A DNA stretch of 64,000 nt from Desulfovibrio aminophilus DSM 12254 (GTDB taxonomy: Bacteria; Desulfobacterota; Desulfovibrionia; Desulfovibrionales; Desulfovibrionaceae). The stretch's first letter is position 1. Each line of letters starts with the position of its first letter. A model generated the notes under the pieces. The model was not told the DNA's origin. It saw nothing but the letters and a program-made list of their open reading frames with translations, and searched no databases. This document shows, piece after piece, positions 1-64,000 of the stretch. The DNA lies in NCBI RefSeq assembly GCF_000422565.1, contig NZ_KE383875.1, forward strand, positions 7,501 to 71,500, written 5' to 3'. A program made the position numbers and the translations under genes.

Positions 1-3000
1 GGCAACATGCACGCGGCCGTGACCTTCTACCAGTACGCCAAACAGTACGGCATCAAGCCGCTCATCGGCTGCGAGACCTACGTGGCCCAGGGCGCCTACA
101 CCGAAAAAACCGGCAAGCTCGGCAGCGCCTACCACCTCCTGCTCCTGGCCCAGAACGCCCAAGGCTACAAGAACCTCATCCGCCTTGTGTCCATGGCCAA
201 CATGGACGGCTTCTACTACAAGCCACGCGTGGACAAGGAGTTGTTGCGCCGCCACGGCGAGGGCATCATCGCCTGCTCGGCCTGCCTGGCCGGGGAAGTC
301 TGCCGCAAGCTGCTCAACGAAGGCCTGGAGGCGGGCGTGGAGACGGCCCGGGAATACGCCGACATCTTTCCCGGCCGCTTCTACCTGGAGCTGCAGTCCA
401 ACGGTCTCAAGGAACAGGAGCAGGCCAACTCCATGCTCCTCCAGGTGGCCGAACGCACCGGCCTGCCGCTGGTGGCCACCAACGACTGCCACTACCTGGA
501 CCGCGCCGACGCCGAAGCCCACGACACGCTGTTGTGCATCCAGACCCAGGTGACCGTGGACCAGCAGAACCGCATGCGCATGGACACGGACCAGCTCTAC
601 TTCAAGCCCCCGGAGGAGATGGAGGCGTCCTTCGCCCATTGCCCCGAGGCTCTGGCCAACACAGCGCGCATCGCCGAGGCCTGCGAACTGGAGATCGAAC
701 TCGGCAAGCACGTCTTCCCGGTCTATACCCTGCCCGAGGGCCGGACCATCGTGGAGGAGTTCGAGCTGCTGGCCCGTGACGGCCTCACGAAGCGCCTGGC
801 CCACCTGCCCTACCAAGTGGACGAGGCCGCCTACTGGGAACGCCTGGAGTACGAGATCGGGGTCATCAAGGAGATGGGCTTCCCGGCCTACTTCCTCATC
901 GTCCAGGACTTCATCAACTGGGCCAAGGACAACCGCATCCCCGTGGGCCCGGGACGCGGCTCGGCCGCCGGTTCGCTGGTGGCATGGGCCCTGCGCATCA
1001 CCAACCTCGATCCCCTGCCCTACGATCTGCTCTTCGAACGCTTCCTGAACGTGGAGCGCGTGAGCATGCCGGATATCGACGTGGACTTCTGCGAGCGCCG
1101 CCGCACCGAGGTCATCAAGTACGTCTCCGGCAAGTACGGCGAGGACCGCGTGGCCCAGATCACGACCTTCGGGACCATGAAGGCCAAGGCCGTGGTCCGC
1201 GACGTGGGCCGGGCCCTGGGGCTGACCTTCGCCGAGACGGACAAGATCGCCAAGCTCATCCCCGACGACCTGAAGATGACCATCGACAAGGCTCTGGACA
1301 AGGAACCCGAGTTGGTGGCCCTGGCCCATTCCAGCCCCCAGATGGAAAAGCTCGTGGACATCTCGCGGCGGCTGGAGGGGTTGTGCCGCCACGCCTCGAC
1401 CCACGCCGCCGGGGTGGTCATCTCGGCCGGGCCCATGACCGACTACCTGCCGCTCTACCGGGGGAAGAAGGGCGAAGTCGTCACCCAGTACGACATGAAG
1501 CGGGTGGAGAAGGTCGGGCTGATCAAGTTCGACTTCCTGGGCCTGCGGACCATGACGGTCATCGAGGACTGTCTGGACATCATCCGCGAACAGGGCAAGC
1601 AGCCCCCGGACCTGGACACCCTGGCCCTCTCCGATCCCAAGACCTACGAGATCTTCGCCAGGGGCGACACCGACGGCGTGTTCCAGGTGGAGTCCTCGGG
1701 CATGCGGCGCTATCTGCGCATGCTCAAGCCGAACTGCTTCGAGGATCTCATCGCCATGCTCGCCCTCTACCGTCCGGGCCCGCTGGGCTCGGGCATGGTG
1801 GACGAATTCATCAAACGCAAGCACGGCGAAGTCGAGGTCACCTATCCGCATCCCAGCCTGGAAAGCGTGCTCAAACCGACCTACGGCGTCATCGTCTACC
1901 AGGAACAGGTCATGAGCACGGCCCGGGTCATCGCCAACTACTCCCTGGGCGCGGCCGACCTCCTGCGCCGGGCCATGGGCAAGAAGAACGCCGAGGAGAT
2001 GGCCAAGCAGCGCAAGCGCTTCCTGGAGGGTTCTCGGGAGAACGGCATCGCGGACAAGACCGCCAACGAGATCTTCGACCTCATGGAGAAGTTCGCGGAG
2101 TACGGCTTCAACAAGTCCCACTCCGCGGCCTACGCGCTCATCTCCTACTTCACCGCCTACCTGAAGGCCTACTTCCCCGTGGAGTTCATGGCCTCGCTGA
2201 TCAGCTCGGAACTGGCCGACACGGACAAGGTCTTCAAGTACATCAACACCTGCCGGGACATGGGCGTGAAGGTGCTGCCCCCGGACATCAACTCGGGCAG
2301 GCCGCGCTTCTCGGTGCATGACGGCGCCGTGGTCTTCGGGCTTTCGGGCATCAAGAACGTGGGCGAGGAGGCCGTGCTGGAGATCGTGGAGGAGCGCGAG
2401 CGGAACGGCCCCTACACGGACCTCGTGGACCTCTGCCGCCGGGTGAATCTGCGGCGCGTGACCAAGCGCATGCTGGAATACCTCATCAAGGCCGGGGCCA
2501 TGGACTGCTTCGGCTGTTCCCGGGCCGGACTCCTGGCCGGGCTGGACAAGGCCCACGCCCTGGGTCAGCGCCAGGCCAAGGAGAAGCAAAGCGGCATGAT
2601 CTCCATGCTGGACATGCTCGGCGGGCCGGACAAAGGCGCGGGCAACGGGCTGCCCGTGAACATCGAGGAATTCCACGCCGAGGAGTGGCCCGACGAGGAG
2701 AAGCTCCGGTTGGAGAAGGAGGCCCTGGGCTTCTTCCTCTCCAGCCACCCGCTCCTGGGCTGGCGGCACGAGCTGGCCCGCCTGCGCCTGAACACCCTGG
2801 ACGAGTGCCGGGAGCTGGCCAACGGCTCGGAGGTGCGCCTGGCCCTGCTGTTCACCTCGGTGAAGGAATACGTGACCAAGAAGGGCGACAAGATGGCCTT
2901 CGTGGGCGCGGAAGACCTCACGGCCACCGGCGAGGTCACGCTGCTGCCCAACGTCTATCTGCCCGCCCGCGAACTCATCGCCCAGGACCAGCCCCTGCTG

Positions 3001-3345
3001 GTGAGCGGACGCATCGACCTGCGCGAGGAGCCCGGCCAGGACGACGAAGGCCCGCGCCAAGCCAAGATCCTGGCCGAGAGCGTCTCGCTCCTCTCCGGAG
3101 CCGTGGCCGGCAACACTGAGCCGGTCTATCTCCAGGTGCCCTCGGAGCTCTGCCTCGATGAGCACCTGAACCGGCTCAAGGAACTCCTGTCCCGACACAG
3201 GGGCGACGCCCCGGTCTACGTCCAGGTGGGGCTCAAGGACAGCGTCTGCACCCTCCAGCTCTCGCCCCAGTTCGGCGTGGCCCCGAATCCCGAGTTCTGG
3301 AAGCAGCTCGACAAATGGCGCGGCCCGCTCACGGCCGGAAACTAG
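1..3345 (+). CDS. dnaE: DNA polymerase III subunit alpha (5' end outside window)
   Basis: Catalytic subunit of the replicative DNA polymerase. The reading frame is open from base 1 (Gly-Asn-Met-His), and the GNMH/A stretch normally follows the PHP-domain start, so the extreme N-terminus lies left of the window. About 1114 residues are visible. They include the rest of the PHP domain, the polymerase core with the PDIDVDF catalytic aspartates (near residue 356 counting from the Met at base 7), the [10 protein letters not shown] motif, the helix-hairpin-helix region and a C-terminal OB fold. The gene ends in TAG; the AGGAGG straight after it serves the next gene. Family assignment is secure. Confidence 0.97.
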
Positions 3346-3354
3346 GAGGCAGTC

Positions 3355-3570
3355 ATGGAATACCTCGCCGGAATCGGCATCCTGGCCTGGGCCGTGCTCA
3401 TGGTGGTGGTCGTCTGCGTCAGCATCGCGCCGCTCATCATCTGGCGCAACACGAACCGCGCCAACCGCATCCTGGAGGAACTCCTGGAGGAGACCCGGCG
3501 GAGCAACCGGCTCCTGGGTGAGCTGGAACGCCGCCAGGCCGCGGAAAAACACGACTTCGAACTCTCGTGA
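3355..3570 (+). CDS. small single-pass membrane protein of unknown function
   Basis: A 71-residue protein with a strong Shine-Dalgarno (AGGAGG, 3345-3350) just after the dnaE stop. Residues about 5-30 form one hydrophobic transmembrane helix. The rest is charged and probably helical or coiled coil ([23 protein letters not shown]). It sits between dnaE and queD in a run of closely spaced plus-strand genes, so it is probably co-transcribed. I do not recognise a family; similar short 'TM plus coiled coil' proteins are common and usually uncharacterised. Confidence 0.75.
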
Positions 3571-3578
3571 GGCGGGAC

Positions 3579-3962
3579 ATGGCCGGGAAATGGCGTCTGA
3601 CGGTGACTTCCGATTTCAGCTCCGCGCACCAGCTGCGCAACTACCGCGGCAAGTGCGAGAACATGCACGGCCACAACTTCGGCGTGGAACTCTGCGTGGA
3701 GGGCGACCGGCTCACCCCGGACACCGAACTCCTCGTGGACTTCAAGGTTCTCAAGCAGGCCCTGAAGCAGGTTCTGGACGGCCTGGATCACAGGCACCTG
3801 AACGAGGTGCCGCCCTTCGACCGCCTGAACCCCTCCAGCGAGAACCTGGCCCGGCACATCTACACGGCAGTTGCCGCGCTGCTGGCGGACCAGCCCGTAC
3901 GCGTGGTCCACGTCTCGGTGTCGGAAAAGGACTCCTCCAAAGCCACCTACCGCGAGGACTGA
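3579..3962 (+). CDS. queD: 6-carboxytetrahydropterin synthase (QueD/PTPS family)
   Basis: Converts 7,8-dihydroneopterin triphosphate to 6-carboxytetrahydropterin in queuosine/7-deazaguanine synthesis. The zinc-binding His17 (SSAHQL) and the HGH pair His30/His32 are present, with the catalytic Cys26 (RGKC) and the Asp-His pair of LDHRHLNE. At 127 residues it has the usual family length. I chose the ATG at 3579 because a GAGG lies at the right distance. A GTG at 3567 overlapping the upstream stop would add only four residues. dtd follows after 2 bases. Confidence 0.9.
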
Positions 3963-3964
3963 CC

Positions 3965-4432
3965 ATGCGCCTTCTGCTCCAGCGCGTGACGCGCGCCGAA
4001 GTCCGCGGCGAGGGAGAGGTTCTGGGCAGCATCGGCACGGGCCTGCTCGTGCTGGCGGGCTTCGGCAAGGACGACGGCCCGGACCTGCCCGGCTCCCGCG
4101 CCTGGACCACGCTCCTGAACAAGGTCGTGGACCTGCGCATCTTTCCCGACGCCGAGGGCCGCTTCAACCTGAGCCTCAAGGACATCGCCGGCGACCTGCT
4201 CCTGGTCTCGCAGTTCACGCTCTACGCCGATTGCCGCCGGGGCCGCCGTCCCTCGTTCTCGGACGCGGCCGAACCCGAGATCGCCTCCCGGCTCTTCGAC
4301 CGCCTGGTGCGCGACCTGATGCCCCTGGCGCCGGGCCAGATGGCCACCGGTTCCTTCGGCGCGGACATGCTCCTGGACTTCGTCAACTGGGGCCCGGTGA
4401 CCATCCTTTTGGACTCCGCCGACTTCGCCTGA
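3965..4432 (+). CDS. dtd: D-aminoacyl-tRNA deacylase
   Basis: Removes D-amino acids wrongly attached to tRNA. The 155-residue protein carries the two family signatures: SQFTLYAD followed by RRGRRPSF, and the C-terminal NxGPVT motif holding the Gly-cisPro dipeptide (here NWGPVT). It starts two bases after the queD stop and ends a plus-strand run that began with dnaE. A strong bidirectional hairpin follows. Confidence 0.93.
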
Positions 4433-4458
4433 GTCCTTTCGCGGCATGAAAAAAGAAA

Positions 4459-4485
4459 GGCGGGCTCCCGGGAGCCCGCCTTTTT
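4459..4485. terminator. bidirectional rho-independent terminator
   Basis: A perfect inverted repeat (GGCGGGCTC / GAGCCCGCC with a CCGG loop, 4459-4480) is flanked by AAAGAAA on the left and TTTTT on the right. It lies between the convergent dtd (+) and TonB-receptor (-) genes and can end transcription from both sides. Confidence 0.9.
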
Positions 4486-4522
4486 CGTGCGACGTCGCGG
4501 GAGAGGACGCTGCCGCGACTCG

Positions 4523-6556
4523 CTAGAAACTGACCCTCCAGGTGGCGGTGACGGCGGCCCCGGGCTGGCGGATGACCAGACCGCGCGAGGTGGCCTGGTA
4601 GTTGTTGTAGACCTCGTTGAAGAGGTTGGTCCCGGCCAGGACGATCTGGTTCTTCAGTCCGTCGAGATGGAAATCGTAGCCCGCGCGGGCGTTGACGATC
4701 TCCCAGGCATCGGTGGGCAAGGCCCCGTCGGGCACGTGGGTCTGCTCGGCGGCCCACTCGCACTCCAGTTCCCACCAGAAGGCCCCGGTCAGGTGGTTGC
4801 GCACGCCCAGCAGGCCGTTGAGCGGGGAAACGTTGCGCAGCGGCTGGCCGTTCTTCACGTCCTCGCCGTCGGCGTAGGCGATGTTGCCGTAGGCGGTCCA
4901 ATCCGTGACGAAATCCCACTCCAGGGACTGCTCCACGCCGTAGATCTCGGCCCGGCCCACGTTGGCCATGCGGTAGGTGGTGGCGTTGACGTACTGGGCG
5001 TTGATCATGTCCTCGATGAAGTTGGCGTAGAACGAGGTCGTGGCCCGCAGCGTCGGCCCGGTGTAGTGGAAGCCCTGCTCGAAGAAGAACGAACGTTCGG
5101 GGTCCAGGTCCGGGTCGCCCAGCTCCTTGATGCCGCCGGTGAGGTTGATGTCCTTGAACAGCTCCAGGATGTTCGGCGTGCGGTAACTGGCCGCCGCCAG
5201 GGAGGTCAGGCTCCAGCGCTCCGTGGCCTGGAAGGTCAGGCCGGCGTGCCCGCCCCAGCTGAAGTCCTCGCGCGTCCCCGCCTCCACGGTCTGGTTGGCC
5301 GTGACGTTGCCCGCGTTGGAGATGGAAACCCAGTCGCCCCGGCCGCCGAGATTCAGGGTCCAGCGCTCGGCCAGTGCCCAGTCGTCCTCCAGGAACAGGC
5401 CGCCGGAGAACTGGTTCGCGTCCGGCGTGGGATGGTCCGTGCCGATGAGCACGCCCGCCGGATTGTAGCGGTCGCGCTTGGAGGTCATGTACCAGTTCCA
5501 GGCGTCCAGTCCGGCGGTCAGGGTGTGGTCGCCCAGGCCGAGCACGTTGGTCCACTTGCTGCCCACGGTCTCGTGGTCCGCCGAGGGCTTGGCCATGGCC
5601 CCGTTCACCTGGTTGATGCGCGGGTTGCGGGTGATGAGCTGGTAGTAGAGCTCGAACCGCGATTCCTTGATCGGCCCGTCCTCGGGCTTGATGGTGTGCA
5701 CTGTCTGGAACAGGGACCGGTCGTTGGAGCCCAGGGTCAGCTTGGCCGCGCTGGAGGACGGCAGCGGCGGGCTCGATCCGCCGGGCACGCCGATGTCCTC
5801 GCCTTCCACGCGCTGGAACTGCACTTCCGTCACCGCGCCGGAATCCCAACGGTAGCCCGTTGCGGCCTTGCCGTAGAAGTCGCGGTACTGGCTGTTGGGC
5901 GTCAGGTCGCCCCCGCCGTCGTAAAAGCTCTGATACTCGCGCCAGGAGCCCGAGCCGTAGACCCAAAGGTTCTTGGAGTTGTAAGAGAGGTTGCCGTAGC
6001 CGCCAGCTCCCACCGGGTTGGAGCCCGTGGTTCCGGCCAGACCACCGTGCCATTCCGGAACCTCGCCCTCGGCGAAGCGACCCTTCTTGGTGATCACGTT
6101 GACCACGCCGCCGATGGAGCCCGAGCCGTAGAGCGTGCTCACCGGGCCCTTCAATATCTCGATGCTCTCCACGTCCTCCGGGTTCACCAGTCCGAAGCGG
6201 CCGTTGATGTCCGTGGTGGTGTTCACCCGGCAGCCGTCGATGAGGAAGACCACCGAGTCCCGGGACAGGCCCCGGATGCTCACGTCCGCGCCCCAGGGCG
6301 AGTCGGCCGAGACGTCCACGCCCGGAGCCCGCGCGGCCATGTCCGAGATGTTCACCGGCTGGATCTCCTCGATCTCCTCGGCGTCCATGACCTCCACTCC
6401 GCCCGGCGTCCGGCTGATCGGCGTGGGCACGGCCCGGGCCGTCACCGTCACCTCTTCCAAGGCATAGGGGTTCGAGCGTTCCTGGGCCGAACACGGAGAG
6501 ACGGCCAGGGCCGCCATGAAAACAAGCGTGGTATATGTGAAAAGTATCCGTTTCAT
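4523..6556 (-). CDS. TonB-dependent outer-membrane receptor, possible nickel/metal-chelate uptake
   Basis: A 677-residue outer-membrane receptor. Residues 1-24 are a signal peptide (cleavage near CSA-QE), followed by a TonB-box-like EEVTVTA. A plug domain follows, with the typical IRGLS, VVFLIDG and VESIEILKGP...YGSGSIGGVVNVIT motifs. The rest is a 22-strand beta-barrel ending in an aromatic residue (WRVSF). The ATG at 6556 is supported by the signal peptide; the frame stays open upstream without coding character. It lies 8 bases after the TM1266-type regulator gene, so the two form an operon. The NikR-like palindrome upstream suggests a nickel substrate. That is inference; the barrel alone does not tell the ligand. 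Confidence 0.9.
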   Translation of the reverse strand: MKRILFTYTTLVFMAALAVSPCSAQERSNPYALEEVTVTARAVPTPISRTPGGVEVMDAEEIEEIQPVNISDMAARAPGVDVSADSPWGADVSIRGLSRDSVVFLIDGCRVNTTTDINGRFGLVNPEDVESIEILKGPVSTLYGSGSIGGVVNVITKKGRFAEGEVPEWHGGLAGTTGSNPVGAGGYGNLSYNSKNLWVYGSGSWREYQSFYDGGGDLTPNSQYRDFYGKAATGYRWDSGAVTEVQFQRVEGEDIGVPGGSSPPLPSSSAAKLTLGSNDRSLFQTVHTIKPEDGPIKESRFELYYQLITRNPRINQVNGAMAKPSADHETVGSKWTNVLGLGDHTLTAGLDAWNWYMTSKRDRYNPAGVLIGTDHPTPDANQFSGGLFLEDDWALAERWTLNLGGRGDWVSISNAGNVTANQTVEAGTREDFSWGGHAGLTFQATERWSLTSLAAASYRTPNILELFKDINLTGGIKELGDPDLDPERSFFFEQGFHYTGPTLRATTSFYANFIEDMINAQYVNATTYRMANVGRAEIYGVEQSLEWDFVTDWTAYGNIAYADGEDVKNGQPLRNVSPLNGLLGVRNHLTGAFWWELECEWAAEQTHVPDGALPTDAWEIVNARAGYDFHLDGLKNQIVLAGTNLFNEVYNNYQATSRGLVIRQPGAAVTATWRVSF

Positions 6557-6564
6557 GGCTCGTC

Positions 6565-6822
6565 TCAAAACAAGAAGGACTTGACCTGCACGCCCCGGAT
6601 CATGCCCAGTTTGCCGGTCAGGGCCCCCAGATCGTTGGTCGAGGCGTCGATGATCACGGCGATGACGCTCACGCCGCGCTCCTGATACGGCAACCCGGTG
6701 CGGGCCACGATCATGTCGCCATAGCGTCCCAATATCTCGTTGACCTTTAAGGCCGAGGACCGCCGGTCGGCAATGGAAATGCCGACAAGTCCCAGCCGCC
6801 GTCCCTCCGTGCTCCCCTCCAT
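6565..6822 (-). CDS. TM1266-type iron-only hydrogenase system putative regulator
   Basis: An 85-residue single-domain protein resembling the C-terminal ACT-like domain of NikR and the TM1266 family, annotated elsewhere as 'iron-only hydrogenase system regulator'. The sequence shows the beta-alpha-beta pattern (LGLVGISIADR, VNEILGRYGDMIVARTGLPY, GVSVIAVIIDAS, LGMIRGVQVKSFLF). It has no ribbon-helix-helix or other DNA-binding segment, so it cannot be NikR itself. It sits first in the operon with the TonB receptor, about 1.2 kb from hydAB, which fits the family's usual association with [FeFe] hydrogenase. Its biochemical role is not established. Confidence 0.82.
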   Translation of the reverse strand: MEGSTEGRRLGLVGISIADRRSSALKVNEILGRYGDMIVARTGLPYQERGVSVIAVIIDASTNDLGALTGKLGMIRGVQVKSFLF

Positions 6823-6865
6823 GCCGACACCTCCGCGAAGCGCGCCGCTGGCCGATGCGCTGCAT

Positions 6866-6896
6866 TCGTGTTACTAAAATAAAAATAGTGACACGA
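6866..6896. promoter_or_regulatory. NikR-like operator upstream of the TM1266/TonB-receptor operon
   Basis: An imperfect palindrome with arms TCGTGTTACTA (6866-6876) and TAGTGACACGA (6886-6896), matching at 10 of 11 positions around an A-rich 9-base centre. Read as half-sites it is GTGTTAC-N13-GTGACAC. This is one base from the NikR consensus predicted for Desulfovibrio-type bacteria as I remember it (GTGTTAC-N13/14-GTAACAC). It lies about 45 bases upstream of the start codon at 6822, where a repressor would cover the promoter. Confidence 0.65.
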
Positions 6897-7097
6897 GACT
6901 CGTAGCCTCTCTTTTCAATTCCGTCAACCTCATTCTCCACAGCAGGTGGTTCTTGTTGCAGACATGCGTGTGCCGATAAAACTGAAGCAGCGCTTTTCTG
7001 TTTGAAATATTCGCACGAAAAGCATATTAATAAAAATTAAATATACACACCGCCGCGCCAGGATCGAGTGTTCAGCGCGGCGTTTCGTGGAGGAACC

Positions 7098-7595
7098 ATG
7101 CCGCGAACTCTCGCCCCGACCCTGGCCGCCCTGTTCCTGCTCCTGTCCGCCGTCCGGCCGGTCCCGGCCCAGGAGCTGCCCCGCGTGCTCATCCAGCAGG
7201 GGGAACGCTACCTGGCCATGGGCAAGCTGGACGCGGCCATCGCCAGTTATTCCAAGGTGATCGCCTGCTGCGACCGGACCCCCGAGGGCGCCGAGGCCCA
7301 CAACGACATCGGCGTGGCCTACGCCCGCAAGGGCGACCTTGACCGGGCCATCCAGGAATACGAGACCGCCCTGACCATCAACGGCTACCCCCTGGCCTCC
7401 TTCAACCTGGGCAAGGCCTGGCGCGGCAGGTACGAACAGACCGGCGACCCGGTTTACCGGCGCAAGGCCCTGGAATGCTTCCGGGCCTTCGCCCTGTATC
7501 TGCGCAAGGGGGAGTCCCTGCCGCCCGTGGTGAGCTGGCAGCGGGAGGAGATCGAGGAGTATCTGGCGGAAGCCGAGCGCACCCTCGCGGAATGA
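7098..7595 (+). CDS. exported TPR-repeat protein
   Basis: A 165-residue protein with an N-terminal signal peptide (about residues 1-25, ending VPAQ-E). Two to three tetratricopeptide repeats follow (GERYLAMGKLDAAIASYSKVI; AHNDIGVAYARKGDLDRAIQEYETAL). The ATG at 7098 has a good GGAGG five bases upstream; an earlier in-frame ATG at 7068 lacks one. TPR proteins of this size scaffold periplasmic or membrane complexes. It sits alone on the plus strand between the TonB-receptor operon and hydAB, so a link to metal uptake or hydrogenase is possible but unproven. Confidence 0.8.
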   Translation: MPRTLAPTLAALFLLLSAVRPVPAQELPRVLIQQGERYLAMGKLDAAIASYSKVIACCDRTPEGAEAHNDIGVAYARKGDLDRAIQEYETALTINGYPLASFNLGKAWRGRYEQTGDPVYRRKALECFRAFALYLRKGESLPPVVSWQREEIEEYLAEAERTLAE

Positions 7596-7682
7596 ACGAC
7601 GCCGCCCGGCGGGAGAAATGCAGCCCTCTGGTTCAGACCAACCCTTCCCTCAGGCCGCACGGAGGTGTTTCTCGCGGGGGGA

Positions 7683-8030
7683 CTAGACCTTCAGCTTGAT
7701 GCCCTTGGCCTTGGCGGCCTTCACGCCCGCGCTGCGGTCCACATAATGGGTGTGCAGCAGTTCGTGGGACTTGTGACCGCAGGGACCGTCGGCCAGGAAG
7801 CCGTCCTTGGCGTAGATCTTCTGGATCATGGGGTTGTCCTGGGATTTGCGGAGCTTGTAGATCTTGGCGTTGGCGTCCGCGCCGTAGACCGAGGTCTGAC
7901 GCTTGGCCACGAAGTCCATGGCCGCCGCGGCGGCGTCCCTGACGAAGTTGAAGCCCACCAGGGCCACGGCCGTGGTGGCGCCGGCGAACTTCAGGAAGTT
8001 CCGGCGGGTGATGTCCAGTGCCTTGTTCAT
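7683..8030 (-). CDS. hydB: periplasmic [FeFe] hydrogenase small subunit
   Basis: A 115-residue small subunit of the Desulfovibrio-type soluble [FeFe] hydrogenase. A twin-arginine signal is visible (ITRRNFLKFAG, Arg9-Arg10, then a hydrophobic stretch). The small subunit carries the large subunit, which has no signal, to the periplasm. The C-terminal part (KSQDNPMIQKIYAKDGFLADGP...SHELLHTHY) is the segment that wraps round HydA. The gene begins 13 bases after hydA, so the order is hydA-hydB in one transcript. No convincing terminator was seen after it. Confidence 0.93.
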   Translation of the reverse strand: MNKALDITRRNFLKFAGATTAVALVGFNFVRDAAAAAMDFVAKRQTSVYGADANAKIYKLRKSQDNPMIQKIYAKDGFLADGPCGHKSHELLHTHYVDRSAGVKAAKAKGIKLKV

Positions 8031-8043
8031 GTCGTCCTCCTGC

Positions 8044-9297
8044 CTACCCGTTGTTCTTCCCGCTGAAACGGGTCTTCAGTTCCGCGAACAGCTTGGACCC
8101 GCACTCGGCCACGCGGAGATTCGGGTCCAGGGGCTGGCCGCCGCCGTTCACGCAGCCGCCGGGGCAGGTCATGATCTCGATGAAGTGGTACGGGGACTTG
8201 CCCGCCTTGACTTCCTCACAGAGCTTGGCCGCGTTCTGCAGCCCGCTGGCCACGGCCACGCGCACCTCGCCGAACTTGGGCACGTTCACCGCCGCCGTCT
8301 TGATGCCCTCATGAGCGCGCACGGCCTTGATGTCCGGGTTCTTCAGCTTCTCGCCGGAGAGCACCTCGTAAGCCAAGCGCAGGGCCGCCTCCATGACGCC
8401 GCCGCTGGTGGCGAAGATGGTGGCCGCGCCGGTGGACTCGCCGAGGACCGGCTCGGGAGCCTCGTCCTTGAGCTTGGCGAAGTTGATGCCCGCCTTCTTG
8501 ATCATGTACGCCAGCTCGCGGGTGGTGATGGTGGCGTCGATGTCGCGGTAGCCGCTGGCCGCCAGTTCGGGACGCAATCCCTCATATTTCTTGGCGATGC
8601 AGGGCATGATCGAAACCGTGTACATTTTCTTGGCGTCGGTCTTGGTCTGCTGCGCGCCGTAGGTCTTGGACAGGGAGCCGAGCATCCCGATGGGCGACTT
8701 GCAGGTGGACAGGTGCGGCAGCAGTTCGGGGTAGAAGCTCTCGATGAACTTCACCCAGCCCGGGCAGCAGGACGTGAACTGCGGCAGGGGGTAATGATGG
8801 TCGGGCTTGCTGATGCGGTTGATCAGCTCCGTGCCCTCTTCCATGATCGTCAGGTCGGCGGTGTACTCGTTGTCCCAGACATGGTCGAAACCGAGCTTGC
8901 GCAGGGCCGCGTGCATCTTGCCGCCGACATAGGTTCCGGCGGGCATGCCGAAGGCCTCGCCGAGGCCGTAGCGCACGGCCGGGGCGGGCATGGACACGAC
9001 CACCGTGTCCGGATCCTGGAGCGCCTTGAACACGTCGTCCACGAAGGAGACTTCCTCGTAGATGGCGCCGTAGGGGCAGTTCACCAGGCACTGGCCGCAG
9101 TTGATGCACACGGCCGGATCCAGAACCTTGCGCTTCTCGTCCGGGCCGAAGGCCTGAATCGCGCCGGTGGGGCAGACCTCGTCGCAGGTGCCGCAGGCCT
9201 GGCATTTGGCCGCGTCCACCTGGACCATCGAAAACGCGTTGGGGTCGGCGTTCTTCGGGGCCGTCCCCTTCATCAAGACCTTTTCCATTTCCAGCAT
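8044..9297 (-). CDS. hydA: [FeFe] hydrogenase large (catalytic) subunit
   Basis: A 417-residue H2-activating enzyme of the periplasm. Two [4Fe-4S] ferredoxin motifs lie at residues 32-42 (CxxCGTCxxxCP) and 64-74 (CINCGQCxxxCP). All three H-cluster signatures are intact: TSCCPGW (175-181), MPCIAKKYE (231-239) and EIMTCPGGCVNGGGQP (374-389). Length and domain order match the Desulfovibrio periplasmic enzyme, which lacks the extra N-terminal clusters of clostridial enzymes. The start at 9297 has AAGGAGGAG seven bases upstream. A NikR-like site lies 69-95 bases upstream of the start. Confidence 0.97.
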   Translation of the reverse strand: MLEMEKVLMKGTAPKNADPNAFSMVQVDAAKCQACGTCDEVCPTGAIQAFGPDEKRKVLDPAVCINCGQCLVNCPYGAIYEEVSFVDDVFKALQDPDTVVVSMPAPAVRYGLGEAFGMPAGTYVGGKMHAALRKLGFDHVWDNEYTADLTIMEEGTELINRISKPDHHYPLPQFTSCCPGWVKFIESFYPELLPHLSTCKSPIGMLGSLSKTYGAQQTKTDAKKMYTVSIMPCIAKKYEGLRPELAASGYRDIDATITTRELAYMIKKAGINFAKLKDEAPEPVLGESTGAATIFATSGGVMEAALRLAYEVLSGEKLKNPDIKAVRAHEGIKTAAVNVPKFGEVRVAVASGLQNAAKLCEEVKAGKSPYHFIEIMTCPGGCVNGGGQPLDPNLRVAECGSKLFAELKTRFSGKNNG

Positions 9298-9365
9298 GAT
9301 CGCTCCTCCTTACTGAGCATTCACGTGGTTGCCGAATCCTCCTGTGCTCGAAAAACACCCCCTGG

Positions 9366-9392
9366 ATATTACTAAAATTAAAATCGTATCAC
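9366..9392. promoter_or_regulatory. NikR-like operator upstream of hydA
   Basis: ATATTAC (9366-9372), 13 bases, GTATCAC (9386-9392). The element shares its A/T-rich core (TTACTAAAAT followed by AAAAT) and spacing with the palindrome at 6866-6896, agreeing at 20 of 27 positions. Against GTGTTAC-N13-GTAACAC it has two mismatches in the left arm and one in the right. It is in the hydA leader, on the only stretch that can hold the hydA promoter. Confidence 0.5.
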
Positions 9393-9506
9393 ATGGTGTG
9401 TATAATTTTAAAAAAAGTACCGTGTCAAGGGCGTCCGGCGTTTTTCGCGACGATTCCGCGCTTCCGTTCCATGCCGCGCGTGGACATTCCCGGCCCGGGA
9501 CGATAC

Positions 9507-10718
9507 ATGCCGCACATGGTCCAGCCGCCGGAGATCACCCACAAGCCCCGTGTCCTGCTCCTCACCAGCCTCTATTTTCTCATGGGCGAGGTGGTCGCGG
9601 CTCTGACCCGTCTGGGCGTGCCGCACCGGCTCCTGGACTTGGGCGGCAAGGAGATGGACCGGGATCTCTTCGTGGACCGCGTACGCGAGGCCGTGGCCGG
9701 ATTCCGGCCGGATTTCCTGCTCACCGTGAATCACCTGGGCGTGGACCGCGAGGGCGTGCTCCTGGACCTCCTGGAGCCCGACGGCCTGCCCCTGGCCTCC
9801 TGGTTCGTGGACAACCCCTTCCTCATCCTGCCGCTTTACCCCCGACGCCACCTGGAGCGCACGGCCTTGTTCACCTGGGACGCGGACAACGTGGAGGCCT
9901 TGCGCGGCTTCGGTTTCCCGCACGTCTCCTGGCTGCCCCTGGGCGCGGACCCGGAGCGCTTCCGACCCGGGGCCCCGGGTCGCGACGCCTGGAACGCGCC
10001 GGTGTCCTTCGTGGGCAACTCCATGCTGGCCAAGGTGGCCGGGCGGCTGGCGGCGTCGGACCCGCCGCCGGAACTGGCGGCCCGGGCCGAGGAAGTGGCG
10101 CGCGCCTTCGGAGCGAGTGACGAGCCCTCGGCCGCGCGCTTTCTGCGCGACCGCTTCCCGGACCTCTGGCCTCTGTTCCTGGGCCTGCGTTCGCCCGTGC
10201 GCATGCTGGCCTTCGAGACCTATCTCACCTGGCTTTCCACCCGCGACTACCGGCTGTCCTGCGTGCGCGGGCTGCTGCCTTTCGAACCGCTCATCGCGGG
10301 CGACCCGGGCTGGTTCGAGCTGCTGCCCCCGGGCGGCTGGCGGCACCATCCCGAGCTGTCCTATTACGACGACCTGCCGGGCTTCTACCCGCGCGCGGCG
10401 ATCAACTTCAATTGCACGAGCCTCCAGATGAAGGGGGCGGTGAACCAACGGGTCTTCGACGTGCCCGCCTCGGGCGCGTTCCTGCTCACGGACCGCCGCC
10501 GCCAGATGGAGCGGCTCTTCGAGCCGAACCGGGAAATGGCGATGTACGACAGGCCGGAAGATGTGTCCGACCAGATTCGGCGTTGGCTGGATGACCCGGC
10601 GGGCCGGGCGCGACTGGCCGAGGCCGGACGGCGGCGCGTCCTGGCCGAGCACACCTACGACCACCGTCTGGCCGCCCTGCTGCGGACCATGCGCCGGACC
10701 TTCGGGGCGCGGCCGTGA
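9507..10718 (+). CDS. CgeB-like glycosyltransferase (DUF3880 / GT family)
   Basis: A protein of about 403 residues with the two Rossmann-like halves of GT-B glycosyltransferases. The C-terminal half shows the CgeB/Glyco_trans_1_2 pattern: [40 protein letters not shown] is followed by a capping helix ([12 protein letters not shown]). The ATG at 9507 has a GGGA upstream; other starts (9471, 9516) cannot be excluded. Its stop overlaps the next gene's GTG (GTGA), so the two are translationally coupled. The flagellar genes directly downstream suggest it may glycosylate flagellar protein. The acceptor is not visible in the sequence. Confidence 0.8.
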
Positions 10719-12109
10719 AGCCCATCCTCGTGCTCCAGCGCCGCCGCATGGGCGACCTGATCCTCTCCTTTCCGCTGTTTCTCTGGCTGCGGCGGGTCTT
10801 CCCCGGCCACCCTATCCAGGTGGCCGCCGAGGAGCATTTCTTCCGCCCGCTGGCGCTTCTCTCGCCCCAGGTCTCTTACGTGCCATGGTCCGGGACCGAG
10901 GCTTTGCTCCGCCAGGACTACCGCCTCGTGCTCAACCTGAGCGCCGGGGATCAGGCCGACGAACTGGCCGGACAGGCGCGGGCCGAGGAAAAACTCGGCC
11001 CCGTGCTGGAAAACGGCGCGCGCCGGGTGCATGGCCGCTGGCAGCTCTACCGCCAGAGCCTGATCCAGAACAACCGTTACAACCGTTTTCACTGGGCCGA
11101 GCTGAACGCCCTGGACGTGGTTCCCCTGGCCGAGTTGCGGGGCACGGCCTTCGCCGAGCCCCGGCGCCTGCCGCCCGACGTGGTCCGGGTGGGGCTCTTC
11201 CTCGGGGCCAGCGACCCCTCCAAGCGCCCGGGGCCCGCGTTCTGGGCCGAACTGGCCCGGGCGCTCCTGGACCGGGGCCTGCGCCCGGCCCTGCTGGGCG
11301 GGCCGGCGGAACGCGCGCTGGGAGCCGAGGTCAAGCGGATCGCCGCCGCCCCGGTGCTCGACCTCTGCGGCAGGCTGGGCCTGAAGGAGCTGGCCGCCGC
11401 CGGGCAGACCTTCCAACTCCTGGTGACCCCGGACACCGGCCCCATGCACCTGGCGGCCTGGACAGGCCTGCGCGTGCTCAATCTCTCCATGGGCAACGTC
11501 AACCCCTGGGAGACCGGACCCTACCAGCCCGGGCATCTCGTACTCCGGCCCACGGCCAGTTGCGCCCAGGGCTGCTGGTCCTGCACCCGGGGCGGAACGC
11601 GCTGCCACGCGGCCTTCTCGGCCCGACGGACGGCCTCCCTGGTCCATTCCATGCTCAGCGGCCCGGACGAACGCCTGGAACGCCTGACTCCGCCGGGCCT
11701 GGCCCTGTCGCGCTCGGACCGGGGCCCCTCCGGCCTGTACCGGCTGACCCGCCTGGACCGGCGCCCCCCCGGGGCCCACCGCCTCCTGTCCCGCTTCTGG
11801 CAGGCCTACTTCGGCCGACGCTTCGGGCTCTGGGACGAGAGGACGCCCCGATCGACCTGGGCCGAGCTGGCGGCCACCCAACCCCGTCTGGCCGAAGCCT
11901 TCACCGACCGCCTCCCCGACCTGGGGCGGGGCCTACGGATCGGTCTGACCCGGGGCAGCCTGGAAAACTCCTTCTGGACCGGCGCACCGCTCATGCTCCG
12001 GCCGCTCACCGGCTACCTCCTGCCCCTGCTCCAAAACCGCGACTTCAGCGCCCCGGCCTGGGCCGAGTCCCTGGACTGGCTGGAGGACCTTCTGGCCCTC
12101 ACGCGCTGA
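10715..12109 (+). CDS. glycosyltransferase family 9 (heptosyltransferase-like)
   Basis: A 464-residue GT9-type protein. The N-terminus ([27 protein letters not shown]) is the family's nucleotide-sugar-fold start. The C-terminal half has [16 protein letters not shown] and the [23 protein letters not shown] motif. A Cys-rich patch follows ([15 protein letters not shown]). The last roughly 130 residues extend beyond a normal heptosyltransferase and are of unknown role. It starts at a GTG overlapping the stop of the CgeB-like gene. Sugar and acceptor are unknown; LPS or flagellin are the likeliest targets. Confidence 0.82.
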
Positions 12110-12183
12110 CCCCGGCGGAAAAAACTGCCCGGAGCCGCCGCGACGCGTTTTCACAACACTTTTGAATAACTTGTTTTTTCCTT

Positions 12184-12199
12184 TGGAACGGGTTTTGTA
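12184..12199 (+). promoter_or_regulatory. sigma-54-type promoter of fliK-flgD-flgE
   Basis: TGGAAC-N5-TTGTA fits the -24/-12 consensus TGGCAC-N5-TTGCW at all but the -21 C and the -12 C. The GG and TTG elements have exact spacing. The putative start site would be near 12210, just upstream of the ribosome site (GAGGAAA) and ATG of fliK at 12224. The preceding bases are A/T-rich, unlike the surroundings. Confidence 0.55.
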
Positions 12200-12223
12200 T
12201 GAAGGCCCGCAGAGGAAAAAGCG

Positions 12224-14149
12224 ATGCAGATTCTTCCCGATATTCCGACCGCCGGTCAGAGCACCGACCCCCTCCAGTTTTCCAACGGGCTGTCCACCTA
12301 TGAGGGATCCTCGCGGTCGGGAGGCTTCTCCGACTTCATGAGCATGTACTCGACCCTGGACCAGCAGCAGACCACGACCTCCGCCTCCTCCCTTTCCTCG
12401 GAAGCCCGGACCCGGATCGAGAACCGCCGCGCCGCGTTGCGCGAGGAAGCCGAAACGGCCGCGAGAGAGGTGCGCGACGGCCTGACCGGCGCGACCCGGA
12501 CGGCGAACCCGGCGGACCTGAGCCCCAAGGAGGTCGCCAACGGTCTCACCAAGCACGTCAGCCTGGGCCTGCAGAGCATGAAGCTCTCCCGCGACGACCT
12601 GGACGCCATGCGCAACGGCCTGAAGACCTACGGCCTTTCAGCCTCCGAGCTGTTGGATTTCGAGAACCAGGTCGGCTCCTCCGAAGGGCTCACCTGGGGC
12701 CGCTTCGTCAGCGCCCTGTCCGAAAAGATGCGCCAGTCCAAGAAGGCGCTCCAACTCTCCTCCGAGGAGGTCCAGGAGCTGCAATCCTTCTTCCAGAAGA
12801 TCGGCTTCAATCCGGCCGAGGCCCAGGGGCTGGTGCAGAACCTCTCCCAGGGCGACGCGTCCAAGGTTCTCCTCTCGGTCCAGTCCCGGCTGGAGAGCCA
12901 GAACCAGGACCGGGGCCTTTCCCTCACCGCGCGCGAGCTGACCACGTACATGAATGCCCTGGCCCAGGCGGCCAAGGGCGCGTCCGCCGCCACCCGGAAC
13001 CTGTCCGGCGGCATCTCGGGCCAGTTGGCCCAGATGGCTGAGCAGTTGGCCTCCGGCCCCGGCACCACGCGCGGCCTGCGCGAACTCCTGGGGCGGTTCC
13101 AGGGCGAAATGGCCCAGCTGACCCAGAATCAGGCCGAAAAGGACCAGAGTCTGGTCAAGCTGGTGGGCGACACCCTGGAGAAGTCCGCCCGGCGGGAAAA
13201 GCTCTGGAGCAAGGGCGACCGCCAGGCCCAGAACCAGGAGACCATGCTCCGCAGCGAACGCGGCGTCTCATCGGACATCAAGAACTTCGGCCGTCGCCTG
13301 CGCGAGGATGCCGAGGACGCGGTCAATGCCGCCAAGAACGCCTGGCGCCGCCAGGCCGAAAATTCCGAACAGGAACTGGGGCGGCCGATCAACGGCAAGT
13401 CTTCGGAACAACGCGACCCCGTCGCGGAACTGCGGGACGCCGCGCGCCCGGTCTTCAAGACCGGGGCCGAGACCACCGACCGGCAGGCCGAGGGCAAGTC
13501 CAAGTCCGAACAAGGCTCCGGCGGGAACTCGGCCTGGAAGGAATTCTTCGGCAAACTCAAGACCGAATCCGGACAGGAGACGGCCCGCCTGGAGAACGCC
13601 AAGACCCAGATCAACGAGTTCGCCCTGGCCGACTCCCCCCGGCAAACGACGACCGCGCCGACCGTTCCGCAGAGCGTGAACACCGCCGCGACCCGCCAGA
13701 TGCTCACCCAGGTCCAGAACGGCGTGCTCACCAACCTGGGCCAGGGCCGGACCCAGCTCACACTCCAGTTGCAGCCCGAAAACCTGGGCACCCTGTCGGT
13801 CATGCTTCAGGTCAAGAACAAGGAAGTGCAGGCGGTCATCCGGGCCGACAACCACGAAACCGGCAAACTGCTCGCCGCCAACCTGGAATCCCTGCGCCAG
13901 TCCCTCGAAGAGCAAGGACTCAAGGTGGCCCGCATGGAAGTGCAGACAGGCCTCTCCGGCAACCAGGAACATGCCGCTTGGCTTGGACAGGAACAGCACA
14001 ACCAGGCCCGGGAGCAGCGCGAGGCCCTGGCGGGCATGAAGTGGCGCGCGCATATCGCGGACGGGGACGATGTCGGCTTGGCACGGGACGTGCTTTCCTC
14101 CGAACGGCAGGCAAGTCTTGCCGACCGGGGATTGCACCTCATCGCCTAA
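12224..14149 (+). CDS. fliK: flagellar hook-length control protein
   Basis: A 641-residue secreted ruler/switch that sets hook length and triggers the change of export substrate. The long, repeat-poor, Gln/Ser/Glu-rich N-terminal part (to about residue 500) is typical and poorly conserved. The C-terminal Flg_hook domain is clear: LTLQLQPENLGTLSVMLQV...VIRADNHETGKLLAANLESLRQSLEEQGLKVARMEV. It starts the fliK-flgD-flgE run behind a sigma-54-type promoter. Confidence 0.92.
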   Translation: MQILPDIPTAGQSTDPLQFSNGLSTYEGSSRSGGFSDFMSMYSTLDQQQTTTSASSLSSEARTRIENRRAALREEAETAAREVRDGLTGATRTANPADLSPKEVANGLTKHVSLGLQSMKLSRDDLDAMRNGLKTYGLSASELLDFENQVGSSEGLTWGRFVSALSEKMRQSKKALQLSSEEVQELQSFFQKIGFNPAEAQGLVQNLSQGDASKVLLSVQSRLESQNQDRGLSLTARELTTYMNALAQAAKGASAATRNLSGGISGQLAQMAEQLASGPGTTRGLRELLGRFQGEMAQLTQNQAEKDQSLVKLVGDTLEKSARREKLWSKGDRQAQNQETMLRSERGVSSDIKNFGRRLREDAEDAVNAAKNAWRRQAENSEQELGRPINGKSSEQRDPVAELRDAARPVFKTGAETTDRQAEGKSKSEQGSGGNSAWKEFFGKLKTESGQETARLENAKTQINEFALADSPRQTTTAPTVPQSVNTAATRQMLTQVQNGVLTNLGQGRTQLTLQLQPENLGTLSVMLQVKNKEVQAVIRADNHETGKLLAANLESLRQSLEEQGLKVARMEVQTGLSGNQEHAAWLGQEQHNQAREQREALAGMKWRAHIADGDDVGLARDVLSSERQASLADRGLHLIA

Positions 14150-14160
14150 GGAGACGCGGC

Positions 14161-14877
14161 ATGAGCACCGAATACTATTCCGCAGCCAGCAGCCTTCTCT
14201 CGGGAGCCTCGACCCAGCAGGCCGCCAGCAACGAAGTCACCCACAAGAGCAGCATGGATCAGGACACCTTCATGAAGATCCTGATCGCCCAGCTGACCCA
14301 CCAGGATCCCATGAACCCCATGGACGACAAAGAGATGACCTCGCAGTTGGCGCAGTTCTCCAGCCTGGAACAGTTGACGAACATCAACAAGGGCATCCAG
14401 AGCCTGGTGGACGCCAACAGCCAGAAGGATCTCTACTCGGCCACGAATTTCATCGGCCAGAGCATCAAGGCCAAGGGCTACACCGTGACCAAGGACGGCA
14501 GCACCATCAGCTCCATCAACTATGGGATGGGCGAGGCCGTCAGCAACCTCATGGTGAACGTCTACGACTCCGAGGGCAACATCGTGCGCAGCGAAACGCT
14601 CGGCGCACGCGAGGCCGGCACCTACACCTACACTTGGGACGGCAAGAATTCCGCCGGCACCACCGTGCCCGACGGCACCTACACGGTGGGTATGATCGGC
14701 GAGGATTCCGATGGGGCCAAGGTTCTCATCCAGACCGAGGTCTCGGGCGTGGTCTCCGGCGTGATCAACTCCGGCGGCGAACTGTACCTGACCCTCAAGG
14801 ACGGCCGCACGGTGAACTACAAGAACATCACCGAGATCACCAGTCCCAACAGCACGTCGGACGAGAAGTCGAGCTAG
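14161..14877 (+). CDS. flgD: flagellar hook assembly (capping) protein
   Basis: A 238-residue scaffold for hook polymerisation. The N-terminal export/assembly segment (DQDTFMKILIAQLTHQDPMNPMDD, then SQLAQFSSLEQLTNI) is diagnostic. The C-terminal part has the FlgD Ig-like/Tudor pattern (GTYTYTWDGKNSAGTTVPDGTYTV). It begins 11 bases after fliK with a GGAG upstream and is followed by flgE after 56 bases. Confidence 0.95.
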   Translation: MSTEYYSAASSLLSGASTQQAASNEVTHKSSMDQDTFMKILIAQLTHQDPMNPMDDKEMTSQLAQFSSLEQLTNINKGIQSLVDANSQKDLYSATNFIGQSIKAKGYTVTKDGSTISSINYGMGEAVSNLMVNVYDSEGNIVRSETLGAREAGTYTYTWDGKNSAGTTVPDGTYTVGMIGEDSDGAKVLIQTEVSGVVSGVINSGGELYLTLKDGRTVNYKNITEITSPNSTSDEKSS

Positions 14878-14933
14878 GTCCGCGCGGACAACGACACGAA
14901 ACGGGTTTCGCCGCATTCATAAGGAGGTCTGTC

Positions 14934-16580
14934 ATGGGTTTGAGTTCATCCCTCTACGCCGGAATTTCCGGCCTGTCGGTGCACAGTGAGCAGCTGACGG
15001 TCATCAGCAACAACCTCGCCAACGTGAACACCGTGGGCTACAAGGGCGCGCGCATGGACTTCGAGGACGTCATGAGCCAGGACTACCCCACGGCCTCGGG
15101 CATCGCCCAGATCGGCCGAGGCGTCCGCGTGGCCTCGATATTCAACGACTTCGGCCAGGGCGCCTTCTCCACCACGTCCGAGTCCACCGACATGGCCATC
15201 AGCGGCAACGGCTTCTTCGTCGTCAAGGTCAAGGACTCCGAGAGCCAGTACTACACCCGCGCGGGCAACTTCCGCTTCGACTCCGACGGCTACCTGGTGG
15301 ATCCCCACGGCTACGTGCTGCAGGGCTGGGCCATGGAGCAGACGACGACCTCCACCGCCGCGGTGAGCACCACGGACTCCAGCAACAGGCGGCGCATCGT
15401 GGGCGTGCCCACGGACATCCGGCTGGAAAACTTCCAGTCGCCGCCCAAGGTCACGAGCAACATCAACATCGTGACCAACCTGGACCCCAAGGCCACCAGC
15501 GCCTCCAACTCGACCACGAATCCCTACTTCGCCATGTTCGAGAACTGGGACGGCACCGAGGCCACGCCCCTGGACGAGGGGCTCTATTCCTACTCGACCT
15601 CCATCAAGGTCTACGACCAGATCGGCGCGGCCCACACCGTGACGGTGTACTTCGATCAAGTCACGCTCTCCGACGCGGGCGGCTACTCGGTCTGGGAATA
15701 CATGGTCACGACCCAGCCCGGCGAGGACGGCCGCATCCTGGGCTCCTCGCGCATCGGCGACACCTCGGCGGCCGGCGTGATGATGGTCGGCACACTGACC
15801 TTCCGCACCGGCCAGTTGGTGAACCAAAGCGCCTTCACCCTGAAGAGCGACGCGGGCGGCAACGTCAAGGATCTGAGCGCCTGGACCCTGGCCTCCTTCT
15901 CCACTGGAGGCTACCCGGTCTTCACCCCGAACTTCCTCTCCCAGTCCAACGCCAGTCTAGACAACGCGGTGAACGCACTGCCCATCGAGATGAACTTCGG
16001 GCTGCGCAACACGGATCTGACCAGCAACGGCGGCGGCGCCATCACCCGGGGCTGGTCCAGCGTCGGCGGCCTGGCCACCAACGCCGCGGCGGTGGGCAAC
16101 GACATCACCCATATCAACCGCCTGCCAACGGCCAAAGACCCGAACATCAGCGCCCTGGCCACCCAAAGCTACGACACGGGCGGCTCGTCCACCCTGTTCC
16201 AGAGCCAGAACGGCTACACGGCGGGCGTACTCCTGAACGTCTCGGTCAGCCGCGACGGCGTCCTCTCCGGACAGTACTCCAACGGCCAGACCCTGGAACT
16301 CTACTCCCTGACCCTGGCCACCTTCACCAACCAGTGGGGCCTGCGGCGGGAAGGCGGCAACCTCTTCTCCGAAACCCTGGACTCCGGCCCGGCCCTCACC
16401 GGTCAGGCGGGCACCACAGGCAAGGGGACCGTGGACGGAAACTCCCTGGAGCTGTCCAACGTGGACATGGCCACGGAGTTCGTGAACATGATCACCTCCC
16501 AGCGCGGCTTCCAGGCCAACACCAAGGTGATCACCACGACCGACAGCCTCCTCGGCGAAGTCATAGCCATGAAGCGCTAG
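14934..16580 (+). CDS. flgE: flagellar hook protein
   Basis: A 548-residue structural protein of the hook. The N-terminus has the rod/hook signature (SLYAGISGLSVHSEQLTVISNNLANVNTVGYKGAR). The C-terminus has the matching VDMATEFVNMITSQRGFQANTKVITTTDSLLGEVIAMKR. The middle (residues about 120-430) is the variable surface domain. AAGGAGGT lies six bases before the ATG. The last gene of the fliK-flgD-flgE unit. Confidence 0.97.
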   Translation: MGLSSSLYAGISGLSVHSEQLTVISNNLANVNTVGYKGARMDFEDVMSQDYPTASGIAQIGRGVRVASIFNDFGQGAFSTTSESTDMAISGNGFFVVKVKDSESQYYTRAGNFRFDSDGYLVDPHGYVLQGWAMEQTTTSTAAVSTTDSSNRRRIVGVPTDIRLENFQSPPKVTSNINIVTNLDPKATSASNSTTNPYFAMFENWDGTEATPLDEGLYSYSTSIKVYDQIGAAHTVTVYFDQVTLSDAGGYSVWEYMVTTQPGEDGRILGSSRIGDTSAAGVMMVGTLTFRTGQLVNQSAFTLKSDAGGNVKDLSAWTLASFSTGGYPVFTPNFLSQSNASLDNAVNALPIEMNFGLRNTDLTSNGGGAITRGWSSVGGLATNAAAVGNDITHINRLPTAKDPNISALATQSYDTGGSSTLFQSQNGYTAGVLLNVSVSRDGVLSGQYSNGQTLELYSLTLATFTNQWGLRREGGNLFSETLDSGPALTGQAGTTGKGTVDGNSLELSNVDMATEFVNMITSQRGFQANTKVITTTDSLLGEVIAMKR

Positions 16581-16662
16581 CCCCGAAACCCAGGCTGGCG
16601 ACTCCTGAATCGGCGGCCGCCGAAGCCCGACAAGGGCCCGGCGGCGCGAAACCCCGGCGAGA

Positions 16663-16708
16663 CGGCCCGGACCGGATTGACCCCCCGGCCCGGGCCGCTC
16701 CTCTTTTC
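16663..16708 (+). terminator. possible terminator after flgE
   Basis: CGGCCCGG (16663-16670) pairs with CCGGGCCG (16690-16697) across a 19-base loop and is followed by the pyrimidine stretch CTCCTCTTTTCC. The loop is long and the T-run imperfect, so it may be a weak or partial terminator. Confidence 0.35.
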
Positions 16709-16884
16709 CATCCCGTCCCTTGAGGCGCAACGACTTGCGCCGTACCGCACCGCGATCCCTCGGAATTTTTTGACGGTTCCCTGACGCCCGGGAGGGGGAA
16801 AAACCTGCCGCGAAGGGCTTCCAGCGCCATCTCTAGACTTTATTGAATGCGATAATATCTCTATTTTATTAATATTATATTAGT

Positions 16885-16900
16885 TGGCACTTTCATTGCT
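16885..16900 (+). promoter_or_regulatory. sigma-54 promoter of the flagellin gene
   Basis: TGGCAC (16885-16890), five bases, TTGCT (16896-16900): a perfect match to the -24/-12 consensus. It lies 44 bases upstream of the flagellin ATG and downstream of an A/T-rich tract. Sigma-54 with a FlrC/FlgR-type activator commonly drives late flagellar genes; the activator gene is not in the window. Confidence 0.88.
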
Positions 16901-16944
16901 TAATGCCCGCAAAAGGAATTGCAGCCCCAACAAGGAGGTTTCCC

Positions 16945-17865
16945 ATGTCCCTGGTCATCAACCACAACCTGATGGCGATGAACGCCGCCCGGAACCTGGG
17001 CCAGGCCTACGGCCAGCTCAGCGTCTCCACCCGGCGTCTGTCCTCGGGCCTGCGCGTGGGCACCGCCGCCGACGACGCCGCGGGCCTGGCCATCCGCGAG
17101 CTCATGCGCGCGGACATCAGCTCCCTGCAGCAGGGCGTGCGCAACGCCAACGACGCCATCTCGCTCATCCAGACCGCCGACGGCGCGCTCCAGGTGGTGG
17201 ACGAGAAGCTCATCCGCATGAAGGAGCTGGCGTTGCAGGCCGCCACCGGCACCTACAACTCCGACCAGCGCCTGATCATCGACTCCGAGTACCAGGCCAT
17301 GGCCTCGGAAATCACGCGAATCGCCAACGCCACCGACTTCAACGGCATCTATCTGCTCAACGGCAACCTGTCCGGCGCCATGAGCACGCACAACGGTCAC
17401 GGCCTGGATTCCACCGGCCCGCTGAAGATCCACTTCGGCACCGGCAACGACTCCGCCGAGGACTACTACTACATCGCCGTCGGCGCGGCCACGGCCTCGG
17501 CCCTCGGCCTCGGCCACTCCTCGGCGGCCAAGACCGGCACCGGCGACGCCGTCAACGCGGGCAAGTCCATCTCCACCCAGGGCTTGGCCCAGGCCGCCCT
17601 GGAGGCCATCAACCAAGCCATCATCTCCAAGGACAAGATCCGCGCGAACCTCGGTTCCATGCAGAACCGCCTGGAAAACACCATCACCAACCTGACCATC
17701 CAGGGCGAAAACCTGCAGGCCGCCGAATCCCGCATCTCGGACGTGGACGTGGCCAACGAGATGACCGAATTCACCCGCCAGCAGATCCTCTCGCAGTCGG
17801 CCGTGGCCATGCTGGCCCAGGCCAACTCCCTGCCGAAGATGGCCCTGCAGCTCATCAGCGGTTGA
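16945..17865 (+). CDS. flagellin
   Basis: A 306-residue filament subunit. The conserved N-terminal D0/D1 region (SLVINHNLMAMNAARNLGQAYGQLSVSTRRLSSGLRVGTAADDAAGLAI) and C-terminal region (ESRISDVDVANEMTEFTRQQILSQSAVAMLAQANSLPKMALQLI) are both complete. The variable central domain is very short (about residues 145-205), giving a minimal flagellin. The ATG at 16945 has AAGGAGGT upstream. Expression is predicted from its own sigma-54 promoter, and a strong terminator follows, so it is monocistronic. Confidence 0.97.
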   Translation: MSLVINHNLMAMNAARNLGQAYGQLSVSTRRLSSGLRVGTAADDAAGLAIRELMRADISSLQQGVRNANDAISLIQTADGALQVVDEKLIRMKELALQAATGTYNSDQRLIIDSEYQAMASEITRIANATDFNGIYLLNGNLSGAMSTHNGHGLDSTGPLKIHFGTGNDSAEDYYYIAVGAATASALGLGHSSAAKTGTGDAVNAGKSISTQGLAQAALEAINQAIISKDKIRANLGSMQNRLENTITNLTIQGENLQAAESRISDVDVANEMTEFTRQQILSQSAVAMLAQANSLPKMALQLISG

Positions 17866-17886
17866 TCGCCGCCCGCAACGAACGGA

Positions 17887-17924
17887 AAAACGCCCCGGGT
17901 TCCCGCACCCGGGGCGTTTTTTTT
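17887..17924. terminator. bidirectional terminator between flagellin and rnc
   Basis: AAAACGCCCCGGGT (17887-17900) pairs perfectly with ACCCGGGGCGTTTT (17907-17920) over a six-base loop. A T8 run ends the plus-strand stem and an A-run precedes it, so it can stop both flagellin (+) and rnc (-) transcripts. Confidence 0.93.
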
Positions 17925-17948
17925 CGTTTGAGACGGTAATGCGGACGC

Positions 17949-18650
17949 TCAATCCAGGCCCTGGGCGGCGAGGTGTTCCAGGGCGGCCTGGGCCGCGGCC
18001 TGTTCGGCCTTCTTCAGACTCCCGCCCGTGGAGGTGAAGGCGAGATCCCCGGGGAGCCGCAGCGTGACCTCGAAGATCTTCTCGTGCTCCGGGCCGGATG
18101 CTCCGGACAGAACATAGCGCGGACGCTCCCGGAAATGTCGCTGGGTCACTTCCTGCAAACGGCTCTTGTGATCCTTGGGGTCGGCGCAGTCCGCGTCGTC
18201 CGGCCACTTGTCCTCCAGCAGGCCGAGGATGCAGGCCCGAGCCGCCTCGAATCCAGCGTCCAGGAACACGGCTCCGAACAAGGCCTCCAGCGCGTCCGCC
18301 AGCAGCGCCTCCCGGTTTCGGCCGCCCTGGCTCTCCTCGCCGCGCCCCAGGCGCAGGCAGACGTCCAGGGAGATGCCCCGGGCCAGACGAGCCAAGCTCT
18401 TCTCCTTGACCAGCTTGGCCCGGATCTTTGTCAGCCGCCCCTCGTCGGCCTCCGGGTAGCGCCGGAAGCACTCCGCCGAGACGCACAGCTCCAACACGGC
18501 GTCGCCCAGAAATTCCAGGCGTTCATTGTCCGGGACGGCCTGCTCCTGCTCGTTCGCGTAGGAACTGTGGGTCACCGCCTCCCGCAAGAGCTTGACTTGC
18601 CCGAAACGATGATGGATACGTTCTTGAAGTTGCTCGAAAACCTCATCCAT
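17949..18650 (-). CDS. rnc: ribonuclease III
   Basis: A 233-residue double-strand RNA endonuclease for rRNA and mRNA processing. The RNase III signature [13 protein letters not shown] lies near residue 44. A second acidic motif ([19 protein letters not shown]) provides the remaining Mg-binding residues. The C-terminal third is a double-stranded RNA-binding domain ([15 protein letters not shown]...[15 protein letters not shown]). The start at 18650 lies only 21 bases from the divergent acetate-CoA ligase gene, so the two promoters must overlap or lie within the genes. Confidence 0.96.
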
Positions 18651-18671
18651 TGAGCGCTCCGCCGGGTCGCA

Positions 18672-20774
18672 ATGCATTCCGATGCCCCCCTCAAGGCCCT
18701 GTTCGAGCCTCGGTCCGTGGTGGTAGTGGGGGCTTCCCGCCACCCCGGCAAGGTCGGACACACGGTCCTGTCGAACCTCGTCTCCTCCGGGTATACGGGG
18801 AAAATCCTGCCCGTCAACCCGGCGGGCGGAGACCTCCTCGGCCTGCCGGTGCTGCGCGACGTGTCCGAACTGCCCGACGGTCCGGACCTGGCCGTGATCT
18901 GCCTGCCCCGCGAAAAAGTCCGCCCCGTGCTGGAGGCCCTGGCCGCCAAGTCGTTGCGCGCGGCCATCGTGCTCGCCGCCGGTTTCAAGGAAACCGGCAA
19001 GGACGGCTGGCGGCTGGAAGAGGAGCTGGCCAGGATCGCCCGCCGCCGGGGCATCGTCCTGTTGGGGCCCAACTCCCTGGGACTGATGAACGCGCCCTTC
19101 GGCCTGAACGCGAGCTTCGCCCGGGCCTGCCCGGCTTCCGGCAACATCGCCTTTTTTTCCCAGTCCGGGGCCCTCTGCGCGGCCATCCTGGATTGGGCCG
19201 TGTCCGAAGACATGGGCTTCTCCAAGTTCGTGAGCCTGGGCAACAAGGCCGTGCTCTCCGAGGCCCACATGCTGGAGGCCCTGGGCGACGACCCGGACAC
19301 GCGGGTCATCCTGGGCTACTGCGAAAGCGTGGACAACGGCCAGGAACTTCTTTCCGCCGCCCAGAGGGTCACGGCCAAGAAACCCGTGGTCATGATCAAG
19401 GCCGGCGCCACCCCGGCGGGCGCGCGCGCCGCCTCCAACCACACCGGCTCCCTGGCGGGATCGCCACCGGCCTATGAGGCCGCCTTCCGCCAAGCGGGCA
19501 TCCTGCACGCCCCGGACGTGGAGAGCCTCTTCGACCTGGCCGGGGCCTTCTCCTCCCAGCCGCTGCCCAAGGGCCCCAACTTGGTGGTGGTCACCAACTC
19601 CGGCGGTCCCGGCATCCTGACCGCCGACGCCTGCGAGAACTCGCGGCTCCAGCTCATGCGCCCCGGCGCGGCCACCCTGGAGCGCCTGCGCACGGTCCTG
19701 CCGTCCTTCGCCTCGCTGTACAATCCCATCGACATCATCGGCGACGCCGACGCCGCCCGCTACCGGGCCACGCTGGAGGCCGTGCTGGCCGACGAGATGG
19801 CCCACGCCGTGCTCGTGCTCCTCACGCCCACCTCCGCGGCCCAGATCGAGGAGACCGCCCGGGCCGTGGTCGAGGCTTCCAAGGACTGCGGCAAGCCCGT
19901 GTTCGCCTGTTTCATGGGCGGCCCCCGGGTGGCCCCGGGCCGGGACATCCTGGTGGAGGCCGGAGTGCCCTGCTACGCCTTCCCCGAATCCGCCGTGCGG
20001 GCCATGGAGGCCATGTACGCCTATCATTCCTGGCGCAGCCGGGCCTATCCGGTGGAAATCTGCTTCCGACGCGACAAGGGCAAGGCCGAGTCCCTGCTGC
20101 GCGAGGCGCGGGCCACCGGCCTCGCCGACCTTTCCGAAAGCCAGGCCATGCAGCTGGCCCTGGCCTATGAACTGCCCGTTCCCGAGACGAAATTCGCCCG
20201 CACCAGCGACGAGGCGGCCAGGATCGCCAAACGCATCGGTTTCCCCGTGGCCCTGAAGATCGCCTCCCCGCACCTGGTCAGCAAGGCCGCCGCCGGGGGC
20301 GTGGCCCTGGGCCTGTCCGACGCCGAAGCCGTGCGCCGGGCCTTCCTGGAGCTGACCTCGCGCCTGGCCCGCACCCGCGAAGACGTGCACGTCACCGGCT
20401 GCATGGTCCAGGCCATGGGCCCGGCCGACGCGCGCGCCGTGGCGGTCTGGATGCGCCGCGACCAACAGTTCGGGCCGCTGCTCTCCTTCGGTCTGGCCGG
20501 TGCCTACACCGACGTCCTGCACGACCTCACCTTCCGCCTGGCCCCGCTCACCGTGGGCGACGCCCAGGAAATGGTCCGCGAAATCAAAACGTTTCCCCTG
20601 CTGCGCGGGGTGCGCGGCCAGAAACCCGCCGCCTTGGGCGCCATCGAGGACATCCTGCTCACCGTTTCCCAGATCGCCGTGGACTTCCCGGAGATCGCGG
20701 AGGTCGAGCTCAACCCCATACTGGTCAACGAGGAGGGCGCGGTGGTGGCCGACGTGAAGATCGCCATCGCCTGA
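18672..20774 (+). CDS. acetate-CoA ligase (ADP-forming), fused alpha/beta, copy 1
   Basis: A 700-residue NDP-forming acyl-CoA synthetase that makes ATP from acyl-CoA. Domains run CoA-binding (residues about 5-135), succinyl-CoA-ligase-like (about 150-300) with the phospho-acceptor His257 in [11 protein letters not shown], and a C-terminal ATP-grasp domain (about 475-700, ending [20 protein letters not shown]). It is paralogous to the protein at 53788-55896 and likewise followed by a DRTGG protein. No convincing ribosome site precedes the ATG, which is only 21 bases from divergent rnc. The acyl substrate could be acetate or a branched/aryl acid. Confidence 0.92.
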
Positions 20775-20793
20775 TCCCCCCGAGGAGAACGAC

Positions 20794-21855
20794 ATGCCCG
20801 GACTCTACATCGGCTCCACTTCCGGCTATTCCGGCAAGAACATGATCATCATGGGCATCGGCCTCCACTTCCGCAAGGAGGGGCTGAACCTGGGCTACAT
20901 GAAGCCCGTGGGCGCCATGCCCCTGGAAAAGGACGGCCGCCTCGGCGACGAGGACGCCTTCTTCGTCCAGGACGTGCTCGGTCTGGACCAGCCCGTTGAG
21001 GACGTGACCCCGGTGGTCGTGACCCACGACTTCAAGGTCAAGGCCTTCGCCGGCCCTTGCGGCGGGCTGCTGGAACGCATCGCGGAAAGCTACGGCAAGA
21101 TCAGCCAGGGCCGCGACCTGACCCTGGTGGGCGGCTCCGGCTCCATGTACTCGGGCAAATACTGCTGCACCGACGGCGTGTCAGTGGTCCAGCGCCTGGG
21201 CCTGAAGACCGTGGTCATCGACCGTTTCCAGAAGGAGCTGCACTACGACACCCTGGTGGTCCTCAAGGAGGCCCTGGGCGACCAGCTCCTGGGCGTGGTC
21301 CTCAACGACATCCCGCCGGCCTTCATGGACGAGGTGGAAAATCTCATCGCGCCCTTCCTGAACAGCCGGGGCATCAAGGTTCTGGGCATCATCCCCAAAG
21401 ACCCGCTCATGGGCGCCATCAAGGTGGCCGATTTGGCCGAACGCCTGGGCGGCAAGATCATCTCGGCCCACAACAAGGCCGAGCGGGTGGTGGAGAACTT
21501 CCTCATCGGCACCATGCAGGTGGAGAACTTCATGACCCACTTCCGACGGAGCAAAAACTCGGCGGTCATCGTGGGCGGCGACCGGGCCGACGTGCAGCTG
21601 GTGGCCCTGGAGGGCGACTGCCCCTGCCTGGTGCTCACCGGCAACCTCTACCCCAACGACATCATCCTGACCCGCTCCGAGGTGCTCGAAACGCCGATCA
21701 TCATGGTCCGCGAGGACACATACTCCGTGGCCAAGAAGATGGAGACCATCCTCTCGCGCCACAAGCTGCGCGACGCCATCAAGATCCGCCAGGGCGCGGA
21801 ACTGGTGGCCCGGCACCTGGACTTCGCGGCCATCCGCGAAGGCTTGGGTCTCTAA
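20794..21855 (+). CDS. stand-alone BioD-like/DRTGG-domain protein (Pta N-terminal-type), copy 1
   Basis: A 353-residue protein matching only the N-terminal half of long phosphotransacetylases. A BioD-like AAA_26 part comes first ([41 protein letters not shown]). The DRTGG domain follows ([19 protein letters not shown]...[20 protein letters not shown]). The catalytic PTA domain is absent. The phosphate loop ends GKN instead of GKS/T, so nucleotide binding is uncertain. It starts 19 bases after the acetate-CoA ligase with GAGGAG upstream. It probably senses a metabolite and tunes the ligase; this is inferred from its position, repeated at 52656-53729. Confidence 0.85.
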
Positions 21856-22371
21856 ATGGCCGCCATGAAGACTCTCTTCCAGACCCTGGCCCGCTACAAC
21901 GCCTGGGCCAACGCCCGGCTCTACGTCGAGTTGACGCCTCTCTCCCCGGAACAGCTCGCCGAGGCTCTGGACGTCAACTTCGGCTCCATCCTGGGTATCC
22001 TGAATCACGGCCTGCTGGGCGACCAGCTCTGGCTGAACCGCTTCACCGGTCGGGGGCCGACTCCGGCCTCCATCGCCGAGGTGGTCCACCCGGACCTGCC
22101 GGGACTCACTGCGGCCCGCGTGGCCGAGGACGAGAACATCATCCGCTTCGCCGACTCTCTCAACCCCGGCGACGAACTGCGGGTTCTCTCCTACACCTCC
22201 ACCGAGGGAATCGCCTTCGCCGAGCCCATGGCCCTGCTTCTGAGCCACTTCTTCAACCACCAGACCCATCACCGGGGCCAGGTGCACGCCCTGCTCGGCC
22301 GCTTCGGCGTCCGGCCGCGTGACCTCGACCTGGTCTTCTTCCAGAAGGAGACCGGGACCTACCCCGGCTGA
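21856..22371 (+). CDS. DinB-family protein
   Basis: A 171-residue four-helix-bundle protein of the DinB/YfiT group. The three metal-ligand histidines are visible (HGLLGDQLW, and HFFNHQTHHRGQ with two). The N-terminus LARYNAWANARLY is typical. Family members are metal-dependent thiol S-transferases or of unknown function. The ATG is directly adjacent to the TAA of the DRTGG gene; an ATG nine bases further in is an alternative start. It is probably co-transcribed with the preceding genes. Confidence 0.88.
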   Translation: MAAMKTLFQTLARYNAWANARLYVELTPLSPEQLAEALDVNFGSILGILNHGLLGDQLWLNRFTGRGPTPASIAEVVHPDLPGLTAARVAEDENIIRFADSLNPGDELRVLSYTSTEGIAFAEPMALLLSHFFNHQTHHRGQVHALLGRFGVRPRDLDLVFFQKETGTYPG

Positions 22372-22398
22372 CGACGGCGCGGCAGCCAAGGACAGACC

Positions 22399-23103
22399 GT
22401 GGACCTTCTCAGCGCCGAGAACATCGTCGCCCTGCTCACCCTCACCTCCCTGGAGGTGGTGCTGGGCATCGACAACATCGTCTTCGTGGTGGTCATCGCC
22501 GGACGCCTGCCGCGCCGCACCCGCGATCTGGCCCGCCGCCTGGGCCTGGGTCTGGCCATGGTCACCCGCATCCTGCTCCTGCTGGCCATCAGCTGGATCA
22601 TGCGCCTGACCGCGCCGCTGTTCAGCGTCCTAGAGCACGCGGTTTCGGGCCGCGACCTCGTTCTCCTGCTGGGCGGGCTCTTCCTCATCGGCAAGGCCAC
22701 CCTGGAAATCCACGGCAAGATCGAGGACGAAAACGGCCATAAGCCCCAGGCAGACGGCGCCGGATCGCTGATCGCGGCCGTGGTCCAGATCGGCCTGCTG
22801 GACATCGTCTTCTCCCTGGATTCGGTGATCACGGCCGTGGGCATGGCCCAGGACGTGCGCATCATGGTGGCGGCCATCGTCGTCGCCGTGATCGTGATGC
22901 TCTTCTTCTCCGGACCGGTGGGCCGCTTCGTGCACAAGCACCCCACAGTCCAGATGCTGGCCTTCTCCTTCCTCCTGTTGGTGGGGGTGTTCCTGGTGGC
23001 CGAGGGCCTGGGCAAGCACATCGACCGGGGCTACATCTATTTCGCCATGGCCTTCTCGCTCTTCGTGGAACTTCTCAACCTGCGCATACGGAGAAAAGCA
23101 TGA
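22399..23103 (+). CDS. TerC-family integral membrane protein
   Basis: A 234-residue protein with seven predicted transmembrane helices. It carries the TerC/YoaE signatures GIDNIVFVVVIAGRLP (near residue 23) and DIVFSLDSVITAVGMAQD, whose acidic residues lie in the membrane. TerC proteins take part in metal (Mn2+) export and metalation of secreted proteins. It begins at a GTG with AAGGA upstream, and its stop overlaps the next ATG (ATGA), indicating translational coupling with the LOG gene. Confidence 0.9.
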   Translation: MDLLSAENIVALLTLTSLEVVLGIDNIVFVVVIAGRLPRRTRDLARRLGLGLAMVTRILLLLAISWIMRLTAPLFSVLEHAVSGRDLVLLLGGLFLIGKATLEIHGKIEDENGHKPQADGAGSLIAAVVQIGLLDIVFSLDSVITAVGMAQDVRIMVAAIVVAVIVMLFFSGPVGRFVHKHPTVQMLAFSFLLLVGVFLVAEGLGKHIDRGYIYFAMAFSLFVELLNLRIRRKA

Positions 23104-23684
23104 AACGCGTCTGCGTCTTCCTGGGGTCCAACCCGGGACGCAACCACCGCTATCTGGAAGCCGCCCGGGCCACCGGGCGGGAACTGGCCCACCGGGGCCT
23201 GGACGTGGTCTATGGGGGCTCCAACGTGGGCCTCATGCGGGAACTGGCCGACTCGGCCCTGGAAGCCGGGGGCAAGGTTCTGGGCGTAATCCCCGAGGCC
23301 CTGCGGCGCAAGGAGATCGCCCACCCGGGCCTGACCGAGCTGCACGTGGTTGCCTCCATGCACGAACGCAAGGCCATGATGGCCGAACTCGCGGACGCCT
23401 TCATCGCCCTGCCCGGAGGGCTGGGCACCCTGGAGGAGCTCTGCGAGATCCTCACCTGGGCCCAGCTCGGCTTCCACAAGAAGCCCTGCGGCCTGCTGGA
23501 CGTGGACGGCTACTACGGCCCGCTGAACGCCTTCCTGGACCAGGCCGTGGGCGAGGGTTTCGTCATGGCCGCGCATCGCTCCATGCTCCTCTCGGCCACG
23601 AATCCGGCCGCGCTCCTGGACCTCTTCGCGGGCTACGTGCCGCCGACGGTGGACAAGTGGATCGAAAAACGACAGGGGTTGTGA
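23100..23684 (+). CDS. LOG-family nucleoside 5'-monophosphate phosphoribohydrolase
   Basis: A 194-residue Rossmann-fold enzyme of the TIGR00730/LOG family, cleaving the base from (cytokinin-type) nucleoside monophosphates. The diagnostic PGGLGTLEE (residues 105-113) and the upstream SMHERKAMM are present, as is the GSNPGRN/GGSNVGLM substrate loop. It overlaps terC by four bases and precedes a 62-residue protein by two bases. The physiological substrate in bacteria is usually unknown. Confidence 0.92.
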   Translation: MKRVCVFLGSNPGRNHRYLEAARATGRELAHRGLDVVYGGSNVGLMRELADSALEAGGKVLGVIPEALRRKEIAHPGLTELHVVASMHERKAMMAELADAFIALPGGLGTLEELCEILTWAQLGFHKKPCGLLDVDGYYGPLNAFLDQAVGEGFVMAAHRSMLLSATNPAALLDLFAGYVPPTVDKWIEKRQGL

Positions 23685-23686
23685 AC

Positions 23687-23875
23687 ATGCGCGACTTCAA
23701 GGTCTTCATCCAGGCCGTGCGCGGCGAGGGAGCCGAGCGCGAGGAGCGGATGTTCCGCTATGATGAGACGGCCCCGGACGCGGACGCGGCCCGGGCCTCG
23801 GCCAAGGCCAAGTTCGAACTGGAATGGGCGGCCAAGGGCTGGCATGCCGAAAGCGCGGGCGTCCTGGAAATGTAG
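23687..23875 (+). CDS. small conserved-looking protein of unknown function
   Basis: A 62-residue soluble protein (starting MRDFKVFIQAVRGEGAEREE), too short for confident classification. The ATG at 23687 lies two bases after the LOG stop with AGGGG upstream; an in-frame upstream ATG at 23657 would overlap the LOG gene. Composition and codon use match the neighbours. It is followed at once by a strong terminator, so it is the last gene of the 20.8-23.9 kb run. Similar short ORFs with an N-terminal beta strand and C-terminal helix are known as hypothetical proteins. Confidence 0.65.
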   Translation: MRDFKVFIQAVRGEGAEREERMFRYDETAPDADAARASAKAKFELEWAAKGWHAESAGVLEM

Positions 23876-23897
23876 CCGCCTTCGGCGATAGAATGGA

Positions 23898-23934
23898 AAA
23901 AGCCCGGCGCGGTGTTCCGTGTCGGGCTTTTCGT
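23898..23934. terminator. bidirectional terminator
   Basis: AAAAGCCCG (23898-23906) pairs with CGGGCTTTT (23923-23931), and further G-C/G-U pairs shorten the loop. It lies between the convergent LOG run (+) and rpsA-sppA (-). Confidence 0.88.
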
Positions 23935-23953
23935 TTCGGGATATCCTTCCCAC

Positions 23954-24859
23954 TCAGGGGAATCGGAAGAGAAAGCTCGGCAGGCTCCAGCGCCCCTCGG
24001 GCACATAGTGCTGCACCGTGTCCAACAGGCGTTCGAGATAGTCGCGCTTGTCCGGCGGCCCTTCCTTCAGCGGCACGTCCGCCTCGGTGACGCCGCACAG
24101 CTCCTTGAGCGCCTGCAGGGCCTCCTGTTCGCCGCCCAGGCGGTCCACCAGCCCGGCCTTCTGGGCCTGGCGGCCGGTGAGAGCCCTGCCGTCAGCCAGG
24201 GCCTGCACGTCCTTCCGGGTCATGTTGCGCGAGTCGGCGACGTCGCCCACGAACTGCTCGTGCAGGTCCATGATCACGGACATGATCTGGGTCCGTTGCT
24301 CCGGGGTCAGACTCCTGAACGGCGAACCAGCGCCCTTGTTCTTGCCGCTGGAGAGCAGTTCCTGGCGGATGCCGAAGCGCTCGATGAGCTGCTGCACGTC
24401 CAGGTACTCCATGAGCACGCCGATGCTGGCCGTGAGCGAACCGGGGTTGGCCACGATCATGGTCGACGGCGCGGCCACGTAGTATCCGCCCGAGGCGGCC
24501 ACGGAGCCGAAGGAGGAGACCACCGGCTTGGTCTTGGCCAGGTCTCGCACGGCCTCGAATATCTCCTGGGAGGGGCCGATGGCGCCGCCCGGGGAGTCGA
24601 TGCGCAGAAGCACTCCCTTGACCGCGCCGTCGTCGCGCAGCTCCTGGAGCCAGTCCACGGTTTCCCCGGAACTCATGATCAGGCCGCTGATGTGGCAGAC
24701 GCCCAGGGCCTGGCCCGACAGGCCGCCGGCGAGCTTGCGGTCGAACAAACGCGAAGCGGCCATGGCCCCCAGAATGAGGGCCACGGCCGTTACGATCAGT
24801 AAGGAACCGAAGAGAAACGGATGCTTCTGGGAGAAGCGCTCGTTATTCCTCGTCTCCAT
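23954..24859 (-). CDS. sppA: signal peptide peptidase SppA (short form)
   Basis: A 301-residue membrane-anchored serine protease that degrades cleaved signal peptides. A transmembrane helix occupies residues about 14-36. The catalytic Ser123 lies in GSVAASGGYYVA. The Lys of the Ser-Lys dyad is in SSGKNKGAGSPFR (Lys175 by comparison with short SppA). This is the single-domain form. The ATG at 24859 lies inside the end of rpsA (17-base overlap), so the two are translationally coupled; longer upstream starts would overlap rpsA further and lack support. Confidence 0.93.
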   Translation of the reverse strand: METRNNERFSQKHPFLFGSLLIVTAVALILGAMAASRLFDRKLAGGLSGQALGVCHISGLIMSSGETVDWLQELRDDGAVKGVLLRIDSPGGAIGPSQEIFEAVRDLAKTKPVVSSFGSVAASGGYYVAAPSTMIVANPGSLTASIGVLMEYLDVQQLIERFGIRQELLSSGKNKGAGSPFRSLTPEQRTQIMSVIMDLHEQFVGDVADSRNMTRKDVQALADGRALTGRQAQKAGLVDRLGGEQEALQALKELCGVTEADVPLKEGPPDKRDYLERLLDTVQHYVPEGRWSLPSFLFRFP

Positions 24860-26582
24860 CGCCTGCGTTCTCGTTGGAGGCGTCCTCGAGCTTCTGGCGC
24901 AGCAGGTCGCCCAGCGTGCTGCCGGTTTCGGGGCCGGCGGTGCTGAAGTTCTTGGGCTTCTTGCGCTCCTCGTCATCCTTGATCTGCTTCACGGACAGGC
25001 CCAGACGGCGCTCATCCGCGCTCACATGGATGACCTTGGCCTCGATGACGTCCCCTTCCTTGTAGACCTCGGAGGGGCTTTTGATCTTCTTGCGGCTGAT
25101 CTCGGAGACGTGGACCAGGCCCTCGATGCCTTCCTCCACCTCGACGAACAGGCCGAAGTCGGTGATGTTCGTCACCGCGCCCTTGATCAGGGAGCCGACC
25201 GGGTACTTGGACGGCACCAGGCTCCAGGGATCCTCGGAGAGCTGCTTCACGCCGAGCGTGAACTTCTCGTTCTCCTTGTCCACGGTGAGCACCTTGGCCT
25301 GGATCACGTCGCCGACCTTGTAGACCTCGGAGGGATGACGGATCTTCTTGGTCCAGGAGATGTCGGACACGTGGATCAGGCCGTCGATGCCTTCCTCGAT
25401 GCCGATGAACACGCCGAACTCGGTGATGTTCTTGATCGTGCCCTCAAGGATGGTGCCCTCGGGGTACTTCTCGGCCACCACGTCCCAGGGGTTGGGGCGG
25501 ATCTGCTTCATGCCGAGGCTGATGCGCTTCTTGTCCTGGTCCACGCCCAGCACGATGACCTCGACCTCGTCCCCGGCGCGCACCATCTGGGAGGGGTGGC
25601 GCAGCTTGCGGGTCCAGGACATCTCGGAGATGTGCACCAGGCCCTCGACGCCGGGCTCCAGCTCGACGAAGGCACCGTAGTCGGCCAGGTTCGTGACCTT
25701 GCCCTTGTACTTCTCGCCCTCGGGATACTTGCCGGCGATGTTCTCCCACGGATCGGGCACGAGCTGCTTGAGACCCAGGGAGACCTTCTGGCCCTGCTTG
25801 TCGAAGTTCAGAACCTTCAGCTCAAGCTCGTCGCCCAGGCCGACCATCTCCTTGGGATGTTTGATGCGCTTCCAGGACATGTCGGTGATGTGCAGCAGGC
25901 CGTCGAGGCCGCCCAGGTCGATGAACACGCCGTACTCGGTGATGTTCTTGACCTTGCCGGTGACGATCTGGCCTTCATCGAGATGGTCCAGAAGCTTGTC
26001 ACGCTGCTCGGAACGCTGCTCCTCCAGGAGAACCCGGCGGGAGACGATGACGTTGCTCCGGCGGCGATTGATCTTGAGGATCTTGAACTCGAACTCCTGG
26101 CCCACGAGCGCGTCCATGTCCGGGACCGGACGCAGATCGACGTGGGAGCCGGGCAGGAAGGCCTCGACGCCGCCCAGGTCCACCGTGTAGCCGCCCTTGA
26201 TGCGGCGCACGATGCGGCCCTTGGTGGTGCCGTCCTTCTCCTGCACGTCCTCCAGGGTATCGAAGAGCTTCATCCGCTTGGCCTTGTCACGGGACAGGTG
26301 GATGGTGCCCTCGGATTCGTCCTTGTTGGACACGAAAACGTCCACCTTGTCGCCAACGGACACGGTGACGTTGCCCTCGGAATCGGTGAACTCGGAAAGG
26401 GGGATCTGGCCTTCGGACTTGAAGTTCACGTCCACCAGGACGTGGTCCTTGTCGACCTTGACCACCTGGCCGGGGACGATGGTGCCCTCATCCAGATCGC
26501 CGAAGTCGGCCTTGAGATAATTCTCCAGTTCCGCCGCGAAGTTCACATCCATTTCCGGGGTGGCTTCCGATTTCTTTTCCAT
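24843..26582 (-). CDS. rpsA: 30S ribosomal protein S1
   Basis: A 579-residue protein with six S1 RNA-binding repeats (about residues 30-100, 115-185, 205-275, 290-362, 377-449 and 464-536). Repeats 3-6 show the classic EGxxVxGxVKNITEYGVFIDLGGLDGLLHITDMSW pattern. The C-terminal tail is acidic. It binds mRNA leaders on the small ribosomal subunit. GGAGGT lies seven bases before the ATG. sppA follows with overlap. Confidence 0.97.
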   Translation of the reverse strand: MEKKSEATPEMDVNFAAELENYLKADFGDLDEGTIVPGQVVKVDKDHVLVDVNFKSEGQIPLSEFTDSEGNVTVSVGDKVDVFVSNKDESEGTIHLSRDKAKRMKLFDTLEDVQEKDGTTKGRIVRRIKGGYTVDLGGVEAFLPGSHVDLRPVPDMDALVGQEFEFKILKINRRRSNVIVSRRVLLEEQRSEQRDKLLDHLDEGQIVTGKVKNITEYGVFIDLGGLDGLLHITDMSWKRIKHPKEMVGLGDELELKVLNFDKQGQKVSLGLKQLVPDPWENIAGKYPEGEKYKGKVTNLADYGAFVELEPGVEGLVHISEMSWTRKLRHPSQMVRAGDEVEVIVLGVDQDKKRISLGMKQIRPNPWDVVAEKYPEGTILEGTIKNITEFGVFIGIEEGIDGLIHVSDISWTKKIRHPSEVYKVGDVIQAKVLTVDKENEKFTLGVKQLSEDPWSLVPSKYPVGSLIKGAVTNITDFGLFVEVEEGIEGLVHVSEISRKKIKSPSEVYKEGDVIEAKVIHVSADERRLGLSVKQIKDDEERKKPKNFSTAGPETGSTLGDLLRQKLEDASNENAGDGDEE

Positions 26583-26802
26583 ATGTTACCTCCAACAACG
26601 CGCCCTTGGGCAGCAGTATTGTCCTTTCCGACGGGGTTTCGGCCGGGCCGATTCCCGTCCTGTATTCCGTCTTGCGGCTTTCCCGGCCACGCGCGGCGCG
26701 TCGGCCGGGGGTGGCCCGAAAGAAACATGCTTCTATCCAAATTCACCCAATCTGTAAACCGTTTTCTCCCCCGCGTCGAGGCGGGCCGCCGAAAACGCGA
26801 AA

Positions 26803-26829
26803 GGGCCCGGCGCATCACGCCCCGGGCCC
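26803..26829 (-). terminator. possible terminator after phoU
   Basis: GGGCCCGG (26803-26810) pairs with CCGGGCCC (26822-26829). On the minus strand it is followed by CTTTCGCGTTTT, an imperfect T-rich stretch. It lies about 30 bases past the phoU stop and upstream of the rpsA leader. Confidence 0.45.
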
Positions 26830-26857
26830 CCGGCTTTTTCGTTCCGACTCGGGCGGA

Positions 26858-27523
26858 TCAGCCTCGGCAACGGTGCTTCACGTTCTCGCCCTCGACGATG
26901 AAGATCACGGTTTCGGCCACGTTGGTGGCCAGGTCGCCCACGCGCTCCAGGTGCCGGGCGGCCATGATGGCATGCACCCCGCGCTCCACGATGCGCGTCT
27001 CGGTGACCATGTCGTTGATGTACTGCTTGAGCAGCTTGATGGACAGCTCGTCGGCCTCGTTGTCCATGGCGCAGACCTGCTCCGCGAGCTTGGAGTCCTC
27101 CTCCACGAAGCTCTTCAGCGCCGCGGAGAGCATCCGCTTGGACACTTCGGTGAGTTGCTCCATCTTCTGGTTGTAGGGCAGGGGCGGCCGTGTGGAGAGG
27201 AACAGGGCCCGGTGGGCCAAGTTCACGGCCTCGTCGCCCAGCCGCTCCAGGTTCATGGTGATCCGCATGGCCCCGACGATGCCGCGCAGATCCTTGGCCA
27301 TGGGCTGGTCCAGGGCCAGCAGCTCGAGATTGAAGCGGTCGATGGCGTTCTCGAGATCGTTGATCTCGATGTCCCCCATGATCACGTCCTCGGCCAGATC
27401 GCTGTCGTACTCGAGATAGGCCTTGATGGAGCTGTGCACGGCCTTTTCGGAGAGGGCGGCCATGCGCAGAACCTGCATCTTGAGCTCCTCGAGCTTCTTG
27501 TGGAAGTGGGCGCGCTGTTCCAT
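26858..27523 (-). CDS. phoU: phosphate signalling protein PhoU
   Basis: A 221-residue all-helical protein with two PhoU repeats, each ending in the metal-binding ExxxD pattern (MNLERLGDEAVNLAH and RHLERVGDLATNVAE). PhoU connects the Pst transporter with the PhoR kinase and lowers phosphate uptake when phosphate is plentiful. It begins 9 bases after the pstB stop, with a GGAG in the gap. It is driven from the PHO box upstream of pstB. Confidence 0.96.
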   Translation of the reverse strand: MEQRAHFHKKLEELKMQVLRMAALSEKAVHSSIKAYLEYDSDLAEDVIMGDIEINDLENAIDRFNLELLALDQPMAKDLRGIVGAMRITMNLERLGDEAVNLAHRALFLSTRPPLPYNQKMEQLTEVSKRMLSAALKSFVEEDSKLAEQVCAMDNEADELSIKLLKQYINDMVTETRIVERGVHAIMAARHLERVGDLATNVAETVIFIVEGENVKHRCRG

Positions 27524-27532
27524 GTCGATCTC

Positions 27533-28294
27533 CTAGCCGAACCGTCCGGTGATGTAGTCTTCCGTCTGCTTGTTCTTGGGCTGCGTGAACATGTTCTTGG
27601 TGCGGTCCACCTCGATGAGCCGCCCCATGTAGAAGAAGGCCGTGCGGTCCGAGACGCGCGCCGCCTGCTGCATGCTGTGGGTCACGATGATGATGGTGAA
27701 GTTCTTCTTCAGCTCGTGGATGAGATCCTCGATCTTCTGGGTTGCGATGGGGTCCAGGGCGGAGGCGGGCTCGTCCATGAGGACCACCTCCGGCTCCACG
27801 GCCAGGGCCCGGGCGATGCACAGACGCTGCTGCTGCCCGCCGGAGAGGCCCAGGGCCGAGGAATGCAGGCGGTCCTTGACCTCGTCCCAGAGCGCGGCCC
27901 GCCGGAGGCTCTCCACCACGCGCTGTTCGATGATCTGCTTGTCCTTGAGGCCGTTGACCCGCAACCCGTAGGCCACGTTCTCGAAAATGGTTTTGGGAAA
28001 GGGATTGGGCTTTTGGAAGACCATGCCGATGCGGCGGCGCAGAGCCACCACATCCAGACCTGGGGCGTAGATGTCCTCTTCGCCCAAGGTCAGACGGCCT
28101 TCCACCTGGGTTCCGGGAATGAGGTCGTTCATGCGGTTGATGCACCGCAGATAGGTGCTCTTGCCGCACCCGGACGGCCCGATGAGGGCCGTGACCTGGT
28201 TCTCCTCGAACTCCAGGCTGATGTCGTCCAGGGCCTTGAAGTCGCCGTAGTAGAAATTGAGGCCCTCGGACGCGACCTTGATCTTCCTCGACAT
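27533..28294 (-). CDS. pstB: phosphate ABC transporter ATP-binding protein
   Basis: A 253-residue ATPase of the high-affinity phosphate importer. Walker [10 protein letters not shown], the Pst-type [20 protein letters not shown], signature LSGGQQQR, Walker [13 protein letters not shown] and the switch His in [22 protein letters not shown] are all visible. The ATG at 28294 has GGAG upstream; in-frame starts further up would run into the promoter. pstS, pstC and pstA are not adjacent, so this organism keeps pstB-phoU as a separate unit. Confidence 0.96.
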
Positions 28295-28371
28295 GGGGTT
28301 CTCCGCCTGCGCTGCGGCCGGAAGCGTTCCGGCGCGGGATACGTTCAGATGGCCATCAGTATCGCGCGTCG

Positions 28372-28409
28372 GTGACGGGCGCATGACCCGCCTGTGACGA
28401 TTCCGTTAC
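28372..28409 (-). promoter_or_regulatory. PHO box (four tandem PhoB half-sites) and -10 of pstB-phoU
   Basis: On the minus strand four GTCAC-like cores follow each other at exactly 11-base intervals: GTAAC, GTCAC, GTCAT, GTCAC (plus-strand positions 28405-28409, 28394-28398, 28383-28387, 28372-28376). The 11-base direct repeat is the hallmark of PhoB binding. A -10-like GATACT (28363-28358) lies eight bases downstream of the last repeat, so the box takes the place of a -35. The pstB start codon is 78 bases downstream. Confidence 0.85.
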
Positions 28410-28431
28410 GAAGACCGGGAGCCCTCCCCGT

Positions 28432-29205
28432 TCAAGGCTTCACGGGAAAGGCCACGGTCAGGCCGTCGGGCGTCTTGGCTATCTCCGGGACAACGTCCGC
28501 TCCCGAGGCCCCGTCGCGGAAATCGAGAACCAGGCGCAGCCGGTCGGGGTGCTCGCCCACGCGCACGGTCTTCACCGGGCCGTCGGCGGCGCTGATCGCG
28601 GCCTTCCCGGGCCGACGCCAGCTGCCCACGATGTCCACGGCCAGCCGCCTGGGATTCTTGAAGTTCAGGTGAGTCACGGCGCCCACGGGCCGGTCCGTGA
28701 CGACGCGCAGGACGAAGACGCCGTCGCGCACGGCCATCTGAATGTCGCGCACGATGCCGGTCCCGGCGGGAGCGGCGGCCTTCTTCTCCACCTCGGCCTT
28801 GGGCTTGGCCGTTTCGGCGGCGGGAGCGGCGGGCTTCTTTTCCTGGGCCGCCACGGGAGCGGGCTTCTTTTCCGCCGGGGCGGCCTGCTCGGCTCCCTTG
28901 GCGGACGGACGGGGCGCGGCCTTGGCCTCGGCCTGGCCCGTCTCCCCGGCCTTCTTCTCGACCTTCTTCGTCTCGGCCTTGTCGGCCGGAGCCGAAACGA
29001 CGGCCGGAGCCGGAGGAACGGCCGGAGTCGGAGCGGGCTCCGCCACCAGGGGCGGCTCCACGCCGTCCAGGGGAACCACGGTCAGGTCCACGGGCATGCG
29101 GACTTCATAGACCTTCTCCTCCTCGGCCCGCGCGGGAACGGCGCAGGCGAGGGCCAGCAGCAGCACGGCGAACAGGCGCGAGGCGCGACGGAACAAGACG
29201 GGCAT
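28432..29205 (-). CDS. exported AMIN-domain protein
   Basis: A 257-residue envelope protein. Residues 1-26 are a signal peptide (LLLALACAVPARA-EE). Residues about 55-150 are a low-complexity Ala/Lys/Pro/Glu linker. Residues about 155-257 form an AMIN domain (RDIQMAVRDGVFVLRVVTDRPVGAVTHLNFKNPRRLAVDIVGSW). AMIN domains bind peptidoglycan or secretin complexes. No enzymatic domain follows, unlike AmiC, so it probably localises or tethers. The ATG at 29205 has AAGGAG upstream. Confidence 0.85.
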   Translation of the reverse strand: MPVLFRRASRLFAVLLLALACAVPARAEEEKVYEVRMPVDLTVVPLDGVEPPLVAEPAPTPAVPPAPAVVSAPADKAETKKVEKKAGETGQAEAKAAPRPSAKGAEQAAPAEKKPAPVAAQEKKPAAPAAETAKPKAEVEKKAAAPAGTGIVRDIQMAVRDGVFVLRVVTDRPVGAVTHLNFKNPRRLAVDIVGSWRRPGKAAISAADGPVKTVRVGEHPDRLRLVLDFRDGASGADVVPEIAKTPDGLTVAFPVKP

Positions 29206-29274
29206 GGACGCTCCTTGTGAAATGTGCCCCATCTATACTGAAATCTTCGGCCAAAGGCAAAAGCCGCTTCCCGG

Positions 29275-30228
29275 CTAGAGCCGTCCGTACCAGTCAGCCA
29301 GCCGCCGGGCCACGAGCCGGTCCGACCAACGTTGTTCCATGAACTCCCGACCCTTGCGCCCCAGTTCGCGACACAGCTCCGGGTCCACGGCCAAACGGCG
29401 CAGGGCCGCTTCCAGTTCCGCGCCGTCATGGGCCACGACCCAGGGCAGGTCATCGGTGCCCGCGAAATCGGCCACATGCCCCCGGCACCAGTCGTCCAGG
29501 CCCGCGATCACGGCCAGCCCCTGGGACAACCCCTCCAGGCTGGACACGCCGTAGTAGCCCTGCATGTGATCGAAGACCGCGTGACAAGCCCGCTTGCGGC
29601 GCAAGCACTCGGCGTTGGGCACGTCATCGATGAGATCGAAGTCCAGATCCAGGCCGTCGGCGCGCAGCCGCTCCAGCACGGCCAACAGCTCGTCGGTGTT
29701 CTTGAGATCCTTGCGCGTGGGCGAGTGGCAAAGCCGGAACGGCCGCTCCGGGCGGTCCGGGTCGGGCCGCAGCAGGGACTCGTCCAGGGGCACGAGGTTC
29801 GGCAGCCAGCGGGCCTCGGGCAGCAGGCGCAACAGATCCGGGGTGCTCACCAGGAGGTTGGTCCGGCCGCGCTCCCGGTACTTGGCGCGAAATTTTTCGG
29901 GATTGCTGCGGAAATCATGGTGCCCGTGGTGGTGATGCACGACGGTCTTGCCCGCGAGGAAGTCGGCGGGCAGATACGGCCCGAAGGCCGTGAACTCGTC
30001 GCTGGTCATGTGGAAATGGAGGATGTCGGCCGTGCGCAACAGGCCGCCCAACTCCGCGATTCCCTCCGGCCCCAGGTCCGGGACGTGCAGATCCTTTTCC
30101 CAGGAATGAGTGTAGCGGGTCTCCAGGGTGCATAGCCGGGCGTCCACGTCCGCGTGGCGGCGCAGGGCCTTGCAGAACTGGATGGCCGTGCCCGCCGGAT
30201 CGTTGATGGCCAGCATCAGGACTTGCAT
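29275..30228 (-). CDS. glycosyltransferase (GT4-like)
   Basis: A 317-residue cytoplasmic protein with the GT-B shape. The N-terminal half has LHFHMTSDEFTAFGP and TVVHHHHGHHDF. The C-terminal half has the donor-site pattern (FDHMQGYYGVSSLEGLSQGLAVIAG) and a capping helix. It is the third gene of a unit starting with the acetolactate decarboxylase and overlaps the Hpt gene by 13 bases. Sugar and acceptor are unknown. Confidence 0.82.
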   Translation of the reverse strand: MQVLMLAINDPAGTAIQFCKALRRHADVDARLCTLETRYTHSWEKDLHVPDLGPEGIAELGGLLRTADILHFHMTSDEFTAFGPYLPADFLAGKTVVHHHHGHHDFRSNPEKFRAKYRERGRTNLLVSTPDLLRLLPEARWLPNLVPLDESLLRPDPDRPERPFRLCHSPTRKDLKNTDELLAVLERLRADGLDLDFDLIDDVPNAECLRRKRACHAVFDHMQGYYGVSSLEGLSQGLAVIAGLDDWCRGHVADFAGTDDLPWVVAHDGAELEAALRRLAVDPELCRELGRKGREFMEQRWSDRLVARRLADWYGRL

Positions 30229-30530
30229 GGTTCCTCTCCGCAGATCACGTCCAATTCCTCCATGTAGCGAGCCAACTCCCGGGCCAGGGCCAAGGCCAGG
30301 TCAGGACGTCCGGCCAGCGCCGCAGCCTCGGCCTCGCCCCCCAGACGACTGATCTCCGGAAGGCCGTAGGAGCCTCCCGAACCCTTCAAACGGTGTCCCA
30401 GGAGCCGGGCCGACTCCAGGTCGCGGTCTCGGGCCGCAGCCAGGAGCGCGACGCAATCCGCGCGGCAGATTTCGAGATAGCGCGGCAGGATCGCCGCCAG
30501 GCTCGGATCCACGCGCACGGCATCGCTCAT
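30216..30530 (-). CDS. stand-alone Hpt (histidine phosphotransfer) protein
   Basis: A 104-residue helical protein with the Hpt signature HRLKGSGGSYG; His46 is the phospho-acceptor. Such proteins pass phosphate between hybrid kinases and response regulators. No kinase or receiver gene is nearby, so partners must lie elsewhere. Its ATG overlaps the stop of the acetolactate decarboxylase gene (ATGA) and its end overlaps the glycosyltransferase, so all three are translated together. Confidence 0.87.
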   Translation of the reverse strand: MSDAVRVDPSLAAILPRYLEICRADCVALLAAARDRDLESARLLGHRLKGSGGSYGLPEISRLGGEAEAAALAGRPDLALALARELARYMEELDVICGEEPCKS

Positions 30531-31315
30531 TGCTTGCCGCCCGGGGTCTTCTCCACGGCCTTGGTCGCCGCCGAGTGGTCGCCGGAGATGTCCAACGCGT
30601 CGAATCCGGCCCCCGTGGGCAGGCGCAGCTCCAGGCCGGTCAGTTCGTCCACGCGTACGCGCGCGTTCTCCAGGGCGCAGTCCAGGACGTGCCCGCCCTT
30701 GGCGCGATCCGCGCTCAGGAAGTGCCAGTGGTACCCGGGCACGTTGACGCCCGAGACGAAAGCCGGGCAGCGCAGCCCCACCAGCGTCCCCTCCTGACCG
30801 TCCAAGGTGAAGCGGGTCTGCTCCCGGACCACCTCGGCCAGCGGACGCCAGGGCTTGGCCTGGCGCGGCACGCTGCGCGCCGAAAGCCGCGTCATGCGGC
30901 CGTCGATGCGCAAGGCATAGAAATGATTTCTGGTCGGCAGGGCGGCGTCCACCTGCCGCTCCAGGTCCGCCAGACTTTCGGCCCGGGCCACGACGACCTC
31001 GCTGTCGGACTCGAAGAAGGCCACAGCCGCGAAGGGCGTGCCCAGACTAGGCGCGACCCGACGCACTCGGCCGTCGGACGGAACCTGCCAGACCACGCCG
31101 TCCAGGACCACCATCTCGCCGTCCAGATCCTGAAAGGTGCCCAGGCCGAAATCGCCCCGGGACAGGAGGTCGGCCGCGGACAACGACCCCTCGTAGTCTC
31201 CGGCCAGGAGCGCGGGCAGCACCGAAACCTGGAAGAGCCGGTCACCGGGCCCACCGGCCAGGGCCGAAACGGACAGAAGCAGGACGGCGGACAGGATCAT
31301 CAACACCTTGCGCAT
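30527..31315 (-). CDS. budA: exported alpha-acetolactate decarboxylase
   Basis: A 262-residue zinc enzyme converting 2-acetolactate to acetoin. Motifs GTFQDLDGEMVVLDG and NVPGYHWHFLSADRAKGGHVLD hold the catalytic Glu and the three zinc histidines (HxH...H). A clear signal peptide occupies residues 1-20 (VLMILSAVLLLSVSALA), so it acts outside the cytoplasm. The ATG at 31315 has GGAGGT upstream; the longer frame runs into the divergent promoter region. No acetolactate synthase lies near, and its operon partners (Hpt, glycosyltransferase) are unrelated to acetoin, so the physiological role is unclear. Confidence 0.9.
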   Translation of the reverse strand: MRKVLMILSAVLLLSVSALAGGPGDRLFQVSVLPALLAGDYEGSLSAADLLSRGDFGLGTFQDLDGEMVVLDGVVWQVPSDGRVRRVAPSLGTPFAAVAFFESDSEVVVARAESLADLERQVDAALPTRNHFYALRIDGRMTRLSARSVPRQAKPWRPLAEVVREQTRFTLDGQEGTLVGLRCPAFVSGVNVPGYHWHFLSADRAKGGHVLDCALENARVRVDELTGLELRLPTGAGFDALDISGDHSAATKAVEKTPGGKQ

Positions 31316-31443
31316 GCGGACCTCCCTCGCGACCGCGTTTCCGGCGCGACGGGGCCGCGCCGACCGGCCCGCCCGGGCGGGCGGGAACAGGCCCAGCATA
31401 GGTCTTTGCAAGCGGGAAAATCAAGGGTAGGCTCGAGCCGTCC

Positions 31444-32142
31444 ATGAACACGGCCCTGCCCCACTTCAGCCTGCGGGAGTCCCGCCGGGCGCGCCACGTG
31501 ATCCTGCGCGCGGTTCCGGGCCTCGGCCTGGAGGTGGTCGTGCCTCCGGGCTTCGACCGCCGCGAACTGCCGCGCATCCTGGACGGCAAGCGCTCCTGGA
31601 TCGAACGGGCCTTGCGCCGCCTGCCCTTCGACGCGACGACGCCCGACGCGCCCCCGGCGCTGCCCGAGAGCCTGGATCTGTCCGCCGTGGGCTTGTCCTA
31701 CAGTGTGCATGTCCTGGACGCTCCGGACCGGGCCAAGCTGACCGAAAACGCCGGGCGGCTGCTCCTGCGCGGCGGCGACGAGGCCGGACGCCTCAGGGCG
31801 CTGCGGGCCTGGGTCCAGGCCAAGGCCCGCGAACAGCTCGCGCCCTGGCTCCGGAACCTGTCCCGCGAGACCGGCCTGACGCCCTCGGGCCTGCGGGTCC
31901 GCAACCAGCGCACCCGCTGGGGCTCCTGCTCCCGCGCGGGGATCATCTCGCTCAACTGCAAGCTGCTCTTCCTGCCTCGCGACCTGGCCGAGCAGGTGCT
32001 CGTGCATGAGCTTTGCCACCTGCGCCAAATGAACCACTCGACCCGATTCTGGGCCCTGGTGGAAAGCTTCCGACCCGGCGGTCGGGTCCGCGAACGCGGC
32101 CTGCGCCAAGCCTTCCGCTCCCTGCCCCCCTGGATCGGATAA
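31444..32142 (+). CDS. YgjP/WLM-type zinc metallopeptidase-like protein
   Basis: A 232-residue protein of the DUF45 (YgjP) family. The diagnostic stretch NQRTRWGSCS...ISLNCKLLFLP is followed by the zinc site HELCH (residues 188-192) and a third ligand in NHSTRFW (His198). YgjP-like proteins are predicted metal-dependent hydrolases without an established substrate. It is divergent from the acetolactate decarboxylase unit. Its stop codon overlaps the terminator serving tetR from the other side. Confidence 0.92.
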   Translation: MNTALPHFSLRESRRARHVILRAVPGLGLEVVVPPGFDRRELPRILDGKRSWIERALRRLPFDATTPDAPPALPESLDLSAVGLSYSVHVLDAPDRAKLTENAGRLLLRGGDEAGRLRALRAWVQAKAREQLAPWLRNLSRETGLTPSGLRVRNQRTRWGSCSRAGIISLNCKLLFLPRDLAEQVLVHELCHLRQMNHSTRFWALVESFRPGGRVRERGLRQAFRSLPPWIG

Positions 32143-32176
32143 AAAAAGGGCCCCCTCCGCATGACGGAGAGGACCC
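32141..32176 (-). terminator. terminator after the tetR gene (minus strand)
   Basis: AGGGCCCCCTCCG (32147-32159) pairs at 11 of 13 positions with CGGAGAGGACCCT (32164-32176). The A7 run at 32141-32147 becomes a T-run on the minus strand. It overlaps the stop codon of the convergent plus-strand gene. Confidence 0.8.
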
Positions 32177-32296
32177 TGGTGCGTCGGGAAACCGGACCGG
32201 GCCACGGGCCCGGCGCTCATTCCGCTTTTCCCGCACGTCCGGGACGCGAGGCGCTTCCCCGGACGCTCCCGCGCCGAGGCGCGGGGCACCGAACGA

Positions 32297-32881
32297 TCAG
32301 GCCTCCAGGGGCCGGGCGACGCTGCGCAGGACGTATTTCACGGTCTCGTCGAACAGCCCGGGGAGATGGAAGGGCGTCAGGAAATAGGTTCGCACCGCCC
32401 CAAGAATGTTGGAAAAAATGAACAGCGCCGTTGCCTTCACCGGCAGTTCGCGCACGCTGCCGTCGGCCATGCCGCGCGTCAGGGCCTCCTCGACCACCGC
32501 GAATATCTCCGAGAACTTGGCCGCGATGCGCTTGCGGTCCACCAGGGTCTCCACGTCGCTGAAGGGCGAACAGCGGATGAGCACCGGGAAGGTGGCCTTG
32601 TTCTCCAGGGTGAAGGCCAGGTAGGCGCTGACGAAGGCCCTCACGGCCTCGAGGCCGTTTTCGGCCTTGGCCAGCTCCGGCCGCACCGCCGCCAGGACGC
32701 TGTCCACCATGTCGAAACCGGCGGCCAGGAACAGCTCCTCCTTGGTCCCGAAGTAGTGGGAAACAAGGCCGAAGGCCACACCGGCCTTGTCCGCGATCAT
32801 CTTCATCGTGGTCCCGGCATAGCCCTTGCGGCCGAAAAGCTCCTGGGCCGCGAGAAGAATGGCCCTGTCCTTGTTCGCCAC
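32297..32881 (-). CDS. TetR-family transcriptional regulator
   Basis: A 194-residue repressor. The N-terminal helix-turn-helix (YAGTTMKMIADKAGVAFGLVSHYFGTKEELFLAA, about residues 21-54) is typical. The C-terminal ligand domain is unclassified. It begins at a GTG with GGGGGA upstream. An inverted repeat lies 17 bases before the start and is a likely operator for autoregulation. The next gene upstream on the same strand is uvrA, an unlikely target. Ligand and regulon are unknown. Confidence 0.9.
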   Translation of the reverse strand: MANKDRAILLAAQELFGRKGYAGTTMKMIADKAGVAFGLVSHYFGTKEELFLAAGFDMVDSVLAAVRPELAKAENGLEAVRAFVSAYLAFTLENKATFPVLIRCSPFSDVETLVDRKRIAAKFSEIFAVVEEALTRGMADGSVRELPVKATALFIFSNILGAVRTYFLTPFHLPGLFDETVKYVLRSVARPLEA

Positions 32882-32897
32882 GGCTCCCCCTCCTATC

Positions 32898-32913
32898 TTG
32901 ATCGGCCAATCAA
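32898..32913. promoter_or_regulatory. possible TetR operator
   Basis: TTGATCGGCCAATCAA is a 16-base inverted repeat with one mismatched pair (arms TTGAT/ATCAA round GGCC). It sits in the 85-base gap between uvrA and the tetR start, where self-repression would act. Confidence 0.45.
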
Positions 32914-32966
32914 TTCGGCAACAAAAATGGCCTCTCGCGTCAGTTCTGTCAAGGGCTCCGGGGAAT

Positions 32967-35726
32967 TCAGTAGAGAAATCGTCCGGTCACCGAGTCCGGG
33001 TCGTCCATGATCTCCTCGGGCGTGCCCCGGGCCACGATGCGGCCTCCGGCCTCGCCTCCGCCCGGGCCCAGGTCGAAGACCCAGTCCGAAGCCAGGATCA
33101 CGTCCGTGTTGTGCTCGATGACCACCACGGTCGCGCCCTTGTCCACGAGCTTCTGGAGCACGCGGATGAGCTTGCCCACCTCGTGCATATGCAGCCCCGT
33201 GGTGGGCTCGTCGAGGATGTACAGGGTGCCGGGCAGGCTGCGCTTGCCCAGTTCGCGGGAAATCTTGATCCGCTGGGCCTCGCCGCCGGAGAGCGTGGTG
33301 GCGGGCTGGCCCAGGCGCAGGTACTCCAGCCCCACCTCCTCCAACACCGAGAGCCGCCGCAGCAGGGCCGGATGGTTGGCGAAGAACTCCTTGGCCTGGC
33401 GCACGGTCATGTCCAGAACCTCGGCGATGTTCTTGCCCCGGTAGGTCACTTCCAGGGTCTGGGCGTTGTAGCGCAGGCCCTTGCAGTTCTCGCAGGTGAC
33501 GTAGACGTCGGGCAGGAAATGCATCTCCACGCGGATCTGGCCGTCGCCCTGGCAGGCCTCGCAGCGCCCGCCGCGCACGTTGAAGCTGAAGCGGCCCGGG
33601 GAGTAGCCGCGCACCTTGGCCTCCTTGCTTCCGGCGAAAATGTCGCGGATTTCGTCGAAGACCTTGGTGTAGGTGGCCGGATTGGAACGCGGGGTGCGCC
33701 CGATGGGCGTCTGGTCGATGGAGATGATCCGCTCCACGGCCTCGGCCCCCTCGAAGCCCGCCACCAGGCCGGGCTGGTCCACCTTCACGCCCCGGGCCAG
33801 GGCCAGGTGCTTGTAGAGGGTGTCCACCACGAGGCTGGACTTGCCCGAACCCGAAACGCCGGTGAAGCAGACCAGCGCGCCCAGGGGGATGTCCAGGCTC
33901 ACGTCCTTGAGGTTGTTGGTGCGCGCGCCCTTGACCTTCAGATAACCGCGCGCCGGACGGCGCGACTCGGGTTTCTCGATGGCCAGATCGCCGCGCAGGT
34001 ACTTGGCCGTGAGGCTCTCGGCGCGCATGAGGTCGTCCACCGGCCCCTGGAAGACGATCTCCCCGCCGAGCCAGCCCGAGCCCGGCCCCAACTCGATGAC
34101 GTGGTCCGCGTTCTTGATGGTCGCCTCGTCGTGCTCCACCACGAGCACGGTGTTGCCCCGCCCCTGGAGGTTGCGCAGGGTGTCCAGGAGGCGCTGGTTG
34201 TCTCGTGGGTGCAGGCCGATGGAAGGCTCGTCCAACACGTAGGTCACGCCCACCAGGCCCGAACCGAGCTGCGAGGCCAGCCGGATGCGCTGGGCCTCGC
34301 CGCCGGAGAGCGTGGACATGTTCCGCGACAGGCTCAGGTACTCCAGGCCCACGTTGGCCATGAAGCCCAGGCGGTGCTTGAGTTCCTTGAGCAGCGGTTC
34401 GGAGACGAGGGTGTCCGGGCCGTGGAACACGCGGGAGTCCAACCATTCCAGAGCCCGGCTGATGGACAGGGAGCAGAATTCGTGAATGTTCAGCCCGTCC
34501 ACGCGCACGGCCAGGGACTCGGGGCGCAGGCGCGCGCCTTGGCAGACCGGGCAGGGACGGGTCTGACGGAAGCGCGAGAGCTCGTCGCGCCAGATGGGAC
34601 CGAGGTTCTCGCCCTGTTCCAGGAGCGCGACCACTCCGGGCCAGCCGTCCTCGGGTGAGCCGAAGAACAGCGCCGTCAGGGCCTCGGGCGCGAAGTTCTC
34701 CAGAGGCGTGTCCAGGCCGAAGTCCAGACGGCGGCCCACCCGGCCGAGGATTTCGGCATGACGGTCAAGAACGCGCCGGTTCTTCCAGGGGATGACCGCT
34801 CCGCCGGCAAGCGACAGGCCCTTGTTCGGGGCCAGCAGGTCGGGCTCGAAGTAGTCCACGCTGCCCAGCCCCGAGCAGGCCGGGCACGCGCCCTGGGGAC
34901 TATTGAAGGAGAAAAGCTGAGGCGTGAGCCGGGGCATGGAGATGCGGCACTCGGGGCAGGTGGAGAGCGTGCTGAAGAAGCGCTCCTCGCCGCCCACCAC
35001 GGCCACGGAACAAGACTCCTCGCCGTGGCGCAGGGCCAGTTCCACGGAGTCGGTCAGACGCTTGCGGATCTCGGGCTTGAGCACGAGCCGGTCCACGACC
35101 AGCTCGATGCTGTGCTTCTTTTTCTTGTCCAGTTCGGGAACATCGTCCAGAAGCATGACTTCACCGTTCAGGCGCACCCGGGAGAAGCCCTCGCGCTTGA
35201 GCTTGGCGAAGAGATCCTTGTGCGCCCCCTTCTGATGCTGCACCAGGGGGGCCAGGAGCAGGAACTTCGCGCCCTCGGGCAGGGCCATGATCTCGTCCAC
35301 GATGCGGTCCGACGTCTGGGCCTCGATGGGCCTGCCGCACGAAGGACAATGGAAGCGCCCCAGTCGGGCGAAGAACACCCGCAGGAAGTCATAGACCTCG
35401 GTGACGGTGCCCACGGTGGAACGCGGGTTGCGCGTGGCGCTCTGCTGCTCCAGCGAGATGGCCGGGGAGAGCCCCTCGACCTTGTCCACCTGGGGCTTGT
35501 CCATCTGCGGCAGGAACTGCCGGGCGTAGGCCGAAAGGGACTCCACGTACCGTCGCTGGCCCTCGGCGTAGACGATGTCGAAGGCCAGGGTGGACTTGCC
35601 CGACCCCGACGGGCCGCAGACCACCACCAAGCGGTCGCGGGGAATGTCCAGGGTCAGATCCTTGAGATTGTGATGACGGGCGCCCTCGATGTGGATGACG
35701 CGGCCGGGGAGGTCATGGTTGCGCAT
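32967..35726 (-). CDS. uvrA: excinuclease ABC subunit A
   Basis: A 919-residue damage-recognition ATPase of nucleotide excision repair. Two ABC modules are visible: Walker A GPSGSGKST and GVSGSGKSS, signatures LSGGEAQRI twice, and VLDEPS / ILDEPTTGLH. The two zinc fingers (CPECR...CPACSG and CEACQGDG...CENCKG) are intact. I use the ATG at 35726, where homology begins (MRNHDLPGRVIHIEGARHHNLKDL). The frame is open 16 codons further upstream and the ribosome site before 35726 is weak. Confidence 0.96.
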   Translation of the reverse strand: MRNHDLPGRVIHIEGARHHNLKDLTLDIPRDRLVVVCGPSGSGKSTLAFDIVYAEGQRRYVESLSAYARQFLPQMDKPQVDKVEGLSPAISLEQQSATRNPRSTVGTVTEVYDFLRVFFARLGRFHCPSCGRPIEAQTSDRIVDEIMALPEGAKFLLLAPLVQHQKGAHKDLFAKLKREGFSRVRLNGEVMLLDDVPELDKKKKHSIELVVDRLVLKPEIRKRLTDSVELALRHGEESCSVAVVGGEERFFSTLSTCPECRISMPRLTPQLFSFNSPQGACPACSGLGSVDYFEPDLLAPNKGLSLAGGAVIPWKNRRVLDRHAEILGRVGRRLDFGLDTPLENFAPEALTALFFGSPEDGWPGVVALLEQGENLGPIWRDELSRFRQTRPCPVCQGARLRPESLAVRVDGLNIHEFCSLSISRALEWLDSRVFHGPDTLVSEPLLKELKHRLGFMANVGLEYLSLSRNMSTLSGGEAQRIRLASQLGSGLVGVTYVLDEPSIGLHPRDNQRLLDTLRNLQGRGNTVLVVEHDEATIKNADHVIELGPGSGWLGGEIVFQGPVDDLMRAESLTAKYLRGDLAIEKPESRRPARGYLKVKGARTNNLKDVSLDIPLGALVCFTGVSGSGKSSLVVDTLYKHLALARGVKVDQPGLVAGFEGAEAVERIISIDQTPIGRTPRSNPATYTKVFDEIRDIFAGSKEAKVRGYSPGRFSFNVRGGRCEACQGDGQIRVEMHFLPDVYVTCENCKGLRYNAQTLEVTYRGKNIAEVLDMTVRQAKEFFANHPALLRRLSVLEEVGLEYLRLGQPATTLSGGEAQRIKISRELGKRSLPGTLYILDEPTTGLHMHEVGKLIRVLQKLVDKGATVVVIEHNTDVILASDWVFDLGPGGGEAGGRIVARGTPEEIMDDPDSVTGRFLY

Positions 35727-35777
35727 CGGGCCAAGGTAAGCATCACTGCGCGGCTGGCAAGACGGACGCGACAAAAC

Positions 35778-35803
35778 CGGGGAGGCGACGCGTCGCCTCC
35801 CCG
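35778..35803 (-). terminator. terminator after the H1-like gene
   Basis: A perfect 26-base palindrome (13-base arms, CGGGGAGGCGACG and its complement). On the minus strand it is followed by GTTTTGTC. It lies 26 bases past the stop of the histone-like gene and upstream of uvrA. Confidence 0.75.
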
Positions 35804-35828
35804 ATCCGTCCCGCTCGGAAAATCAGTC

Positions 35829-36236
35829 CTACTTGGCCGGTGCGGCCTTTTTCGGCGCGGCCTTCTTGGCGGCGGGCTTCTTCGCGACAGCCTTCTTCGG
35901 CGCGGCAGGCTTCTTCGGCGCGGCCTTCTTCGGAGCGGCCTTCTTCGGGGCCGCCTTCTTGGGCGCGGCAGCCTTCTTCGGGGCAGCGGCCTTCTTCGCG
36001 GCAGCCTTCTTGGGCGCGGCGGCCTTCTTGGCGACGGGCTTCGCGGCAGCCTTCTTGGCGGCAGGCTTCGCGGTCGCTTTCTTTGAAGCGGCGGCCTTCT
36101 TGGCGGCGGGTTTCTTCGCGGCCGCCTTCTTGGGCGCGGCCTTCTTCGCGGCGGGCTTCGCCGCAGCCTTCTTCGGGGCGTCCTTGGACTCGGGGGTCGT
36201 GCTCATGGAACTCTCCGCAGGTTTCTTCGAAGGCAT
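35829..36236 (-). CDS. histone H1-like Lys/Ala-rich DNA-binding protein
   Basis: A 135-residue, extremely basic protein made almost wholly of Ala, Lys and Pro in degenerate KKAAAKPA / APKKAA units from about residue 20 to the end. This resembles the C-terminal tail of histone H1 and bacterial H1-like proteins (AlgP, Hc1 and the Bordetella type), which bind DNA without sequence specificity and condense nucleoids. The first 20 residues are more ordinary. AGGAGGTG lies six bases before the ATG. The gene is monocistronic with its own terminator. The tandem codons can vary in number by slippage. Confidence 0.88.
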   Translation of the reverse strand: MPSKKPAESSMSTTPESKDAPKKAAAKPAAKKAAPKKAAAKKPAAKKAAASKKATAKPAAKKAAAKPVAKKAAAPKKAAAKKAAAPKKAAAPKKAAPKKAAPKKAAPKKPAAPKKAVAKKPAAKKAAPKKAAPAK

Positions 36237-36447
36237 GCTGCACCTCCTGTTTCAAAACGCGATACATAGTTTTTGGAAAAAGACAAGATATCCGCGGAAC
36301 AACATGCCTGTCTCCGGCCCTGTGCAGATCGTGAAGGAACCGGAAAAGCGTTCATTCGCGCAGCCCACCGAGCAAAACGATCGCTCCGCATGCAACATGC
36401 GGGTCGCGGCCGCGACGCCGCATCGATCAGCCGAACGCCAATGATGA

Positions 36448-37254
36448 TCAGCGAAAGGCCGCGGCGAAGCGCCCGGGGGTCAGGCCCACCAAGCGCACGA
36501 AATGACGATGCAGATGACTCTGGTCAAAGAAGCCCGAGGCCAGGGCGGCCTCAGCCGGAGACGCGCCCCGGGCCAGCAATTCCTTGGCCCGGGTCACGCG
36601 CAGGTGGCTCTGGAAGGCGTGTGGCGGCAGGCCCACCTCCGCCGAAAAGGCCCGGCACAGGGACCAGGGGTCCGCTCCGCAGGCCTCGGCCAGTTCGGAC
36701 AGGCCGATGTTTTCGCTGAAGCGCTCTTCGAGCAATCGCCGCGCCCAGGCCACGGCCTCGGAACAGGCCCGGGCCGGGGCCGGGGTCGTGTCGCCGTGGG
36801 AGGCCAACCTGGCCAAGGACTCCAGCAGCAGGCCCTGGACCTCCAGGTTGGTGGCGTGCGAACGCACGGCCGACGCCAGCTGGAGCAATCCCTCGAAAAG
36901 CGCGGGGTCGCGCAGCACCGGGAAACGGAAGCGCGGCGGTGCCGACCCCGGGGCCAGCACCGCATCCAGGGCCGATTGCGCGGCCTCGGCCTCCAGACTG
37001 AACATGACGAAGGCGCAGGGGCCGTCCTGGCGCAGGGTGTGTACCTGCCCGGGAACCAACACGAGCACCTCGCCGCTCACGGCCTCGTGCTCGACGCCGC
37101 CCAGGCCGAGCACCCGGCGACCCTGCTCCACCACCCCGAAACACCATGAGGAATGGACGTGGCGGGGCAGACTTCCGCACAGGCCCACCCCGCGCACCAG
37201 GGCCAGTCCGGCCGCCTGTTCTGCGCGGATGAGGACGGGCTGCTTTCCGGCCAT
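36448..37254 (-). CDS. AraC-family regulator with cupin sensor domain
   Basis: A 268-residue activator. The N-terminal cupin-like domain (LPRHVHSSWCFGVVEQGRR...GEVLVLVPGQVHTL) carries metal-type histidines. The C-terminal two helix-turn-helix AraC domain is clear (GLSELAEACGADPWSLCRAFSAEVGLPPHAFQSHLRVTRAKELLARG...SGFFDQSHLHRHFVRLVGLTPGRF). The ATG at 37254 is preferred because GAGGAGG precedes it; a TTG 12 bases upstream is possible. It is 8 bases after the cupin gene, so the two form an operon. Confidence 0.92.
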   Translation of the reverse strand: MAGKQPVLIRAEQAAGLALVRGVGLCGSLPRHVHSSWCFGVVEQGRRVLGLGGVEHEAVSGEVLVLVPGQVHTLRQDGPCAFVMFSLEAEAAQSALDAVLAPGSAPPRFRFPVLRDPALFEGLLQLASAVRSHATNLEVQGLLLESLARLASHGDTTPAPARACSEAVAWARRLLEERFSENIGLSELAEACGADPWSLCRAFSAEVGLPPHAFQSHLRVTRAKELLARGASPAEAALASGFFDQSHLHRHFVRLVGLTPGRFAAAFR

Positions 37255-37262
37255 GCCCCTCC

Positions 37263-37649
37263 TCAAAGGAGCGCGGGCGCGAACACCGCCAGCAGGCGCA
37301 GGCCCTCGGGGCCGGCCTGGACGCTGTGCTCCTGGCCTGCGGGCAGCACTCCGCCCACGCCCGGCTCGTAGGCCGCCTCACGCCCGCCCAGACGGCACGA
37401 GCCACGGCCCTCCAGGACCTGATGCAGTTCCCAGCTGGCCGCGTGGGTGTGCGCGTCGATGGATTTGCCCGGGTCCAGGCGCACGAGGTGCAGGCTGAAC
37501 GAGCCGTCCGTGTCGCGGCCGGTGACGAGATGCTTGAGGGCCACGCCGGGGAACGTGGGATGGGGATTCCAGGGCAGGTCGCGGGCGGCGAGGTCGCGGT
37601 CCGCGCAGGCCACTTTCCCGTCGCAGAAACAATCGAAGAGCGAGGTCAT
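37263..37649 (-). CDS. small cupin protein (ChrR-like)
   Basis: A 128-residue single-domain cupin with the metal motif PGKSIDAHTHAASWELHQVLEGRG and the second motif PAGQEHSVQAGPEGLRLLAVF. The ATG at 37649 has AAGGAG upstream; the longer open frame reaches into the divergent gene's promoter and is not supported. It is co-transcribed with the AraC regulator downstream. The function is unknown; similar proteins are anti-sigma (ChrR) sensors or metal-dependent enzymes. Confidence 0.85.
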   Translation of the reverse strand: MTSLFDCFCDGKVACADRDLAARDLPWNPHPTFPGVALKHLVTGRDTDGSFSLHLVRLDPGKSIDAHTHAASWELHQVLEGRGSCRLGGREAAYEPGVGGVLPAGQEHSVQAGPEGLRLLAVFAPALL

Positions 37650-37782
37650 GGAATGCTCCTTGGTTGAGGATCGATATGCGACCCTCCTAGCAGTCCGGCC
37701 CCCGGCCATCTTGCACGTTCTTGCATCCGAGCGTTGACCTTCCGGCCGTGTTCGGTCAACACCTATGTCAAAGGAGGACTCC

Positions 37783-38430
37783 ATGCGTCGACTCCTCGCC
37801 GCCCTTTTCCTGCTCGCCTTCCTGGCCCCGGCCGCGCCCGCCCTGTCCGGGGCCGAGGAGGACCTCACCCGGGCCGGGTTCGTGGAGCCCGTGGCCCTCG
37901 ACCGCTCCCTCGTTCTGGACATGCGCTACGCCGGCACGAACAACTTCAGCGGACAGGCCGTCTACCCATCGGCCCGGTGCTTCCTGCGCGCCGACGTGGC
38001 CAAACGTCTTCTCGCGGCCCAGGCCGAACTACGGAAAAAGGGCCTCGGGCTCAAGCTCTTCGACTGCTACCGGCCCTTCCACGTCCAGGAGCGCTTCTGG
38101 GCCATCGTACCGGACGAGCGCTACGTGGCCCGGCCGGAAAAGAAGGACGGCGTCATCGTCCAGGGCTCCAAGCATAACCGGGGCGCGGCCGTGGACGTGG
38201 GCCTGGTGGACTCCAAGGAACGGGAACTGCCCATGCCCTCGGGCTTCGACGACTTCACCGAGAAGGCCCACCGCGACTATCAGGGCGCTTCGGCCGAGGC
38301 GTTGAAGAACCGCGCCGCCTTGGAGCGGGCCATGAGCGCCCAGGGCTTCGAGCCCCTGCCCACGGAGTGGTGGCACTTCGACGGCCCCGGCTGGCAGGGC
38401 TATGAGATGCTCGACCTGCCCCTGCCGTAG
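37783..38430 (+). CDS. exported D-alanyl-D-alanine dipeptidase (VanX/DdpX family)
   Basis: A 215-residue zinc dipeptidase that cleaves D-Ala-D-Ala, acting in cell-wall turnover. Residues 1-21 are a signal peptide. Zinc ligands His131 and Asp138 (SKHNRGAAVDVG) and His198, with the catalytic Glu195 (EWWHFD), are intact, as is the substrate Arg in FDCYRPFH. No vanH, vanA or vanS/R lies near, so a housekeeping role is likelier than glycopeptide resistance. The ATG at 37783 has AAGGAGGA upstream. Confidence 0.93.
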   Translation: MRRLLAALFLLAFLAPAAPALSGAEEDLTRAGFVEPVALDRSLVLDMRYAGTNNFSGQAVYPSARCFLRADVAKRLLAAQAELRKKGLGLKLFDCYRPFHVQERFWAIVPDERYVARPEKKDGVIVQGSKHNRGAAVDVGLVDSKERELPMPSGFDDFTEKAHRDYQGASAEALKNRAALERAMSAQGFEPLPTEWWHFDGPGWQGYEMLDLPLP

Positions 38431-38433
38431 CGA

Positions 38434-39303
38434 CTAAATCCAGCTGCGCCGGAAATCCCGGGCGAACTGGCGGAAGGGCACGGGGTCGCGGCCCGAAAGG
38501 TGCTTCACCGCGCCGGTGACCATGCCGGTCACGCCCTCGCGCACCTGACGCGCCAGCCCCAGGAGCATGTTCACGTTCCACTCCGGCAGTCCGGCCGAAA
38601 GCCATGCCTCGCGGGCCTGCTCCTCGGACAGCGGGCGGTAGGCGATCTCCCGCCCGGCCTCGGCCGAGAGGATCGCGGCGACGTCCAGGTTGGACAGGAC
38701 CTCCGGGCCGGTGAGCAGATAGGTGCGGCCCGCGTGTTCCGCGGGATCGAGGAGCACGGCGGCGGCGCAGGCCGCGATGTCGCGGGCGTCGATGAGGCTC
38801 GTGCGGCTGTCCGCCTCGGGCAGGGAGAAGCGGTTCTTCTCGCGGATCTCCCCGGAGAGGCGCAAGGCGTAGTTCTGCATGAACACGTTGGGCCGCAGGA
38901 TGGTGAACGGCAGGCCGCTCTCCTCCAGGGCGTGGTCCACGCCGCCATGCACCTTGCCGAGCTGGAAGTGGGCCTCGGTGTCGGCCAGCAGCGCCGAGGA
39001 GCGGACCACATGGCCCACCCCCGCGGCCTTGGCCGCATCCAGGGCCGCCAACCCCCAGCGCTTCATGGCCTCGGTGAAGGGCAGGAGCAGGAAAACCCGG
39101 GCCTTGCCCTCCATGATCCGGCCCAGCGATTCGGCGTCGGAATAGCTGAAGACCTCGGCCCGTACGCCTTGGGCCTCCAGGGCCGAGGCCTTGTCCTCGG
39201 AGGTCACGCCCGCGACCACGGCCGCGCCGCGCTCGGAAAGCAGGCGCACCAGCTCGCGGCCGATGATTCCGGTGGCCCCGGTGACGAGAATGCGTTCGGC
39301 CAT
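38434..39303 (-). CDS. NmrA/YtfG-type NAD(P)-binding SDR-like protein
   Basis: A 289-residue Rossmann-fold protein. The dinucleotide motif is GATGIIGRELV (residues about 9-19) and the extended-SDR-like body fits the NmrA/quinone-reductase 2 subgroup (HVVRSSALLADT, LPFTILRPNVFMQNY, LTGPEVLSNLDVAAILS). Family members are NADPH-dependent quinone oxidoreductases or redox sensors. The gene starts three bases after folD, so they are co-transcribed, and is convergent with the dipeptidase. Confidence 0.88.
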   Translation of the reverse strand: MAERILVTGATGIIGRELVRLLSERGAAVVAGVTSEDKASALEAQGVRAEVFSYSDAESLGRIMEGKARVFLLLPFTEAMKRWGLAALDAAKAAGVGHVVRSSALLADTEAHFQLGKVHGGVDHALEESGLPFTILRPNVFMQNYALRLSGEIREKNRFSLPEADSRTSLIDARDIAACAAAVLLDPAEHAGRTYLLTGPEVLSNLDVAAILSAEAGREIAYRPLSEEQAREAWLSAGLPEWNVNMLLGLARQVREGVTGMVTGAVKHLSGRDPVPFRQFARDFRRSWI

Positions 39304-39306
39304 GCC

Positions 39307-40173
39307 CTACTCCTTCGCGCCCACGTGGGCCTTGTAGCCGTCGATGGTGTTCTTCAGCAGCTGGGCGATGGTCATGGGCCCCACGCCGCCGGGCACCGGG
39401 GTCAGGGCCGAGGCCTTCTCCTTGACGCTCTCGAAGTCGCAGTCGCCCACCAGCCCGTCGTCCGTGCGGTTGATGCCCACGTCCACGACCACGGCCCCGG
39501 GCTTGATCATGTCGCCGGTGACGAAGCGCGGACGGCCCACGGCCACGAAGAGGAAGTCCGCCTCCAGGCATTCCCTGCCCAGATCCGCCGTGCCGGAATG
39601 GCAGAGCGTGACCGTGGCGTTGGCGCAGGCTCCGCTCTGGCCGAGCATGAGCGCCAGGGGCTTGCCCACGATGTTGCTGCGGCCCACCACCACGGCCTTC
39701 TTGCAGGCCGGAGAGAGGTTGTAGCGCCGCAGCAGCTCCATGACTCCGGCCGGGGTGCAGGAGCGGAACCCGGGCAGGCCCAGGGTCAGCTTGCCCACGT
39801 TCACCGGATGGAAGCCGTCCACGTCCTTGCCAGGGTCGATGAGCTCCAGGCAGCGCTGGCCGTCCAGCCCGGCGGGCAGGGGCAGCTGGAGCAGGATGCC
39901 GTCCACGGTCACATCGCGGTTGAGCCGCTGGATGAGGCCCTCCAACTCGTTCTGGGAGGTCTCCACCGGGAGGTGAAAGGGGAAGGAAACGATGCCCGCC
40001 TCGGCGCAGGCCCGCTCCTTGTTGCGCACGTAGACCTGCGAGGCCGGGTCCTGGCCCACCAGGATCACGGCCAGACCCGGGGCGCGGCCGTAGCGGGCCT
40101 TGAGCGTCTCGACCTCTTCGCGGATCTCGGCGCGGATTTCCTGGGCCACCTTCTTGCCGTCCAGAAGGATCAT
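39307..40173 (-). CDS. folD: methylenetetrahydrofolate dehydrogenase / cyclohydrolase
   Basis: A 288-residue bifunctional enzyme interconverting methylene-, methenyl- and 10-formyl-tetrahydrofolate. Signatures include YVRNKERACAEAGI, the lactone/NADP site VVVGRSNIVGKPLALML and PVPGGVGPMTIAQLLKNT. The catalytic Lys lies in YVRNKERAC. GGGAG precedes the ATG. It is followed closely by the NmrA-type gene. Confidence 0.96.
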   Translation of the reverse strand: MILLDGKKVAQEIRAEIREEVETLKARYGRAPGLAVILVGQDPASQVYVRNKERACAEAGIVSFPFHLPVETSQNELEGLIQRLNRDVTVDGILLQLPLPAGLDGQRCLELIDPGKDVDGFHPVNVGKLTLGLPGFRSCTPAGVMELLRRYNLSPACKKAVVVGRSNIVGKPLALMLGQSGACANATVTLCHSGTADLGRECLEADFLFVAVGRPRFVTGDMIKPGAVVVDVGINRTDDGLVGDCDFESVKEKASALTPVPGGVGPMTIAQLLKNTIDGYKAHVGAKE

Positions 40174-40300
40174 GGGGTTCTCCCTTGTGCTTGAGGATTC
40201 GGAAGCCGGAACGGCCCTCCGGGCCGACGCTTCCGTACGGGATCATACGGACAGGCGGGGCCGAGGGCAAGGACGGACGCGAATGCGGCGGGGGACGACG

Positions 40301-40336
40301 AAAAAGGGGCGTCGGCGGAGGAACCGCCGACGCCCC
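40301..40336 (-). terminator. terminator after enolase
   Basis: GGGGCGTCGGCGG (40306-40318) pairs perfectly with CCGCCGACGCCCC (40324-40336). The A5 at 40301-40305 gives a T-run on the minus strand. It lies 30 bases past the eno stop. Confidence 0.92.
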
Positions 40337-40365
40337 GCATAGGAGCGCCGCAGAAAGGCGGGAGC

Positions 40366-41724
<1,359 letters not shown>

Positions 41725-41759
41725 TCATCCGCTGCTCAAATGTCAATGTCCGGGCGGCC

Positions 41760-42530
41760 TCACTTCCCGCGTCGCCGGTACAGCGCCGCGAGTCCCTCGA
41801 ACATGAGGTCCGGCAACACGGCCCGAATGGCCGGGCAGACCCGGGCCACACTGGGGGCCAAACCACCGGTGGCGGCCACGAAGGCATGGCCGCCCATGAC
41901 CTCGGACAGCCGCGCCGCCAGGCCCTCCACCTGGGCCGCCGCGCCGAAAAGCAAACCCTGGTTCAGGCTCTCCATGGTGCCCACGTCGATGCGCAGATGG
42001 TCCGAGGAAAGCTCCAGCGTGGGCAGGGGCAGCTTGGCCGTCTCCACATGCAGGGAACGGGCAGAGGACAGCAGGCCCGGGCAGATGAGCCCCCCCAGGA
42101 GCGCGTCGCCCCGGATGCAGTCGAAGGTGGTGGCCGTGCCGAAATCCACCACGATGAGCCGCTCCTCGGCGGGGAAGCGCAGCCGGGCGGCGTAGGAGCC
42201 CACCAGGCGATCCGCGCCCACCTCCCAGGGTTTGAGGTAGCGGTTCTCCATGGGCACGGGCAAATCCTCGGGCACGGCCAGGGCGCCCCAGCCCAGCCGC
42301 GCGGCGGCCTCGCGGATCACGGGGTCGGCGGGCGGCACCACTGAGGCGAAGACCAGCGCGGCGGGGCCGCTTCCAGCCGCCGCCCGCACGAGCCACTCCG
42401 TCCAGGCTTCGGCATCGTAAGCCTTGTGCCCGGAGACGCGCTCCTCCGGCCCGAGAAATCCGCCGGGGCCCACGGGCCTGGCCTTGGCCTGGGTGTTGCC
42501 CACGTCCAGGACGAGTATCTTTTCCTCCAT
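41760..42530 (-). CDS. coaX: type III pantothenate kinase
   Basis: A 256-residue ASKHA-fold kinase making 4'-phosphopantothenate, the first step of CoA synthesis. Signatures: phosphate loop LVLDVGNTQAK, KPWEVGADRLVGSYAA, DFGTATTFDCI with the catalytic Asp, and GGLICPGLLSSARSLH. I chose the ATG at 42530 because homology begins there (EEKILVLDVGNT). Enolase follows on the same strand after 95 bases. Confidence 0.94.
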   Translation of the reverse strand: MEEKILVLDVGNTQAKARPVGPGGFLGPEERVSGHKAYDAEAWTEWLVRAAAGSGPAALVFASVVPPADPVIREAAARLGWGALAVPEDLPVPMENRYLKPWEVGADRLVGSYAARLRFPAEERLIVVDFGTATTFDCIRGDALLGGLICPGLLSSARSLHVETAKLPLPTLELSSDHLRIDVGTMESLNQGLLFGAAAQVEGLAARLSEVMGGHAFVAATGGLAPSVARVCPAIRAVLPDLMFEGLAALYRRRGK

Positions 42531-42610
42531 GTATTCCAGCTCCGATGGCTTGATGCGCCGAATCAGGAAGAGTATGTCATCGGTTCCGGCGACCCGCAAG
42601 AACGAACCAA

Positions 42611-42628
42611 CCGCGCGGCGCCGCGCGG
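42611..42628. other. 18-base perfect GC palindrome upstream of the bd-like operon
   Basis: CCGCGCGGC followed by its exact complement. It sits in the 163-base gap between divergent coaX (-) and the bd-like operon (+). It could form a hairpin or serve as a dimeric regulator site; nothing in the sequence decides this. A shorter hairpin (GTCGG-TATG-CCGAC, 42665-42678) lies next to the downstream ribosome site. Confidence 0.35.
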
Positions 42629-42693
42629 AAAATCATACCGCGCCCCCGTCGGGCAGGCTATATCGTCGGTATGCCGACACGAGGAGGAGGACT

Positions 42694-43734
42694 ATGGATC
42701 CCCGACTGCTCATTCCCGCGCCGGACACCATCCCGGTGCCCTGGGGCTGGTTCGACGCGCTCCTGCACATCACGTTCGTAGCCCACATCCTGCTCATGAA
42801 CGCGGTGGTCGGCGGCGCGGCCATCGCTCTCGCGGCGCACCTGCGCGGCTCGAACACGGCCCTGGCCAAGGATCTCTCCACCAAGATGCCCACGGCCCTG
42901 GCCCTGACCATCAACATGGGCGTCGCCCCCCTGCTCTTTCTCCAAGTGCTCTACGGAAACTTCGTCTACACCAGTTCCGTGATCATGGCCGCCTGGTGGC
43001 TTTCGGTCATCATTCTGGTCATGGCCGCCTACTACGGCCTGTACATCTACGACTTCCGCTTCGACACGAGCGGCGCACGCCCCCTGCTCATCGCCGTCCC
43101 CCTGGCCCTGCTCGTGTGCGTCGGCTTCCTCTTCTCCAACAATATGACCCTGATGCTCGACCCGGCCCGCTGGACCGCCTGGTTCGATAACCGCACGGGC
43201 ACACTGCTCAACCTGGGCGACCCCATGCTCCTGCCCCGCTGGCTGCACTTCATGGTCGGAGCCCTGGCCGTGGGCGGCCTGGCCGTGGCCCTGCTGGGCC
43301 GGACCAAGGGCGACCGGGAGTATGTGCGCACGGGCCTGGCTTGGTTCACCCGAGCCACCCTGGCCCAGCTCGTGTTCGGGGTCTGGTTTCTGCTCTCGCT
43401 GCCCGATCCGGCCTTGAAGCAATTTCTGGGCGGCAACATCACCTCCGCCCTGCTTTTAACCGGAGCCCTGATCCTGGCGGCGGCCTCCCTTGTCACGGCC
43501 TTCCGGGGCAACGTGCCCGGAACCCTGCTCTGGACCGTGCTCACCGTGGCCGCCATGGCCCTCGTCCGCGACCGGTTGCGGGATATCCTGCTCTCGCCTT
43601 ACCAGGACATCCGCTCCCTGGCCGTGACCTCCGAATACTCGCCCATGGTGCTCTTCCTGGCCGTGTTCCTCCTGGCCATCCCCGTGGTGGCCTGGCTCGT
43701 CCGCCAATACCTGCGGGCCGTGAAGGAGTCCTGA
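42694..43734 (+). CDS. CydA-related membrane subunit (bd-superfamily partner, no c-haem)
   Basis: A 346-residue protein with about eight to nine transmembrane helices and no CxxCH. The N-terminal ALLHITFVAHILLMNAVVGG parallels AVLHVYVAHFAVGGG of the downstream CydA-like protein, with His25 at the place of the haem b595 ligand. LPRWLHFMVGALAVGG puts His185 where CydA has His186, the b558 ligand. The two acidic residues of CydA helix III are not seen. AGGAGGAGG precedes the ATG. It ends one base before the next gene's ATG, so the two proteins probably form one complex. Alignment is by eye. Confidence 0.75.
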   Translation: MDPRLLIPAPDTIPVPWGWFDALLHITFVAHILLMNAVVGGAAIALAAHLRGSNTALAKDLSTKMPTALALTINMGVAPLLFLQVLYGNFVYTSSVIMAAWWLSVIILVMAAYYGLYIYDFRFDTSGARPLLIAVPLALLVCVGFLFSNNMTLMLDPARWTAWFDNRTGTLLNLGDPMLLPRWLHFMVGALAVGGLAVALLGRTKGDREYVRTGLAWFTRATLAQLVFGVWFLLSLPDPALKQFLGGNITSALLLTGALILAAASLVTAFRGNVPGTLLWTVLTVAAMALVRDRLRDILLSPYQDIRSLAVTSEYSPMVLFLAVFLLAIPVVAWLVRQYLRAVKES

Positions 43735-43735
43735 G

Positions 43736-46384
43736 ATGGAATATCCCTACTGGCAACTCACCGCCCTGGGCGGCGGATTCTGGATCGCGCTGATCGCCGT
43801 GCTGCACGTCTACGTGGCCCACTTCGCCGTGGGCGGCGGCCTCTTCCTGCCCCTGGTGGAGACCCGCGCCGCCCGCGAGAACAACCCGCACATGCTGGCC
43901 TACGTCAAGAAGCACGCCAAGTTCTTCCTCCTGCTCACCATGGTCTTCGGCGGCGTGTCGGGCGTGGGCATCTGGTTCACCATCGCCCTGCTCTCGCCCC
44001 AGGCCACTTCGACCCTGATCCACGTCTTCGTCTGGGGCTGGGCCACGGAATGGGTCTTCTTCGTCATCGAGATCGCGGCCCTGCTGGTCTACTATTACGG
44101 CTTCGACCGCATGGACCGGAAGACCCACATCCGCGTGGGCTGGATCTATTTCGGCGCGGGCTACGCCTCGCTGTTCATCATCAACGGCATCCTGACCTTC
44201 ATGCTCGACACCGGGGCCTGGGCCCAGAACCACTCCTTCTGGAGCGGCTTCTTCAACCCCGGCTTCTGGCCCTCCACGGTCTTCCGCACCGTCCTCACCG
44301 GCATGATCGCCGGAATGTTCGGCCTCGTCACCGCCACCCGGGTGGCGGACGACCAGACCCGGCTGGCCCTGGTGCGCTCCTGCGCCAAGTGGACCCTGAT
44401 CTGCTTCCTGCTGGCCGTGCCCTCGGGCGGGTGGAACATCACCGCCCTGCCTCCCGAGGCCCAGGCCCTGATGGCCGCCAAATACGGCCGCGTGGCCTTC
44501 TTCATCAAGGTCTTCCTGGTCGCTGGCGGCCTCGCCTCCCTGGGCGCGCTGATCCTGGCCCTGCGCCTGCCCCGGGCCGTGGGCCCCAAACTGGCCCTGG
44601 TCGTGCTCCTGACCGGTCTGGTCTCCTTCGGCGGTTTCGAGTTCACCCGCGAGGCCGGGCGCAAGCCCTGGCTCATTCCGAACCACACCTATTCCAACTC
44701 CCTGCGCCCGGCCTACTTGGCCCCGGTCGAGGCCCAGGGACTGCTGCGCGCGGCCAAGTGGTCCGGCATCGGCGAGATCACCCAGGACAACCGCCTGAAG
44801 GCGGGCCGGGTGATCTTCGACCTGCAATGCTCCTCCTGCCACTCGGTGGGCGGCCCCATGAACGACATCCTGCCCAGGACCGCCAAATTCGGCCTCTTCG
44901 GCATGGACTCGTTCCTCAACGGCGTCGGCAAGGTGAACACCTACATGCCGCCCTTCGCCGGAACCCTTGAAGAGCGCCAGGCCCTGGCCGCCTTCATCGT
45001 CGAAGGCCTGCACGGCAAGAAGGACTCCGTCGAGAACAAGGCAGTGGAACCGGCGGACCAGCCCGTGCCCACGCCTCCTTTCGACAAGAATGGCGACGAA
45101 TACGTTCTGCTGGCCTGGAACACCCTCGGAATGCACTGCATCTCGGACTCGGACCCCTTCTGGGTTCTCCTGCCTCCGGCCAACGACCTGCGCGCGGTGC
45201 TCATCCGGCGCGGACCCGGCCCCCAGCAAGTCACCGAGGGGGTGACTCTGACCTACGCCGTGGAGCCCGGCTTCGAGTCTCCGGTCAAACACGTGGAGTT
45301 CTGGAAACACGCCAAGTCCTTGTTCGGCAAGGAGCTGCCCGAAAACGTGGGGCTCTCGGGCGAAGGCCTCTCCGGCGAAATGAAATATGACGCCAAGAGC
45401 GGCTTGTACGGCGCGGACCTCATCCCGGTGGTGCCCTATCCCGACCAGGGCGGCTACAACCCCTATCCGCTGTTCACCGTGGAGGCCCGCGACACGGCGA
45501 GCGGCAAGCTCCTGGCCAAGACCGAGGTCGTGGCCCCCACCTCCACGGAGATGGGCTGCCGCAACTGCCACGGCGGCCCCTGGAAGGTGGACGGCGTGGC
45601 GGGCATCGCCGACCCGGCCGCCGAGGACGTGCTCAAGGTTCACGACCGCATGAACGGAACCACGCTCCAGGCCGACGCCAAGGCCGGGAAGCCCCGCCTC
45701 TGCCAGAGCTGCCACCCCGATCCGGTGCTCGGCTCCCAGGGCGATCCCAAGAACTACCCGGGCCTCATGAACCTGCCCGCAGCCCTGCACGGCTTCCACG
45801 CCGGCCACCTCACCGGGCGCGGCGAAGAAGCCTGCCACACCTGCCACCCCAACCGTCCGGACGGCCCCACCCGCTGCCTGCGCGGCGTGCACGGGACCAT
45901 CGGAATCACCTGTGTGCGCTGCCACGGCTACATGGAGGACCATGCCGTCAGCCTGCTCAAGGGGCAGGAAGGCAAACGCTCGGCCGCCAAGCTTCTGGGG
46001 CTGATCACTCCCCGCACGGTGGCCACGAAGGACGAGGTCAAGGCGCGTACGCCCTGGTTCCAGGAACCCGACTGCCTGACCTGCCACACGGACTATTCGG
46101 TGCCGGACATGGAGAAGGCCAACGCCTTCAATACCTGGACCGCCGACGCCAAGGGCCTCTTCCGCATGCGCAAGGACGACATGGAGGCCCTGCCCTGCGC
46201 GGCCTGCCACAACAGTCCGCACACCGAGTATCCGGCGCTCAACGCCTACGGCGACGACCGCGACAACGTCCAGCCGCTCCAGTACCAGGGCGTGGCCGCG
46301 CCCATCGGCGGCCAGAAGAACTGCCCGGTCTGCCACGGGGAGGAGAAGGACGTACCGGCCCACCACCCGAACATGATCCGCTGA
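43736..46384 (+). CDS. CydA-like membrane domain fused to octahaem c-type cytochrome
   Basis: An 882-residue fusion. Residues about 12-305 are membrane-spanning and CydA-like: His24 (b595 position), Glu105 and Glu112, and the GRKPW motif (308-312; GRQPW in CydA). The helix after GRxPW is missing, leaving the C-terminus periplasmic. A monohaem domain follows (CSSCH 365-369, Met ligand in YMPPF), then a domain with WNTLGMHC (about 450-600), then seven CxxCH (608, 656, 700, 726, 780, 821, 863). The CydA b558 ligand His186 is replaced by Arg184. It probably moves electrons between the membrane and periplasmic cytochromes. Whether it reduces O2 cannot be seen. Confidence 0.82.
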   Translation: MEYPYWQLTALGGGFWIALIAVLHVYVAHFAVGGGLFLPLVETRAARENNPHMLAYVKKHAKFFLLLTMVFGGVSGVGIWFTIALLSPQATSTLIHVFVWGWATEWVFFVIEIAALLVYYYGFDRMDRKTHIRVGWIYFGAGYASLFIINGILTFMLDTGAWAQNHSFWSGFFNPGFWPSTVFRTVLTGMIAGMFGLVTATRVADDQTRLALVRSCAKWTLICFLLAVPSGGWNITALPPEAQALMAAKYGRVAFFIKVFLVAGGLASLGALILALRLPRAVGPKLALVVLLTGLVSFGGFEFTREAGRKPWLIPNHTYSNSLRPAYLAPVEAQGLLRAAKWSGIGEITQDNRLKAGRVIFDLQCSSCHSVGGPMNDILPRTAKFGLFGMDSFLNGVGKVNTYMPPFAGTLEERQALAAFIVEGLHGKKDSVENKAVEPADQPVPTPPFDKNGDEYVLLAWNTLGMHCISDSDPFWVLLPPANDLRAVLIRRGPGPQQVTEGVTLTYAVEPGFESPVKHVEFWKHAKSLFGKELPENVGLSGEGLSGEMKYDAKSGLYGADLIPVVPYPDQGGYNPYPLFTVEARDTASGKLLAKTEVVAPTSTEMGCRNCHGGPWKVDGVAGIADPAAEDVLKVHDRMNGTTLQADAKAGKPRLCQSCHPDPVLGSQGDPKNYPGLMNLPAALHGFHAGHLTGRGEEACHTCHPNRPDGPTRCLRGVHGTIGITCVRCHGYMEDHAVSLLKGQEGKRSAAKLLGLITPRTVATKDEVKARTPWFQEPDCLTCHTDYSVPDMEKANAFNTWTADAKGLFRMRKDDMEALPCAACHNSPHTEYPALNAYGDDRDNVQPLQYQGVAAPIGGQKNCPVCHGEEKDVPAHHPNMIR

Positions 46385-46406
46385 ACGCGGCACACCGCGA
46401 CGCATG

Positions 46407-46436
46407 AAAAAGGGAACCGCAAGGTTCCCTTTTTTT
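46407..46436. terminator. terminator after the bd-like/multihaem operon
   Basis: AAAAAGGGAACC (46407-46418) pairs with GGTTCCCTTTTT over a GCAA tetraloop and is followed by a T-run. The leading A-run lets it also act on the minus strand. Confidence 0.93.
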
Positions 46437-46463
46437 GCGCCCGCCCACAGCCGGGAAACACGA

Positions 46464-46482
46464 AGGGGGCCTGAAGGCCCCC
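46464..46482 (-). terminator. possible terminator of the CBS/NhaD-type unit
   Basis: GGGGGCC and GGCCCCC arms with a short loop lie 25 bases past the transporter stop. The T-run on the minus strand is poor, so the hairpin at 46407-46436 may do the work. Confidence 0.4.
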
Positions 46483-46506
46483 GTCCATGCGCCGTCTCCG
46501 GCGAGG

Positions 46507-47832
46507 TCAGAACTTGAGGATGTAGTAGCGCACCCAGATATAGGCCATGGACATGGCGATGGTCAGCAGGGTCACGGGCACGCCGTATTTGAGGAAGCGG
46601 ACGAAGGTGATCTTGTGTCCGGCCTTCTCGGAGATGCCCACCACGATGACGTTGGCCGAGGCGCCGATGGCCGTGCCGTTGCCGCCCAGACAGGCGCCAA
46701 GGGCCAGAGCCCACCAGACCGGCAGCATGGTGGCGCTCTGCAGGGTGGCCGTGTCCGTGCTCCCCAGCACCGTGCCCGCCGTGCTCACCAGCAGAGGGTT
46801 CATGGTCGCCACGAAGGGGATGTTGTCCACGATGGCCGAGGCGATGCCCGAGAACCAGACCATGACCATGGAGAGCATGAACATGTTGTCCGGGGTCGGA
46901 TGGGTCAGGGCGATCATCTCCTTGGAAAGCAGCTCGATGAGGCCCACCTTCACGGTGCCGCCGATGATGATGAACAGGCCGATAAAGAAGAAGATCGTCG
47001 GCCATTCCACCTCGGCCAGGGCGTGATGCGGCTCCTCGCCGGAGATGAACAGGAGCGTGGCCGCGCCCATGAGGGCCACGGTGGCGGGCTCATAATGGAA
47101 GAAGCCGTGCAGGATGAAGCCCAGGATGGTCAGGCCCAGCACCGCGCCGGATTTCTTGAGCAGCACCGGATCCTTGATGAGCTCGTTCTCGTTCATGGCC
47201 ATGACCCGGGCCTTGAGTTCCTCGCGCACATGCAGGCGCTTGCCGAAGACCACCTTCCAGATGAGCATCCAGACGACCATGATGATCACGATGGCCGGGC
47301 TCAGATGGATGATGAAGTCCATGAAGTCGAAGCCCGCCTTGGAGGCGATCATGATGTTCGGCGGGTCGCCGATGAGCGTCGCCGTGCCGCCGATGTTCGA
47401 GGCCAGGGCCTCGGTGATCAGGAAGGGGATGGGGTCCACTTCCAGCTCGTTGGCGATGAGCAGCGTCACCGGAGCCAGCAGGAGCACGGTGGTCACGTTA
47501 TCCAGGAAGGCCGAGGAAATGGCCGTGACCACGGCGAAGATGCTCATGATGGTGAAGGGATTGCCCTTGCCCACCTTGGCGGCCTTGATGGCCACGTACT
47601 GGAACACGCCCGTCTTGGTCATGATGTTCACGATGATCATCATGGAGATGAGCAGGAAGATGACGTTCCAGTCCACGCCGAGGTCGATGTCGTGCAGGGC
47701 GTCGTGTTGGCTGAGAACCTTGGTGATGAGGGTGAGCGCCGCCCCGAGCAGGGCGACCTTGGTCTTGTGGATCTTTTCGGAAACGATGATGGCGTAGGCC
47801 ACCACGAAGATGGCCGTTGCGACCCAGAACAT
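46507..47832 (-). CDS. ArsB/NhaD-type ion transporter
   Basis: A 441-residue protein with about eleven transmembrane helices of the ion-transporter superfamily. The twin signature SSAFLDNVTTVLLLAPVTLL and EALASNIGGTATLIGDPPNIMI is repeated in the second half (IASAIVDNIPFVATMNPLL; GACLGGNGTAIGASANVIVVGISEKAG). This pattern is shared by NhaD Na+/H+ antiporters, ArsB and SLC13-like anion carriers; the substrate cannot be decided. The gene follows the CBS-domain gene after 20 bases, so it is probably co-transcribed and possibly gated by the CBS protein. Confidence 0.88.
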   Translation of the reverse strand: MFWVATAIFVVAYAIIVSEKIHKTKVALLGAALTLITKVLSQHDALHDIDLGVDWNVIFLLISMMIIVNIMTKTGVFQYVAIKAAKVGKGNPFTIMSIFAVVTAISSAFLDNVTTVLLLAPVTLLIANELEVDPIPFLITEALASNIGGTATLIGDPPNIMIASKAGFDFMDFIIHLSPAIVIIMVVWMLIWKVVFGKRLHVREELKARVMAMNENELIKDPVLLKKSGAVLGLTILGFILHGFFHYEPATVALMGAATLLFISGEEPHHALAEVEWPTIFFFIGLFIIIGGTVKVGLIELLSKEMIALTHPTPDNMFMLSMVMVWFSGIASAIVDNIPFVATMNPLLVSTAGTVLGSTDTATLQSATMLPVWWALALGACLGGNGTAIGASANVIVVGISEKAGHKITFVRFLKYGVPVTLLTIAMSMAYIWVRYYILKF

Positions 47833-47852
47833 GAGTTACGACCTCCGGTCCT

Positions 47853-48308
47853 TCAGGATATTTCGCAGCAGATTTTGGCCACGGCGGCGAGGATGTCGCG
47901 GCGGGCGACCTCGCCAAGCAGGACTCCCTGCTTGTCCAGCACGGGCAGCACGTTGACGCCCTTTTCGCGGATCAGGGCGTTGATCTCCACCACGGTGTCC
48001 TCCGGGGAGCAGAAGACGAGATCGCGGCTCATGATCTCCGAAATCCGCATCCCGGAGCGTTCCTCGAAGGCCTTCAGAAACAGGTTCTCGCCTCCGGCCA
48101 GGGATTTGGCCAGATTGGCGTCGAGATACTCGGGCAGCATGACCTTGAGCAGGTCGTAGCTGCTGACCACTCCCACCAGGCGTCCGTCCGCCTCGGTGAC
48201 GTAGACGAGTCTGGAACGGATGCCCGGCATGAGGCAGAGCACCCGGCCCACACTCTCATCGGCCGGGATGGTGGTGACGTCGCGACTGTAAATTGCCGAG
48301 ACAAGCAT
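47853..48308 (-). CDS. twin CBS-domain protein
   Basis: A 151-residue protein of two CBS domains (YSRDVTTIPADESVGRVLCLM...LVGVVSSYDLLKVM and MSRDLVFCSPEDTVVEINALIREKGVNVLPVLDKQGVLLGEVARRDIL). CBS pairs bind adenine nucleotides and regulate partner enzymes or transporters. It lies immediately upstream of the NhaD-type transporter in the same operon, the obvious partner. GGGAG precedes the ATG. Confidence 0.92.
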   Translation of the reverse strand: MLVSAIYSRDVTTIPADESVGRVLCLMPGIRSRLVYVTEADGRLVGVVSSYDLLKVMLPEYLDANLAKSLAGGENLFLKAFEERSGMRISEIMSRDLVFCSPEDTVVEINALIREKGVNVLPVLDKQGVLLGEVARRDILAAVAKICCEIS

Positions 48309-48451
48309 GATCGCACTCCCTCTTTTCCGTTTTTCATGCAGAAGCCGTCAAAGACACAGCCCGAACTCTTACGGGGAACATTTTGGGCTATCAAGGGGAA
48401 CAGCCAATCATTACAATCCTGTAAGATTGCCTGTGCGTTTCATCATAGCAC

Positions 48452-48482
48452 AAAAAAACCGCCGGGGTCATGCCCCGGCGGC
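48452..48482 (-). terminator. terminator of the organic acid oxidation operon
   Basis: CCGCCGGGG (48459-48467) pairs perfectly with CCCCGGCGG (48473-48481) over TCATG. The A7 at 48452-48458 becomes a T-run on the minus strand. It is the first strong terminator after por on that strand and closes the roughly 15-kb unit. Confidence 0.92.
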
Positions 48483-48524
48483 CTTGACGGAGGACGTCCT
48501 CCCCGGTGTGGCGGGGCGTCCCGC

Positions 48525-48827
48525 CTAGACGTCGTAATCCAGCACGCCTCGCCCGGAAACCACCTGGGCGATGAACCGCACGCATTTCTGGTGCTCGGGA
48601 TGCGGCTGATAGGCGGCCAGGTCCGCCCGCGTGGCGAATTCGGAATAGAGCACCACCTGGCAGGCCGGAGAGGCGTTGAACACGTCCGTGCTCACCTCGA
48701 TGTGCAGCAGCCCGGGAATCCGCCCCTCAAGGGCCTCGAGCATGCGTTTCATCTCGGCCGCGTTCTCGGCCGCGCTCTTGCCTTGGGCCTCGTCCTTGAG
48801 GGTCCACATGACGATGTGCTTGATCAT
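48525..48827 (-). CDS. Dabb-domain (stress-responsive A/B barrel) protein
   Basis: A 100-residue ferredoxin-like-fold protein of the Dabb family (MIKHIVMWTLKDEA...LEGRIPGLLHIEVSTDVF...VVLYSEFATRADLAAYQPHPEHQKCVRFI). The ATG at 48827 overlaps the end of the FMN-dehydrogenase gene (ATGA) with GGAGG upstream. Last gene of the lactate operon. Dabb proteins include small dimeric enzymes and cofactor-handling proteins; the role here is unknown. Confidence 0.9.
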   Translation of the reverse strand: MIKHIVMWTLKDEAQGKSAAENAAEMKRMLEALEGRIPGLLHIEVSTDVFNASPACQVVLYSEFATRADLAAYQPHPEHQKCVRFIAQVVSGRGVLDYDV

Positions 48828-49846
48828 CGACGGCCTCCGTTGAAGAGAATGCGCCCGTCCACGGCCGCCAAGTCGGCGCAGCCGGTGAGGACCATGGAGC
48901 GGATCAATTCGCCGCGCAGCTGCTCCAGGTAGGCGGTCACGCCGTCCTTGAGCCCGCCCACGGCGGCCACGCTGAAGGGACGCCCGATGAGCACGGCGTC
49001 CGCGCCCAGGGCCAGCATCTTGAGCACGTCCTCGCCGGTGCGCACGCCGCCGTCGGCCAGAATCGCGATCTCGCCGCGCACGGGCGCGGCCACTTCGGCC
49101 AGAACCTCGGACACGCCCGGCGTGTGGTCCAGCACCCGTCCGCCGTGGTTGGAGACGACGATGCCCGCCGCGCCCACGTCGCGGGCCATCTTGGCCTCGT
49201 CGGCGGTCATGATGCCTTTGAGCACGAAGGGCACGGGACTCCACTCAATGATCTCACGCAGCTTTTCCGGGGTCTTGGGCGACACCGGGCGGCCCATCTT
49301 GCGCAGCGTGACCAGCCCGGCGGCGTCGATGTCCATGCCGAGAATCCTGGCCCCGGCGTCCAGGGCGCCCTCCAGCTTGCGGTAGAGTTCCTCGTCCTCC
49401 CAGGGCTTGATGAACGGGATGCCGTGGCCGTCCGCCTCGCGGATGGCGGCGAAGGCTTCCTTGTGGATGACCTCGGGCACGCCGTCGCCGGTGCAGCCGA
49501 GGCTTCCGGCCTCCTTGCAGCCGAGGACCACGGCCCGGATGTAGTCGGCCTCGGACACGCCGCCGCCCATGTTGAAGGACACGCCTCCAATGGGCGCGGC
49601 CAGCACGGGCAGGGAGAGCTTGACGCCCAGCAGCTCCCGCGAGGTGTCCGGCTGCACGGCCTCGTGGATGAGGCGCATGTTCAGCCGCACCGAGGCCAGG
49701 GCCGAGACGTTGTTCATGAACGCCCGCCCCGTGCCCAGGCCGCCCATGCCGGGAACCTCACCGGCGCAGGCGCGGCCGTCGCAGACCGGGCAGACCCGGC
49801 AGAATCCCTTCATCAGTTCACGGGCATGCGCCCGGACTTCCTTCAC
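48824..49846 (-). CDS. FMN-dependent alpha-hydroxyacid dehydrogenase
   Basis: A 340-residue TIM-barrel flavoenzyme of the lactate/glycolate oxidase superfamily. The FMN-site stretches are clear: LPVLAAPIGGVSFN, FVLKGIMTADEAKMARDVGAAGIVVSNHGGRVLDHTPG (catalytic His and Arg) and ILADGGVRTGEDVLKMLALGADAVLIGRPF. The N-terminus is unusual: FCRVCPVCDGRACAG has four cysteines (CxxCxxCxxxxC) that could bind metal or an Fe-S cluster. It starts at a GTG with AGGAGGTT upstream. In a lactate operon it probably oxidises a 2-hydroxyacid. Confidence 0.88.
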   Translation of the reverse strand: MKEVRAHARELMKGFCRVCPVCDGRACAGEVPGMGGLGTGRAFMNNVSALASVRLNMRLIHEAVQPDTSRELLGVKLSLPVLAAPIGGVSFNMGGGVSEADYIRAVVLGCKEAGSLGCTGDGVPEVIHKEAFAAIREADGHGIPFIKPWEDEELYRKLEGALDAGARILGMDIDAAGLVTLRKMGRPVSPKTPEKLREIIEWSPVPFVLKGIMTADEAKMARDVGAAGIVVSNHGGRVLDHTPGVSEVLAEVAAPVRGEIAILADGGVRTGEDVLKMLALGADAVLIGRPFSVAAVGGLKDGVTAYLEQLRGELIRSMVLTGCADLAAVDGRILFNGGRR

Positions 49847-49858
49847 GTGACGAACCTC

Positions 49859-52006
49859 CTACTTGATCTGCTGGGCCAAGATTTCGGCCATGTGCTTGAC
49901 GCGCATGGGCGAGCCCTTCTTTTCCAGGCCGCCGCGCAGCTGCATGACGCAGCCGGGGCAGTCCGTGACCAGGGTCTGCGCCCCGGTGGCCTCGGCATGG
50001 TCCAGCTTCTTGGCCAGAAGCTCGGCCGACAGCTCCGGGAACTTCATCGAGAAGGTGCCGCCGAATCCGCAGCAGACCTCCTCTTCCTCGGAGGGCTTAT
50101 AGTCCAGGCCCGCGTCGCGCATCAAGTCGCGGGGGGCGTCCTTCACGCCCAGGCCCCGGCAGAGATGGCAGGGAGCATGATAGGTCACGCTGCCGCCGTC
50201 CTTGCGGAAGTCCTCGGGCGTGAGCTTGAGCACGTCATGCACGAAGGAGCTGAAGTCGATGACCTTGTCCGCGAACTGACGGACCTTCACGGCCCAGGCC
50301 GGGTCGTCGCCCAGAAGCTTCAGATAGCCGTGCTTGAGATGCGAGGCGCAGGAGGCGCAGAGCGTGAGGATGTAGTCGTACTTGCCCGGGTCCAGGGCCC
50401 GGATGTTCTGCTTGGCCACGTCGCGGGCCGCGGCGATCTCGCCCATCATGACCACCGGCAGGCCGCAGCAGGACTGGTCCATGGGGAAGTCCAGGGCCGC
50501 GCCCTTGCCCGCCACCACATTGACCGCGGCCACGCACTGCTCGGGATAGACGAAGTCCTGCACGCAACCCGAGAACAGGCCCACGCGGTAGCGCGGGGAT
50601 TTGACCTCGGGGCGGATGCGCGGCCAAAGGTCGCGGAAGGGCTTGGCCGCGATTGCCGGCAGGACGCGGAAGCCCTGGTCCTTGGCCAGAAGCATGGGCA
50701 GGTGGCGGATGTAGCCGCCCGAGACCACTGGCTTCTGGGCCAGCTTGGCCGTACGCAGCAGACTGTGAAAGAGCTTGCGGTTCTTGAGCACGGCGGCCAG
50801 GAGCGTGCTGGGGGCGGAGTGCCCCTCCTCGTCCAGGATGCGGGCGTGAATCTCCTTGATGAGCGTGGGCAGGTCGATGCCCGCCGCGCAGACCGCCTTG
50901 CAGGCCCCGCAGTTGATGCAGTTCTGAACCAGGTTCTTGGCCTTGTCCCGGCCGTGGAAGAAGTAGGTCAGGATCAGGCCGATGGCCCCGATGTAGATGT
51001 GCCCGTAGCGATGACCTCCCACCAGGCGGTACACCGGGCAGACATTGGCGCAGGCCCCGCAACGCACGCAGCGCAGCACCTGGGAGAAGAGCGGATCGCG
51101 GGCCAGGGCCGAGCGGCCGTTGTCCAGGAAGACGATGTGCATGATCTTCTTGCCGTCGGGAGACGCGGCGCACTCGTTGCGCCCGTTGATCCAGGTCACG
51201 TAGGAAGAGATGGCCTGGCCCGTGGCGTTGCGCGGCAGCACGCGGAGCACCCGCAGGCCCTCGGCCAGGGTCGGGGTGAGCTTGTCCAGACCCATGAGGG
51301 CCACATGCACCCTCGGCAGGGTGGTCACCAGACGGGCGTTGCCCTCGTTGGTCACGATGCCGATGGCCCCGGTCTCGACCACGGCCATGTTCGCGCCGGA
51401 GACGCCCATGTCGGCCTCGATGTAGCGCGGCCGAAGTTCTCGGCGGGCCACCTTGACCAGCTTCTCGATGTCCACTTCCTGCTTCTGCTTGGTGACCTCG
51501 CTGAACAGATCGGCCACCTGGTAGCGCGAGAGGTGGATGGCGGGCATGACCATGTGGGTCGGGCCCTCGCCGCGCAGCTGGATGATCCACTCGCCCAGGT
51601 CCGTCTCGGTGACCTCGTAGCCTTCGGCCTCCAGGTGATCGTTGAGGTGGATCTCCTCGGCGGTCATGGACTTGGACTTGACCACGTATTTGACGCCGTT
51701 CTCCTTGGCGATGGCCGCGATGATCTCGTTGGCCTCGCGGGCCGTGCGCGCCAAGTGAACCTTGACCCCGGCGGCCTCGGCCTTGGCCTTGAACTGCTCG
51801 TAAAGTTCGTCCATCCGCGCGGCGGCCTTGTCCTTGGCCTCCGCGATCTCGCGGATGAGCCCGTCCACATCCATGCCGGCGAAGGCCCGGGCCCGGGCTC
51901 CGGGATAAAAGCGGGCGAACTTGTCCATGGCCTGGCGCAGGAACTCGTCGCCCAGGGCCTCGCGCAGCTCCGCGCGGTATTCCTTGAGATTCTTCGCTTG
52001 CTGCAT
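49859..52006 (-). CDS. LutA/LutB-type fused iron-sulfur lactate oxidation protein
   Basis: A 715-residue protein that joins what Bacillus encodes as LutB and LutA. The N-terminal LutB-like (DUF162) part has GVSGANMAVVETGAIGIVTNEGNARLV. Two [4Fe-4S] motifs follow (CVRCGACANVCP, CINCGACKAVC). The C-terminal half has two CCG domains (GCVQDFVYPE...SCCGLP...CASC; HAPCHLCRG...CCGFGG...CPGC). The domain order matches the large iron-sulfur subunit of the Desulfovibrio L-lactate dehydrogenase locus. lutC precedes it by three bases. Confidence 0.92.
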   Translation of the reverse strand: MQQAKNLKEYRAELREALGDEFLRQAMDKFARFYPGARARAFAGMDVDGLIREIAEAKDKAAARMDELYEQFKAKAEAAGVKVHLARTAREANEIIAAIAKENGVKYVVKSKSMTAEEIHLNDHLEAEGYEVTETDLGEWIIQLRGEGPTHMVMPAIHLSRYQVADLFSEVTKQKQEVDIEKLVKVARRELRPRYIEADMGVSGANMAVVETGAIGIVTNEGNARLVTTLPRVHVALMGLDKLTPTLAEGLRVLRVLPRNATGQAISSYVTWINGRNECAASPDGKKIMHIVFLDNGRSALARDPLFSQVLRCVRCGACANVCPVYRLVGGHRYGHIYIGAIGLILTYFFHGRDKAKNLVQNCINCGACKAVCAAGIDLPTLIKEIHARILDEEGHSAPSTLLAAVLKNRKLFHSLLRTAKLAQKPVVSGGYIRHLPMLLAKDQGFRVLPAIAAKPFRDLWPRIRPEVKSPRYRVGLFSGCVQDFVYPEQCVAAVNVVAGKGAALDFPMDQSCCGLPVVMMGEIAAARDVAKQNIRALDPGKYDYILTLCASCASHLKHGYLKLLGDDPAWAVKVRQFADKVIDFSSFVHDVLKLTPEDFRKDGGSVTYHAPCHLCRGLGVKDAPRDLMRDAGLDYKPSEEEEVCCGFGGTFSMKFPELSAELLAKKLDHAEATGAQTLVTDCPGCVMQLRGGLEKKGSPMRVKHMAEILAQQIK

Positions 52007-52009
52007 GGC

Positions 52010-52636
52010 CTAATCCTCCAGGAGCAGGATGTGGAGTTCCAGGGGGCCGTGGACGCCCAGGGCCAGGACGCGCTCGATGTCGGCGGTGCGGCTGGCTCCG
52101 GTGACGAAGGCCGTGTAGCTCGGCTGGACGCTGGTGAGCGCCACCAACTCGGCCTCCAAGTCCCGGGATGTCTCGCGAATCTTGGACTGGGGCAGCACGG
52201 CCACGTGGAACTCCGCGATCATGGTGGCCAGGCGCAGTTCCTCGCTGTTGGAGATGATGACCAGGGTGCCGGTCTCGGCGATGCCGAAATCGGCCAGGGT
52301 GAAGCCGATGTCCACTCCGCCAAGATGGTCGCGCATGCCCTTCTCGATACAGAGAATGCCGCGCTCCCGGGCCGATCCCTCCAGGTCGGCAAAGAATTCG
52401 GGAGAAAGGCCAGGCGCGGCGATGACCTTCTGCTGTTTGGTCTCGCACAACGCCTGGCCCTTTTCCGACAGGGGCTCCGAGCAGCCGGAAACCAGCAGCT
52501 GACAGGCCTGTTTCTTGTCGCAGACGTCCAGCGCGTAGGCCACGGCCTCGCGCATGGAAGCGACCTTGGAGACCACGGCCGAGACGGCCTTGGCCTTTTC
52601 CTCGAACAGCTCGACAGGATTCCGGTTCTCGTTCAT
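52010..52636 (-). CDS. lutC: LutC-type lactate utilisation protein
   Basis: A 208-residue LUD-domain protein. The diagnostic region is DIGFTLADFGIAETGTLVIISNSEELRLATMIAEFHVAVLPQSKI, followed by FVTGASRTADIERVLALGVHGPLELHILLLED. It works with the fused LutA/LutB-type protein downstream in L-lactate oxidation. I chose the ATG at 52636 (MNENRNPVELF), with a GGGGG stretch upstream; the longer frame overlaps the leader of the gene. Confidence 0.9.
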   Translation of the reverse strand: MNENRNPVELFEEKAKAVSAVVSKVASMREAVAYALDVCDKKQACQLLVSGCSEPLSEKGQALCETKQQKVIAAPGLSPEFFADLEGSARERGILCIEKGMRDHLGGVDIGFTLADFGIAETGTLVIISNSEELRLATMIAEFHVAVLPQSKIRETSRDLEAELVALTSVQPSYTAFVTGASRTADIERVLALGVHGPLELHILLLED

Positions 52637-52655
52637 TCCCGCCCCCTTGTTTGAA

Positions 52656-53729
52656 TCAGACGCCGAGCTTCTTGCGCAGCGCGGGTACATCCACGTTGGC
52701 GTTGATGAGCTGGGCCCCGTGGTTGATCTTGATCTGGGCGCGCAGCTTCTGGGTCGCCTGCACCGTCTCCATGAGCTTGGCCGTGGAGAAGGTGTCGCCC
52801 CGAACCACGATCATCGGCACGCCGAGCACCTCGGCCCGGGTCATGATGATGTCGTTGGGATAGAGGTTGCCCGTGAGCACGAGACAGGGGCAGTTGCCCT
52901 CCAGGGCCACCAGCTGCAGATCGGCGCGGTCGCCGCCCACCAGGACTGCGGCGTTCTTGACGCGCTGGAAGTGGGTCAGGAAGTTCTCCACCTGCATGGT
53001 GCCGATGAGGAAGGTGTCCACCAGCCGGTCGGCCTTGTTCGCCGCGGTGATGATCCGGCCGCCCAGGCGCTCGGCCAGTTCGGAGACCTTGATGCCGCTC
53101 ATGAACGGATCGTGGGGCACGATTCCGAAGACGTCGATGCCGCGCACCTTGAGCGAGGGCTCCACCAACTCCTTGGCCTCGTCCATGTAGCTCGGGTGCA
53201 CGTCGTTGAGCACGGCGCCCAGCAGCTCGCACTCGCGGGACTCAAGGATGTCCTTGGCCGAGAGCAGATAGTCGTAGTTCAGCTCTTTGTTGAAGCGGTC
53301 GATGAGCAGCGTCTTGGCGCCCAGGGCCGCGACCACCGAGGGGCCGTCCACGGAGCAGTACTTGCCCGCGTGCAGGAAGCTGCCCGAACCGCTGATGATC
53401 ATCACGTCCTTGCCCTTGGACAGTTCACCGTAGGCCTTCACGATCCTGTCCAGCAGGCCCTGGCAGGGCGTGCGGAAGGCCTTGATCTTGAAGTCGCGGG
53501 TCACGAGCACGGGCGTGACCAGCTCGGGATCCTGGGACAGGCCGAGCACGTCCTGGACGAAGAAGGCGTCCTCGTCGCCCTCCTTGCCCTTGCCCAGACC
53601 GGGCATGGCGCCCACCGGCTTCATGTAGCCGACGTTGAGGCCTTCCTTCTGCAACTTGAGCCCAAGGGCCATGGCCATGAGGTTCTTGCCCGCGAACTGC
53701 GCGGTGGAGCCTATGTACAAACCGACCAT
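52656..53729 (-). CDS. stand-alone BioD-like/DRTGG-domain protein (Pta N-terminal-type), copy 2
   Basis: A 357-residue paralogue of the protein at 20794-21855, alike along its whole length. BioD-like motifs ([41 protein letters not shown]) precede the DRTGG domain (AAVLVGGDRADLQLVALEG, TRAEVLGVPMIVVRGDTFS). As in copy 1, the phosphate loop ends GKN and no PTA catalytic domain follows. In the known Desulfovibrio operon this position holds full-length pta. It directly follows the ADP-forming acetate-CoA ligase. I infer a regulatory role. Confidence 0.85.
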   Translation of the reverse strand: MVGLYIGSTAQFAGKNLMAMALGLKLQKEGLNVGYMKPVGAMPGLGKGKEGDEDAFFVQDVLGLSQDPELVTPVLVTRDFKIKAFRTPCQGLLDRIVKAYGELSKGKDVMIISGSGSFLHAGKYCSVDGPSVVAALGAKTLLIDRFNKELNYDYLLSAKDILESRECELLGAVLNDVHPSYMDEAKELVEPSLKVRGIDVFGIVPHDPFMSGIKVSELAERLGGRIITAANKADRLVDTFLIGTMQVENFLTHFQRVKNAAVLVGGDRADLQLVALEGNCPCLVLTGNLYPNDIIMTRAEVLGVPMIVVRGDTFSTAKLMETVQATQKLRAQIKINHGAQLINANVDVPALRKKLGV

Positions 53730-53787
53730 TGTCGTCCTCCGTATCCTTGTGAATGAGAAGTGATCAGCCGCCGAAACCGTCCCCCGT

Positions 53788-55896
53788 TCAGGAGGACAGG
53801 GTCATGCGCACATCGGCCACGATGGCCTTTTCGCTGTTCACCAGCACCGGGTTGAACTCGGCCTCGTAGATCTCCGGGAAGTCCTGAGCCAGTTGGGACA
53901 TGGTCAGGAGGATGTTCTCCAGGGCGTCGAAGTTCACCGGCGCCTCGCCGCGCACTCCCTTGAGGAGCATGTAGGACTTGATCTCGCGGATGATGTCGCG
54001 GGCGTCCTCGCGCGACAGCGGGGCCAAACGGAAGGCGATGTCCTTCAGGATCTCGACGTAGATGCCGCCCAGACCGAACATGAGCAGCGGCCCGAACTGG
54101 TCGTCGCGCTTGAAGCCGATGATGATCTCCTTGACGCCCTTGGGGGCCATCTCCTGGACCAGGCAGCCCGCGATGTAGGCGTCGGGGCGCAGGCGCTGGG
54201 CCCGGCTGGTGATGTCCCAGAACATCTTGCGCACGCCCTCGGCGTCCTGGATGTTCACCTTCACGCCGCCCACGTCGGACTTGTGGGATATCTGCGGCGA
54301 GGCGATCTTGAGCACCACCGGGTAGCCGATGGCCTCGGCGGCGGCCACGGCCTCGTCGCTGGACTTGGCCAACACGGTCTTGGGCGTGGGCAGGTTGTAG
54401 GCCCGCAGGACTTCCTGGGCCTGGAACTCGACCACCTCGGTGGCCCCGGAGGCGCGCACCTGCTTGAGCAGGTTGCGGACCTTGCCGGTGTCGCCCTTGA
54501 TCTCGGCGTACTCGGGCCGACCCTTCTGCCTCCAGGCGGAATAGAGATACATGGCCTCGATGCTCTTGATCGCCGACTCGGGGAAGGAATAGCAGGGGAT
54601 GCCCGCCTCCTGGAGCATGCGCCGGCCGGGGTCGACGCGCATCTTGCCCATGTAGCAGGTGAAGATCGGCTTGTCGGTCTTCTTGGCGACCTCGATGACG
54701 GCCTTGGCCGTCTCCTCGATCTCGGCCGAGGAGGTCGGGGTCAGGAGCACCAGGATCGAATGGATCATCGGATCGTCGATGATGATGTCCAGGGTGGCCT
54801 TGTAGCGCGTGGCCGGGGCGTCGCCGATGACGTCGATGGGGTTGTACAGCGAGGCGAACGGCGGCAGGGCCTCGCGCAGCTTCTCAATGGTCTCGTTGCT
54901 GATCCGGGCCATGGTCAGCTTGGATTTTTCCGTGGCGTCGGCGGCCATGATGCCGGGACCGCCGGAGTTGGTCACGATGGCCAGGTTCGGGCCCTTGGGC
55001 AGCGGCTGGGTGGAGAATGCCTGGGCGAAGTCGAACAGCGAGGACAGGTCGTCCACGCGGATCACGCCGGTCTGGCGGAAGGCCGCGGTGTAGGTCGCGT
55101 CCGAGCCGGCGATGGCGCCGGTGTGCGAGCTGGCGGCCTTGGCGCCGGCGGCCGTGGTGCCGGACTTGACCATGATGATCGGCTTCTTGCGGCTGACCTC
55201 GGCGGCCTGCTGCAGGAAGTACTGCCCCTGCTCCACGTTCTCGATGTAGCCGAGCACGACGTTGGTGTCGTCGTCCTTGCCGAGGTACTCAAGCATGTGC
55301 GCCTCGGAGAGCACGGCCTTGTTACCCAGGCTGACGAACTTGGAGAAGCCGATGTTCTCGCCCAGGGCCCAGTCGAGAATGGCGGTGCAGAGTGCGCCGG
55401 ACTGGGAGAAGAAGGCGATCTTGCCCTTGGGCGGCTGGCCCGAGGCGAACGAGGCGTTGACCTGGCTGCCGGTGTTGATCATGCCGAGGCAGTTGGGGCC
55501 CACCAGGGCGATGCCGTGCTTCTTGCACAGCTCGGCCATCTCCTGCTCCAGGTGGTAGCCTTCCTTGCCCACTTCCTTGAAGCCCGCGGTGATGACCACC
55601 ACCGAGCGCGTGCCGATGTCGGCCAGCTCCTTGAGCGCGGGCATGACCGCGTCGCGCGGCACGGTGATCACCGCCATGTCCAGGCCCTTGGGCAGGTCCG
55701 GAATGCGGTTGACCACCTTCAGGCCCTCGATCACCGAGGCCTTCGGGTTCACCGGGATCAGTTCGCCCGTGTAGCCCGCCCGGAGCATGTTGGCCACCAC
55801 GGTGTGCCCGATCTTCCCCGGCTTGTCCGAGGCGCCAATGACGGCCACGGCCTTGGGGTAGAACAAGGCGTCCAGGTTCTTTCGCATCGTGTCCAT
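53788..55896 (-). CDS. acetate-CoA ligase (ADP-forming), fused alpha/beta, copy 2
   Basis: A 702-residue enzyme: acetyl-CoA + ADP + Pi to acetate + ATP + CoA. CoA-binding domain at about 5-135, succinyl-CoA-ligase-like domain with phospho-acceptor His258 (ASSHTGAIAGSD), and ATP-grasp from about 475. The context (lactate permease, lactate dehydrogenases, PFOR) makes acetyl-CoA the natural substrate. It stands where pta-ackA stand in the related Desulfovibrio operon. It is very similar to copy 1 at 18672-20774 and has the same downstream partner. Confidence 0.94.
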   Translation of the reverse strand: MDTMRKNLDALFYPKAVAVIGASDKPGKIGHTVVANMLRAGYTGELIPVNPKASVIEGLKVVNRIPDLPKGLDMAVITVPRDAVMPALKELADIGTRSVVVITAGFKEVGKEGYHLEQEMAELCKKHGIALVGPNCLGMINTGSQVNASFASGQPPKGKIAFFSQSGALCTAILDWALGENIGFSKFVSLGNKAVLSEAHMLEYLGKDDDTNVVLGYIENVEQGQYFLQQAAEVSRKKPIIMVKSGTTAAGAKAASSHTGAIAGSDATYTAAFRQTGVIRVDDLSSLFDFAQAFSTQPLPKGPNLAIVTNSGGPGIMAADATEKSKLTMARISNETIEKLREALPPFASLYNPIDVIGDAPATRYKATLDIIIDDPMIHSILVLLTPTSSAEIEETAKAVIEVAKKTDKPIFTCYMGKMRVDPGRRMLQEAGIPCYSFPESAIKSIEAMYLYSAWRQKGRPEYAEIKGDTGKVRNLLKQVRASGATEVVEFQAQEVLRAYNLPTPKTVLAKSSDEAVAAAEAIGYPVVLKIASPQISHKSDVGGVKVNIQDAEGVRKMFWDITSRAQRLRPDAYIAGCLVQEMAPKGVKEIIIGFKRDDQFGPLLMFGLGGIYVEILKDIAFRLAPLSREDARDIIREIKSYMLLKGVRGEAPVNFDALENILLTMSQLAQDFPEIYEAEFNPVLVNSEKAIVADVRMTLSS

Positions 55897-55927
55897 GTCG
55901 CTTCCTTAGTTGAGGCCGTTTGACGAC

Positions 55928-57223
55928 TCAGCCCAAGGTTTCGGCGTAGAGTTCCACGGGATGGCGCACCGCCACCCGGTCCCCGGCCTTGGAAAGCATG
56001 TCCGTGATCTGGAGCATGCAGGCCGGGCAGCCCGTGGCCACCACCTGGGCCCCCGAGGCCGCGATGTTGTCCCGCTTCTTCTTGCCGATCTTGCGGGCCA
56101 AGTCGTAATGCAGGAGCGTGAAGCTGCCGCCGCACCCGCAGCAGGTGTCGGCGTCCTTCATCTCCACCAGTTCCACGTTGGGATTGAGCCGCACCACCTG
56201 GCGCGGCTGGGCCGCCACTCCCAGCGACTTCTTGAGGTGGCAGGGATCGTGCACCGTGACCTTCATGTCCTTTGCCCCGGGCACGCCGCTCGGCTGAACC
56301 TTCAAGATGTCCACCAGGAACACGTTTATGTCCAAAGTCTTGGCCGCCAATGCCGCCAGGGCGTCGCGGCGCCCCTGGTCGGCCGAGTCCGCGAACGTCG
56401 GCCAGAACTTCTTGATCGTGGAGGTGCAGGTGGCGCAGGGGGTCACCAAGTAATCGAAAGAGCCCCCGGCGAAGCACTCCAGATTCTTGTCCACCAATAC
56501 ATCATAACTCTTGCGGTCGCCCGAGGACAAGGCCGGGATGCCGCAACAGGCCTGATGGTCGGGGAGGAAGACGCCCACCCCGTGATGCTCCAGCACCTTG
56601 AGCACGGCCTTGCCCACGCGGGGAAAGACCTTGTCCACCATGCAGCCGGGGAAGAAGCCGACTTTCAGGCCGCTGTTGCCCTTGGCCGTGTCCAGGCTGG
56701 GCACGGTCTTGTGCAGGGACTCCCCGGCCAGGGCCGGAAAGTGCCGGTCGCCGATGATGTCGGACTGGAAGCGGGCGCAGGAGGAGCCGAGCATCTCGTT
56801 GACCGGCTTGACGAACAAGCCCTGGAGCTTGGCCCCCAGGCCCAGGATGGCGTTGAACAGTCCTGGACGCACGAGCAGGCCCCGGAAGATGAGCTTCTTG
56901 GCCGGGGGCAGCCCCATATAGCCAGTGAGCACGGCCCGGGCCTTGAGGAAGATGTCCAGGACCTTGACCCCGCTGGGACAGTTGGCCGCGCAGGCGCCGC
57001 AAAGCAGGCAGGTCTCGACCTTCTCCTTGACCGCCTCGGCGTCCTGGATCATCTCGTGGGCCAGATGCTCCAGAAGGGCGATCTTGCCGCGGGCCACCAG
57101 GGCCTCGCGTCCGGTTTCGGCATACAACGGGCAGACGGCCTGGCACGTGCCGCAGCGCATGCAGGTGACCAGCTGGTCGTCAAGCTCCATGAGCAGCTTG
57201 TGAAGTTCGCGCACGTCGGCCAT
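55928..57223 (-). CDS. GlcF/GlpC-type iron-sulfur subunit of lactate dehydrogenase
   Basis: A 431-residue electron-transfer subunit. Two [4Fe-4S] motifs (CMRCGTCQAVCP near residue 21 and CLLCGACAANCPSG near 72) are followed by two CCG domains (GCMVDKVFPR...ACCGIP...CATC; HDPCHLKKS...CCGCGG...CPAC). It begins three bases after the GlcD-type gene and is its obvious partner, passing electrons from the FAD subunit to the membrane pool. Confidence 0.94.
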   Translation of the reverse strand: MADVRELHKLLMELDDQLVTCMRCGTCQAVCPLYAETGREALVARGKIALLEHLAHEMIQDAEAVKEKVETCLLCGACAANCPSGVKVLDIFLKARAVLTGYMGLPPAKKLIFRGLLVRPGLFNAILGLGAKLQGLFVKPVNEMLGSSCARFQSDIIGDRHFPALAGESLHKTVPSLDTAKGNSGLKVGFFPGCMVDKVFPRVGKAVLKVLEHHGVGVFLPDHQACCGIPALSSGDRKSYDVLVDKNLECFAGGSFDYLVTPCATCTSTIKKFWPTFADSADQGRRDALAALAAKTLDINVFLVDILKVQPSGVPGAKDMKVTVHDPCHLKKSLGVAAQPRQVVRLNPNVELVEMKDADTCCGCGGSFTLLHYDLARKIGKKKRDNIAASGAQVVATGCPACMLQITDMLSKAGDRVAVRHPVELYAETLG

Positions 57224-57226
57224 GGC

Positions 57227-58615
57227 CTACTCCTCCCCGAGGATCTTGCCCGGATTGAGGATGTTCTTGGGGTCCAGGGCCTTCTTCAGTCGGCGGGAAT
57301 AGAGGATGGTTCCCCGGCTGGTTTCCTTCTCCATCCACTTGGACTTGGCGATGCCGATGCCGTGCTCACCGGAGAGGGTGCCGCCGAGGCTCAGGGCCAC
57401 CTCGAAGATCTCGTTCACGGCCTGCTCGACGCGTTCGAACTCCTGCTTGTCCCGACGGTCGGTGAGGATGGTCGGGTGCAGGTTGCCGTCGCCGGCGTGG
57501 CCGAAGGTGCCGATCTGCAGCTTGTACTTGGCCGCGATCTCGTCCAGGGCCTTGATCATGGCCGGAATCTTGCTGCGCGGCACGGTGGCGTCCTCGAGCA
57601 CCGTGGTCGGACGTACGCGGGCCAGGGCCGAAAGGGCCGCCCGGCGGGCTTCCCAGACCTTGTTCCGCTCTTCGGCGCTTTGGGCCACATGCAGGCCGGC
57701 GGCGCCCATCTTTTTGCAGATGGCCTCCACCTGGGCGGCCTCGTCGGCCACCTGGGCCGGATGGCCGTCCACCTCGATGAGCAGCAGGGCCTTGGCGTCC
57801 ACGGGCAGGCCCGCGTGAGCGAAGGCCTCCACCGTGCGGATGGTGAAGTTGTCCAGGAACTCCAGGGTGCAGGGCACGATCTTGGCGGCGATGATGGCGG
57901 CCACGGTCTGGGAGGCCTTGGCCACGTCGTCGAAGAGGACCATCATGGCCTTGTTGGCAGCCGGCGGGGGCACGAGCTTGAGGACGATTTCGCTGAAAAC
58001 GCCCAGGGTGCCCTCGGAGCCGACCATGAGCCCCGCCAAATTCAGGCCGGTGACGCACTTCACGGTGCGCGAACCGGTGACGATCTTCTCTCCCTCGGTG
58101 TCGAAGAAGTTCACGCCCATGACGTAGTTCTTGGTCACGCCGTATTTCAGCCCGCGCAGGCCCCCGGCGTTCTCGGCCACGTTGCCGCCCATGGTGGACA
58201 CGGCCTGGGAGCCCGGGTCCGGCGGATAGAACAGACCTCGGGCGGCCACCTCTGCCGCGAACTTGGCCGTGATGACCCCCGGCTCCACCACCGCGTACAG
58301 GTCTTCCTGGTTGATCTCCAGGATGCGGTTCAGGGCGTTGGTCAGAACCACGATGCCGTCGCGGGGGTCCGGAATGGTGCCGCCCGAGAGGTTGGTGCCC
58401 GAGCCGCGCACGGTCACGGGCAGGCCGTTCTCGCCGCAGAGCTTGACCACCTTGCCCAGGGTCTCGGTGCTTTCCGGGCGGACCACAAGGGCCGGCACCA
58501 CGGGCTGCAACACGGCGGAATCATATGAATAGGCATGACGGTCGGCTTCGCTGTCCATGACGTTGGACTCGCCGACGATCGCCTTGAATTCCTTGATGAG
58601 AGCTGCGCTCAGCAT
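57227..58615 (-). CDS. GlcD-type FAD-linked lactate/glycolate dehydrogenase
   Basis: A 462-residue flavoprotein of the VAO/PCMH family. The FAD region is GLPVTVRGSGTNLSGGTIPDP and PPDPGSQAVSTMGGNVAENAGGLRGLKYGVTKNYVMGV. The C-terminal cap has FGHAGDGNLHPTIL and LSGEHGIGIAKSKWM. It probably oxidises D-lactate to pyruvate, in the same place as the D-lactate dehydrogenase of the Desulfovibrio operon. The ATG at 58615 has GGAGG upstream. A strong intergenic hairpin lies between it and lldP. Confidence 0.94.
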   Translation of the reverse strand: MLSAALIKEFKAIVGESNVMDSEADRHAYSYDSAVLQPVVPALVVRPESTETLGKVVKLCGENGLPVTVRGSGTNLSGGTIPDPRDGIVVLTNALNRILEINQEDLYAVVEPGVITAKFAAEVAARGLFYPPDPGSQAVSTMGGNVAENAGGLRGLKYGVTKNYVMGVNFFDTEGEKIVTGSRTVKCVTGLNLAGLMVGSEGTLGVFSEIVLKLVPPPAANKAMMVLFDDVAKASQTVAAIIAAKIVPCTLEFLDNFTIRTVEAFAHAGLPVDAKALLLIEVDGHPAQVADEAAQVEAICKKMGAAGLHVAQSAEERNKVWEARRAALSALARVRPTTVLEDATVPRSKIPAMIKALDEIAAKYKLQIGTFGHAGDGNLHPTILTDRRDKQEFERVEQAVNEIFEVALSLGGTLSGEHGIGIAKSKWMEKETSRGTILYSRRLKKALDPKNILNPGKILGEE

Positions 58616-58649
58616 GATGACGCCTCCTCCGGCGCTGTGAAAACTCCAT

Positions 58650-58674
58650 GCGGGGCCGGGAACCCCGGCCCCGC
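58650..58674 (-). other. intra-operon hairpin between lldP and the GlcD-type gene
   Basis: GCGGGGCCGGG (58650-58660) pairs perfectly with CCCGGCCCCGC (58664-58674) around a three-base loop. There is no T-run on the coding (minus) strand, so it is not a standard terminator. It may set mRNA ends or stability inside the operon. Confidence 0.6.
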
Positions 58675-58694
58675 TTTGTTCTTCTTGTTCCGCC

Positions 58695-60332
58695 CTAAGG
58701 CAGCATCCACTTCAACACGTAGGCCTGGAGCATGGTCAACACGCTCACCACCAGGACCATGGCGATGGAGTGCGGCAGGGTGAAGCGGAAGATGTCGCCT
58801 TCACGCCCGACCATGTTGGAGGCCGCCGTGGCCACGGAGATGGACTGCGGCGAGATCATCTTGCCGGTGACGCCGCCGGAGGAGTTGGCCGCCACGCACA
58901 ACGCGGGATCCACGCCGATCTGCTGCGCCGTGGTCTTCTGCAGCGATCCGAAGAGGGCGTTGGAGGACGTGTCCGAACCGGTCAGGAACACGCCGAGCCA
59001 GCCCAGGATCGGGGCGAAGAACGGGAACAGCGAACCGGTGGCCGTGAAGGCCAGACCCATGGTCGAACTCATGCCGGAGAAGTTCATGATGTAGGCCAGG
59101 CCCAGGATCATGGCGATGGTCAGGATCGGGAAGCGCAGCTGGTAGATCGTGCGGTTGAAGCAGGAGAAGGCCTTGCCGAAGCCGTACTTGGGGATCACCA
59201 GCACCGAGAGCAGGCCGGAGAAGAAGATGGCCGTGCCCGCGGCCGAGAGCAGGTTCAGGTTGAACACCGCGCCGTAGGGCACGTCCTTGGCCACGATGGG
59301 GGCGGTCTTCAGAACGACGTTGTGCAGACCGGGCCAGCTGATCTTGATGAGCAGGATGCCGTCAAGGAACTTCTTCACGCTCTCCAGACCCCAGAGAAGA
59401 ACCATCACGGCCAGGATGATGTAGGGCGTCCAGGCGCGGAGCACCTCGCCCATGCCGTACTCGCACTTCACGGGTCCGCCCGCGGACGGGGCCTCGTCCG
59501 GGAAATGCCACACGTTCTTCGGCTTCCAGACGCGCAGGAAGGCGCCCAGGCCAACGATTGTGATGATGGCCGACATGATGTCGGGCAGATAGGGACCATG
59601 ATAGTTGGAGAAGATGAACTGGGAGCCGGCGAAGCACACGCCGGCCACGAGCACGGCCGGGAGCACTTCCATGGCGCGCTTGAAGCCGCTCATGGTCACG
59701 GCCAGCCAGAGCGGCACGATCACGGACAGGAAGGGCAGCTGACGTCCGCAGATCTGGCTGATCTTCATCACTTCCAGGTCCGAGACCTTGGCCGCCACCA
59801 CGATCGGGATGCCGATGGCGCCGAAGGCCACGGGCGCGGTGTTGGCGATGAGGCAGATGCCCGCCGCGTAGAGGGGGTTGAAGCCCAGACCCACGAGCAT
59901 GGCCGCGGTGATGGCCACCGGAGTGCCGAAGCCCGCAGTGCCCTCGATGAAGGAACCGAAGGCGAAGGCCACCAGGATGGCCTGGAGCCGCCGGTCGTCC
60001 GTGATGCTCGCCAGGGAGTTCTTGATGATTTCGAACTCCCCGGACTCAACGGTCATGTTGTAGATCCAGATGGCCGTGATGACGATCCAGACGATGGGGA
60101 AGAGGCCGAAGGCCGCGCCGTAGACCGTGGCGTTGAGCGCCAGTCCGGCGGGCATGCCCCAGGCGAAGATCGCCAGGAGAACGGCCACCAGGGTGGCGAC
60201 GATGGCGGCCTTGTGGCCCGCCATGCGTTTCACCGCCAGCATGTAAAAAAGGATGTACAAGGGGATGCCCGCCACCAACGCCGATACCAGGATGCTTCCC
60301 AGCGGATTGTAAGCCTGAATCCAGCTTTCCAT
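58695..60332 (-). CDS. lldP: L-lactate permease
   Basis: A 545-residue secondary transporter with about 12-14 transmembrane helices of the LctP family. Typical stretches: FEIIKNSLASITDDRRLQAILVAFAFGSFIEGTAGFGTPVAITAAMLVGLGF, NTAPVAFGAIGIPIVVAA and LTGSDTSSNALFGSLQKTTAQQIGVDPALCVAANSSGGVTGKMISPQSISVA. The ATG at 60332 with GGAGGA upstream is preferred over an open stretch 15 codons longer. It takes in the lactate used by the rest of the operon. Confidence 0.96.
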   Translation of the reverse strand: MESWIQAYNPLGSILVSALVAGIPLYILFYMLAVKRMAGHKAAIVATLVAVLLAIFAWGMPAGLALNATVYGAAFGLFPIVWIVITAIWIYNMTVESGEFEIIKNSLASITDDRRLQAILVAFAFGSFIEGTAGFGTPVAITAAMLVGLGFNPLYAAGICLIANTAPVAFGAIGIPIVVAAKVSDLEVMKISQICGRQLPFLSVIVPLWLAVTMSGFKRAMEVLPAVLVAGVCFAGSQFIFSNYHGPYLPDIMSAIITIVGLGAFLRVWKPKNVWHFPDEAPSAGGPVKCEYGMGEVLRAWTPYIILAVMVLLWGLESVKKFLDGILLIKISWPGLHNVVLKTAPIVAKDVPYGAVFNLNLLSAAGTAIFFSGLLSVLVIPKYGFGKAFSCFNRTIYQLRFPILTIAMILGLAYIMNFSGMSSTMGLAFTATGSLFPFFAPILGWLGVFLTGSDTSSNALFGSLQKTTAQQIGVDPALCVAANSSGGVTGKMISPQSISVATAASNMVGREGDIFRFTLPHSIAMVLVVSVLTMLQAYVLKWMLP

Positions 60333-60414
60333 AAACTCCTCCAAGCGGTTGTCGGAAACATCCGCGGGGCCCCCCATGGGTCTTGAGCATCAGGTGATTC
60401 CTGCCCGCGAACAA

Positions 60415-60440
60415 GGGGGAGCCGGTCGCCCGGCTCCCCC
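60415..60440 (-). terminator. hairpin after por (partial terminator or attenuator)
   Basis: GGGGGAGCCG (60415-60424) pairs perfectly with CGGCTCCCCC (60431-60440). On the minus strand it is followed by TTGTTCG, a weak T-stretch. It lies 13 bases past the por stop and before lldP. It may end part of the por transcripts and let the rest continue. Confidence 0.5.
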
Positions 60441-60452
60441 GCCCTTAACCGA

Positions 60453-64000
<3,548 letters not shown>

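Follow-up and report, generated by a model that had tools for sequence, protein, structure and literature searches.

A stand-alone BioD-like/DRTGG protein paired with an ADP-forming acetate–CoA ligase in the lactate operon of Desulfovibrio aminophilus: a putative regulator of acetate formation

The closest described counterpart of the locus studied here is the luo operon of Desulfovibrio vulgaris. According to the relevant parts of Vita 2015 (PMC4481167), its acetate step is encoded by pta and ack, and the operon also holds DVU3031, a stand-alone AAA + DRTGG gene beside the intact class II pta and ack. The same parts of that paper describe the N-terminal half of class II Pta as the same pair of BioD-like and DRTGG domains, deny DVU3031 a part in lactate oxidation, leave it out when listing co-migrating proteins, and report that an ADP-forming synthetase has taken the place of pta-ack in the luo operon. 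Both the exchange of pta-ack for an ADP-forming acetate–CoA ligase (ACD), in print since 2015, and the stand-alone gene of D. vulgaris were therefore already known. In the corresponding parts of a further study (PMC10102598), which describes the function of DVU3031 as undetermined, D. vulgaris depends on this gene for normal growth with L-lactate; this phenotype could be polar on DVU3032–3033. The mechanism of two-histidine ACDs, as given in the relevant parts of PMC4500148, involves His257α and His71β. A description of a link between ACD and DRTGG proteins did not appear among the matches listed by a literature search that reached a minority of subscription papers.

We analysed a window of 64,000 nucleotides, which is the whole stretch of D. 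aminophilus DNA presented above (Table 1). The first-pass annotation had claimed that a lactate operon here keeps the Desulfovibrio gene order, and this holds: por-lldP-glcD-glcF-ACD-DRTGG-lutC-ldhH-FMN dehydrogenase. The coordinates, strand and lengths it gave for the ligase (ACD1) and the BioD-like/DRTGG protein (D1) were all correct, and its assignment of a fused ADP-forming synthetase with His258 to the pta-ackA position is confirmed by Pfam domains, NCBIfam and the residue itself. ACD1 combines CoA_binding_2, Succ_CoA_lig, Ligase_CoA_2 and ATP-grasp_5 in one chain, exceeds the cut-off of NCBIfam TIGR02717 (acetate–CoA ligase alpha; 582.9 versus 567.15 bits) and contains both phospho-histidines, His258 and the second catalytic His538. 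Judged by its sequence, ACD1 is an ADP-forming acetate–CoA ligase with a predicted acetate-forming activity. The acetate kinase family gave no match genome-wide (assembly given as 99.98% complete), and the sole PTA_PTB match, weak at 27.9 bits, is PlsX (FA_synthesis, 193 bits), leaving no Pta. Apart from the ligases, no way of gaining ATP by converting acetyl-CoA to acetate was found in this genome. Downstream, the listed open reading frame of the LutC-like gene starts within D1; its true start, by eye, is probably near 52636.

Table 1. Genes of the lactate operon and of the second ACD–DRTGG locus in the window
Feature	Position	Strand	Remarks and basis
FMN-dependent dehydrogenase family protein, operon end	48824..49846	-	Pfam
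L-lactate dehydrogenase large subunit LdhH	49859..52006	-	1109 bits versus cut-off 800
LutC-like (LUD domain) L-lactate dehydrogenase subunit	52010..52690	-	Pfam
Stand-alone BioD-like/DRTGG protein D1	52656..53729	-	357 aa, without PTA_PTB; Pfam
ADP-forming acetate–CoA ligase ACD1	53788..55896	-	702 aa; His258, His538; Pfam and NCBIfam
GlcF-like iron-sulfur subunit, probably D-lactate dehydrogenase	55928..57223	-	Pfam; homology to DVU3028
GlcD-like FAD subunit, probably D-lactate dehydrogenase	57227..58615	-	Pfam; homology to DVU3027
Lactate permease, LctP family	58695..60377	-	Family profile matches
Pyruvate:ferredoxin oxidoreductase	60453..63983	-	1176 aa; by eye and operon position, cf. DVU3025
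Flagellin	16903..17865	+	By eye and synteny; marks conserved fliC-rnc-ACD2-DRTGG2 locus
RNase III (rnc) coding region	17949..18660	-	Approximate start; by eye and synteny; same locus
Second ACD, ACD2	18672..20774	+	700 aa; alpha His kept, second His replaced by Ser; full Pfam set
Second stand-alone BioD/DRTGG protein D2	20794..21855	+	353 aa; 19 bp after ACD2

D1 was described in the first-pass annotation as a 357-residue protein with the domain layout of the N-terminal half of a long Pta and no catalytic domain. Pfam agrees, finding AAA_26 and DRTGG without PTA_PTB, such that D1 shares with class II phosphotransacetylases their N-terminal half and not their catalytic domain. D1 matches the Pta model over model residues 4–371 with 94.5 bits, against a cut-off of 418. 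The predicted model of D1 resembles the dethiobiotin synthetase fold (Z 21.4, r.m.s.d. 3.1, 217 residues) and, with Z 17.8, the DRTGG domain of AF1212. Whereas the P-loop motif of BioD is GK[TS], with GKT visible in the 1dts alignment, D1 has GKN, as do all 128 Desulfovibrionales proteins. Gly14, Lys15, Asn16, Pro38, Asp52 and Asp54 are kept throughout these 128 DRTGG proteins, Lys37 in 126 and Asn175 in 127; outside Desulfovibrionales, the residue after the P-loop lysine is Thr or Ser in 43 of 65. A predicted BioD fold with conserved Lys15, Lys37, Asp54 and Asn175, together with those 43 proteins, is compatible with D1 being an enzyme in its own right, a BioD-like ATP-dependent ligase or kinase that acts on a product of the acetate step and regulates nothing. 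We regard this as unlikely, since all 128 Desulfovibrionales proteins have Asn at that P-loop position and the DRTGG domain is otherwise found in class II Pta and, from family model names and PDB entries, in Mn-dependent pyrophosphatases, where its role is regulatory.

The gene neighbourhood points to a partnership with ACDs. Three DRTGG-domain genes were found in this genome, each of them immediately downstream of an ACD, and chance adjacency was rejected because three out of three has a probability near 1e-8 (about 3,000 genes, estimated, and six ACD-like places). We surveyed relatives by counting as a pair any ACD lying at most 350 bp upstream of a DRTGG gene on the same strand. Among 128 distinct Desulfovibrionales proteins, a grouping that reflects how the loci were retrieved, the upstream neighbour is an ACD in 98, AckA in 3 and neither in 27. 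ACD is directly upstream in 48 of the 65 proteins from other Desulfobacterota; of the other 17, 15 were examined, 7 having an acetate/acetyl-CoA gene within a few kb and 8 none by eye. The loci are a non-random sample: the 30 best family-scan matches, hand-picked genus representatives, the best 80 named contigs, and the 60 regions and loci of a phylum scan. Three proteins with <600 bp of upstream sequence were dropped, matches below 90 bits or 250 residues were excluded, so that distant members are missed, and proteins sharing exactly the same first 340 residues entered the count as one, whereas near-identical ones entered it separately. Archaeal homologues, sampled through plasmids only, have the same arrangement: in 9 of the 10 haloarchaeal records with a DRTGG homologue an ACD lies immediately upstream, and the two genes overlap by 4 nt in all three annotated records inspected. 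Some luo operons place the DRTGG protein beside pta-ackA (L097 and L111), and a few such proteins adjoin AMP-forming Acs or acetyl-CoA hydrolase. Genome comparison thus supports the portability seen in the first-pass view: the BioD/DRTGG protein behaves as a partner that can accompany different acetyl-CoA/acetate enzymes, mostly ACD, sometimes pta-ackA and rarely others.

The two proteins are also co-inherited. Their tree distances correlate with r 0.724 (n=127), the largest value in 1000 permutations being 0.175; within Desulfovibrionales alone r is just 0.397 (n=82). Much of any such correlation between the ACD and DRTGG trees is shared descent. As regards a possible pair of independent pta-ackA replacements in luo operons, the window genus stands apart from Solidesulfovibrio in the DRTGG tree, and the two are joined with weak support (0.359) in the ACD tree. 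Candidate natural ACD–DRTGG fusions (frames of 944–1285 aa; family f28, G274) were rejected, the genes lying in different frames at 8 of 9 loci checked. At L228, an ACD is in frame with a DRTGG half that has no BioD half; this is a single assembled genome, to which we give no weight.

Recurrence of the pair in relatives and haloarchaea suggests that the second protein may control the conversion of acetyl-CoA to acetate. On balance, we favour D1 as a member of an old stand-alone BioD-like/DRTGG family that partners acetyl-CoA/acetate enzymes, and as a putative nucleotide-responsive regulator. From the observed gene content, adjacency, co-inheritance and kept residues, we infer how such a protein might work. 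Its usual partner would be the ADP-forming acetate–CoA ligase encoded just upstream. The BioD-like P-loop, the DRTGG domain or both would bind an adenine nucleotide, the presumed ligand, and would do so without catalysis, the lysine being kept and the usual Ser/Thr after it being Asn. Ap4A is one adenine-nucleotide signal to which CBS-type regulators bind (PMC13039410). D1 would dock on the ligase and adjust the reaction acetyl-CoA + ADP + Pi → acetate + CoA + ATP in line with the energy status of the cell.

The position of the gene between the acetate step and the L-lactate dehydrogenase genes, here and in the D. vulgaris operon as described, together with the importance of DVU3031 on L-lactate in the parts of PMC10102598 cited above, could indicate an assembly or regulatory factor for the downstream LutC/LdhH enzyme, its place after the ACD being operon order and nothing else. 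This has a low probability, however, since most counted pairs lie away from lactate dehydrogenase genes (among 82 Desulfovibrionales pairs, 12 belong to the lactate-operon class) and the three annotated haloarchaeal records inspected list no LutC/LdhH-type gene close to the pair. Tight adjacency, extending to overlapping genes in haloarchaea, would also suit a subunit that serves ACD in a general structural or chaperone role and does not respond to a ligand, but this is improbable because residues of nucleotide-binding type are conserved, non-ACD partners exist and the DRTGG gene persists where ACD is absent. Finally, the first-pass annotation proposed that ACD replaced pta-ackA and that the catalytic half of Pta was deleted while its sensor half survived; D1 does have the domain order of that half, the match to the Pta model noted above and, by the relevant parts of PMC4481167, a neighbouring ACD in the pta-ackA position of D. 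vulgaris, but such a remnant is highly improbable, as D1 is 0.19–0.22 identical to 14 Pta N-halves of its own family, which form one separate clade (support 1.0), and 0.29–0.34 identical to four stand-alone haloarchaeal proteins, while stand-alone copies coexist with full pta-ackA and two further D1 paralogues accompany ACDs elsewhere in the genome. The tree already contradicts this origin. The earlier interpretation is supported in part, for the portable partner and not for the loss of a Pta catalytic half beside a retained sensor.

A second ACD–DRTGG pair, which the first-pass annotation did not mention, lies in the window at 18672–21855. ACD2 does not have both phospho-histidines, and loss of the second catalytic His is common at this flagellin-rnc locus (25 of 39 ACDs versus 2 of 88 elsewhere). 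All eight His-lacking ACD genes of the locus that were tested are under purifying selection; dN/dS within the window genus is 0.06–0.53, noisy values from few close pairs, and in larger sets the synonymous distances are near saturation (ACD median dS 1.32 and 1.24). An ACD is missing beside 27 of 79 members of the DRTGG clade of this locus. Our tentative reading is that the pair may be a non-catalytic sensor module, whose pseudo-ligase was later lost in several lineages while the sensor was kept. An ACD without the second phospho-His, kept by purifying selection and joined to a BioD/DRTGG protein, would sense acetyl-CoA/CoA and adenine nucleotides; its target, reached in trans, would be acetate formation or some unrelated process. 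The flagellin locus would then harbour a pseudo-ligase maintained by selection.

If D1 is a regulator as proposed, Bacteria and Archaea would have a common regulator of the acetyl-CoA/acetate branch, serving next to an ATP-grasp ligase and also, as a built-in part of class II Pta, within a phosphotransacetylase. A correction would also follow for the name ‘phosphotransacetylase family protein’ in current annotations. Haloarchaeal proteins of that name follow an acetate–CoA ligase in the same gene order as D1, to which they are 29–34% identical; the name suggests Pta activity, which is at odds with their layout.

Compared with the two-histidine ADP-forming acyl-CoA synthetases (Pyrococcus furiosus ACD and Nmar_0206), ACD1 likewise keeps both histidines, residues 258 and 538 corresponding to 256 and 535 in Nmar_0206, whereas ACD2 and 24 other fliC-rnc ACDs are without the second. 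The substitution published in 2015 is the same swap in the same operon (PMC4481167), the Figure 9 legend leaving six species unnamed; the relevant parts of that paper do not mention the DRTGG neighbour, the paralogous pairs or the lost histidine. Class II Pta of the DVU3029 type has a BioD-like and DRTGG N-half like D1, but is fused to PTA_PTB, about 20% identical and in a separate clade. The DRTGG domain of AF1212 from Archaeoglobus fulgidus (PDB 2ioj) is 36% identical to that of D1; its C-terminal domain alone was solved, and the numbering 206–321 suggests the same full-length layout. Its neighbour, AF1211, is presumably an ACD. D1 also resembles DVU3031, as described for D. vulgaris: it too has AAA and DRTGG domains, no PTA_PTB and a place in the luo operon between the acetate step and the L-lactate dehydrogenase genes. 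The difference lies upstream, where DVU3031 has a full class II pta and ack and D1 a single ACD.

The lactate operon runs por-lldP-glcD-glcF-ACD-DRTGG-lutC-ldhH-FMN dehydrogenase, all on the minus strand, and the first-pass annotation had placed its ADP-forming acetate–CoA ligase (ACD1) and the following stand-alone DRTGG protein (D1) correctly. ACD1 (702 residues) exceeds the cut-off of the acetate–CoA ligase alpha family model, and a domain scan of D1 (357 residues) returns AAA_26 and DRTGG. A genome-wide search (genome given as 99.98% complete) for the acetate kinase family and for PTA_PTB, the Pta catalytic domain, finds neither acetate kinase nor Pta, the sole PTA_PTB match being PlsX.

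Coordinates of the genes and loci discussed (L, loci from relatives)
Feature	Location	Strand	Remark
ACD1	window 53788-55896	-	lactate operon
D1	window 52656-53729	-	lactate operon
ACD2-D2 pair	window 18672-21855	+	beside flagellin and rnc; ACD2 without second catalytic histidine, gene intact
Acetyl-CoA hydrolase/transferase fused to GNAT acetyltransferase domain	L239:7242-9098	-	two genes from stand-alone DRTGG gene
Acetyl-CoA hydrolase/transferase fused to GNAT acetyltransferase domain	L276:155-2104	+	adjoins stand-alone DRTGG gene
ACD remnants	L105:4576-5008		
Stand-alone DRTGG gene with facing luo-type cluster	L140:7001-15059		
ACD–DRTGG fusion	L228:4413-6899	-	
Haloarchaeal DRTGG gene	L283:5001-6071		

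D1 had been read as a Pta that lost its catalytic half and kept its sensor half. The tree contradicts this, since the 14 Pta N-halves of the family form a single clade on a long branch (support 1.0) and D1 is 0.19–0.22 identical to them, against 0.29–0.34 to four haloarchaeal stand-alone proteins; we therefore reject a Pta remnant. D1 shares an identity of at least 0.50 with the stand-alone proteins that represent Desulfovibrionales in the tree. For two AckA-adjacent stand-alone proteins (L097, L111), identity to the Pta N-half encoded at the same locus is 0.21 in both cases.

The pairing with ACD recurs in relatives, where the first-pass annotation had proposed a survey. The census covered distinct DRTGG proteins that have 600 bp or more of upstream sequence (three with short flanks were dropped). 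An ACD on the same strand within 350 bp upstream precedes 98 of 128 in Desulfovibrionales, 48 of 65 in other Desulfobacterota and 3 of the 4 haloarchaeal ones fetched. AckA takes this position in 3/128 Desulfovibrionales, and neither gene does in 27/128, 17/65 and 1/4, respectively. Ten of 13 matching plasmid records are haloarchaeal, nine with ACD directly upstream; the other three are bacterial, one annotated pta. The two genes overlap by 4 nt in all three annotated haloarchaeal records opened, and a fourth, unannotated, has no ACD beside its DRTGG gene. At E 1e-60, ACD homologues turn up in 272 plasmid records, far more than hold the DRTGG homologue, so most ACD relatives lack a DRTGG partner. 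Haloarchaeal plasmid records name the DRTGG protein 'phosphotransacetylase family protein' (for example L283), which is misleading for this family. At L228 an ACD is in frame with the DRTGG half, without the BioD half, in a single assembled genome where an artefact is possible. Tree distances of ACD and DRTGG proteins are correlated (r 0.724, n=127; 0.175 at most in 1,000 permutations), within Desulfovibrionales at just 0.397 (n=82), and part of this correlation is shared descent.

All three DRTGG-domain places in the window genome (E 0.001) directly follow an ACD: the lactate operon, the ACD2-D2 pair and a place on a further contig, C11. Acetate kinase is matched in 107 of 121 good Desulfovibrionaceae genomes. 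None of the 13 good genomes listed as lacking it yields a Pta at E 1e-30 (G132, absent from the matches but not on the printed no-match list, is counted here), and a stand-alone DRTGG protein is matched in every one of them at roughly E 1e-130 or better. In 8/8 acetate-kinase-less genomes read (G000, G028, G060, G061, G005, G014, G020, G120; G060, 87% complete, lies outside the 13), an ACD precedes at least one DRTGG gene. A hand count gives 87 genomes with a DRTGG match (E 1e-35 or better) among the 128 in which acetate kinase is matched, and the pair is therefore not simply a substitute for pta-ackA.

Of the 17 proteins of other Desulfobacterota without a directly upstream ACD, 15 were inspected (all but L212 and L216), and acetate or acetyl-CoA genes lie within a few kilobases of 7. 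They encode AMP-forming acetyl-CoA synthetase (directly upstream at L239, two genes downstream at L261 and L264, opposite strand at L282), acetyl-CoA hydrolase/transferase (directly upstream at L276, two genes upstream at L239) or a more distant or opposite-strand ACD (L240, L243). By eye, no such gene is seen at eight loci (L268, L269, L270, L272, L274, L275, L277, L279), which weakens a strict acetate role. At the first five the DRTGG gene sits within an apparent twin-arginine-exported oxidoreductase cluster with cytochrome-like genes, unrelated to acetate genes. At L140 a luo-type cluster (LdhH, LutC, AckA, Pta) on the opposite strand faces a stand-alone DRTGG gene.

The flagellin/RNase III neighbourhood of ACD2-D2 recurs in many Desulfovibrionales loci; at one, L105, only ACD remnants separate an intact DRTGG gene from flagellin and rnc. 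Two histidines relay the phosphoryl group in ADP-forming synthetases, according to the relevant sections of PMC4500148 and PMC11494057. The first is kept in 124 of 127 ACDs preceding a DRTGG gene, and all three losses fall at the fliC-rnc locus. The second is lost in 25/39 ACDs at that locus, 0/12 in the lactate operon, 2/31 elsewhere in the order and 0/45 outside it; the two 'elsewhere' cases (L135, L138) group with fliC-locus ACDs in the tree. Various residues replace the histidine (Ser, Tyr, Asn, Arg, among others), and the main Pfam domains are retained in the four histidine-loss ACDs checked (ACD2, L125, L148 and L158, the last a first-histidine loss). Median dN/dS is 0.115 (28 pairs, eight loci without the second histidine) versus 0.208 (20 pairs, seven fliC-locus loci keeping it). 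We read the fliC-locus ACD without the second histidine as a candidate pseudo-ligase kept under selection. Many of these proteins have a histidine three residues upstream of the lost one; because it could stand in, activity would be lost only presumptively. The D2-type clade (79 tips, support 0.923; 59 with flagellin or rnc seen alongside) has ACD present in 52 and absent in 27, with nine parsimony changes whose direction the method leaves open. Broken ACDs at three fliC-locus loci in two genomes (L157; L098 and L180, one contig), together with the remnants at L105, suggest loss.

The D1 model (pLDDT 88.7, from a 16-sequence alignment) matches dethiobiotin synthetase (Z 21.4) and the AF1212 DRTGG domain (Z 17.8, 36% identity). 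Gly14, Lys15 and Asp54 are conserved in 128/128 Desulfovibrionales proteins, Asn175 in 127 and Lys37 in 126; the counterparts of these positions have roles in BioD. The P-loop lysine is followed by Asn in 128/128 and by T or S in 43/65 outside the order. Because the P-loop and BioD residues are conserved with Asn after the lysine, we read D1 as probably binding nucleotide without hydrolysis. From adjacency, conservation and predicted fold, we lean towards the stand-alone BioD/DRTGG protein being a nucleotide-responsive accessory subunit of an acetate-forming enzyme. It would bind nucleotide, dock on the enzyme and control it, acting in trans as the counterpart of the class II Pta N-half.

Replacement of pta-ackA by ACD in the operon is already known. 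In the relevant sections of Vita et al. 2015 (PMC4481167), D. vulgaris DVU3031 is described as AAA plus DRTGG without PTA_PTB, adjoins full class II Pta and Ack, and is stated to have no part in lactate oxidation. A stand-alone gene thus already adjoins intact pta-ackA in D. vulgaris, which the first-pass annotation missed. In the excerpt of a 2023 mutant survey (PMC10102598), DVU3031 matters for growth on L-lactate, its function being left open; the phenotype may be polar because DVU3032-3033 lie downstream. The DVU3031 protein is listed in a 2024 proteome table (PMC10920352). What seems new, so far as the literature was searched, is the general ACD–DRTGG pairing across Bacteria and Archaea.
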